From assembly GCA_021816455.1 (NCBI GenBank), contig JAKAXU010000029.1, forward strand, positions 1 to 38,072: a DNA stretch of 38,072 nucleotides, read 5' to 3'. The position numbers and the translations under genes are program-made. Source of the DNA: Acidobacteriota bacterium (GTDB lineage: Bacteria; Acidobacteriota; Terriglobia; Terriglobales; Acidobacteriaceae). How positions within the stretch are numbered: position 1 is the first letter of the stretch; every line of letters starts with the position of its first letter. This document shows, in pieces, positions 1 to 38,072 of this stretch. Under the pieces are notes generated by a model that made no database searches, was not told the DNA's origin, and worked only from the letters and a program-made list of their open reading frames with translations.

Positions 1-1
1 C

Positions 2-946
2 GGATCGGGCAACGTGCTGGGCGCGAATGTCCTCACGCCCTATGGGCAGAACATGAACGAGCAACTGAGCGATGCATACACGTGGGCAGGGCTGTTTCAG
101 GATACGGAGTACTCCGGCCACGCAGCCCGGTATCGCGATTACTCGGCGCGAGCCGCACGCTGGCTCACCCCCGACCCATACAACGGCAGCTACGATCTCT
201 ATAACCCGCAGAGCTTCAACCGATATATGTACGTCAATGGCAATCCGCTGGGATACACCGACCCGACAGGACTCGCCGGGGCGGGAATCCTGACGGGAGT
301 TGGCGGAGCGCCCTGCAAAGCATTGGGGATTACTAAGCTCACTTCTGCGTTCAATTTTGATGGCCTTAGTTTCAATCCATGCAATCCAATCGGGTCAGCT
401 ATCGCCGATGGCGTTGCATTAGGTGCTGCTGCTATCGATGCATGGCAGACTGGCACTAGCATTAGCAGTATCTTAAGCACTTCTGCTGATTCTTGGTCGA
501 CAGCTCCTGCTGGTTTTACGAATGGGTACGGTAGCGTTCTAGGCGGAATAGCCGCTTCCGTCGGAGCTGCCATAACGATTGGTTGCAGCATTGATTCCAA
601 CTCTGATCTCTGTGGGCAAACGGGTTGGACAGGAGCCTTAATAGGCGGTGACGCGGGAAAGGTTGTTGGTGACTCAATTGCTGTCGCAGGTGCCATCGCC
701 TGTTTCTCGGGTCCGGAAGCCTGTTTAGGTTATGGAATCTATACAATTGCAAACGATCTGTTTTCCGTCTTCTGGGATTTATTTGGACCACCTCAATTTA
801 CTGGAAGCCTGCTGCCGCGCCCGTCTGATCTTGGCGGCTTGGGAACCGCGCCAATTGGTATACCAAACCAAAATCTGACAGTACAGCAGTTGTTGGGAAG
901 CCAGTCCAGGAGTGCTGTTCCATCACCGGGGACGGTTCATCCGTGA
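2..946 (+). CDS. RHS-repeat protein, C-terminal part with variable tip (partial at window edge)
   Basis: The reading frame is open to the first bases of the window, so the gene starts upstream; the GTG at 14 is only an internal valine. The first ~85 residues carry the end of the RHS-associated core: a Y-x-x-R-x-Y segment, then RWLTPDP, NRYMYVNGNPLGYTDPTG. After DPTG the sequence changes character: about 220 residues rich in Gly, Ala, Ser and Thr with several hydrophobic stretches (around GVALGAAAID, GGIAASVGAAITIG, SIAVAGAIACF). The DNA of this tip is visibly more AT-rich than the core. A conserved core followed by a foreign tip is the known layout of RHS polymorphic toxins. I do not recognise a toxin domain in the tip; a membrane-active role is a guess from its hydrophobicity. 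The stop overlaps the next gene start (GTGA at 943-946). Confidence 0.8.
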   Translation, partial: GSGNVLGANVLTPYGQNMNEQLSDAYTWAGLFQDTEYSGHAARYRDYSARAARWLTPDPYNGSYDLYNPQSFNRYMYVNGNPLGYTDPTGLAGAGILTGVGGAPCKALGITKLTSAFNFDGLSFNPCNPIGSAIADGVALGAAAIDAWQTGTSISSILSTSADSWSTAPAGFTNGYGSVLGGIAASVGAAITIGCSIDSNSDLCGQTGWTGALIGGDAGKVVGDSIAVAGAIACFSGPEACLGYGIYTIANDLFSVFWDLFGPPQFTGSLLPRPSDLGGLGTAPIGIPNQNLTVQQLLGSQSRSAVPSPGTVHP

Positions 947-2331
947 TGCCCATCGTTTATTTCCAGATGTTTGGAAGGACCATTCCTGCCGGGCGCATAT
1001 TGTGCCGTGCCTCTGTCCTTGCATTGCTCATCTATGGGGTTTTGCCGCAGTGCGCAGTAGCTAAGCTCCGCCATCACTATGCCGCTGGTGTTTACCTGAC
1101 GGACAACGGACAGCTACTCCGGGATCTGGCAGGACGAACTCCGGGGACGTACTGGATTGACGGGTATCACATGACCGTTTCGAGGGAAACGCGGATATGC
1201 TGGCATGATGCACCGTTGCAATTTGGCTCAGTCTTGAACTGGGCTGGACAGCCGATTAGCATGCTCGAAACGTCCTCTCCGTGCAAGAGCGATCCTCCCG
1301 ATGTGTCCAGTAAATTCGCCTGGTTGCAATATTTGGGGACAGAGGATTTTCGCTACTTCACTCCTTTAATGACTGTCACCGCAAGTCGCGTTGATGTCTG
1401 GGAAGTCCGGAACAGTGGGAAGGTCGCTTCACAGCCCCCGGCAAAGGCTGCGTGGCAAACTCTTTGCACATCAGCCGATCCGCATGAACTGCGCTATCCA
1501 AACGAAGGTCCCATCGATGTGGTGTGCGACGCGAAGGTAAATCACTTCATCGAGCATGTATTTGCTGCGCTGCTGAAGCCTTCGTCAATCACTGCCGAGG
1601 CTCCGGCGACAGGATGGGATTTGCCGAGCTTCTACGTTGTAAAGCCGTTTCGAGTGAGTCATAACTACGATTTTGAGATCATCGATGGTTCTAGGGCCAG
1701 TTGTGGAACAGCAGGGGGCAATTGCAGATACACACGCCCCCGTGCTGGTTCGACGGTTCGGGAGATCGCATACGCCCCGGACGGCTCGGTACTCATACCC
1801 GACACAGTATTAGTTCGCCTGAGCAACGAGGCAGAACTCACCGCTTTGCTCTCGTACTCGGCTGCTGCCACAGACCAAGACTTTATTGGACATCTTTTTC
1901 GCGTGCAAGATTTCAAGGGAAATGTATGGAGTCTTAGCTACAAAGCGAGTGGACGTCAAAACTCAGACGAAACAGGCCATTTTATCTCGAATGTCAATGA
2001 AGCACAGTTGCGGCTCGGTATCCGGCAGATGTACTTGGCTGGGTATGACATTCGTTACGCGCCGTTTGTCTGGTCTGTTGAGCAGGGCAAGCGGATCAAA
2101 GGTTCAGTGGACGAGCCGAACAAGCACATGCCGTGGTACGCGACCTACGCCTTCAACGCCATCGACCAGCTCTACCCTAACGTGGACTACAGCAAGCTGA
2201 AGCGGGGTGAGCGGGAGTACCAGGCTTTCAAGGACGAGCTGCGCCGCGTGGACCCCGCAGCCTTCACCGCCGCCGCCGCGCCGGGGACCGCAGCGCAGGC
2301 TGCAGCAATGCCGACGAAGCCAAAGAAGTGA
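943..2331 (+). CDS. Exported protein of unknown function, coupled to the RHS gene
   Basis: 462 residues. The GTG at 943 overlaps the RHS stop; an ATG follows at 946 and could be the true start. The N-terminus has a basic segment and a hydrophobic run (VLALLIYGVLPQCAVA), consistent with a Sec signal peptide, so the product probably leaves the cytoplasm. The C-terminus is charged and then Ala-rich, ending in a lysine-rich tail. I recognise no domain. Its position between an RHS toxin-like tip and an orphan RHS fragment is where an immunity or accessory protein would sit, but its size and signal peptide are unusual for a classic immunity protein. That role is inference only. Confidence 0.6.
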   Translation: MMPIVYFQMFGRTIPAGRILCRASVLALLIYGVLPQCAVAKLRHHYAAGVYLTDNGQLLRDLAGRTPGTYWIDGYHMTVSRETRICWHDAPLQFGSVLNWAGQPISMLETSSPCKSDPPDVSSKFAWLQYLGTEDFRYFTPLMTVTASRVDVWEVRNSGKVASQPPAKAAWQTLCTSADPHELRYPNEGPIDVVCDAKVNHFIEHVFAALLKPSSITAEAPATGWDLPSFYVVKPFRVSHNYDFEIIDGSRASCGTAGGNCRYTRPRAGSTVREIAYAPDGSVLIPDTVLVRLSNEAELTALLSYSAAATDQDFIGHLFRVQDFKGNVWSLSYKASGRQNSDETGHFISNVNEAQLRLGIRQMYLAGYDIRYAPFVWSVEQGKRIKGSVDEPNKHMPWYATYAFNAIDQLYPNVDYSKLKRGEREYQAFKDELRRVDPAAFTAAAAPGTAAQAAAMPTKPKK

Positions 2332-2738
2332 TAGTCGGCGGGGCCAATGCGGTAGACTCAACAGCGGATGAGCTGAGCGAGAGTTACGGGTACGATGCGT
2401 GGGGGAATATGACGCAGAGCGGCAACGCCACCTTTCAGCAGAGTTACACGGCGAGCAATCAGGTCAACGGCTTTGCCTATGACGCGGCGGGCGAGCTGAC
2501 AGGCGACACGATCAATTCCTACACCTACAATTCCGAGGGATTGCTGACAGGCACGGGCGGCGGAGCTGCACAGTATGTCTACGACGCGCTCGATCAGCGT
2601 GTGGAGAAGCTCAGCGGCAGCAATGTCGGCGAGGTGATCTACTTCAACGGGCACCCGATAACGCGGCTGACCGCGACCAGCGATGCGTGCGTGACAGGTC
2701 AGAAGCGAGGCGTTGTTCGGAGACAGGCTGTGTGCTAG
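2328..2738 (+). pseudogene. Orphan RHS/YD-repeat core fragment
   Basis: An open frame of 136 residues that begins at a GTG overlapping the previous stop. It contains clear YD/RHS repeats (YGYDAWGNMTQSG, FAYDAAGELTGD, YTYNSEGLLTG, YVYDALDQRVEK, then VIYFNGHPITRLTATSD). An intact RHS protein would continue into the Y-x-x-R-x-Y and DPTG core, but here the frame leaves RHS-like sequence near base 2680 and stops about 55 bases later. It has no signal or full-length body, so it is read as a displaced cassette left by recombination at an RHS locus rather than a working gene. Confidence 0.7.
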
Positions 2739-2903
2739 CTCGTGACTTTTTCAAGGCAGCGTGGAGAGATGCGAACCGAGCGCGCTTCAGATGAGGTGTG
2801 TTTCGCTGAGCGAAGACGTCGCTGGCCTGCTTATAGGGAAATTTGTAGCGGTAGAAGTTTTGCAGATAGGTTGTTTACAACCACGAAAAGGAGCGGAACG
2901 GTG

Positions 2904-3908
2904 ATGAGCAGATATGGAGTCATTGTCTGGCTGGGCTTGGTTCTTCTTGCGGTGAGCGCGGGAGCGCAAACGGCAGTGACGACTTCCGGTGGCACAACCA
3001 ATGCGGTCCCCGTCTTTACGGGAAGTGGGACAGTTGGAAACTCGCCGATCTCAGTTTCTGGAGGTAATGTGGGGATTGGAACGACGAGTCCTCAGTATCA
3101 ACTGGACTTATCAGGTAACGAACATATTAACACTGGAATTATCATCTTCTCGACTTCTAATTTAGACCAAGGCGGAAATACTGGCCTACAGGCAAATCCC
3201 TTTGGCTGGACCCGCATAGATCCGAATGGCAGTCGCTTCCTGATGCCTGTGCCAGCATCGCGCGTAGCAACTGCCGACAACATCCTGGATATAGAACGAA
3301 CGGATACATGGGAGCACCTAATGGAGCTTCATGCAGACGGCAGTGCTTTTTGGCTTGGCAATGTTGGCATCGGTACAACGGCACCAGCCTACAAACTTGA
3401 CGTGGCGGGCCAGATACGGACGTCATCGGGAGGGATTGTGTATCCGGATGGGACGATGCAGGTGACGGCGTTTATTCCAGCCAACTGCGGTGCGGACTAT
3501 GCGGAGTCAGTGGGGGTGAGCGGCAGGCGTGAGCAGTATGGTCCTGGTGATCTGCTGGTGATTGATCCCGATCATGCGGGCAAGTTTCTCCGGTCGGATC
3601 AGGCGTACTCGACGATGGTGGCCGGAATTTATTCGACCAGGCCGGGATTTGTAGGAAGGCTGCATCCGGCCAGCGATCCGGCGAGCAAGGCGGAGGTTCC
3701 GATGGCGATGGTGGGACGAGTGCCGACGAAGGTGAGCGCGGAGAACGGTCCAATCCATGTTGGGGATCTGCTGGTGACCTCGACAACGATGGGTTATGCG
3801 ATGAAGGGCACGGATCGCAGCCGGATGCTGGGTGCCGTAGTGGGCAAGGCGCTCGGCTCACTTGACAGCGGCAAAGGCGTCATCGAAGTTCTCGTCACCT
3901 TGCAGTAG
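2904..3908 (+). CDS. Exported tail-fibre-like repeat protein
   Basis: 334 residues from ATG 2904, chosen because AAAGGAG at 2887-2893 lies about 10 bases upstream; GTG 2901 is an in-frame alternative. The N-terminus is a typical Sec signal peptide (IVWLGLVLLAVSAGAQ). Two copies of the tail-fibre-type motif NVGIGTT(S/A)P-x-Y-x-LD(L/V)(S/A)G start near residues 55 and 153, as in phage fibre and endosialidase-like surface proteins. The C-terminal ~140 residues begin at GADYAESVGV and include GPGDLLVIDP and HVGDLLVTSTT; this is a recurrent C-terminal domain of acidobacterial surface proteins, function unknown to me. It likely acts in the periplasm or on the cell surface. No catalytic motif is visible. 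Confidence 0.75.
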   Translation: MSRYGVIVWLGLVLLAVSAGAQTAVTTSGGTTNAVPVFTGSGTVGNSPISVSGGNVGIGTTSPQYQLDLSGNEHINTGIIIFSTSNLDQGGNTGLQANPFGWTRIDPNGSRFLMPVPASRVATADNILDIERTDTWEHLMELHADGSAFWLGNVGIGTTAPAYKLDVAGQIRTSSGGIVYPDGTMQVTAFIPANCGADYAESVGVSGRREQYGPGDLLVIDPDHAGKFLRSDQAYSTMVAGIYSTRPGFVGRLHPASDPASKAEVPMAMVGRVPTKVSAENGPIHVGDLLVTSTTMGYAMKGTDRSRMLGAVVGKALGSLDSGKGVIEVLVTLQ

Positions 3909-4039
3909 CGAGTAAAGATGTAGGAGCATCCGGGACATCTCGCACTTTTTAACTCTCTTGCGATGGATTCGATTCTTGTATGTGCGTCGTGATCGGCCTC
4001 GTTATTTCTAATGCAACCGGGAGTTCCCCGGCTTAGCTG

Positions 4040-4081
4040 GGGTGGCAGTAGAACTTTGAGAATTCCAGGAATATGCCACCC
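4040..4081 (+). terminator. Possible terminator after the surface-protein gene
   Basis: GGGTGGCA (4040-4047) pairs perfectly with TGCCACCC (4074-4081). A T-rich run (TTTGTTTTTC, 4091-4100) lies about 10 bases past the stem. The 26-base loop is long and the T-run is not immediate, so this is a weak candidate. Confidence 0.3.
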
Positions 4082-4147
4082 GCTGTTGCTTTGTTTTTCT
4101 GAAGCTTATTGTTGAATGAGCCTTGCGCTGTTGCTGTTGCTTTTCAC

Positions 4148-4207
4148 CGGTTGCGATCAGGCCCCTTTGAGGGGCCAGCAACCGAAAGCCTCCGGCTCTG
4201 CCGGAGG
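4148..4207. repeat. Two-hairpin structured element (REP-like or ncRNA)
   Basis: Two adjacent perfect hairpins fill 60 bases. The first is two-tiered: CGGTTGC (4148-4154) pairs with GCAACCG (4178-4184), and inside it GGCCCC (4160-4165) pairs with GGGGCC (4171-4176) over a TTTGA loop. Four bases later CCTCCGGC (4189-4196) pairs with GCCGGAGG (4200-4207) over a TCT loop. No T-run follows, so this is not a standard terminator. No credible ORF explains it. It is the main content of the ~485-base gene-free stretch 3909-4393, which otherwise holds the weak terminator and the half-site cluster listed separately. Confidence 0.55.
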
Positions 4208-4280
4208 ATCCTTACTATCATTCCATTTCCGGCAAATCCTGTATTTCGCAGTAACACAAGTTTCAAATACCGCCGCCCGC

Positions 4281-4386
4281 TTGACAACGACGCGTTCTGC
4301 ATAAAGACGGACGCAGTAGATACTTCTACAGCATTTTTCTATTGATAATTTTCGCTACAGGTGTCATTCTGTAGGCGACTCTACAG
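4281..4386 (+). promoter_or_regulatory. Putative promoter/operator region of the restriction-Kiwa operon
   Basis: A perfect -35 hexamer TTGACA is at 4281-4286, but its best -10 (CATAAA, 4300-4305) is too close at 13 bases; GATAAT at 4344-4349 is another possible -10 without a good -35. Downstream lies a cluster of related half-sites: GTAGA-TACT-TCTAC (4316-4329), CTACAG at 4326-4331, 4355-4360 and 4381-4386, and CTGTAG at 4369-4374, forming an inverted pair with its 4355 neighbour. The repetition just upstream of the operon start suggests a repressor or controller binding region. The regulator is not identified. Confidence 0.4.
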
Positions 4387-4393
4387 ATTTCAG

Positions 4394-4999
4394 ATGCTCC
4401 TAAGTAAAGTTTGTTCCATTCTCTCCGGTTATACCGCGCGCTGTCGGCTTGAACCTGCCGCGTTAGGCGGAGTTCCGGCAATTCAGCTGCGCGACTTGCC
4501 AGCGAGTGGCAGGCTCGATCTGTCGCGATTGACGCGAGTCCAGCTGGGCGATGTTCAAGATCGCCACCTTGTGCACGCTGGCGATGTGCTCTTTCGGTCG
4601 CGTGGTGACCGGAACACCGCAGTCGCTGTGGGTCCAGACCTCCGAGACGCAGCTGTAGCGGTACTCCCACTCATGATCCTCCGCCCCAAACCCTACATGG
4701 TTTCGGGCGAGTATCTGACGTGGGCTATCAATCACTCGACGACCCAGCGCTATTTCGACAGCGTTGCTCGCGGTACGAAACTGCGAATGGTGTCGCGTGC
4801 GAGTCTTGAACATCTCGATCTGGATATCCCCGACATCGAAACGCAGCGAAAGATTGTTGCCATTGCCGCGCTGGCCGACCGGGAGCAGGCGCTCTCCGTT
4901 CAGGCTGCCAGGTTGCGGAGAGAACTGACCAGCAAAATTCTCGGCGAGCGCGCGAAACGGCCCCGGCATGCTGCCACAACGGAAAGGATTACGAAGTGA
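4394..4999 (+). CDS. Single-TRD HsdS-like specificity subunit
   Basis: 201 residues from ATG 4394; the frame can be extended to GTG 4361, but the family-like N-terminus (LLSKVCSILSGYTAR) begins at 4394. Only one target-recognition domain is present: VPAIQLRDL, GDVLFRSRG, LMILRPK, YLTWAINHS and the Gln-rich IETQRKIVAIAALADREQ leading into one C-terminal helix. Normal HsdS has two TRDs, so this is a half-length subunit that could dimerise, or modulate the full HsdS encoded downstream. It is complete at both ends, not obviously truncated. Its stop overlaps the hsdM start (GTGA, 4996-4999), indicating translational coupling. No good ribosome-binding site precedes it. Confidence 0.75.
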   Translation: MLLSKVCSILSGYTARCRLEPAALGGVPAIQLRDLPASGRLDLSRLTRVQLGDVQDRHLVHAGDVLFRSRGDRNTAVAVGPDLRDAAVAVLPLMILRPKPYMVSGEYLTWAINHSTTQRYFDSVARGTKLRMVSRASLEHLDLDIPDIETQRKIVAIAALADREQALSVQAARLRRELTSKILGERAKRPRHAATTERITK

Positions 5000-6519
5000 C
5001 CGACCAACTCACACAAAACCAGGTCAACCAGACGGCTTGGGCGGCGTGCGACACCTTCCGAGGTGTCGTCGATGCAGGCCAGTACAAAGACTACATCCTG
5101 GTGATGTTGTTTCTGAAATACATCTCCGATCACTGGAATGACCATGTTGAGACCTACCGCAAGCAATACGGTGGTGACGATGCCCGCATCCGGCGCAGGC
5201 TGGAGCGCGAACGTTTCATTCTCCCCAAGGGGTCGAGCTTCTATGACCTATACGAGCGGCGCAACGAACCCAACATCGGTGAGTTGATCAATATTGCCCT
5301 CGAGCAGATCGAAGACAAGAACCGCGCCAAGCTCGAGGGCGTGTTTCGGAACATCGACTTCAATTCCGAATCCAACCTTGGCCGCGTCAAGGACCGCAAC
5401 CGCCGCCTCAAAAACCTGCTGGAGGACTTCGCCAAGCCGGCGCTCGATCTGCGCCCCTCGCGCGTGACCGAGGACATCATCGGCGAGTGCTACATCTACC
5501 TGATCTCCCGTTTTGCGTCGGATGCCGGCAAGAAGGCCGGCGAGTTCTACACTCCTGCGGCCGTCTCCCGACTGTTGGCAAAGCTGGTCGCGCCAGTGCC
5601 GGGAGATACGATCTGTGATCCAGCGTGCGGATCCGGTTCGCTGCTGATTCGCGCCTCCGAAGAGGTTGGTTCCGACAATTTCGCTCTCTATGGCCAGGAG
5701 GTGAACGGCGCCACCTGGGCCCTGGCCAGGATGAATATGTTCTTGCACGCCAAGGATGCCGCACGCATCGAGTGGTGCGACACGCTGAACAGCCCCTCGC
5801 TGATCGAGGGCGATCACCTGATGAAGTTCGACATCGTCGTGGCGAATCCCCCATTTTCGCTCGACAAGTGGGGTGCCGAACATGCCGCCGCCGACCAGTA
5901 CAAGCGATTCTGGCGCGGCGTTCCGCCCAAGTCGAAGGGTGACTACGCATTCATCACCCACATGATCGAGATCGCCCGGCGGCAAAGCGGTCGCGTCGCC
6001 GTCATTGTTCCCCACGGCGTGCTCTTCCGCGGCGGCAGTGAGGGCAAAATTCGCCAGGCGCTCATCGAAGAGAACCTGCTCGACGCCGTTGTCGGCCTGC
6101 CCGCCAATCTGTTCACTACCACCGGCATTCCGGTCGCCATCCTGGTTTTTGACCGCTCCCGCGAGCAAGGCGGCGCAAACGAGAACCGCAAAGAGATACT
6201 CTTTATCGACGCGAGTCGGGAGTTTACGCCCAGCAAGACGCAGAACCTGATGTCCGATGCGCAGATTCAGAAGATCCTCGATACCTACCGCACGCGCGCC
6301 GAACTCGACAAATACTCGCACCTGGCCACGCCCGAGGAGATCCAGGAGAACGAGTACAACCTCAACATCCCCCGCTACGTGGATACCTTCGAGCCGGAAG
6401 AGGAGATCGATGTGGCCGCGCTGCAGAAAGAGATCAACCGCATCGAGGGCGAGCTGGCAGAGGTCCGTGGCCGCATGGCCGATTACCTCAAGGAGTTGGG
6501 CGTCCATGTCGAACGGTGA
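4996..6519 (+). CDS. hsdM: Type I restriction-modification DNA methyltransferase subunit
   Basis: 507 residues, the usual HsdM length. It methylates adenine in the site read by HsdS, using S-adenosylmethionine, in an M2S complex. The N-terminal helical HsdM_N domain covers about residues 8-140 (NQTAWAACDTFRGVVDAGQYK). GEFYTP is followed by motif I DPACGSG at 208-214 (SAM binding) and motif IV NPPF at 284-287 (catalytic), so the N6-adenine signature is complete. A C-terminal coiled-coil-like segment (EIDVAALQKEINRIEGELAEV) would contact HsdS. The GTG start at 4996 has AAAGGA at 4983-4988, 7 bases upstream. It overlaps the preceding single-TRD gene by 4 bases and the following rhuM by 14. Confidence 0.95.
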   Translation: MTDQLTQNQVNQTAWAACDTFRGVVDAGQYKDYILVMLFLKYISDHWNDHVETYRKQYGGDDARIRRRLERERFILPKGSSFYDLYERRNEPNIGELINIALEQIEDKNRAKLEGVFRNIDFNSESNLGRVKDRNRRLKNLLEDFAKPALDLRPSRVTEDIIGECYIYLISRFASDAGKKAGEFYTPAAVSRLLAKLVAPVPGDTICDPACGSGSLLIRASEEVGSDNFALYGQEVNGATWALARMNMFLHAKDAARIEWCDTLNSPSLIEGDHLMKFDIVVANPPFSLDKWGAEHAAADQYKRFWRGVPPKSKGDYAFITHMIEIARRQSGRVAVIVPHGVLFRGGSEGKIRQALIEENLLDAVVGLPANLFTTTGIPVAILVFDRSREQGGANENRKEILFIDASREFTPSKTQNLMSDAQIQKILDTYRTRAELDKYSHLATPEEIQENEYNLNIPRYVDTFEPEEEIDVAALQKEINRIEGELAEVRGRMADYLKELGVHVER

Positions 6520-7519
6520 GCTGATTCTTTTCACCAGCGAAGACGGCGTAGCCCGCATCCAGTTGCGAGCTGAAGGTGGCACGGTCTGGCTCTCCCTGAA
6601 CCAGATTGCGGACCTGTTCGGAAGAGATAAGTCCGTGATTTCGCGTCACATCAAGGCGATCTTCGACGATGGCGAGCTGGCTGCGGAATCAGTTGTTGCA
6701 CGTTATGCAACAACTGCCGCCGACGGCAAGACCTATCAGGTGGACTACTACAACCTGGAGATGATCCTCGCTGTCGGCTACCGAGTCCGTTCTGCGCGCG
6801 GCGTCGAGTTCCGCCGGTGGGTCTCCACCACGCTCAAGGACTATCTGGTCAAGGGCTTCGTCCTTGACGACAAGCGGCTCAAAGACCCGGCCTGGGATTA
6901 CTTCGATGAGCTGCTGGAGCGCATACGGGAGATTCGCGCTTCAGAGGCGCGTTTCTACCAGAAGGTACGCGAGATTCTGGCGCTTAGCGAGGACTACGAT
7001 CCCCGCTCTCAGGCGGCGCAGATCTTTTACGCTACCATTCAGAACAAGATGCTGCACGCCGTCACCGGCCACACGGCGGCCGAGCTGATCGCCGCCCGCG
7101 CCAACGTCGGCTTGCCCAATATGGGCCTGACGGCGTGGAAGGGCGCGCGTGTGCGCAAGAGCGACGTCACCACGGCCAAGAATTATCTGGTCGAAAAAGA
7201 GATCAGCGAGTTGAACCTGATCGTCACCATGTTCCTCGATACCGCCGATCTGCGCGCGCGCCGCCGCCAGACGATGAAGCTTACAGACTGGGAGGTGGTT
7301 TTAGATGGCTTCCTGCGGTCGAATGAACTGCCGCTGCTGAGCAATGCCGGAAGCATCTCCGCCGCGCAGGCCGAACGAATCGCCTTCGAATGCTACGAAA
7401 ACTTCGACGCACAACGCCGGGAACAGCTTGCCGCTAGCGAGCCGAGCGAAATTGCGGAACTCGAGCGGATCGCCGAGCAGACAAAAAAGCTGATCAAGCG
7501 AGGCAAAAATGAAAAGTAA
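6506..7519 (+). CDS. rhuM: RhuM-family protein
   Basis: 337 residues from ATG 6506; AAGGAG (6490-6495) lies 10 bases upstream inside the hsdM end. The N-terminus is a DNA-binding-like domain shared by the RhuM family (TVWLSLNQIADLFGRDKSVISRHIK, about residues 26-50), then FRRWVSTTLKDYLVKGFVLDDKRL, and a C-terminal helical part (ARFYQKVREILALSEDYDP, FYATIQNKMLHAVTGHTAAEL). The family was named for a Salmonella pathogenicity-island gene, and its biochemical role is not established; members recur inside type I restriction operons. Position between hsdM and hsdS, with overlaps on both sides, points to an accessory or control role in this system. That role is inference. Confidence 0.88.
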   Translation: MSNGELILFTSEDGVARIQLRAEGGTVWLSLNQIADLFGRDKSVISRHIKAIFDDGELAAESVVARYATTAADGKTYQVDYYNLEMILAVGYRVRSARGVEFRRWVSTTLKDYLVKGFVLDDKRLKDPAWDYFDELLERIREIRASEARFYQKVREILALSEDYDPRSQAAQIFYATIQNKMLHAVTGHTAAELIAARANVGLPNMGLTAWKGARVRKSDVTTAKNYLVEKEISELNLIVTMFLDTADLRARRRQTMKLTDWEVVLDGFLRSNELPLLSNAGSISAAQAERIAFECYENFDAQRREQLAASEPSEIAELERIAEQTKKLIKRGKNEK

Positions 7520-8594
7520 GTGGAAGACAGCGACACTCGGATCTTTAGTAACACTGCAACGAGGATATGACTTAACCGATGCAGAGCGGTGCCTTGGATC
7601 AGTGCCAGTGCTTGGTGGCGGAGGACCGAATGGCACGCACTCAATAGCTCGTGTCAAAGGCCCAGGCGTAGTCATCGGACGTAGTGGTGCTGGTTTTGGA
7701 AAGGCATGGTGGACTGATCAGGATTATTGGGCTCATAACACAGTTTTGTTTGCTAAAGACTTCAAGGGCAATGACCCGCGGTATGTATATTACGTCCTGT
7801 CGAATATTGATTTCACAAAGTTCAACTCAGGCGGAGCGCAGCCGTCTCTGAATCGTAATTTTATTTATCCGATTGAATTGGCTATTCCACCTTTGGGGGA
7901 GCAACAAAAAATCGCAGCCATTATGCGGGCCTGGGATGAGGCCATCGACAAGCTGGATTCGCTTTCACGCAAGCTGGAAAGATTGAACACCGCATTACGC
8001 CTGAAGTGCTTTGAGAAGCAATTCGCTCGTGAGAAGAGCGTAACTAAGGCATCGAGAATCTTCGAGCCCGTTTCAGAACGGGCACGACCGGATCTTCCCC
8101 TACTGGCTGTAATGCAGGATTTGGGGGTTGTGCGCCGCGATGAGTTGGATCGCCGTGTGGCCATGCCAGACGGTGACATTTCCAGCTACAAAGTTGTTCG
8201 TCCTGGCGACTTCGTCATCAGCCTGCGCTCCTTCGAAGGTGGTCTGGAATATTCAAAAGTGCTCGGCCTAGTGAGCCCGGCCTACACGGTCCTCCGGCCG
8301 ATTCGCGAGATCAATAGCGACTACTATCGCCACTTCTTCAAATCGCGCAGTTTTATCGGCCGCCTCGACAAATTGATCTTTGGCATTCGCGACGGCAAGC
8401 AGATCGCATTCCGCGATTTTGGCGATATGCGTATTCCGAATCCAAGTATTAAGGTTCAGGAGTCCGACGCAGCGGCGCTCAACCAACTGAGTTCCCTCAT
8501 TGAACTCAACCAGAGGCGCAAGCAGGCGCTCGAAAAGCAAAAGCGCGGCCTGATGCAGAAGCTACTAACCGGCCTATGGAGGGTGAAATGCTGA
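7509..8594 (+). CDS. hsdS: Type I restriction-modification specificity subunit (two TRDs)
   Basis: 361 residues. It chooses the bipartite DNA target for methylation by HsdM and cleavage by HsdR. The first TRD (residues ~1-145) ends with IPPLGEQQKIAAIMRAWDEAIDKL, the start of the central spacer helix (~145-180). The second TRD runs to about 310, and the last helix (LIELNQRRKQALEKQKRGLMQKLLTG) ends with the family-typical GLWRVK. It is shorter than many HsdS, mainly in the second TRD, but has both helices. It overlaps rhuM by 11 bases and kwaA by 7. The first TRD DNA is more AT-rich than the flanking genes, in keeping with TRD exchange. Confidence 0.92.
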   Translation: MKSKWKTATLGSLVTLQRGYDLTDAERCLGSVPVLGGGGPNGTHSIARVKGPGVVIGRSGAGFGKAWWTDQDYWAHNTVLFAKDFKGNDPRYVYYVLSNIDFTKFNSGGAQPSLNRNFIYPIELAIPPLGEQQKIAAIMRAWDEAIDKLDSLSRKLERLNTALRLKCFEKQFAREKSVTKASRIFEPVSERARPDLPLLAVMQDLGVVRRDELDRRVAMPDGDISSYKVVRPGDFVISLRSFEGGLEYSKVLGLVSPAYTVLRPIREINSDYYRHFFKSRSFIGRLDKLIFGIRDGKQIAFRDFGDMRIPNPSIKVQESDAAALNQLSSLIELNQRRKQALEKQKRGLMQKLLTGLWRVKC

Positions 8595-9109
8595 ACTGGT
8601 TCGCCAAACTCCAGTTAACAAGCACAGCCATAGCGCCAGTGCTCCTGACTTATGCCTGGGTCGCTTACCGCACTTGTGCATACCGCCAAGCACTTGTTCT
8701 GATACTGACCTGCACTGCTCTCGTCACCGTCTGCCTCATTATGCTTTCAGGTTGCAAAAAAAATCTCGAACGTGTTCCGTTTTCAATGATCAGTGCCGAA
8801 GCGGCTGATCGAGAAAACATTGGCTTTCTGCTGCTGTACTTACTTCCCTTATTCACCAGCTCCTTTTCGGCGCTTAACTGGCAGGTGTGGATTCCCGCCA
8901 TAGCGATTTTCGCCGCCGTGGTCGGAACAGGCTACGGCTACCACTTCAATCCACTTCTCGGCCTGATGGGATGGCATTTTTACAAGGTGGGAACGAAAGA
9001 GGGCGTGACATACGTCCTCATTACCAAAAAACATCTCCGAAATACCACCGAGACAATCGAAGTCGGTCAGCTTACGGAGTATATCGTGCTCGATTTGGGA
9101 GAAAAGTGA
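8588..9109 (+). CDS. kwaA: KwaA-like membrane protein of a Kiwa-type defence pair
   Basis: 173 residues from ATG 8588, preferred over ATG 8576 because GGAGG (8579-8583) is 5 bases upstream. Hydrophobic segments suggest about four membrane helices: around TAIAPVLLTYAWVAY, ALVLILTCTALVTVCLIML, FLLLYLLPLFTSSFSAL and WIPAIAIFAAVVGTGYGY. A soluble C-terminus follows (NPLLGLMGWHFYKV, VTYVLITKKHLRNT, QLTEYIVLDL). Kiwa consists of a membrane protein KwaA and a cytoplasmic DUF4868 protein KwaB; the membrane part is thought to sense phage infection at the envelope. The call rests on topology, the C-terminal motif as I recall it, and the adjacent DUF4868-like gene. It overlaps the hsdS stop (ATGCTGA). 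Confidence 0.68.
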   Translation: MLNWFAKLQLTSTAIAPVLLTYAWVAYRTCAYRQALVLILTCTALVTVCLIMLSGCKKNLERVPFSMISAEAADRENIGFLLLYLLPLFTSSFSALNWQVWIPAIAIFAAVVGTGYGYHFNPLLGLMGWHFYKVGTKEGVTYVLITKKHLRNTTETIEVGQLTEYIVLDLGEK

Positions 9110-9110
9110 T

Positions 9111-9989
9111 ATGCCGCAGAACCTGTTTGCAGCTTGCCGCATGGATGGTGAACTGTCCGCGAAGCGCGTGCGCCTCGATGCCACAGTACAGCAGGCGATT
9201 GAGAACATCTTCGATCAACAAGAGGCCCAGTTCCGAGAAGGTGTCACCGAAGAGGTTGACTTCGATGGGAGCTGGATGCCGGATGACGAAGAGTTTCTGA
9301 CCATCGATGTGCCTGCTGAGGCGGCCATATTCGAGGCGACAATTCGTGGTAACGCTATGGCCGTTCCCGATCTTGACGCGGCGCACTTCGCAGAGGAAGG
9401 GATTAAAGCCCTCTTCACGGGTACCGTGCTCAACGGTGCTGCAAAGGTACTCGTACAACGCTTCACTTCACAGCAGGTGCTGTCTAGACGCTTTTCGCTT
9501 CTTCAGCAGGGTAATGCTTTCCGCCAACTAACGGACGCCGCATTCACTCTCGATAACAGCCTGACCTGCATCGTTGAAGACGGAAAGATTAAATTCAAGA
9601 GCATGCAGAAGCTCCGGTCGATTATCGACATGGTGGAGCTTTATCGAGCAGCAACTGACGCAGAAGTACAGGCCTTTGCTGGCCATACAAGTTTGGCCGT
9701 CTGGAATGTGCCTGAATTTGTGGCGCTGACGAATCAGACCAGTCGTAAATTGATTCACGCAGTAGCAGCAAGCGGCACCCTGGACAATTACACGCCGGCT
9801 GAAATTCAGACCGCAGCACAATCTACGGGGCTGACCGTCACCATCGAGAATGGGAAAGTTGAAATGCCACGGGAGCATGTCGGGATTAAGGCTCTGCTCC
9901 AGTTTCTGAACGAGAGTCGCTACTCTGGTCCACTGTCAAATCAACCCTATGTGACCAATTCTCAGCGAAGAGTAAACGGAGCAAGATAA
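9111..9989 (+). CDS. kwaB: KwaB-like DUF4868 protein of a Kiwa-type defence pair
   Basis: 292 residues, close to the usual KwaB size, starting one base after the kwaA stop with GGGAG upstream. The central and C-terminal parts match the DUF4868 pattern as I know it: LVQRFTSQQVLSRRFSLL, FRQLTDAAFTLDNSLTCIVEDG, IKFKSMQKLRSIIDM, then HAVAASGTLDNYT, GLTVTIENGKVEMPR and a final FLNESRYSGPLS...YVTNS. In Kiwa, KwaB is the cytoplasmic effector that binds DNA and blocks phage replication or late transcription. No transmembrane segment is seen. Because it sits between hsdS and hsdR, it is presumably co-transcribed with the restriction enzyme. Assignment is by pattern recognition, without a profile search. 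Confidence 0.7.
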   Translation: MPQNLFAACRMDGELSAKRVRLDATVQQAIENIFDQQEAQFREGVTEEVDFDGSWMPDDEEFLTIDVPAEAAIFEATIRGNAMAVPDLDAAHFAEEGIKALFTGTVLNGAAKVLVQRFTSQQVLSRRFSLLQQGNAFRQLTDAAFTLDNSLTCIVEDGKIKFKSMQKLRSIIDMVELYRAATDAEVQAFAGHTSLAVWNVPEFVALTNQTSRKLIHAVAASGTLDNYTPAEIQTAAQSTGLTVTIENGKVEMPREHVGIKALLQFLNESRYSGPLSNQPYVTNSQRRVNGAR

Positions 9990-9993
9990 CTCC

Positions 9994-12900
9994 ATGAGCT
10001 TCGACGCCGGCGAAAAGCACCAATCGCAGGTCCCCGCCATCCAGTTGCTGGTGGCGATGGGCTACAAGCCCCTGAGCCAGTCAGAGGCCGTCGCCCTGCG
10101 CGGCGGACGGTTGCGCAATGTGGTGCTGGACGAAATCCTCGCGGAGCAGCTTCTCAAGATCAACCGCTTCATCTTTCGTGGGCGCGAGTATGCCTTCGAC
10201 CTGGAGGATGCGCACGAGGCCATACGCCGGCTAAAGCCGACCCCGGACCGTCTGAAAGGCCTTAAGGGAACGAATCAGGACATCTACGACACGCTCGTTC
10301 TGGGCACAACCATTGCAAAAACAATTGACGGCGACAGCAAAAGTTTTTCCTTTCGCTTCGTCGATTGGGAGCGGCCAGAGAACAATGTCTTCCACGTGAC
10401 TGCCGAGGTTTCCGTAGAACGGACCGGCAGCATCCAGACGAAGCGCTGCGATATCGTTGCTTACGTCAATGGCATTCCATTCGTCGTCATCGAGAATAAG
10501 CGGCCCACTGAAAGCCTGAAGAAAGCCGGAAGCCAGCTCATTGGTTATCAGAGCGAAGACTTCATTCCGCATCTCTTCCACTTCGCTCAAGTGCTGCTGA
10601 CAATGAACCGCCAGGAGGCCCGCTACGCGACCGTGGGAACCCCGCAGAAGTTTTGGCAGACCTGGCGCGATGAAGAGGACACGGACGCGGTGATCGCCCC
10701 ATTCGCGAACCGCCATCTGACTACCGCCGAGACGGACGTGATCTTTTCGGGCGATTTTGCGGCGGCGAGACCATACTTTGAAGCAATGGCGGCCGAGGGA
10801 CAACGGGTGGTGACCGCGCAAGATCGGGCACTCTATTCGCTTTGCAGACCCGAGCGCCTGCTCGACCTGGTGAGGCGCTTCACGGTATTTGAGGGCGGCA
10901 GCCGAAAGATCGCCCGGCATCCGCAGTTTTTCAGTATCCGCGAGGCCGTCCAGCTTGTAAAGCAGTTCGATCCGAAAGGTAACCGCAAGGGCGGCGTCAT
11001 CTGGCACACGCAGGGGGCGGGGAAATCGCTGACCATGGTCATGCTGGGGCGCGCGCTCGTTCTGGACAGGGAGATTCCCAATCCGCGCATCCTCATCGTC
11101 ACGGATCGTGACGATCTCGACGTGCAAATCAGGGATACGTTCAAATCCTGTGATATGCAGCCGGCGCGCGCAACCAGCGGCACCCATCTGCTCGATCTCA
11201 TCCACGACAAGCGTCCGCTGATCACCACCATCATCAACAAATTTGATTCCGCGCTGCGCGGCGCGAAAGCCGCCGATGCCGATGCCAACATTTTTGTTCT
11301 GGTGGATGAAAGCCATCGCACCCAGACGGGACGCAAGGGAAGCTATAGCCAGTTCGCAGTGAAAATGCGCCGTATGTTGCCGAAGGCCTGCTACCTGGGC
11401 TTCACGGGCACTCCGCTGCTCAAGAAGGAAAAGAACACTCTCTCGACCTTTGGCGGGCTCATTCACCGTTATGCCATCGATGAGGCGGTTGCGGACGGCG
11501 CCATCGTGCCACTTCTCTACGAGGGCCGCCTTGTCGATCAGCGAATTACTGCCGATGCGATTGACCGCTGGTTTGACAAGATCAGCGTGGGACTGACGGA
11601 CAAGCAGAAGGCCGATCTGAAGCGCAAATTTTCGCGGTCGAATGCACTGTCAAAGACGTCGCAGGCAATTCGCGCTAAGGCCTTCGATATTTCTGAGCAC
11701 TTCCGTCAGAACTGGCAGGGAACGGGGTTCAAAGCCCAGCTCGTCGCTCCCTCAAAGGCCGCGGCAGTGCGATTCAAGGAAGTGCTCGATGAGATCGGAC
11801 ACGTAACCAGCGAGATCGTGATATCGCCACCCAATGAGAATGAGGGTAACGAGGAAGTCGACAAGGAAGCGAAAGATCTCGTTCGGAAATTCTGGGACGA
11901 GATGATGAAGCGCTTCAAGACGGAGGATGAATACAACCGTCAGCTTACCGCCGCTTTCAAGAGTTCTGGTGATCCGGAGATACTCATCGTCGTTTCAAAG
12001 CTCTTGACTGGCTTCGACGCGCCACGCAACACGGTGCTCTATGTGTGCAAATCACTCCGCGAACATAACCTACTGCAGGCGATCGCGCGCGTGAATCGAC
12101 TTTATGAGGAGGATGGGACAGAGAAGCAATTCGGTTTCATCATCGATTATGAGGGCCTTCTCGGCGAGTTGGACAGCGCGCTGACTACATACAGCGCATT
12201 CGAGGGCTATGACTCGTCGGACCTTGCCGGAACCGTGCATGACGTGCGAGAGGAAATCCGCAAGCTGCGGCAGTTGCACGATCAGTTGTGGGATCTCTTC
12301 AAGTCAGTCAAAAACAAAAGAGACATGGAGCAGTTCGAGCAATTCCTCGCCGACGAGCCCATCCGACACGACTTCTATGAACGACTGCGTGCCTTCGGGC
12401 GATGCCTGCACATCTCGATTTCGTCAGATAAGCTCCTGGACGTCTTCTCTGAGTCTGATGTAGAGCGGATGAAGCGGGATTGGAAACAGTTCTCCGAACT
12501 GAGGCGATCCGTTCAGCTCCGCTATCAGGAAGTAGTTGATCTGAACGAGTTCGAACCGAAGATTCAGAAGCTGCTCGATGACCATGTTGTCTCAATGCCC
12601 GCTGAGATCATCATTCCCCTGGTGAACATCAATGATCCCGATGCGCTCAAGGCCGTGGTGAAAGAAGCGGGAGTCTCCGACGCATCGAAGGCCGATCGGA
12701 TCGCAAGCGCTACGCGCAGGACTATCACTTTGAAGATGGAGGAGGATCCGACCTTCTACAAGCGCTTCTCCATTCTGCTTGAAGAGACAATTCGGAGTTA
12801 CAGGGCAAAAAGAATCTCTGAGCGGGACTATCTGAAAAACGTGATCGATCTCGCCGGCAAAGTTGCCCGAAAGGACCGGGGAACCAACGTTCCGGATCCT

Positions 12901-13209
12901 ATCAAGGGGAATGATGACGGACAGGCATTTTACGGGATTCTCCAGGGAGCGCTCGTTGGATCAGATGGGCAGCCGGTCAGCGAGGTGGAGACCGCCCAGA
13001 TCGCGCTCGCGATTATCGACATCATCAAGGCACATCATATTGTCGACGTGTGGACGAACGAGGTAGCGCAGAACAATATGCGAAATGCGGTTGATGACTA
13101 CTTTTTTGATGTCCTGCGTGACCGGCGAGGGATACAGCTGCCCATCGAGATAATGGATGAGATCGACCACAAGATCATGGACTTGGCACGCGCGAGGTTC
13201 CCTGGATGA
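9994..13209 (+). CDS. hsdR: Type I restriction endonuclease subunit R
   Basis: 1071 residues, normal HsdR length. It is the ATP-driven translocase and nuclease of the restriction complex. The N-terminal PD-(D/E)xK nuclease shows D153 and E167-x-K169 (within VVIENKRP). The superfamily 2 motor follows: Walker A GAGKS at 341-345, motif II DESH at 438-441, GFTGTPLL shortly after, and a late helicase motif AIARVNRLY with the Arg fingers. The C-terminal helical region (from ~760) would dock on M2S. All key residues are present, so it should be active. GGAGC lies about 12 bases before ATG 9994, 4 bases after the kwaB stop. Confidence 0.96.
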   Translation: MSFDAGEKHQSQVPAIQLLVAMGYKPLSQSEAVALRGGRLRNVVLDEILAEQLLKINRFIFRGREYAFDLEDAHEAIRRLKPTPDRLKGLKGTNQDIYDTLVLGTTIAKTIDGDSKSFSFRFVDWERPENNVFHVTAEVSVERTGSIQTKRCDIVAYVNGIPFVVIENKRPTESLKKAGSQLIGYQSEDFIPHLFHFAQVLLTMNRQEARYATVGTPQKFWQTWRDEEDTDAVIAPFANRHLTTAETDVIFSGDFAAARPYFEAMAAEGQRVVTAQDRALYSLCRPERLLDLVRRFTVFEGGSRKIARHPQFFSIREAVQLVKQFDPKGNRKGGVIWHTQGAGKSLTMVMLGRALVLDREIPNPRILIVTDRDDLDVQIRDTFKSCDMQPARATSGTHLLDLIHDKRPLITTIINKFDSALRGAKAADADANIFVLVDESHRTQTGRKGSYSQFAVKMRRMLPKACYLGFTGTPLLKKEKNTLSTFGGLIHRYAIDEAVADGAIVPLLYEGRLVDQRITADAIDRWFDKISVGLTDKQKADLKRKFSRSNALSKTSQAIRAKAFDISEHFRQNWQGTGFKAQLVAPSKAAAVRFKEVLDEIGHVTSEIVISPPNENEGNEEVDKEAKDLVRKFWDEMMKRFKTEDEYNRQLTAAFKSSGDPEILIVVSKLLTGFDAPRNTVLYVCKSLREHNLLQAIARVNRLYEEDGTEKQFGFIIDYEGLLGELDSALTTYSAFEGYDSSDLAGTVHDVREEIRKLRQLHDQLWDLFKSVKNKRDMEQFEQFLADEPIRHDFYERLRAFGRCLHISISSDKLLDVFSESDVERMKRDWKQFSELRRSVQLRYQEVVDLNEFEPKIQKLLDDHVVSMPAEIIIPLVNINDPDALKAVVKEAGVSDASKADRIASATRRTITLKMEEDPTFYKRFSILLEETIRSYRAKRISERDYLKNVIDLAGKVARKDRGTNVPDPIKGNDDGQAFYGILQGALVGSDGQPVSEVETAQIALAIIDIIKAHHIVDVWTNEVAQNNMRNAVDDYFFDVLRDRRGIQLPIEIMDEIDHKIMDLARARFPG

Positions 13210-13922
13210 ATCGGGAACAGGGACGGATCGAATACGGCGGCCACGCGATCGAGTTTGCCGTGGTGCGGCGCAAGAGAACAACTCTCGAAATCGCCGTTGA
13301 GCCCGATGCGACGGTAGTGGTTGCAGCTCCGCTCGGCACCCCCTTTGAGGATATAGCGGAAAAAGTCCGTAAACGCGCTTCATGGGTTCAGCAGCAGCAG
13401 CATTTCTTTCTGCAATTTGTCCCAAGGACGCCTCCACGGCGCTACGTTCCTGGCGAGACCCACCTCTACCTTGGCCGGCAATACCGCCTCAAAGTAGTTT
13501 CCGGCGACCGGCCAGGAGTCAAGCTCTTGCGAGGATTCATGCTGGTGGCGAGCTCGTCTCCCAAACAGACCGATGTGACCCGGGATCTCGTGAATGCGTG
13601 GTACCGTGCTCGCGCCCACAAATGGTTTGCGGATCGTCTTGAAGCGAATCTGCGCCGATTCCCAAACCCCGAACGAGTTCGTCCAAAGGGGCTGATTATC
13701 CGCCATCTGCGTCAGCGATGGGGATCGATGTCATCCGGGCACAGAATGGTCTTGAACCAGCGGCTCATCCAAGCTCCGGTTTACGCAATCGACTATGTGA
13801 TCACACATGAGCTGTGCCATGTTGCCGAACCCAGCCACCGGCCTGCGTTCTTCCGACTCTTGGATCGCGTCCTTCCTGATTGGCAGAGCCGAAAGCGTCG
13901 GCTGGAAGAGATAATGTCATGA
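13206..13922 (+). CDS. DUF45 (YgjP-like) zinc metallopeptidase
   Basis: 238 residues, ATG 13206 overlapping the hsdR stop (ATGA). The C-terminal half has the zinc-protease motif HELCH at 201-205 followed by PSHRPAFF, which supplies the third His ligand in this family, and WGSMSSGHRMVLNQRLI before it, diagnostic of DUF45/YgjP proteins. The N-terminus (EFAVVRRKRTTLEIAV) is the usual beta-rich lead. The substrate is unknown. DUF45 genes often lie directly after hsdR in type I operons; a role in turning over HsdR or another partner has been suggested by this linkage only. Translational coupling to hsdR makes a shared role likely. Confidence 0.9.
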   Translation: MNREQGRIEYGGHAIEFAVVRRKRTTLEIAVEPDATVVVAAPLGTPFEDIAEKVRKRASWVQQQQHFFLQFVPRTPPRRYVPGETHLYLGRQYRLKVVSGDRPGVKLLRGFMLVASSSPKQTDVTRDLVNAWYRARAHKWFADRLEANLRRFPNPERVRPKGLIIRHLRQRWGSMSSGHRMVLNQRLIQAPVYAIDYVITHELCHVAEPSHRPAFFRLLDRVLPDWQSRKRRLEEIMS

Positions 13923-14149
13923 ATGGCGCGCTCGCAATTGGTACAGAGCGGAGTAATGGCGTCATCAACAACTGGTGTCAAGGGCGGAGTAAAACCAGGC
14001 CACTGTGGCCTATTTTTGCTCTGGCGCTTATATGCGCATCTATGACTCTGTCTCTTATCCCATTACGTCGGCGGGGAGCTGTCACCATAGCGCCGTCGCA
14101 TGCTGTCACTGACGCGTACGAGCGTTCACACCCTGACATCCGGGCATTT

Positions 14150-14539
14150 TCAGCTCAGACGGCGAACTCGCGACAGTCGTCCAAAGGCTCTGTCAAAGGT
14201 GATGATCTCCTTGACGCCGGCATCGAAGGATATTTCCGCTATCAGATGGTCTGCAAAACCAACCGTGCCCTTGCGGGCTGCTTCCAGCGCTTTCCGGACC
14301 AGGGTTGGTGATTCGACCGTGACGCCTCGCGCCCGAAGCAATCCGTCGAGCGCTTGCAGGACTCTATCCTTTTCCCATCGACCGCGAAGCACCCATGAGA
14401 GTTCTGCAAATACGATGAGCGGGACAAAGATTCCATCTGCGGAGCGAGCCTGTGCCAGAGCCGATCTCGCTTTCCTCGTCTGAGTTTGGTCATCGTTGAG
14501 CAAAGCGCGTGCCCAGACATTGGTATCAGCAGCGAGCAT
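14150..14539 (-). CDS. vapC: VapC-type PIN-domain toxin
   Basis: 129 residues from ATG 14539, chosen because AGGAGG (14548-14553) is 8 bases upstream; GTG 14545 is also in frame. It is a PIN-domain RNase with the conserved acidic residues: D5 in LAADTNVW, E in FAELSWVL, D in GFADHLIAE and D in ITFDRAFGRL. VapC toxins cut tRNA or rRNA when free of their antitoxin. The start overlaps the vapB stop, so the two are co-translated. It lies tail to tail with the restriction operon and may help keep the island in the cell. Confidence 0.9.
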   Translation of the reverse strand: MLAADTNVWARALLNDDQTQTRKARSALAQARSADGIFVPLIVFAELSWVLRGRWEKDRVLQALDGLLRARGVTVESPTLVRKALEAARKGTVGFADHLIAEISFDAGVKEIITFDRAFGRLSRVRRLS

Positions 14540-14811
14540 CACCACTGCCTCCTGGCCTTCGCCTCATTCATCTCCGCGAATGACATGACGTGTTCCGCCT
14601 TACCGCCTTCATCCGCCATCTGCCACAGGTCTTCGAGGTCATACAGAACTCGGTCAACCTGGACGGGGCCGGTCGAAGGCATGCTGAAGCGAATTCGACT
14701 GCCAGTCTGGATGCCGAGGCGCTTCCGCAACTCCTTGGGCAGTGTGACCTGACCCTTCGAGGTTACTTTCGCTTCAACGGTTGTAGACAAATTGCGAGAA
14801 GTCGGAGTCAT
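14539..14811 (-). CDS. vapB: AbrB/VapB-type antitoxin
   Basis: 90 residues. The start at 14811 was chosen over 14913 because a strong ribosome-binding site (GGAGGAG read on the minus strand, about 14819-14826) sits just before it. The SpoVT/AbrB swapped-hairpin DNA-binding domain is plain: AKVTSKGQVTLPKELRKRLGIQTGSRIRF (residues ~14-43). The C-terminal part (EDLWQMADEGGK, FAEMNEAKARRQW) would wrap the toxin. Such antitoxins repress their own operon as a complex with the toxin. Confidence 0.9.
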   Translation of the reverse strand: MTPTSRNLSTTVEAKVTSKGQVTLPKELRKRLGIQTGSRIRFSMPSTGPVQVDRVLYDLEDLWQMADEGGKAEHVMSFAEMNEAKARRQW

Positions 14812-14829
14812 AGCGTTTCTCCTCCTTAC

Positions 14830-14835
14830 ATTATA
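14830..14835 (-). promoter_or_regulatory. Putative -10 box of vapBC
   Basis: Read on the minus strand, a consensus TATAAT hexamer lies about 20 bases upstream of the vapB start, just before its ribosome-binding site. No convincing -35 hexamer is present at 16-18 bases, as might be expected for an autorepressed promoter. The rest of the ~485-base stretch 14812-15297 holds no gene I can support. Confidence 0.35.
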
Positions 14836-15297
14836 GCTCTTTCTCCTTACCATTTCCTGGCCCTTTTCTTTTGTGAGACGGCAAGCCTGCAGAACAAATC
14901 CGCTGACTTTCACTCCTTAAAGAAAAGGTCGGCAGAGAATCTGCATGCGCAGAATCTCGAGCCGTCGGGAACTACGGCAAACTGTCTCCGTTCCGCCACA
15001 AAAGCTTCACGATGTCACATCTTCGTCCCCGAGAGCAAAGACGTGCCCCGAAAGCAGCCGGTGTTCAAGCGCGGTCTGCACCTTCGTACTGAGGCCATCG
15101 AATCCTCAACATTTGTCGGTCACGCCCGGAGCAAGCCAGAACTTCGTTCCAGTGCGCTACTCGCATTGTTGCCCGCATGCGGGACCTCATACCCGAGAGG
15201 AATGCTGAGCCCTTATGCCCATGTAAATTCATTCCTCAATCTGTGCATCAAAAGCCGCCTTGCTCACCGCATGGCTTCTTATTTTCAGGAGTCCAAT

Positions 15298-15885
15298 ATG
15301 CCCATTGATGTTTCAACTTTTCTTTCCAACCTCGCGGAAACTCGACGCGCGGCCCAGATCGCTGCACGCTCTCGATTTACGCCATCATCAGACATCGTGC
15401 TTCCTGATTCTCTTGAAGCAGCCTTGCGCCATCGCTTCTTCCTGACCCCAGCTTCGGCGCAGTCGGATGTAGCTACGAATTCCGCAGACATCTACGTTCC
15501 ATCCTGCGAACGGGAACAAGTCGAGTATTGGTATTCGCAATATGGCGCCGATGCCCGATGGGCTGTCCACCCTGGATTGTCTAACCTCGTCATTCTTGAG
15601 ATCGATCTCGCAGTCGCGCGGCATTCGCTCGCAGCGCTATCCGAAGACGATGAATCCTGGCAACGCACTTTGAAGTTTTGCGCCCGGGGACATTGGTACT
15701 TCCTCTACGAGTCTGTACCGCGACTACCTCGACTGCACGGTTACCTCGGCTTGAAGATTCATGCCAGCAACAGCGCAATCGTTGTGCCGCCCTCGATCAT
15801 CAGAGGAAGTGAGCTCGCGTATGAAGACGCAAGGGCAACTCTTCTGTCCTTTCCGTGGAAATACGATCCCATAATGCCGCGCTGA
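15298..15885 (+). CDS. Orphan primase-polymerase (AEP)-like protein, probably degenerate
   Basis: 195 residues from ATG 15298; AGGAG (15287-15291) is 6 bases upstream, so the much longer upstream extension of this frame is rejected. The middle resembles the bifunctional primase-polymerase N-terminal domain of mobile elements: a W-based lead (EREQVEYWYSQYGADARWAV, ~71-90), HPGLSNLVILEID with E101-x-D103 at the metal-binding D-x-D position, RGHWYFLYE with G131-H132 at the second motif, and VVPPS at 162-166. The third-motif Asp is not evident (KIHASNS at 153-159). No helicase is fused or encoded nearby. It may be a remnant or a repurposed nucleotide-binding protein. Family assignment is by motif order only. 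Confidence 0.5.
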   Translation: MPIDVSTFLSNLAETRRAAQIAARSRFTPSSDIVLPDSLEAALRHRFFLTPASAQSDVATNSADIYVPSCEREQVEYWYSQYGADARWAVHPGLSNLVILEIDLAVARHSLAALSEDDESWQRTLKFCARGHWYFLYESVPRLPRLHGYLGLKIHASNSAIVVPPSIIRGSELAYEDARATLLSFPWKYDPIMPR

Positions 15886-15901
15886 ATTTCTAAAAACACG
15901 A

Positions 15902-15923
15902 CGCCGCTGATGGGTCAGCGGCG
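15902..15923 (-). terminator. Stem-loop terminator between convergent genes
   Basis: CGCCGCTGA (15902-15910) pairs perfectly with TCAGCGGCG (15915-15923) over a TGGG loop. On the minus strand the stem is followed within five bases by a TTTTT run, fitting rho-independent termination of the cysteine-rich gene at 15975-16718. On the plus strand no T-run follows. Confidence 0.6.
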
Positions 15924-15974
15924 CTGTGCGAAGGTCTAGATACTGGGCTTCGGTCCGTAGGTATTCTTGACAGC

Positions 15975-16718
15975 TCAACGCCGGGGATCTCCCACTGACT
16001 TGCTGCGCATGAATGCTACCAAGTCCCACAGACGCTCTACCGACATATGCCGCACCACCAGAGAAAATGAGTGGTACGGCCTGAAGAAACCAGCTTTAGC
16101 GCGCTTCCGCAGCATGTCTCCACTAAACTCTGTCGAGATCACGCTGAAGTTATACCGTACCTCGGATCCGTCGGCGGAGCTAACCGGAAAGCTCGTTCCA
16201 CAATTTAATAAGATCGCCAACTGCGTGAAGTGTGGACGGCCTGTAAACCCGGCCATAAATCGGGCCGCGCAGTACGCCGTATCGTTAAGTAGCACGTGGG
16301 CGGTCCGCCGGTCGGGATGCTTGAGTGACACTATCGGATCACCGCGCAAATCTTTCAGTCCTGCGAGCGCAGCCCATTCGGAATCCAACATACACATTTG
16401 GGCGATGTACTCTGTTCGCAGAATGCAGTACAGCGCGCGGCCAAAGCAGGGCATACACATCCCACGGTCGCATAGTGTCTGGAGCGCCTGGTCCTCTGCC
16501 CTACCGAGATGTGAGCATAACGCGGATGCCCACACAAAATAGAATTGTCCGTCGAGTTGGCGCAGATGGTCGAGAATCGGATCGTCCGAACTATTGTAAT
16601 GTTGGTCCCAGTATTCGCAATCGCGATTGTGGCAACGCGCTGCTTGTGAGGAATCCAATAATTGCGTCTTCCAGTAGTGCTGGCGGGCTGTGGCTAGAGG
16701 TTCATCGCGATGCCTCAC
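15975..16718 (-). CDS. Cysteine-rich protein of unknown function
   Basis: 247 residues from GTG 16718, with AAGGAG 10 bases upstream on the minus strand. The N-terminal ~110 residues hold eight cysteines (29, 34, 68, 83, 88, 91, 98, 109), including CDRGMCMPC, plus several His, suggesting a metal site. The remainder is mixed (FMAGFTGRPHFTQLAILLNCG, VERLWDLVAFMRS). I recognise no family. The minus-strand frame is preferred over the overlapping 191-codon plus frame because it has a ribosome-binding site, a terminator in the right place and a more protein-like composition. It sits among integration genes and is likely cargo or an accessory protein. Confidence 0.55.
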   Translation of the reverse strand: MRHRDEPLATARQHYWKTQLLDSSQAARCHNRDCEYWDQHYNSSDDPILDHLRQLDGQFYFVWASALCSHLGRAEDQALQTLCDRGMCMPCFGRALYCILRTEYIAQMCMLDSEWAALAGLKDLRGDPIVSLKHPDRRTAHVLLNDTAYCAARFMAGFTGRPHFTQLAILLNCGTSFPVSSADGSEVRYNFSVISTEFSGDMLRKRAKAGFFRPYHSFSLVVRHMSVERLWDLVAFMRSKSVGDPRR

Positions 16719-16894
16719 GTAGCATTGTCTCCTTTAGCTCTGATCAGAAATAGACTACAGACTTCATATTTACTGAGACCACAAGAATGGTCCATACCAT
16801 GCACAACATTTTTTGCGACCGCAAGCTCGACCGATATTGTCCCGGGCTGTTGACTGCGTAGACAGAATCGAATTCCCGCAAGGAGCTTCTTCAT
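16715..16894 (-). CDS. Possible small protein coupled to the cysteine-rich gene
   Basis: A 59-codon minus-strand frame from ATG 16894 (a TTG at 16933 could extend it). Its TGA stop overlaps the GTG start of the next gene as GTGA, the usual sign of translational coupling. The product is basic with one short hydrophobic segment and no recognised domain. There is no clear ribosome-binding site. The stretch 16895-17489 upstream shows no gene I can support, only the inverted repeat at 17308-17351. Confidence 0.2.
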   Translation of the reverse strand: MKKLLAGIRFCLRSQQPGTISVELAVAKNVVHGMDHSCGLSKYEVCSLFLIRAKGDNAT

Positions 16895-17307
16895 CAACAA
16901 GAGTGCTTGAGATTTACTACCTCTCCACTTCAAACCTCATTGGTGTGAATTGAAGATAAGCCGTCCTCTTGCAGTTGCAGATTTGGCGGAGGGCCCTCCG
17001 AATCTGCTGTGAAGACAACCCTTTCCATGGGCTTTCCATCTTCCTGGGTGACGCATTGATCTATTGCCGGGTGGATTGCGCTCTCGGATGGATCGCATCA
17101 GAAGCCAGATACGGAAGACCCTCTTTTCGAGAGACTTCGAGAAGTGGAAGCTTGTTCCCGTGTATTCGATGTTCACTCAGACCCTTCCAGAGAACCAACT
17201 CTGCTGCGCCCTCGCTCCTGCAGGTAAACAACGGGGGGTGGGCGCGCAAGGTCGAATCGTGTCTACTCATGGGTTTTCCACATTTTCATTCCGCGCGAGG
17301 CTTACTG

Positions 17308-17351
17308 CGGTCCGGGTAACGTAGGCCGTAGATGACTACTTTCCCGGACCG
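17308..17351. repeat. 9-bp perfect inverted repeat upstream of the recombinase operon
   Basis: CGGTCCGGG (17308-17316) and CCCGGACCG (17343-17351) are exact reverse complements separated by 26 bases, which themselves carry GTAG and CTAC. No T-run follows, so it does not look like a terminator. It lies about 140 bases before the HTH-recombinase operon and could be a binding site for the HTH protein or a recombinase. Confidence 0.45.
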
Positions 17352-17489
17352 AACGAATTGCGCTGAACATTTACACGTCACTCGCACAGCGGGGTGTGTG
17401 TCTCTCCGATGCCACGCCAGACCACCACACATGCTCCGCAGGACATGCGTCGCGACTGCACCACCTCGGCTGCGCAGAGGAGGACTGTG

Positions 17490-17828
17490 ATGGCTCGCGG
17501 AGATGTAGCAGGAAAAAGCGGCGCACAGATGCCGGACAAAGGCAGCGCACGTGCTACCGCGGCAGGCCCCAGCAATCCCGACAACGCCACCAAGCAAGTT
17601 CTCGCAACTCTGCGCAACGGGGTCGACTGCGCAGATCAGTGCAGGGTGCTACTGACGCTGGCGGACGCTGCTCGTGTACTGCAGATATCCGCTGATGATC
17701 TCGTGCACCTGATGCGGACAGGGCAGCTGACGTCGGTGGTGATCGCTGGGCAGGAACTGGTGCCCGTACGCGAGCTTGTCGAGCTGATCGAGGATTACAC
17801 CGCAATTGCGAAAAGGAGCACAAGATGA
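17490..17828 (+). CDS. Small HTH (excisionase-like) protein
   Basis: 112 residues from ATG 17490, fixed by AGAGGAGG at 17476-17483, 6 bases upstream; the longer frame from 17394 has no such site. The C-terminal half is a winged-helix/MerR-like helix-turn-helix of the excisionase type (LLTLADAARVLQISADDLVHLMRTGQLTSVVIAGQELVPVREL, ~50-92); the first 40 residues are low-complexity. The stop overlaps the next gene (ATGA at 17825), so it is co-translated with the recombinase. It probably bends or marks DNA for that recombinase, or regulates the operon. Confidence 0.7.
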   Translation: MARGDVAGKSGAQMPDKGSARATAAGPSNPDNATKQVLATLRNGVDCADQCRVLLTLADAARVLQISADDLVHLMRTGQLTSVVIAGQELVPVRELVELIEDYTAIAKRSTR

Positions 17829-19279
17829 GTCACAAACTATTGATCCACGATTTTGCGGATGGAGAGGCAGCCTGCATCTTTTGTTGCAGGCTGCTACCAG
17901 CCCATGCGACGTGGCCAGGCAAGCGTGTCCACGTCTGCGCCGACCTAAAGTGTATTAGTGATTTTGAGGCCGCTGCGACGCGACTTAAGCAGCTTGCGCC
18001 CGGCAATGTCTTGATCGGCCCGGACGCCGTGATGTGCGCCGGGCCGAAATGCGGCCGCATGGTGCCCGGCGGCGTATATAAGGCGGGGTCACGAGATCGA
18101 TGCTGTTCCGCGGTGTGCTGGTCCAGGAAAGACGGTAACTCCACCTCGCTGTACGTCTGCAGCTGTGGCTGCGGCACAAAATTTCGTGGGAACAGCTCGC
18201 TGTCACGCCGCAAAGGCCGAGCGTACCTTGACTTTACGCATCGGGCGCAGCATCTACTTGCGCTACACGTGGCCGAGTGCGGCTTGTTGGGGCAGGTAGC
18301 CCTCGATTACCTGCGAACGTTCGTGCCAATTCACTACCGGAACTCGAAATGTGCGAAAGCTACAATATTCCCGTTTTTCAAGTGGTGCCGCGAAAATGCC
18401 ATCTCCAGCCTCGCGGAAATCAGGCCGAAGACAATCACTCAATACCTGGCATGGTGCAAGCAACACAAGGTCAAAACCCCGCATTACCGGGTTGCCGCCC
18501 TGTCAGTCTTTTTTGACTGGGCCATCGCGGAGGAGCGCTATAGCTATGGGAATCCAGTCATACACCGCATCCACGCTCAGCGCAGGTCGCAGTCTGCTCC
18601 GAGGCCGCTCTCCGATTCGGAGTTGGCGCAGATGTGGCGCATGCTGGAAGCACAGGATGATCCACGACTGCTGTTTGCGGCCTCCATTGCGGAAGAGGCT
18701 GGTCTCAGAATTGGTGAAATCTGCAATTTGCGCGTCGCCGACATCGACGTTGAGGGACTGCAGGTTTTTGTGCGGCTCCCCAACAAAAGCAACAGAGAGC
18801 GGTACTCGTTGTTTGGGCCGCGCACCGCAGAGTTCGCTCGCACGATCCTGCGTTCGAGGCCCCGTGACATGAAGCAGGATCATATTCTTTGGAACGCTGT
18901 AAACGGGCCGATGGCATGCGGCACTCTGCGCAGACAGTTACGGATGGCGCTGTGTAAGACCTACCAGGGGAAATCGCTCCGCGACGAAGGCTTTTCATCC
19001 TGGTCTACGCACCGTCTGCGCCACAATATGGCGACATCCATGCGTCGCGGCGGTGCCAACACCGGTTCAATCATGGCACTTGGTGGATGGCGGTCGATGG
19101 ATGCTGCGAGCCACTACGTGGAGATGGTCACTGAGGATACACAGCGCGAGTATGCCGCCGCGATGGCGAAGGCACAAAATGCCAAGAAGCAAAACGAATC
19201 CGTTGTGTCGACTGCACTTACTCCAGCCCAGCTGCTCGATCGGGTTGGGAAACGGAAGATCGAGAGCCACTGCGCATAA
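17825..19279 (+). CDS. Tyrosine recombinase with N-terminal zinc-finger region
   Basis: 484 residues. The first ~140 residues hold many paired cysteines (CIFCC, CAGPKCG, CCSAVC, CSCGCG), like zinc ribbons, and are an unusual addition. A SAM-like core-binding domain follows (AKATIFPFFKWCRENAISSL...). The catalytic domain has R295 (GLRIGE), a Lys in LPNKSNRERYS, H396-x-x-R399 (HRLRH), Trp422 in the box III position where His is commoner, and the nucleophile Y431 (ASHYVEM). All catalytic positions are filled, so it should cut and rejoin DNA. It is coupled to the small HTH gene before it, and its stop codon lies inside a perfect 12-6-12 inverted repeat. Confidence 0.88.
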   Translation: MSHKLLIHDFADGEAACIFCCRLLPAHATWPGKRVHVCADLKCISDFEAAATRLKQLAPGNVLIGPDAVMCAGPKCGRMVPGGVYKAGSRDRCCSAVCWSRKDGNSTSLYVCSCGCGTKFRGNSSLSRRKGRAYLDFTHRAQHLLALHVAECGLLGQVALDYLRTFVPIHYRNSKCAKATIFPFFKWCRENAISSLAEIRPKTITQYLAWCKQHKVKTPHYRVAALSVFFDWAIAEERYSYGNPVIHRIHAQRRSQSAPRPLSDSELAQMWRMLEAQDDPRLLFAASIAEEAGLRIGEICNLRVADIDVEGLQVFVRLPNKSNRERYSLFGPRTAEFARTILRSRPRDMKQDHILWNAVNGPMACGTLRRQLRMALCKTYQGKSLRDEGFSSWSTHRLRHNMATSMRRGGANTGSIMALGGWRSMDAASHYVEMVTEDTQREYAAAMAKAQNAKKQNESVVSTALTPAQLLDRVGKRKIESHCA

Positions 19280-19297
19280 ATGATGTTATGCGCAGTG
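19268..19297. repeat. Perfect 12-6-12 inverted repeat, candidate recombinase core site
   Basis: CACTGCGCATAA (19268-19279) and TTATGCGCAGTG (19286-19297) are exact reverse complements around the 6-base spacer ATGATG. Core sites of tyrosine recombinases (dif 11-6-11, loxP 13-8-13) have this geometry. The left arm includes the stop codon of the first recombinase and the site ends 24 bases before the second. No T-run follows on either strand, arguing against a simple terminator. An RNA hairpin controlling the second gene is the main alternative. Confidence 0.6.
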
Positions 19298-19321
19298 CCA
19301 AGAAAAATAGGGACTTAAACA

Positions 19322-20254
19322 ATGGCATACACGATTTCGATTGGACAATTCGAGCAATCGATCCCTGCATTCTGCGAATTTGTCACCGCGAAGGGTAGCC
19401 CTAAGACGGGCGTAGCCTACGCCTGCGACCTCAGGCAATATGCCCAGTACGTTCGCTCGTTGCCGGTACTGGTCGATGGCGCACTGAGCACAAGCCTTGC
19501 ACGTCAGTACTTCTCCTTTTTGCGCGAAGCAAAGAACGAAGATTCGACCATCATTCGCAAACTCGCCGCACTTTCGAGTTATTGTGATTTTCTTCGCGCC
19601 GAGACAGTACCCTCACTCCCCAACCCCTTCCTCAGGCTGCCGCTCAAGCGGAGTCTTAGAGCCAACAAAGAGCCTAAACCTGTGGATACACTTCTGCTCG
19701 AGCTCATTCTGAGCGGGATTGACAATCTGCGCGACCAGGCGCTTTTTCGTCTCCTGCTGGCCACCGGACTGCGGATCAGCGAGGTCCACGCGCTTAATCG
19801 CGACAGCATCTCAATCCACGAAGAGCGGAATGGTGATGTACGCGTCATCACCGGCTCCGGTGAAATTGTTGGCAAAGGAAACAAGAGGCGGCGCTTTTTT
19901 GTCGATGAAGCAACACTCATCGCTTATGCCGGGTATGTTACCTCGCGCAGCGATGCATCTGCGGCGCTGTTTGTCTCGGCGCGAGGAACGCGTCTTTCGG
20001 TGCGGGGTATCCAGTATCGGTTGGCGCACTGGTGCGAGAAATTTGGCGCACCCCACATCAACGTACACCGGTTGCGCCATACATTCGCGACGGTACTCGC
20101 GAACAATGATATCGACTCAGTGGCGCTGCGGCACCTGATGGGCCACGCGTCATTTACGACGACGATGCAGTACTTCAAGCTGCACGACAAAACAATCCGG
20201 CGTCAGTATCACGCCGCGATGGGGAGGGCAAAGAGGCGGAACCCCAGCACATAA
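19322..20254 (+). CDS. XerC/D-like tyrosine recombinase
   Basis: 310 residues, the size of XerC/XerD. The N-terminal core-binding domain (IPAFCEFVTAKGSPKTGVAYACDLRQYAQYV) is followed by the catalytic domain with R151 (GLRISE), a Lys in GKGNKRRRFF, H249-x-x-R252 (HRLRH), H275 (MGHASF) and nucleophile Y284. All are present. It follows the first recombinase by 42 bases, across the inverted repeat, and was probably transcribed with it. Paired recombinases may act together as XerCD do. It differs in box III (His versus Trp) from its partner. A role in host chromosome dimer resolution is less likely because of the island context. Confidence 0.9.
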   Translation: MAYTISIGQFEQSIPAFCEFVTAKGSPKTGVAYACDLRQYAQYVRSLPVLVDGALSTSLARQYFSFLREAKNEDSTIIRKLAALSSYCDFLRAETVPSLPNPFLRLPLKRSLRANKEPKPVDTLLLELILSGIDNLRDQALFRLLLATGLRISEVHALNRDSISIHEERNGDVRVITGSGEIVGKGNKRRRFFVDEATLIAYAGYVTSRSDASAALFVSARGTRLSVRGIQYRLAHWCEKFGAPHINVHRLRHTFATVLANNDIDSVALRHLMGHASFTTTMQYFKLHDKTIRRQYHAAMGRAKRRNPST

Positions 20255-20428
20255 ACCCTTTTGCGCGATTGCTGTTGTTTGAGCAAGGCACCGCAATCCG
20301 GGCAGTCTTCGGCAGCATGGTAAGGAGAAGAAACTTGATGTGCGCTGGCACGAGGACTCCTTGAACTTAATAGACAACTGACTCTCAAGGCGATAACGGC
20401 AAGTTGTTCGGAAGCATGAGGTGTGGGA

Positions 20429-20785
20429 ATGCGGTGGGAAATTCAGAGTTTGCTCGAGACGGTAAGCAAGGCGGCGAGGGAAGACCTCCCCGTCCTTCTC
20501 GGTGAACTCGAAGTTGTGAGGTGTACTGCACTGGTACGCCTCACAAGCCAGGCAGTGTCCCAGCCTTCCGAGCCTGATCGCATGCTGGCGGTCGATGAAG
20601 CTGCGTCTCGGTTAAGTGTGTCGAAAGACTACCTCTACCGGCACGCGCCGGAATACCCATTCACCCGCCGCATCGGCAGCAGGCTCTTGTTCTCAAGTAT
20701 CGGCATCGAGGAGTTTATCCGTCACGAACGTGGGCAGGAGGGTAGATCGAAAAGGAGGTCGCACTCGCCGCCGCTGCGACACTGA
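20429..20785 (+). CDS. Excisionase-like HTH protein
   Basis: 118 residues from ATG 20429, with GAGGTG (20418-20423) 5 bases upstream. The C-terminal half is an excisionase-type helix-turn-helix (MLAVDEAASRLSVSKDYLYRH, then RRIGSRLLFSSIGIEEFI); the first half is helical (WEIQSLLETVSKAAREDLPVLLGELEVV). It precedes the tRNA-proximal integrase by about 140 bases, the usual place for a recombination directionality factor or regulator. It parallels the HTH gene before the first recombinase. Confidence 0.75.
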   Translation: MRWEIQSLLETVSKAAREDLPVLLGELEVVRCTALVRLTSQAVSQPSEPDRMLAVDEAASRLSVSKDYLYRHAPEYPFTRRIGSRLLFSSIGIEEFIRHERGQEGRSKRRSHSPPLRH

Positions 20786-20926
20786 TTTCCTTCAAGCCCA
20801 CTGATTACTTCCATATGACAACGACCAGGCATAGCCTCATGGCCGCGCCAACAGGAAGTCCTTGTCTCAAAACAGCCACTTGCGCAACACCAGAGATGGC
20901 CGAACCAGTAACACCGCGAGACATTC

Positions 20927-22120
20927 ATGATTCGGAATAGAGGAAACGGAAGAATATACGAACGCAAAGGAAGCAATCTGCTCTGGTGCGCATACTACCT
21001 GCGCGGAAAAGAGTTCCGCGAGAGCACCGGCACGTCGGACCCCGACAAAGCTCTGCGTTATCTGAAGCGGCGAATCAAGGAGGTAGGTGCAGATCAGATT
21101 GGCTCTTCTGTCTTTGTAGGACCACAGCAGGAACGGGTGACGTGCGCCAACCTCTTTGACGCACTGGAGCAGGACTACAAACTGCGTGGAAAGGACACGC
21201 CGCAATTCCGGTCGCACATGAAACATATCCGCACTCATTTCGCAAAGTGGCGTGCTGTTGAGGTGACGGCAGAGGCGGTGGACAAGTTCATCGAACTCAG
21301 ACTTGAAGCGGGCAATGCGCCTGCCACAATCAATCGAAGCACGCAGCTGCTTTCCCAGGCTTTCAAGTTGGCAATCGATCGCAGGCATCTGTCAATCGCC
21401 CCTAAGATCAGGCACATCTCGGAAAAGGCGAATGCGAGGCGAGGGTTCTTTTCCGTCCCGGAATTCAGGAAGCTTCTAGAGAACCTGCCTGAGCACCTGC
21501 GCGACTTCTGCGAATTTGGCTACATGACCGGCTGGAGGAAAGGTGAGATTGCTTCACTCCGATGGGAAGATGTTGACGCAGACCTGGTGCAGCTCAGGGC
21601 CGAGTATGCGAAGAATCGCAACGCGCGTTCGATTGTCGCGAGCGGCGAGTTGGCGCTACTGATTGAGAGGAGAAAAGGCGAACAGAAGTACAAGGTCCGA
21701 GAAAGCTGGTTCCTCTCGGAGTATGTCTTTCACATCGAAGGAAAGCCGATTGCCGAGTTCCGCAAGTCTTGGGCAACGGCATGCATTGCAGCAGGTCTTG
21801 GCCATTACAAGTGCCGACGCTGTGCGAAGCTATTTGTGCATGCTGTGTGCGCTGAATGTGGATCCAGCTGCAGCTACGAAGGCCGGTTGTTCCACGACTT
21901 TCGGCGGTCAGCCGTTCGCAACATGGTTCGTGCCGGCGTTCCAGAGCGTGTAGCCATGTCCATCAGCGGACACAAGACTCGCGCCGTGTTCGATCGCTAC
22001 AACATCGTCAACGAAGAGGATCTGCGTAATGCGGTTGAACGGACACAGGCTTACCTGAGTAGTTCAGGAAAGACATCTTCAAGCCCTGGGCCAGTTCAGA
22101 TTCGGAGCAAGCGGTACTAG
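20927..22120 (+). CDS. int: Integrase (tyrosine recombinase) next to tRNA-fMet
   Basis: 397 residues. The N-terminus (NGRIYERKGSNLLWCAYYLRGKEFRESTGTSD) is an arm-binding-type domain, then a core-binding domain (~70-150). The catalytic set is R204 (TGWRKGEI), H323-x-x-R326 (HDFRR), H349 (SGHKT) and Y358 (DRYNIV). A short zinc-ribbon-like insertion (KCRRC then CAECGSSC) sits just before the HDFRR box. The gene points at the 3' end of tRNA-fMet 480 bases away, as in islands that integrate into tRNA genes, so it is the likely integrase for this accessory block. The ribosome-binding site is weak. Confidence 0.9.
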   Translation: MIRNRGNGRIYERKGSNLLWCAYYLRGKEFRESTGTSDPDKALRYLKRRIKEVGADQIGSSVFVGPQQERVTCANLFDALEQDYKLRGKDTPQFRSHMKHIRTHFAKWRAVEVTAEAVDKFIELRLEAGNAPATINRSTQLLSQAFKLAIDRRHLSIAPKIRHISEKANARRGFFSVPEFRKLLENLPEHLRDFCEFGYMTGWRKGEIASLRWEDVDADLVQLRAEYAKNRNARSIVASGELALLIERRKGEQKYKVRESWFLSEYVFHIEGKPIAEFRKSWATACIAAGLGHYKCRRCAKLFVHAVCAECGSSCSYEGRLFHDFRRSAVRNMVRAGVPERVAMSISGHKTRAVFDRYNIVNEEDLRNAVERTQAYLSSSGKTSSSPGPVQIRSKRY

Positions 22121-22291
22121 ACGGAGACCGGATCATACGTTAGACATCCCCTCAGCCCCTTCGCGAAAATCACAGAGCGACACCAGAAGAAAGCAATCGA
22201 AAGCGTGATCAGCAATGGATCATGCAAAAGAGCGCAAGCCTGATGGTGGAGGCAGCCCGCAGGAGTAAAGCTGCCCAACGCCACCTCCGCG

Positions 22292-22333
22292 GCAGCATCC
22301 GGTCGGCAAAAGGAATGCCGAACCGGATGCTGC
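22292..22333 (+). terminator. Large stem-loop downstream of the integrase
   Basis: A 17/18-base stem, GCAGCATCCGGTCGGCA (22292-22308) against TGCCGAACCGGATGCTGC (22316-22333), with one bulged base and a 7-base loop, followed by ATTTTC. It may end the integrase transcript. The stretch 22121-22600 has no gene; besides this stem it holds GGTGG/CCACC and GGCAGC/GCTGCC pairings just upstream (from about 22240) and a weak hairpin (TGCAC/GTGCA, 22532-22549) followed by TTTTT. Confidence 0.5.
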
Positions 22334-22512
22334 ATTTTCACGTTGATCCGCCATCAGGTTTGACGCGACCCCACGTCTGTGGACGACGGAAGAAAGGATC
22401 ATCTGAAAACCCGGCTTCCAAGTCACCGAAAAACCACGGGCCAATTCTTCACCATGAGCTCCTGAAACGGGGCATGGGGAAATGTGCCTAAAAATCGGAT
22501 TTTTTGAAAACA

Positions 22513-22530
22513 CGGACAGAAAGCGGACAG
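22513..22530. repeat. Tandem CGGACAG repeats near the tRNA, possible integrase arm sites
   Basis: CGGACAG occurs at 22513-22519 and 22524-22530, an 11-base period, about 70 bases from the tRNA 3' end and between it and the integrase. Short direct repeats with helical spacing are typical of arm-type integrase sites, but two copies of 7 bases is thin evidence. Confidence 0.3.
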
Positions 22531-22600
22531 TTGCACCAAAAACAGTGCAGACGCTTTTTGGCATCATCTTTGTAAAGCATTGATTATATAGGGGTTGTTT

Positions 22601-22677
<77 letters not shown>

Positions 22678-22682
22678 AGTCG

Positions 22683-22712
22683 ATAGTAACAAGGTGGGAT
22701 TGGGTGGGTCAA
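22683..22712 (-). promoter_or_regulatory. Promoter of tRNA-fMet
   Basis: Read on the minus strand: -35 TTGACC (22707-22712), an 18-base spacer, and -10 TACTAT (22683-22688), five bases before the mature tRNA 5' end at 22677. Sequence and spacing are close to the sigma-70 consensus. Confidence 0.7.
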
Positions 22713-22817
22713 ACCCGGTTGCGGGAGCTGCGGCTCTCGCAGAGGTCACGTGCCAACCTGTTTGCTGGTCAGGCAAGCCTGATCCGCCGATTTGGCTCGC
22801 TGGTCCGGTCGAGGAAT

Positions 22818-23465
22818 TCACCGTCTGAATTCCGCAAGAATGGACAGGTATTTGTGGGCGTTTTCTGTGATGGTCTCCGGGTGGCCGGTCTGGATGGCTT
22901 TGGCATCGACCAGTTCGCCGCCGACGCCGAGCGCCACGGCTCCGGCTTCGAGGAATTCTCTGGCGTTGGCGAGGGAGACGCCGCCGGTTGGGATCAGATC
23001 GATCTGTGGAAACGGTGCTCTGAGCGCCTTGAGGTACTTTGCGCCGCCCATGGCGCTGGCGGGGAAGACCTTGACCGCGTCGGCACCCGCCTGCCAGGCG
23101 GCGAGCACCTCGGTTGGAGTCAGGGCACCGGGGAAGACGGCGATGCTGTAGCGGCTGCATATCTCGATGGTGGCTGGGTTGAGCGCCGGGCTGACGACGA
23201 ACTGCGCCCCGGCCAGCATCGCGGCGCGCGCGGTTTCGGGATCGAGCACGGTGCCCGCGCCGACCAGGATGCTGTCACCCTTTTCGGCGATCAGGCGCTC
23301 GATGACTTTGAGCGCTCCGGGAACGGTCATGGTGACTTCGAGCACGGTGACGCCGCCCGCTTCGAGAGCGTGGGCGATGGCCAGCGCCTGTTCCGGAGAG
23401 TCGGCGCGGAGGACGGGCAACAGGCCTACCTGGCGGATTGTGCTGAGTACTTCAGATTTCGTCAT
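22818..23465 (-). CDS. eda: KDPG/KDG aldolase
   Basis: 215 residues from ATG 23465, with AGGAA just upstream on the minus strand; the frame can extend to 23489 but without support. A class I aldolase that splits 2-keto-3-deoxy-6-phosphogluconate into pyruvate and glyceraldehyde 3-phosphate in the cytoplasm. Visible are E43 in VLEVT, VGAGTV, PGALTPTE, the Schiff-base Lys K132 in VKVFPAS, and the phosphate-loop TGGVSLAN. The length is normal. It is the last gene of kduD-kdgK-eda and takes the product of the kinase encoded 25 bases upstream. Confidence 0.93.
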   Translation of the reverse strand: MTKSEVLSTIRQVGLLPVLRADSPEQALAIAHALEAGGVTVLEVTMTVPGALKVIERLIAEKGDSILVGAGTVLDPETARAAMLAGAQFVVSPALNPATIEICSRYSIAVFPGALTPTEVLAAWQAGADAVKVFPASAMGGAKYLKALRAPFPQIDLIPTGGVSLANAREFLEAGAVALGVGGELVDAKAIQTGHPETITENAHKYLSILAEFRR

Positions 23466-23490
23466 TTTCGTTCCTCTGGTCAGGCTCAAC

Positions 23491-24612
23491 TCAGCGCTGG
23501 ACGCGCGCCGAACTGCCCTGCATGACGCGTTCGACTTCGACTAGGGTAACCATGGTGGTGTCGCCGGGGGTGGTCATGGCGAGCGCGCCGTGTGCGCAGC
23601 CGCAATCGACCGCCCACTGCGCACCTTTTCCGGCAAGGAATCCATAGATGAGGCCGGAGGCAAAGGAGTCGCCGCCGCCGACGCGATCAAGAATTTCGAG
23701 GCCGGGCATGGATCGCGCTTCATAAAATTCGCCGCCGCAGTAGCAGATTGCGCCCCAGTCGTTGACGGTTGCCGTCCTGGCGTTACGCAGCGTGGTGGCG
23801 ACCACTTTGAAATTGGAATATTTTGCAACGGCCTGTCGGATCATGGCGCGGAAGTGGCCGGTATCGAGGCCAGAGGTCTGCTGGTCAAGATTTTCCAGTC
23901 CTTCGATCTCGAATCCAAGCGCGGCGGTGAAGTCCTCTTCGTTACCGAGCATGACATCGACCAGCGGCGCGAGTTCGCTGTTGACTTCGAGAGCGCGCTG
24001 CTTGCCGCCTATGGACTTCCACAACGAATCGCGATAGTTGAGGTCGTAGGAGACGACCACGCCATGACGACGAGCTGTGAGCATGGCTTCGCGGGCGATG
24101 AGTGGAGTTGTCTCCGAGAGCGCTGCGAAGATGCCGCCGGTGTGGAACCAGCGCGCGCCAGGGCCTCGCGACGAGTCGAAGATGGCGTCCCAGTCGATCT
24201 CGCCGGGCTTGATCCGGGAGACGGCGGTGTGTCCGCGATCCGAGCATCCAAGGGCGGCGCGAATGCCGAAGCCGCGTTCGGTGAAGTTGAGGCCGTTGCG
24301 GACGGTGCGGCCGACGCCGTCGTATTTGACCCAGCGGAGGTGATCAAGGGCGACGCCGCCCTGCAGCATGAGGTCTTCAAGGAGGCGACCGACGGGATTG
24401 TCAGCCAGCGCGGTGACAATGGCGGTGCGCAGTCCAAAGCAGCGACGCAGGCCGCGGGCTACGTTATATTCGCCGCCACCCTCCCAGGCCTGGAACTGGC
24501 GCGCGGTGCTGATGCGTCCGACGCCGGGATCGAGGCGAAGCATGACCTCGCCCAGGGAGACGAGATCGAGCGTTGTCGCTGCGGCGGGTTTTACCGAAAG
24601 GGAATGACTCAC
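23491..24612 (-). CDS. kdgK: 2-keto-3-deoxygluconate kinase (PfkB family)
   Basis: 373 residues from GTG 24612; AAGGAC on the minus strand is 8 bases upstream. It phosphorylates KDG to KDPG with ATP. The N-terminus has the sugar-kinase start (LDLVSLGEVMLRLDPG) and GGGEYNVARGL, which is the substrate-binding region. The PfkB signature with the catalytic base is VGGGDSFASGLIYG (D315). It is longer than many KdgK (about 310-340), with the extra length at both ends. It lies 12 bases after kduD and 25 before eda, clearly one operon. Other PfkB sugar kinases are possible, but the aldolase neighbour fixes the likely substrate. Confidence 0.88.
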   Translation of the reverse strand: MSHSLSVKPAAATTLDLVSLGEVMLRLDPGVGRISTARQFQAWEGGGEYNVARGLRRCFGLRTAIVTALADNPVGRLLEDLMLQGGVALDHLRWVKYDGVGRTVRNGLNFTERGFGIRAALGCSDRGHTAVSRIKPGEIDWDAIFDSSRGPGARWFHTGGIFAALSETTPLIAREAMLTARRHGVVVSYDLNYRDSLWKSIGGKQRALEVNSELAPLVDVMLGNEEDFTAALGFEIEGLENLDQQTSGLDTGHFRAMIRQAVAKYSNFKVVATTLRNARTATVNDWGAICYCGGEFYEARSMPGLEILDRVGGGDSFASGLIYGFLAGKGAQWAVDCGCAHGALAMTTPGDTTMVTLVEVERVMQGSSARVQR

Positions 24613-24624
24613 GAATCTTTGTCC

Positions 24625-25401
24625 TTACTGGTTGACGCCGCTGGCGAGATAGCCGCCATCGACGGTGAGGATTTCTCCGGCAACGAAGGAGGCTGCGTCG
24701 GAAGCGAGATAGATAGCCGCGCCGACTAGCTCTTCGGTGCGTCCGAAGCGTCCGCTGGGTGTGCGCAGGAGAATTTCGTGGCCGCGGGCGGTGCTGTCGA
24801 GCAGGTTGGCGTTGAGGTCGGTTCGGAAGACACCGGGCGCGATGGCGTTGACGAGAACACCGTGGCGGGACCACTCGACGGCCAGAGACTGTGTGAGCGA
24901 GCCGACGGCAGCCTTGCTGGCGGCGTAGGCTGCGACCTCATAAAAGGCGACAAAGGTGGAGAGCGAGGCGATGTTGATGATGCGTCCGTAACCGCGGGCG
25001 AGCATGGGTTCGCCAAAGACCTGGCAAGCGCGCAGAGTGCCGGTGAGGTTGGTTTCCAGAATCCGGTTCCAGTCTTCTTCCGGGAATGTGAGTGTCGGTG
25101 CGCGACGCGTGATCCCAGCGCAGTTGATGAGGATGTCGAGCTTGCCGAACTGTCGAAGGAGTTGCGTACGTAACTCAAGGAGTGAAGCGCGATCTGTGAC
25201 GTCGGAGCAGCACTCGAGTGTCTCGTGCCCGATTGCGCGAATCTTCGAGGCGGTTTCCTGCACTTGCGTTTTACGACGTGAAGAAGCGATGACGTCGGCA
25301 CCGGCCTCTGCGAGGCCGAGTGCGAGAGCAAGCCCAATGCCGGATGTTCCGCCGAGGATGAGTGCGGTTTTGCCTGAGAGATCGAAGAGATTGACGGGCA
25401 T
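24625..25401 (-). CDS. kduD: SDR oxidoreductase, probable 2-keto-3-deoxygluconate 5-dehydrogenase
   Basis: 258 residues from ATG 25401, with AAAGGA 7 bases upstream on the minus strand; the 6-codon extension to 25419 lacks a site. A classical short-chain dehydrogenase: dinucleotide motif GGTSGIG at 17-23 (first Gly replaces the usual Thr), NCAG near 93, catalytic S146, Y159, K163, and the C-terminal VDGGYLASG. KduD reduces 2,5-diketo-3-deoxygluconate to KDG in pectin and uronate breakdown. Gluconate 5-dehydrogenases are close relatives, so the exact substrate is inferred from kdgK and eda downstream. Confidence 0.82.
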   Translation of the reverse strand: MPVNLFDLSGKTALILGGTSGIGLALALGLAEAGADVIASSRRKTQVQETASKIRAIGHETLECCSDVTDRASLLELRTQLLRQFGKLDILINCAGITRRAPTLTFPEEDWNRILETNLTGTLRACQVFGEPMLARGYGRIINIASLSTFVAFYEVAAYAASKAAVGSLTQSLAVEWSRHGVLVNAIAPGVFRTDLNANLLDSTARGHEILLRTPSGRFGRTEELVGAAIYLASDAASFVAGEILTVDGGYLASGVNQ

Positions 25402-25538
25402 CGTGCAATCCTTTGCCATTCCGAGTGCGAAAAATCAGTTTACCTGAGCTTTCGATCGCAGCCGGATGGTAACTGTTTTCAGCGACGGATCGCAAGTCGA
25501 TTTCTCCGGGACGGTCGAAGACGATAGGCTGGAAGAGT

Positions 25539-27530
25539 ATGCTCTCTTTGCAAAATGCATCCATGCGCTTCGGGCCACGCGTGTTGTTTGAAGACGCCAA
25601 CTGGCTCATTACGCCGCACGAAAGGACGGCGCTGGTGGGCAGCAATGGCGCAGGGAAATCGACGCTGATGAAGCTGCTGGCCGGGGACGAGTCGGTTGGC
25701 CAACTGGATCGCGGGCAGATTGAACGGACGCGCGGACTCTCGATGGGCTATCTGCCGCAGGACGGTCTGCGCATGACCGGGCGTGCGGTGTTTGAAGAGT
25801 GTCTGACGGTTTTCGATGGGTTGCGGTCCATGCACGCGGAACTGGAGGAACTGGCCGGGGCATTGGCGGAGCTTGACCACAACGGCGCGGAGTATGCGGC
25901 TGTTGCGGAGAGATTTTCGTTGCTGCAGAGTCGGGTGCAACTGCTGGATGGGTACGCGCTGGATGCGCAGGTGGGTAATGTGCTGGGTGGTCTGGGATTC
26001 GACAAGGAAGATTGGACGCGCGGGACGGAGGAGTTCAGTGGAGGCTGGCAGATGCGGATTGCACTAGCGAAGCTGCTGCTGGCGCGGCCAAACCTATTGC
26101 TGCTTGACGAGCCGACAAATCATCTGGACCTGGAGACGCGCACCTGGCTGGAAGAATATCTGCGGAGCTATCCCTTTGGCTATGTCCTGATTTCGCATGA
26201 TCGCTATTTTCTGGATGTGACGGTGGACCGGACAGTGGAGCTGTGGAACAAGCGGCTCCATATTTACGCCGGGAATTACACGAAGTATCTGCAGGCGCGG
26301 GAAGAGCGACGTACGCAGTTGTTGTCCGCCTATCGCAACCAGCGGGAGCAGATTGAACATCTGGAGGCGTTTATTCAGCGCTTTCGCTATCAGGCGACGA
26401 AGGCAAGACAGGTGCAGAGTCGTATTAAGGAACTGGAGCGCATCGAACGAATCGAAATTCCAGAAGAAGAACCGGTGGTACATTTTCGCTTTCCACAGCC
26501 TCCGACTTCGGGTCGTATTGTGGCAACGGCTGAAGCGATGAGTAAGCAGTACGGGCCGAAGGAGATTCTGCGCAATGTTTCGTTCACCATTGAACGTGGA
26601 GACAGGATTGCGCTGGTGGGCAGGAATGGCGCCGGTAAATCGACGCTTATCAAGTTACTGATTGGAGCAGAAGTGCCGACAAGCGGCAGTGTTGCGCTGG
26701 GCCACAATGTGTTGGCGGAGTACTTCGCACAGGATCAGTACAAAGTGCTCGATCCGAAAGAGACGCTGCTTGGCTCAATCAGCCGTGCGGCGTTGCGCGT
26801 GCCAGAGGTAGAGTTACGCTCGTTGCTGGGCTGCTTCCTGTTTACAGGCGAGGATGTCTTCAAGCCATTGGGAGTGCTGTCGGGCGGGGAAAGGAATCGT
26901 TTTGCGCTGGCGCGGATTCTGGTTTCACCTTCGAATTTTCTATTGCTGGACGAACCGACGAACCATCTGGACATTCGTGCGAAGGAAGTACTGTTGGAAG
27001 CAATTGAGCACTATACCGGAACGGTGATCTTTGTTTCGCATGACCGGTATTTTCTGGATCGTCTGGCGACGCGCGTGCTGGAAGTGAGCGAAGGCACGGT
27101 GACGAGTTATCCGGGCAGCTACCCGGAGTATCTGCGGGATCGGGCAGCGACAGAAGCAGGCAAACCAACGGGCGCGCCTGAAACGGCGACGGCAGTGGGC
27201 TGCGATGTTGACCAGAGGACTGCTATGCGCGAGGCATCTACGTCGTCAACCGAAGGGAAGTCGCAGACAAATGCGCAGCCGACAGTGCGCCGACTGAATC
27301 CAATTCGGCTGCGACAGATGGAAGAGCGCTGCGCGTTTCTGGAGGAAGAGATACCGCGCATCGAGGCATCGATCACAGTAACCGAAGCAGGGTTAGCGCA
27401 GTTTGTCTCCGCAGCAGAGACGGAACGTTTGACTCGTCTGCTGGAAGAACTGAAGACGCAGCTTGCCGCAGCTACTACCGAGTGGGAGGAAAGCATGCTC
27501 GTGTTGGAAGAGCAGGTCAATGCGGTCTGA
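25539..27530 (+). CDS. ABC-F ATPase (Uup/YfmR type)
   Basis: 663 residues with two ABC domains and no membrane segment. The first has Walker A GSNGAGKST from residue 34, signature FSGGW, and LLLLDEPTNHLD. The second has GRNGAGKST, LSGGE and the same Walker B. An arginine-rich linker (EAFIQRFRYQATKARQVQSRIKELERIE) joins them, and a C-terminal coiled coil (RQMEERCAFLEEEIPRIEA...) follows, as in Uup. ABC-F proteins bind the ribosomal E site and rescue or tune translation; some give antibiotic resistance. The coiled coil favours a Uup-like housekeeping role. It is transcribed divergently from kduD across about 135 bases. Confidence 0.9.
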   Translation: MLSLQNASMRFGPRVLFEDANWLITPHERTALVGSNGAGKSTLMKLLAGDESVGQLDRGQIERTRGLSMGYLPQDGLRMTGRAVFEECLTVFDGLRSMHAELEELAGALAELDHNGAEYAAVAERFSLLQSRVQLLDGYALDAQVGNVLGGLGFDKEDWTRGTEEFSGGWQMRIALAKLLLARPNLLLLDEPTNHLDLETRTWLEEYLRSYPFGYVLISHDRYFLDVTVDRTVELWNKRLHIYAGNYTKYLQAREERRTQLLSAYRNQREQIEHLEAFIQRFRYQATKARQVQSRIKELERIERIEIPEEEPVVHFRFPQPPTSGRIVATAEAMSKQYGPKEILRNVSFTIERGDRIALVGRNGAGKSTLIKLLIGAEVPTSGSVALGHNVLAEYFAQDQYKVLDPKETLLGSISRAALRVPEVELRSLLGCFLFTGEDVFKPLGVLSGGERNRFALARILVSPSNFLLLDEPTNHLDIRAKEVLLEAIEHYTGTVIFVSHDRYFLDRLATRVLEVSEGTVTSYPGSYPEYLRDRAATEAGKPTGAPETATAVGCDVDQRTAMREASTSSTEGKSQTNAQPTVRRLNPIRLRQMEERCAFLEEEIPRIEASITVTEAGLAQFVSAAETERLTRLLEELKTQLAAATTEWEESMLVLEEQVNAV

Positions 27531-27638
27531 GCGTTGCACCGGCTGGCTGCGGGCCTCTGTGGAATGAGTCCGTTCCGGAGCGAAGTGCCCGTGTATCTAT
27601 TTGTGCGGGGGTATGGGGCAGGCGGTAATCTATACGTG

Positions 27639-28043
27639 ATGATGCACAGAGTCGGATTCGGGATGCTTCTGATGGTGATGCTGACGCAGGCCTCGACATT
27701 GGCCTGCGCGGTACACTGCGCAGGGATGCATCGGACGATTGCATCGAATGCCGCGAAGACCAGTTGCACTGGCATGGCGATGGAGCAGGATGTTGCCGAC
27801 AACTCCGGTTGGCGGATGGCGACTCGTGGGCCAGAGCCGTGTCGAAGCCGGTGCGCGACGGCAGCGATTCCAGCCGAAGTTCGGGTTGCTTTCCAGGGCA
27901 TGCGGATGCGTCAAAGTTCTCACACTGCGACCATGCCGGTTCGGGATATGCTCGGACGTTTCCATCGATTTCAGTCAGCGAAACGGCCCCCAGGTGATCG
28001 ATCGCTGCCGCCTTTGTCGCACACCCCTCCACTTCGCATCTGA
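27639..28043 (+). CDS. Small exported Cys/His/Met-rich protein before copA
   Basis: 134 residues from ATG 27639 (ATG 27642 is equally possible). The N-terminus is hydrophobic (VGFGMLLMVMLTQASTLACA), a likely signal peptide. The next part is rich in possible copper ligands: CAVHCAGMH, CTGMAM, CRSRCA. It precedes the copper genes copA and copB, so a periplasmic copper-binding role is plausible but not shown. No family recognised, and the ribosome-binding site is weak. Confidence 0.45.
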   Translation: MMHRVGFGMLLMVMLTQASTLACAVHCAGMHRTIASNAAKTSCTGMAMEQDVADNSGWRMATRGPEPCRSRCATAAIPAEVRVAFQGMRMRQSSHTATMPVRDMLGRFHRFQSAKRPPGDRSLPPLSHTPPLRI

Positions 28044-28167
28044 TTCTGGATACAACGCATCGAGTGATCCTGGCAGTGCGAAGGACGGAGTAGTCTTGCC
28101 TGGACTTTATAGCCTGTGGCAGAGCGTCTGCGCCTGATTGCGAGCGCGCAGAAAAAGGTTCCGAACA

Positions 28168-30036
28168 ATGCAATGGAATGGCAGCAAGGGAAGGTGGAAG
28201 CCCACGCGGCGCGGTTTTGTGATGGGAATGGCAGCAAGCGGAATCGCTGCTTCCCTGGAGCGGGTGGGGCTTAGTGAGACGCGGGTTTCCCGGCGTCCTA
28301 TGGTCGCGGAGTTGCGTGGGACCGACTTCGAACTGACGGTGGAAGAACTTGCAGTGAATCTCACCGGCAAAAGGCGCCGTGCCACGGTCGTCAATGGTTC
28401 ATTACCCGGCCCAACGCTGCGATGGCGCGAGGGAGATGTGGTCACGATTGGCGTGACGAATCGTCTGCCTGCGACGACGTCCATTCACTGGCATGGGATT
28501 CGGCTCCCGTCGGGAATGGACGGCGTTCCCGGGCTGAGTTTTCCCGGCATTGCGCCGGGCGAACGCTTTGAGTATCGGATTCCGGTGATGCAGCGCGGGA
28601 CGTACTGGTATCACAGCCACAGCGGATTTCAGGAGCAGACCGGATTGTATGGCGCACTTTTGGTGGACGGGCGTGAGCAGGATGCGGTACCCACGGATCG
28701 CGAGTATGTTTTGCTTCTTTCGGACTGGACGGATAGCGATCCCCGGACGATTTTCAGCAACCTGAAGCAGCAGAGTGATTACTACAACTACCATCGCGCG
28801 ACGGTGGGAGATTTCGTGCGTGCTCTTCGGGATCGTGGAGCAAGCGCGGCGGTGAAACAGAGCGCGATGTGGGGACGGATGAATATGAGTCCGTCGGATA
28901 TCGCCGACGTTACGGGTTCCACGTACACATATCTGCTGAACGGACAGACGCCGCGCACAAATTGGACCGGACTGTACCGTTCGGGAGAGCGTTTGCGACT
29001 GCGCATCATCAATGGATCGTCGATGACGTTTTTCGACCTGCGTATTCCCGGACTTATGTTGACCGTGGTGGAAGCGGATGGGAATGCGGTGGAACCAGTG
29101 GAGGTGGATGAGTTTCGCATTGCACCCGCCGAGACCTATGACGTCATCGTGCAACCGCAGGAAGAGCGTGCGTACACGATCTTTGCGCAGGCTGAGGATC
29201 GATCCGGATTCGCTCGCGGAACGTTGGCGACGGAGCCGGGACAATCGGCGACCATTCCTCCGATGGATCCGCGGCCCGTGCGCACGATGACGGATATGGG
29301 CATGAGCATGGGGCCGATGCACGGGGTGGAGAGCATGAGCAGCGGCTCGCGCACGCTCTCCGATGATGCGAAGAGGGACGCAGGTGGGGCAGTTCCTGCA
29401 TCGCCTCAGGCGTATCCGAAGCACGAATCCGCGTCTCTGCGTTCGATCCAGTCGCTGCCGCAGCCCGGGCCCGGAGTGCGACCGATTGTACTGCCGGAGG
29501 TTTTTTTGGAAAATGCAGCTTCGCCGCACGGAGTTTTGCACCTGGGGCCGCAGGTGGACAACATTGCGAATGCGGTGAGCGATCGCCTGAACCAGTCAGG
29601 GGATGGACTGGACGGAAATGGGCGACGCGTGCTGACCTATGCCGATCTACGCGCACGATACGCTGGCGTGGACCCGCGCCTTCCGACGCGCGAGATCATG
29701 CTGCATCTTTCCGGCAATATGGAGCGCTACATCTGGGGATTTGATGGGAAGAAGTTTTCCGATGCACATCCGATACGACTGCGCCTGGGAGAGCGTGTGC
29801 GGATTGTGCTTATCAATGACACGATGATGGAGCATCCGATTCACCTGCATGGATTGTGGAGCGAGTTGGAGACGGGTTATGGAGCGCATAACCCGTACAA
29901 ACACACGGTGATCGTGAAGCCCGCTGAGCGCGTGAGCTATCTGATCACAGCGGATACGCCAGGCAGATGGGCGTTTCACTGTCATCTGCTTTATCACATG
30001 GAGGCTGGAATGTTTCGCGTGGTGGAGGTGGCATGA
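28168..30036 (+). CDS. copA: Multicopper oxidase CopA, copper resistance
   Basis: 622 residues from ATG 28168; AAAGG (about 28154-28158) is 9 bases upstream, so the TTG extension to 28138 is rejected. The Tat signal TRRGFV at 13-18 means the folded enzyme is exported to the periplasm. Three cupredoxin domains with all copper ligands are visible: HWHG and YWYHSHSGFQEQ in the first, HPIHLHG and the final HCHLLYHMEAGM in the last. A Met-rich stretch (MTDMGMSMGPMHG) is typical of CopA, where it binds Cu(I). The enzyme likely oxidises Cu(I) to less toxic Cu(II). It overlaps copB by 4 bases (ATGA). Confidence 0.95.
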   Translation: MQWNGSKGRWKPTRRGFVMGMAASGIAASLERVGLSETRVSRRPMVAELRGTDFELTVEELAVNLTGKRRRATVVNGSLPGPTLRWREGDVVTIGVTNRLPATTSIHWHGIRLPSGMDGVPGLSFPGIAPGERFEYRIPVMQRGTYWYHSHSGFQEQTGLYGALLVDGREQDAVPTDREYVLLLSDWTDSDPRTIFSNLKQQSDYYNYHRATVGDFVRALRDRGASAAVKQSAMWGRMNMSPSDIADVTGSTYTYLLNGQTPRTNWTGLYRSGERLRLRIINGSSMTFFDLRIPGLMLTVVEADGNAVEPVEVDEFRIAPAETYDVIVQPQEERAYTIFAQAEDRSGFARGTLATEPGQSATIPPMDPRPVRTMTDMGMSMGPMHGVESMSSGSRTLSDDAKRDAGGAVPASPQAYPKHESASLRSIQSLPQPGPGVRPIVLPEVFLENAASPHGVLHLGPQVDNIANAVSDRLNQSGDGLDGNGRRVLTYADLRARYAGVDPRLPTREIMLHLSGNMERYIWGFDGKKFSDAHPIRLRLGERVRIVLINDTMMEHPIHLHGLWSELETGYGAHNPYKHTVIVKPAERVSYLITADTPGRWAFHCHLLYHMEAGMFRVVEVA

Positions 30037-30794
30037 GAGTCCTCCATGATGCGCGAAGCAAGCGAAGAATGAATTTTGGAGGGGCTGTGCTGCTGCTTGT
30101 CTGTGCTGCGGCGAACGCCACGTGTGCGCAGGAGATGAAGATGCAGACCGCGATGCAGAATTATCGGTTCACTCATCTCCTGCTGGATCAGTTCGAGGGT
30201 CGCACGGACGGGGCATCGAGCGAGTTCCGATGGGATGGAGAGGCGTGGCATGGAGGCGATACGAATCGAATATGGCTCAAGTCAGAGGGATTTGCGAATG
30301 GCGCAACGGTGAGCGATGGAGATCACGAAGCGCTGTACGACCGGCCGATTCCACGCCTCCGCTACTTCGACGCGCAGGCTGGGCTGCGGATGGATCTGGA
30401 CTCAGGCCCGGCCCGCGCGTGGTTTGCGGTTGGGGTGGAAGGACTGGCTCCATACCACTTCGAGGTTGCTCCGACGCTGTATCTGGGCAACGGAGGCCGG
30501 GTCGCGGGTCGCATCGTGGCCACGGAAGACGTGCTACTGACGCAGCGGCTAATTGCGCAGCCGGAGGCAGAGTTCAATTTCTACAGCCAGGATGACCCAG
30601 CTCGCGGGGTCGGGTCTGGTTTGTCGGAACTGGATACGGGTATTCGCCTGCGGTATGAAATTACGAGGAAGTTCGCACCGTATCTGGGATTTGGCTGGAA
30701 TGGAAGATTTGCCGATGCGGCGGCCTACGCGCGTCAGGCGGGCGAGCATGCGTACGAGCCGCGCCTGGTCTTCGGACTCCATCTCTGGAGATGA
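30033..30794 (+). CDS. copB: Outer-membrane copper resistance protein CopB
   Basis: 253 residues from ATG 30033, overlapping the copA stop. It has a signal peptide (FGGAVLLLVCAAANATCA) and then a beta-barrel of the CopB/PcoB family: FEGRTDGASSEFRWDGEAWHGGDTNRIWLKSEG, ALYDRPI, DAQAGLRMDL, ending with the barrel-closing VFGLHLW(R). CopB resides in the outer membrane and works with CopA in copper tolerance. The N-terminal Met/His-rich linker found in some homologues is almost absent (EMKMQTAMQ). Normal length for the barrel part. Confidence 0.92.
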   Translation: MRVLHDARSKRRMNFGGAVLLLVCAAANATCAQEMKMQTAMQNYRFTHLLLDQFEGRTDGASSEFRWDGEAWHGGDTNRIWLKSEGFANGATVSDGDHEALYDRPIPRLRYFDAQAGLRMDLDSGPARAWFAVGVEGLAPYHFEVAPTLYLGNGGRVAGRIVATEDVLLTQRLIAQPEAEFNFYSQDDPARGVGSGLSELDTGIRLRYEITRKFAPYLGFGWNGRFADAAAYARQAGEHAYEPRLVFGLHLWR

Positions 30795-30874
30795 GGAGAT
30801 GAAACCGGTGATGCCGTGATCCGTCCGCGGCGCGAGAAGGCGCATACAATGAGAGATGGAGCAAGAGGCATCGC

Positions 30875-31132
30875 ATGTCGCGCAACTTCTATGGTCTGGC
30901 CGCAACACTGGGTTTCCTGTCGTTGGTTTCCTGTGGCATGGCCTTCGTTCCGTCGAGTTTCCAGCCGGGGCTGCCGGCAAACGGAACGCTGTGGAAGACA
31001 TTGTCGTTGATGCTGCTGGTGGGAGCGCTCGCATCGGCTCTGGTGGGCATGATGACGCATCTGTTTGAACAGGTGGATCGCCGCAGCGAGGAACGGCGAA
31101 TGGCGGAACGAGCGCGCCGGAGAAAGCCGTAA
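30875..31132 (+). CDS. Small two-TM membrane protein
   Basis: 85 residues from ATG 30875. Two hydrophobic helices (FYGLAATLGFLSLVSCGMAF and LWKTLSLMLLVGALASALVGMM) are followed by a highly charged tail (EERRMAERARRRKP), which the positive-inside rule places in the cytoplasm. No family recognised. It sits 80 bases after copB and 49 before queD and may belong with either. Confidence 0.6.
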   Translation: MSRNFYGLAATLGFLSLVSCGMAFVPSSFQPGLPANGTLWKTLSLMLLVGALASALVGMMTHLFEQVDRRSEERRMAERARRRKP

Positions 31133-31181
31133 TTTTTCAGGGTTGTGCGCAGTGACATGCGCATCGGAAAGCAAGAGAGAT

Positions 31182-31559
31182 ATGTACGAAGTTACTGTGG
31201 AATCAGGATTTTCGTCCGGTCACTATCTGCGCAACTATCGCGGCAAGTGCGAGAATCCGCATGGGCACAATTACAAGGTTCGTGTGACTCTCGCCGGTCG
31301 CGAACTGGATGAAGCCGGTCTCCTGTTGGATTTCAAACTGCTGAAACAGGTGATGCGCCCGGTGATCGAACGGATCGATCACCAGATGCTGAACGATCTG
31401 GAGCCGTTTACGCGGATCAATCCGTCAGCGGAAAATCTGGCGCGCTATTTTTACGAAGAGACAAGCGCGCAGCTGATCGAGATGACTCAGGGACGCGTGC
31501 ATGTGAAGGACTGCACCATCTGGGAGACCGACACGACAACGGCGACCTACTACGAGTGA
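31182..31559 (+). CDS. queD: 6-carboxytetrahydropterin synthase (QueD/PTPS family)
   Basis: 125 residues, the usual QueD size, from ATG 31182. Zinc ligands H14, H27 and H29 (GHY and HGHNY) and the catalytic C23 are in place; DFKLLK and the late E (TIWETDTT) match the family. QueD makes 6-carboxy-5,6,7,8-tetrahydropterin from dihydroneopterin triphosphate in queuosine synthesis. Other PTPS members serve folate or biopterin routes; folP lies 5 kb away. It is convergent with the cytochrome gene, 15 bases apart. Confidence 0.9.
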   Translation: MYEVTVESGFSSGHYLRNYRGKCENPHGHNYKVRVTLAGRELDEAGLLLDFKLLKQVMRPVIERIDHQMLNDLEPFTRINPSAENLARYFYEETSAQLIEMTQGRVHVKDCTIWETDTTTATYYE

Positions 31560-31574
31560 CGCTGGAGGCGGCGA

Positions 31575-33353
31575 CTACGGCTGCTCGGCGATAGCGAGTG
31601 CCTTGCGAATGAAGTCGTCTTCCGGGAAGTGCATCAGATACTGCTTCATAGCCAGCACGGCCTGGCTGAATTGCTGTGCATCGACGAGGCGAACGATGAG
31701 CGTCTTCTGCAGTGGCGCAACGTACGGATCCAGCGCAACGGCCTGACGCGCGGATTGGATTGAATCCGCAGAGTCGCCAGACTGTGCCTGGGCTTCGGAA
31801 AGATCAAGCCATGCTTCCGGTTGCAGAGGGTTGAGGCGTAGAGCGTGCTGCAGGTGATCGATGGCCGCGGCATATCGATGGTCCAGAAGATCGCGATGGC
31901 CAAGATTTGTTTGCACAGAAGCGTCTTCCGGATCCGTGCGTTCCAGCGAAGCGAGCGACAGACGCCAGTCTGCGTCGAAGCCTGGCTGCTTGTCCATCAG
32001 GATGCGATCGGCAAGCATACGGGTGCGCATCGAGGGCAGGGGATGATCGCGCGTCGCGTCAAGATCAATCAGATCGGGCATCTGGGATGTTGCCTGCTGG
32101 AATGCGGCGTCGGGCATCGGCTCGTTGGGACGAGCAAGAATCCGGTGATTTGTGGCGGATGAGTGAGAGATGGTCGCGATGGGACGACGCGGCATGTGAC
32201 AGCCGATGCAGTTGTCGGCGGGCGTGGTGGCTCGACGCAGGGCAGCCGGTTCGGTGCAACTCGTCTGGGTGTGGCATTGCATGCACTTTTTGTTGAAGTA
32301 GGCGGGCGCTTCGGCGTGTGTCGGCTCGACATGGGGATCGTGACAGGTGATACAGCGCATCTGGCGTGCAGGGGGTTGGCTGAGGCTGGCTCGATAACAC
32401 TTGCTGAGCGTCATCGACGAGTAATGCTCCAGATGATCCTCGTTGGGAGGATGCTGGCGTGAGGGGGCAACGTTGAAGATGGCAACCGTCTCACGCAGCG
32501 GCTGGCCGGGGCGGAAATCCTGATAGGTTTTGCCGCGCTCGAGTACGCGCGCGTCGCCAATCTCATGGCAGGACATGCAGATGTCGTCGGAAAGTTCGCG
32601 CGTGAGGTGCGCGGGGTTGACGATGGTGCTGTCATCGCCTTTTTCTCGTTTTCCCATATCCATTGCAGTGATATGTGCCGAGCCTGGACCGTGACAGTTT
32701 TCGCAGCCAATGGAAACATGAGAAAACGGCGGATCGGCGTATTTACCGCTGTATCCTGCGATGGGTTGAGCGCGTCCGCTGTGGCAGTAGATGCAGCCCG
32801 GCTGGATAATGCGATTGAAGCCATAATCGCCGTGTTCGTATCCCGGAGAAAGCTGCCATTTTCCGGCTTGAGTGTAGAACGAAAGCGGCGCTTGAAACAG
32901 ATAACCACCGCGGGTGAGTAGCCCTCCGTAGCCGTTTTCGCCTGTACCGACGATCCATCGAATCTCATGGGTGGACCGGAAGATTTCCTTGCCAGGTGAG
33001 ACTGCGCCGGGCGCGGTTTGAAACTCCGATTGCCACAGCTTGCCGTCCTGCGAATAGACGCTGTAGGAGTGATGTGTGTTGGGGTCCGTGTAGGTGGCTG
33101 GCAGAGGAAGTGTGGTGAGGAACTTCGCCGTGACAGGTGTGAGCGCATGGCCCATGCTGGCTTCGGCAAAGCTGCGAGCGATGGCAAGGTGGCAATCAGA
33201 GCACGTATCCGAGCCAACATAATGCGCGTTTTCCTGCGCGTTGGCTGGATGTATGGCAACCTGCGCGCGGGTAGCCGCAGTGCACAGGCTCAACGCTGAA
33301 GTAAGGCAGAGCACGAGTAGAAATCGAATGAACTTGAGCATGAGTCCGCGCAT
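31575..33353 (-). CDS. Exported seven-haem c-type cytochrome with C-terminal TPRs
   Basis: 592 residues from ATG 33353; TTG 33371 and ATG 33341 are alternatives. A signal peptide (FIRFLLVLCLTSALSLCTAA) sends it to the periplasm, where haem is attached. Seven CxxCH motifs occur in order: CSDCH, CIYCH, CENCH, CMSCH, CITCH, CMQCH, CIGCH. The last ~170 residues are tetratricopeptide-like (TNLGHRDLLDHRYAAAIDHLQHALRLNPLQPEAWLDLSEAQAQ). This cytochrome-TPR fusion is common in acidobacteria and planctomycetes; electron partners are unknown. It follows the AIM24 gene by about 90 bases on the same strand. Confidence 0.9.
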   Translation of the reverse strand: MRGLMLKFIRFLLVLCLTSALSLCTAATRAQVAIHPANAQENAHYVGSDTCSDCHLAIARSFAEASMGHALTPVTAKFLTTLPLPATYTDPNTHHSYSVYSQDGKLWQSEFQTAPGAVSPGKEIFRSTHEIRWIVGTGENGYGGLLTRGGYLFQAPLSFYTQAGKWQLSPGYEHGDYGFNRIIQPGCIYCHSGRAQPIAGYSGKYADPPFSHVSIGCENCHGPGSAHITAMDMGKREKGDDSTIVNPAHLTRELSDDICMSCHEIGDARVLERGKTYQDFRPGQPLRETVAIFNVAPSRQHPPNEDHLEHYSSMTLSKCYRASLSQPPARQMRCITCHDPHVEPTHAEAPAYFNKKCMQCHTQTSCTEPAALRRATTPADNCIGCHMPRRPIATISHSSATNHRILARPNEPMPDAAFQQATSQMPDLIDLDATRDHPLPSMRTRMLADRILMDKQPGFDADWRLSLASLERTDPEDASVQTNLGHRDLLDHRYAAAIDHLQHALRLNPLQPEAWLDLSEAQAQSGDSADSIQSARQAVALDPYVAPLQKTLIVRLVDAQQFSQAVLAMKQYLMHFPEDDFIRKALAIAEQP

Positions 33354-33446
33354 GGGTTTCGGTAGATTCAACCATCACCGGGGACGATCCCGGGTGTCCA
33401 GAGGATGAGTGCAAAAAGAGGCATGGAAGAATCTTATGGCAAGCCC

Positions 33447-34202
33447 CTATCGCATGCCGTCCAGGATGGAGCCGACGATGCCACCGACCACGCCTCCCTG
33501 TACGCCTTCCTGTGTTGCGGTGGGCAGGTAGGCTTGAATCTGGTGAGCGAGTTTGGCGATGGGCAACGTTTGCAGCCAGATGCGACCAGGGCCGGTGAGC
33601 GCCGCGAGAAAGATGCCGTCGCCACCGAAGATGAGGTTGCGGATGCCACGAACCGTGGTGATCTGGAAGCTGACCGAGGCCTGGAATGCTCCCACATGGC
33701 CAGGGTGAACGAGCAGAGTTTCACCGGGCGCCAGATCGCGCGTGATGACTTCCCCGGAGAGTTCCAGCCACGCGGTTCCCGTGCCGCCTACGCGCTGGAG
33801 CAGAAAACCGTCGCCGCCGAAGATTCCGGCGCCAAGCGACTGCTGGAAGCCGATGGAAAGCTGAATCTGCTCTGTGGCGCATAGAAATCCGTGACGATGA
33901 ATCAAATACTCCTGCCCGGGATGAACTTCGACGGGAACAATGTGGCCTGGAACGCGCGTGGCAAAGGCGACCTCGCCGGGCGCTCCCAAGGCGCGATATT
34001 CAGTCATAAAGAGCGATCCGCCACCAACGACGCGCTTGAGTGCGCCAAAGAATCCACCGCCTCCGCCAAACTGCGTGTGTGTGGTCATCTGGACAGATGG
34101 CGACATCCAGGAAAGTTCGCCTGCTTCAGAGATCACGCAATCGTTGTGATCCAGCTGAAATTCAAGCACAGGCATCGTGGTTCCAACAATTCGGGTCTGC
34201 AT
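33447..34202 (-). CDS. AIM24-family protein
   Basis: 251 residues from ATG 34202, with AGGAG 9 bases upstream on the minus strand; the longer frame to 34235 has no site. The AIM24 (DUF124/TIGR00266) beta-fold is evident: SEAGELSWMSPSVQMTT, FGALKRVVGGGSLFMTEY, HPGQEYLIHRHGFLCAT, FGGDGFLLQRVGGTGTAWLELSG and FGGDGIFLAALTGPGRIWLQTL. It ends with a Gly-rich hydrophobic tail (GVVGGIVGSILDG) that might touch a membrane. The bacterial function is unknown; the yeast namesake acts at the mitochondrial inner membrane. Confidence 0.88.
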   Translation of the reverse strand: MQTRIVGTTMPVLEFQLDHNDCVISEAGELSWMSPSVQMTTHTQFGGGGGFFGALKRVVGGGSLFMTEYRALGAPGEVAFATRVPGHIVPVEVHPGQEYLIHRHGFLCATEQIQLSIGFQQSLGAGIFGGDGFLLQRVGGTGTAWLELSGEVITRDLAPGETLLVHPGHVGAFQASVSFQITTVRGIRNLIFGGDGIFLAALTGPGRIWLQTLPIAKLAHQIQAYLPTATQEGVQGGVVGGIVGSILDGMR

Positions 34203-34407
34203 CCGACGAATCTCCTGTATGAAAGTTTGCCGCAATCCATTTGCAATGCAAAGGTCGCAACGTGGAGGACCGAAATTTCTCTTCGCAAGAAGTATAGATG
34301 CTTCGATTTCGGAGTGTAAGAGAGGTGTGAAGGCGTGTCTTGTCCTGCTGCCGTCGATCCTTCCGCGCGTATCGCTTTTTCCGACTTCTCCGTAAAATGA
34401 GAGCAGG

Positions 34408-36390
34408 ATGAGTTTCAGCGAAGAGTATGATGTTGCGGTTGTCGGCGCAGGTCACGCGGGCTGCGAAGCGGCGATGGCAGCGGCGCGCATGGGCTTGCGC
34501 ACGGCGATCATTACGATGAATCTCGATCTGATTGCTCAGATGAGTTGCAATCCCGCGATCGGGGGCATTGCAAAGGGCCATCTGGTGCGCGAAATCGACG
34601 CGCTGGGTGGGGTAATGGGCGAGGTCGCTGACGCAGTCGGGATTCAGTTCCGCCTTCTGAATACTTCGCGCGGGCCGGCTGTTTGGAGTCCGCGTGCACA
34701 GTGCGACAAAGCGCTTTATCGCGCGAAGATGCGCGAGGTTCTGGAGGCTCAGCCGAATCTGCACATTCGACAGGCAGAGGCCGTGGACTTGATCCTGGAA
34801 AGCCAGCCACTTGGCGTCGATGCGAATGGTCGCGCTCTGCGCCGTGTTCGTGGATTGAAGCTGCGCGATGGACGCCATCTGATGGCCGGGGCAACGATCA
34901 TTACGACCGGAACATTCCTGAATGGATTGATTCATTGCGGCGAGGAACGATACCCGGCGGGGCGCAGCGGAGAACCCGCGAGTGTGCTGTTGGGCGAAGC
35001 GCTGCGTCGGCTTGGTTTGCGCACAACACGGCTGAAAACAGGAACGCCGCCGCGGCTGGATGGTCGCACGATTCGCTGGGAGGCATTTGAGGAGCAGCCC
35101 GGGGACGCCGATCCAACGCCGTTCAGCTTTCGTACAACGCGCATCACGCAGCCGCAGATCAGTTGCCACATCGCATGGACGACGCCGGAGACGTTGCGGA
35201 TCATCCGCGAGAATGTGGGCCGGTCCGCGATGTACTCCGGACAGATTGAAGGCATCGGTCCGCGGTACTGCCCTTCGATCGAAGATAAGATCGTCAAGTT
35301 CCCGGATAAATCGCAGCATCAGTTTTTTCTGGAGCCAGAGGGGCTTTCGACGCACGAAGTCTACATCAATGGAATGTCCACTTCGCTTCCCATGGAAGTG
35401 CAATGGCAGATGGTGCGTTCGATTCCCGGGCTTGAGTCCGCGGAGATGCTGCGTCCCGGTTACGCCATCGAGTATGACAGCGTGGATGCAACGGAACTGG
35501 ACCGAGCATTGCAGGTGAAGTGCATCCGAGGTCTGTTCCTGGCCGGGCAGATCAATGGCACCAGCGGATACGAGGAGGCGGGATGCCAGGGAATCATGGC
35601 GGGAATCAACGCGGCTCTTCTGCTCAAGGATCGCGAGCCGTTCCCGTTGGATCGAAGCGAAGGCTACACGGGAATCCTGATTGATGACCTGATCTCCAAA
35701 GGCACCAATGAACCGTATCGCATGTTCACTTCGCGCGCGGAGTTTCGCCTGCATCTGCGTATCGACAATGCGGACCGAAGACTGACACCTCATGCAAGAA
35801 GACTTGGAATGATTCCGGATTTGGTGTGGAACGCATTTGAAGAGAAGCAGGAGAGAATGCATCGTCTGAAGAGATTGATCGAGACGCGGAAAGTGGAAGC
35901 AGAACGGCTAGCCGCAGTTGCTCCGGGGTTGCCTATCCGTGCGGTGGCTGGACAGACCTGGGCGCAGTTGCTGCGGCGTCCGGAGATCACGATAGAAAAG
36001 CTTTTGCCTGCGCTGGAAGAGCCGATGCGCGAAGATCCAATCCTGGCGTCGATGTTGGCAGGCTCACCGGATCAGCTTGCAGCCATTCGCCGCAATGAAT
36101 TGCGAGCCGTGGAGACGGAGATCAAGTTTGCGGGATATCTCGATCAGCAGAAGCGGGCGATTCAAAAGCTGAAGGAGGCTGAGACGGTGCGCATTCCGGC
36201 GTGGCTGGACTACTCGATCATCAGCGGACTTTCCCGTGAGATGCAGGAAAAGCTGAACCGGGTGCGCCCGGCGACGATCGGACAGGCAAGTCGTATTCCC
36301 GGGGTGACTCCCGCCGCGCTGGGCCTGGTTCATGTGTCGATCCGCATTCAAGCGGGTCGTCGCACTGGCCAGGAAACAGCAGCTTCCTGA
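34408..36390 (+). CDS. mnmG: tRNA uridine-5-carboxymethylaminomethyl modification enzyme MnmG
   Basis: 660 residues, near the usual 620-660. With MnmE it installs the carboxymethylaminomethyl group on wobble U34 of certain tRNAs. The FAD-binding GxGxxG is GAGHAG at 13-18. MnmG signatures follow: [52 protein letters not shown], and [14 protein letters not shown](G)CQG. The C-terminal helical domain for tRNA and MnmE binding is complete ([31 protein letters not shown]). folP follows after 12 bases. Confidence 0.97.
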
Positions 36391-36402
36391 TGGATCCAGA
36401 CT

Positions 36403-37395
36403 ATGACGGAACCGGATCACTCTTTCGCAGCAGCAGCGCAGGGCGACTTGCGATCGTCGAAACGAAATGCGAGTGGACCTTTTGCGCGGCGAAGACGATT
36501 GTCTTGGCGACTGCGCAAGAGTGTGCTTGAGCTGGGCGAACGCACGCTGGTGATGGGTGTGGTGAATGTGACGCCGGATTCGTTTTCCGATGGCGGCCGT
36601 TTTTTGGAGCCGGAGCGTGCCGTGGAGCAGGCTTTGCGGCTGATGCAAGAGGGTGCATCCGTTGTGGATTTTGGCGCGGAGAGCACGCGTCCGGGATCCC
36701 ATGCGGGCGATGTGCGACAGGCCACAGTGAGCGCCGCAGAGGAGATGGACCGATTGCTGCCGCCGCTGGAGATGTTGCTGCGCGAGCGGCCCGATGTCAT
36801 CGTATCGATCGATACGTACAAGGCTGAAACAGCGCGTGCAGCACTGCGGGCAGGAGCGGATATCATCAACGACGTCAGCGGTTTCCAGTGGGACAGTGCG
36901 ATGCCGCAGGTGTGCGCCGAGGCGCAATGCGGCGTGGTGCTGATGCACACGCGCGGCAAGCCGGACGAGTGGCTGCATCAGCAGCCTCTAATTCCCGCAT
37001 CCATAGGGACTCTGGTTTGGGATGGGCTTGCTCATTCGTTACAGAGGGCAATTCAGGCAGGCATGGCGGAGGAGGCGGTTGTACTGGATCCGGGTTACGG
37101 ATTCGGCAAGCGTATGGGCGAGAATTTTGCCTTGTTACTCCAGCAGGAGAAACTCCTGGAGCTTGAGCGCCCGCTTCTGGTCGGGCTATCGCGTAAGTCA
37201 TTTTTGCGTTGGGCGATGGAAGCGCGCCTGGGCAGGGAAGTGCGCAGCGAGGCTTCCATGGAAGCGGCAAGTATTGCTGGATTGACGGCTGCGGTTCTGA
37301 GCGGCGCGTCGATCGTCCGAGTGCACTCGGTGCGCGCAGCCGTCGAAGCAGTGGCTCTGGCGGATGTGCTCCTAGATGCCGCTGAACCAGCCTGA
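36403..37395 (+). CDS. folP: Dihydropteroate synthase
   Basis: 330 residues from ATG 36403. It joins p-aminobenzoate to dihydropterin pyrophosphate in folate synthesis, the step blocked by sulfonamides. The TIM-barrel motifs are in order: MGVVNVTPDSFSDGG, GAESTRPGS, SIDTYKAETA, INDVSGFQWD, DPGYGFGKRMGENF, GLSRKSFL and VRVHSVRA. An N-terminal basic extension of about 45 residues precedes the barrel and is longer than in most FolP, so an internal start is possible. It is likely co-transcribed with mnmG. Confidence 0.95.
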   Translation: MTEPDHSFAAAAQGDLRSSKRNASGPFARRRRLSWRLRKSVLELGERTLVMGVVNVTPDSFSDGGRFLEPERAVEQALRLMQEGASVVDFGAESTRPGSHAGDVRQATVSAAEEMDRLLPPLEMLLRERPDVIVSIDTYKAETARAALRAGADIINDVSGFQWDSAMPQVCAEAQCGVVLMHTRGKPDEWLHQQPLIPASIGTLVWDGLAHSLQRAIQAGMAEEAVVLDPGYGFGKRMGENFALLLQQEKLLELERPLLVGLSRKSFLRWAMEARLGREVRSEASMEAASIAGLTAAVLSGASIVRVHSVRAAVEAVALADVLLDAAEPA

Positions 37396-37440
37396 TGCGC
37401 ATCCTTGGCGCGGAGCTTTCTCCGTATACTGAATCCAGAC

Positions 37441-38001
37441 ATGTTACGAGCAGCAGTTTCTGACCCACGCGCGCGGAGATCGTCGAATGCCAGCCTGAAC
37501 GCGCGTATCTTTTCCTTTGTTGGATACAGCCTGGTCTGCTACCTGACCATTGGCATTCAGCTTGCCGTTCTGCCGGGTTACGTGCACCTCACGCTCGGCT
37601 ACAGCACAATGCTGGCCGGACTGGTGGTCAGCGCCGAATACGTTGCTACGGTGATGACGCGGCCGTGGGCCGGATGGATTGTGGATCGCCGTGGAGCGCG
37701 GACTTCGGTCCTGATGGGCCAATGGCTGTGTGGAGGAAGTGGTCTGCTCATGCTCGGGAGTGCATTCGCGCACAGGATGCCGATCCTGGGCCTGGCGCTG
37801 CTGTTTGCCGCGCGCCTGGCACTGGGAGCAAGCGAGAGTCTGGTTGCAACGGGTGCTACGATCTGGGGCATCTGGGGTGCCGGCGTGGAGAATACCGCTG
37901 CGGTGATCTCCTGGAACGGTATATGCACCTACGGCGGCGTAGCACTATTGATCTGGCCCGGTAATACTGTTACGCGGCATAGGCGACGATGGGGTCTTTG
38001 A
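37441..38001 (+). pseudogene. MFS transporter, interrupted after about 170 codons
   Basis: The frame starts at ATG 37441 (TTG 37405 would extend it) and codes for the first half of a major-facilitator transporter: about five or six hydrophobic helices, and the loop AGWIVDRRGARTSVLMG matching the MFS loop 2-3 motif. A TATACT box at 37425-37430 lies 10 bases before the ATG, which may mean a leaderless transcript. MFS proteins are about 400 residues; here the protein-like sequence ends after GVALLIW near 37955 and a short unrelated tail runs to a stop at 38001. That tail lies over a minus-strand transposase-like frame, so an insertion has probably broken the gene. Confidence 0.75.
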
Positions 38002-38072
38002 AGAAGGCTTTGATTCTTTCTGGATTGTTTTCGATTGCCGACATGTGTTCCGTTGCAGCCTTCTTTAACTTG
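37955..38072 (-). mobile_element. End of an insertion sequence, with 3' end of a probable transposase gene (partial)
   Basis: On the minus strand an open frame enters from the right edge and stops at TTA 37970-37972, giving 34 C-terminal residues that include HMSAIENNPERIKAFFKDP and end AYAA. This looks like the tail of a DDE transposase as I remember such families, but the IS family is not certain. The left border is placed near 37955, where the MFS sequence stops making sense. GTAATACTGTTAC (37961-37973), with GTAA/TTAC ends, lies close to that border. The other end and the terminal repeats are outside the window. Confidence 0.5.

Follow-up and report, generated by a model that had tools for sequence, protein, structure and literature searches.

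Defence systems embedded in type I restriction operons

A slot for additional defence genes in type I restriction operons is already known for DarTG2, TgvAB and RloF. In an EPEC type I operon, DarTG2 lies as a complete second defence system between hsdS and hsdR, a zinc metallopeptidase gene follows, and the site was termed a potential recombination hotspot by its authors (PMC12255303). TgvAB, in the VPI-2 type I operon of V. cholerae, and RloF of C. jejuni are likewise defence genes amid hsd genes (PMC11411939). The TgvAB pair is protective in the absence of the type I core, and mutating the hsdR nuclease left protection at the level of the intact cluster (PMC11411939). The surroundings can nevertheless matter, since TgvAB without the rest of the cluster was 10–100-fold weaker against several phages (PMC11411939). 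PrrC is likewise embedded in a type I operon, EcoprrI; it is silenced by the enzyme and freed upon its inhibition (PMC12707154, PMC3874168), and is described as invariably hsd-linked (PMC3874168). More generally, the “guilt-by-embedding” candidates of Payne et al. 2024 are defence genes located inside other systems (cited in PMC12255303, PMC11411939, PMC12988326).

For the Kiwa systems studied, a review reports that KwaA senses the phage and KwaB binds DNA and blocks replication and late transcription (PMC12904381). In Vibrio, co-occurrence cluster 308 unites KwaA and KwaB with type I R, M and S across strains; it is a table row, of which gene order, slot and mechanism are not part (PMC12409351). 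Among the matches listed, we found no published description of Kiwa inside a type I operon.

A Kiwa pair between hsdS and hsdR

The window, i.e., the whole stretch of DNA analysed (38,072 nucleotides, Acidobacteriota contig JAKAXU010000029.1), carries the following features:

4361..4999, + strand: half-size HsdS with a single target-recognition domain, opening the operon (PADLOC Specificity_I, 1.4e-21)
4996..6519, + strand: hsdM (PF02384, 2.1e-101; PF12161, 1.3e-28)
6506..7519, + strand: RhuM family gene, PADLOC candidate PDC-S05 (PF13310, 6.7e-103; PDC-S05, 3.8e-141)
7509..8594, + strand: hsdS (PF01420, 1.6e-20)
8588..9993, + strand: exchangeable cassette, in whose place close relatives have other cargo (blastn of 3900–14100, cargo identities)
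8588..9109, + strand: kwaA, membrane protein of Kiwa, first cassette gene (PADLOC PDLC00221, 6.2e-74)
9111..9989, + strand: kwaB, DUF4868, second cassette gene, by analogy the putative DNA-binding subunit of Kiwa (PADLOC PDLC00234, 6.4e-114)
9994..13209, + strand: hsdR (TIGR00348, 3.1e-136; PF18766, PF04313)
13206..13922, + strand: YgjP/SprT-like zinc metallopeptidase, conserved at the end of the operon (PF01863, 6.1e-51)

HsdM (PF02384), HsdS (PF01420) and HsdR (PF04313/PF18766) all scored above the Pfam cut-offs within one operon, and HsdR reached 455.6 against TIGR00348 (cut-off 284.55). As predicted from these gene families, the locus is a type I restriction-modification operon. The half-size HsdS was under its Pfam cut-off (13.3 bits, with 22 needed), and its homologue is the head gene in close operons too. 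Its true start is perhaps at 4394. The RhuM family gene fills a second junction, between hsdM and hsdS, and was found in 10 of 18 close operons.

From the letters alone, the first-pass annotation had proposed that the two genes nested between hsdS and hsdR have the make-up of Kiwa. The profile searches bore this out: 8588–9109 is kwaA and 9111–9989 is kwaB (PADLOC, 6e-74 and 6e-114). The PDLC00221 match (6.2e-74) also rules out a membrane protein unrelated to KwaA. The proposed DUF4868 kinship of KwaB was confirmed by PF16162, at 28.5 bits over residues 125–273 (cut-off 26.3). Against the narrow NCBIfam equivalog NF041622, KwaA reached 42.2 of the 100 bits required, and KwaB had no NCBIfam match. 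A KwaA profile built from four sequences matched the solved KwaA chains 9mrg and 9o0i (1.1e-7). The KwaB sequence profile matched none of the solved chains. At E ≤ 0.001, the predicted KwaB structure (mean pLDDT 86.5) matched nothing but six solved KwaB chains, including 9mrx_D, 9mtn and 9nyu (TM 0.54–0.58), with 10–12% identity across the structural match. Of the four transmembrane segments claimed for KwaA, the membrane nature stood and the count became less definite: a crude hydropathy scan located segments at 35–53 and across 78–118 in the window protein and an N-terminal segment in relatives only, so that “3–4” is fairer. Compared with the Kiwa of Zhang et al. Cell 2025, the pair is alike in gene pair, KwaA family and KwaB fold, and differs in being nested in a restriction operon and in having a KwaA under the NCBIfam equivalog cut-off.

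Cargo at the hsdS–hsdR junction of related operons

For comparison, 16 operons were picked by HsdR alone (72–94% identical to that of the window). At the hsdS–hsdR junction they carried DUF6119/TIGR04141 (4), a small orf plus a kinase (3), HAD (3), DUF3800 (2), Shedu plus HAD (2), Shedu plus DUF3800 (1) or nothing (1); none of the 16 had Kiwa there. Even the two operons with a 94% identical HsdR had other cargo, DUF3800 in L043 and the kinase in L044, and the slot was empty in L049 (HsdR 76% identical). Thus, near-identical cores hold differing cargo at one junction. The PADLOC candidates PDC-S05, PDC-S34 and PDC-M24B were present in these operons.

The borders of the slot were determined by blastn of 3900–14100 against 15 operons whose slot is empty or filled differently (L040 was left out). 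On the right, similarity restarted exactly at 9994 in 7 of 15 operons and at most 6 bases off in 13 of 15, which places the border at the hsdR start codon. On the left, similarity stopped at 8587 in L043 and at 8572 in L044. This edge corresponds to the 3' end of hsdS (~8529–8587), which blastn recovered in no more than 5 of the 15; LMQKLLTG-like HsdS ends were present in the remaining ones at the protein level. L044 shares with the window the second half of hsdS (86.8% over 7931–8572) but not the cargo, and L043 shares neither at the blastn level.

In the HsdR tree, the window groups with L043 and L044 (support 100/100), and the three cargos differ. For counting cargo changes on this tree, L006, L012, L047 and L050 were left out. 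Over 18 operons (8 states), a minimum of 13 changes of cargo label is needed; shuffled labels gave a mean of 12.8, with 238 of 300 shuffles at 13 or fewer. When only the gene adjoining hsdR was considered (6 states), the tree showed 11 changes; shuffling gave a mean of 11.6, with 126 of 300 shuffles at 11 or fewer. The shuffle counts, which have little power with 18 operons and few counts per state, gave no sign of cargo following HsdR descent.

These comparisons suggest that a pool of cassettes is swapped at the hsdS–hsdR junction between operons of one lineage. The pool would comprise Kiwa, Shedu, HAD/PDC-S34, a PD-T4-6-like kinase paired with a small ORF, DUF3800 and DUF6119, of which several are established or candidate defence genes. 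Exchange would probably proceed via homologous recombination, through the hsdS 3' end or sequence farther left and through hsdR on the right. From gene content and order, we consider it quite probable that the junction serves as a slot for exchangeable cargo, Kiwa being a rare, probably self-sufficient and likely co-expressed occupant.

Kiwa in other loci

The order hsdS-kwaA-kwaB-hsdR recurs in L009, L012, L006 and L050, and these four further loci rule out an arrangement unique to this strain. L050 is a distant type I operon (HsdR 29%) with another Kiwa subfamily in the slot (KwaB 18% identical). Among 33 records with a KwaB relative, some of them truncated, 5 were observed in such a slot and 28 were not observed there. 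The slot proteins resemble the non-slot ones of L010 in length (KwaA/KwaB 173/292 aa, compared with 173/283 aa), and no extra domain was found in them. Within the lineage, Kiwa is counted as part of the cargo pool because of the window and L009, which were both reached through KwaB. In the viral_contigs set, a single-protein query found no relatives and a four-sequence alignment gave six; a plasmid search with one piece of Vibrio KwaB matched only a Bartonella plasmid.

Kiwa kinship tracks the HsdR groups to some degree, the window pairing with L009 and L012 with L006, an agreement also expected from lasting co-inheritance. A single clade of slot Kiwas inherited with the operon was rejected by the AU test (p 0.006), which covered 16 of 33 records with four slot rows of the window's subfamily and without L050, for a group chosen after an earlier tree had been inspected and with long branches present. 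A KwaB-only tree of 20 rows was too unresolved to decide on such a clade.

Expression and relation to the restriction enzyme

The junctions around the pair are as tight as first described. The hsdS stop ends at 8594 and the kwaA ATG lies at 8588, a 7-base overlap; this start fits the homologues and is preceded by GGAGGG at 8578–8583. One base separates kwaA (end 9109) from the adjacent kwaB (start 9111), and four bases separate kwaB (end 9989) from hsdR (start 9994). No promoter-like or terminator-like match was detected on the sense strand of 8500–10000, in a crude scan that performed no better than on shuffles and with host promoters that may differ. Because of the tight junctions and the lack of such matches inside the slot, Kiwa is likely co-expressed with the restriction enzyme. 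The first-pass annotation held that its expression must be tied to the enzyme; the tie itself gains support, and the “must” weakens to a likelihood. Transcription of kwaAB on its own, the pair being merely located in the operon, is highly doubtful. The cassette has sharp borders and a G + C content of 0.50–0.53, below that of hsdM (0.60) and hsdR (0.56), as if acquired; however, hsdS is similarly low (0.517), kwaA overlaps hsdS with its ribosome-site-like motif inside that gene, and the crude scan gave no promoter-like match on the + strand.

A joint action of Kiwa and HsdR had also been put forward. KwaB might act on DNA that HsdR has exposed, or Kiwa might be restrained by the Hsd complex and freed by anti-restriction proteins, as is PrrC. 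The release of PrrC in a type IC locus upon enzyme inhibition (PMC12707154, PMC3874168), the Vibrio cluster (PMC12409351) and the presence of Kiwa in the slot of five loci from at least three HsdR groups speak for such coupling. A needed partner would, however, be expected to keep a closer linkage, such as that of PrrC. Most Kiwa records showed no such linkage, as 28 of 33 with a KwaB relative were not observed in the slot; near-identical cores carry DUF3800 or the kinase, and among the 16 HsdR-picked operons 15 had other cargo and one (L049) had none. The ordinary length and domain content of the slot proteins and the AU result (p 0.006, 16 of 33 records) point the same way. Joint action is thus not supported, and we regard functional coupling as very unlikely.

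Another reading, which we hold to be unlikely, is that the half-HsdS-M-S-R-peptidase core forms a chassis with two ports, hsdM–hsdS (RhuM or nothing) and hsdS–hsdR. An old cassette pool spanning the lineage would recombine there, sometimes together with hsdS specificity domains, and the chassis would improve on Kiwa alone through its timing, its dosage or its release upon a block of restriction. If so, one recombination would alter the DNA recognised and the back-up defence together.

Overall, Kiwa looks like one plug-in of the exchangeable slot and not like a functional component of the restriction enzyme. In the window, kwaA-kwaB would be co-transcribed from the operon promoter. As reported for the studied Kiwa, sensing of the phage by KwaA would take place at the inner membrane, and KwaB would bind the incoming phage DNA and block its replication and late transcription. 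Acting independently of HsdR, Kiwa would form a second barrier against phages escaping the restriction enzyme.

Kiwa hereby joins the defence systems found within type I restriction operons. It differs in cargo from DarTG2, a toxin-antitoxin pair whose operon is preceded by the regulator gene rptR (PMC12255303), and from TgvAB and RloF, which represent GmrSD-like/DUF262 type IV restriction (PMC11411939). Near-identical cores with Kiwa, the kinase or DUF3800, and close relatives with HAD, Shedu, DUF6119 or nothing, all at one sharp position, provide a natural comparison, which makes it directly testable whether embedding reflects co-operation or shared expression and mobility. DUF3800, DUF6119 and the orf153-kinase pair are possible defence cassettes.

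Kiwa pair between hsdS and hsdR

The first-pass annotation had proposed a Kiwa pair nested in a type I restriction operon, and PADLOC, Pfam PF16162 and the predicted fold agreed on this identity. The PADLOC models gave 6.2e-74 for KwaA and 6.4e-114 for KwaB; the PF16162 match of KwaB was barely above the Pfam cut-off. Six solved KwaB chains (E 9.7e-11 to 5.5e-9) were the sole matches of the predicted KwaB fold (pLDDT 86.5) at E<=0.001. The narrow NCBIfam equivalog missed KwaA (42.2 bits, cut-off 100) and KwaB had no match in the NCBIfam search, which makes the pair a diverged branch of the Kiwa family. The coordinates, 7-base overlap and gaps of 1 and 4 bases proposed for the pair were all right in the sequence. 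The operon reads:

4361-4999, +, half-size hsdS
4996-6519, +, hsdM
6506-7519, +, rhuM (RhuM, PADLOC candidate PDC-S05)
7509-8594, +, hsdS
8588-9109, +, kwaA
9111-9989, +, kwaB
9994-13209, +, hsdR
13206-13922, +, ygjP/sprT-like peptidase

In the window's lineage the half-size HsdS gene comes first in the operon, alongside a full hsdS; it might serve as an alternative specificity subunit or as a regulator. A PIN-domain gene (14150-14545, -) lies directly past the operon, and one also follows the peptidase in Mameliella and Paracoccus plasmids. Upstream, an ORF at 2328-2738 had an RHS repeat match (3e-6). Three consecutive tyrosine recombinase genes (17825-19279, 19322-20254 and 20927-22120) are followed by a tRNA-Met (22601-22677, -), pointing toward a possible integrated island that carries the operon. 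The same operon on a Methylocystis plasmid (L036) also has three integrase genes downstream.

Cargo of the junction in related operons

Searching by HsdR (E<=1e-150) gave six genomes with a close HsdR, from overlapping draws of 398, 399 and 397 genomes. Plasmid operons were the best 10 of 12 HsdR matches in the 60–80% identity band (448 matches in all). None of the 16 close operons (HsdR 72–94% identical to the window's) had Kiwa between hsdS and hsdR. Their cargo, named by record annotation in unscanned operons, was DUF6119/TIGR04141 (four), a small ORF plus protein kinase (three), HAD (three), DUF3800 (two), Shedu plus HAD (two) and Shedu plus DUF3800 (one). The remaining operon, L049, was empty, with hsdS overlapping hsdR by 4 bases. 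Genome G560 (L047), left out as too distant (HsdR 37–40%), had hsdS in pieces and nothing else ahead of hsdR.

The HAD protein of L045, the sole one scanned of three, matched the PADLOC candidate PDC-S34. PADLOC had no match for DUF3800, the small ORF or DUF6119, so their defence role is suggested only by the company they keep. The kinase cassette recurred in L044 (10964-12276), L048 (9829-11366) and L041 (7307-8847); its 153-aa ORF had no family match, and the kinase frame was 284 aa in L044 vs 359 aa in L048. Seven distant plasmid operons (L053-L057, L060, L061) carried Fic, a PDDEXK nuclease, NucS plus Abi, YecA, or DUF3800 plus a small ORF, with no annotated gene in the junction of two of them.

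The hsdM-hsdS junction was also variable. Ten of 18 close operons had RhuM there, its presence changing at least five times on the HsdR tree, and two distant operons had PDDEXK or GIY-YIG genes.

Borders and exchange of the cargo

Borders were mapped by blastn of window 3900-14100 against 15 of the 16 close operons. Similarity to L043 ended at 8587 and resumed at 9994, the right-hand DNA being 88.6% identical; for L044 it ended at 8572 and resumed at 9994. The right border fell exactly at 9994 in seven of the 15 and within 6 bases in 13, the exceptions being L035 (10008) and L049 (9977). The left edge (final ~60 bases of hsdS) gave a blastn match in only five of the 15.

The window, L043 and L044 formed one group on the HsdR tree (100/100) with three different cargos. 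Across 18 operons and eight cargo states at least 13 changes were needed, vs a shuffled mean of 12.8 (13 or fewer in 238/300 shuffles), thus no fewer than by shuffling. Scoring the hsdR-adjacent gene alone gave 11 changes vs 11.6 (126/300 at 11 or fewer).

Copies of the same cargo had mostly diverged roughly as much as their HsdRs, or further, in keeping with an ancient pool that is reshuffled inside the lineage. Between L035 and L037 identity was 97% for HsdR and just 35% for DUF6119, HAD copies were 69–83% identical vs 76–83% for their HsdRs, and between window and L009 identity was 69/73% for KwaB/KwaA vs 79% for HsdR. The main exceptions, with cargo clearly closer than HsdR, were the L012 Kiwa against window and L009 (KwaA by 25 and 28 points, KwaB by 8) and the L044-L048 kinase (7 points). 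A single clade of the four junction Kiwas of the window's subfamily (window, L009, L012, L006) was rejected (AU p 0.006; 16 rows, group chosen after the first tree was seen).

Recurrence of Kiwa in the junction

The order hsdS-kwaA-kwaB-hsdR was found in four further loci: L009; L012, a Sphingomonadales MAG with Kiwa plus a dGTPase gene; L006, a Bartonella plasmid; and L050, from the window's own family, with Kiwa plus a DUF6978-DUF1828/1829 pair. The last looks like a separate case, its KwaB being 18% and its HsdR 29% identical to the window's. The L012 dGTPase-type defence gene (7758-9095; PDLC02374, 1.6e-144) makes two stacked cassettes.

Kiwa takes this place in a minority of cases. KwaB relatives occurred in 33 records (the window, three other genomes, 18 loci, one plasmid, two phages, six viral contigs, some much alike, and two Rhizobium plasmids), and in five of these the pair was in the junction, several loci being shortened by contig ends. 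When L003-L032 and L050-L052 were searched with HsdM/HsdR profiles, the only hit outside the junction cases was an N6-methylase adjoining the L014 Kiwa. Both Rhizobium plasmids were assessed by their annotation, and one had Kiwa adjoining a type I operon, outside it. In L011 (489-4888) Kiwa lies 36 bases 3' of a type III res gene; it may thus recur in other restriction operons. In L014 (3628-5012) kwaB and kwaA are on opposite strands with overlapping ends, whereas the usual pair shares a strand.

Relation to the restriction enzyme

In the excerpted text of PMC12904381, inner-membrane KwaA tetramers assemble with KwaB dimers into a lattice, the complex moves to the injection site, and KwaB binds incoming DNA and halts replication and late transcription without cutting. 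In another account, also excerpted, Kiwa is triggered by inhibition of RNA polymerase and involves a RecBCD-dependent pathway (PMC11514479). The window's Kiwa would work as reported. Its expression is probably shared with the restriction enzyme, as neighbouring genes overlap or lie only a few bases apart, and the ribosome-site-like GGAGGG of kwaA sits within hsdS. A promoter/terminator scan, no better than shuffles, had no sense-strand match within the junction.

The nesting behind the joint action with HsdR first proposed for Kiwa holds, but a need for HsdR is disfavored, Kiwa being mostly not hsd-linked. Excerpts of PMC3874168 describe PrrC as needing the enzyme and invariably hsd-linked, and RloC as not needing it and rarely linked. 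Kiwa resembles RloC in its rare linkage, unlike PrrC, making independence from HsdR the likelier reading. In the available part of PMC11411939, the TgvAB gene pair, embedded in a different type I operon, is protective by itself, with 10-100-fold less protection than the whole cluster against several phages; the cluster with an hsdR nuclease mutant protected as the intact one. Surroundings can thus help without restriction taking part.

Relation to published systems

The hsdS-hsdR junction is already in print as host of other defence systems; sharp borders, an empty form and a cargo list for one operon lineage are useful additions. Embedded defences are reportedly the subject of a 2024 preprint. 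Excerpts place DarTG2 in hsdS-hsdR, termed a "potential recombination hotspot" (PMC12255303), and TgvAB and RloF among hsd genes (PMC11411939). Among the open-access matches listed, the text available held no description of Kiwa inside a type I operon. In a Vibrio co-occurrence table excerpted from PMC12409351, the type I R, M and S genes share one cluster with KwaA and KwaB, which may reflect the same arrangement, the table giving no gene order.
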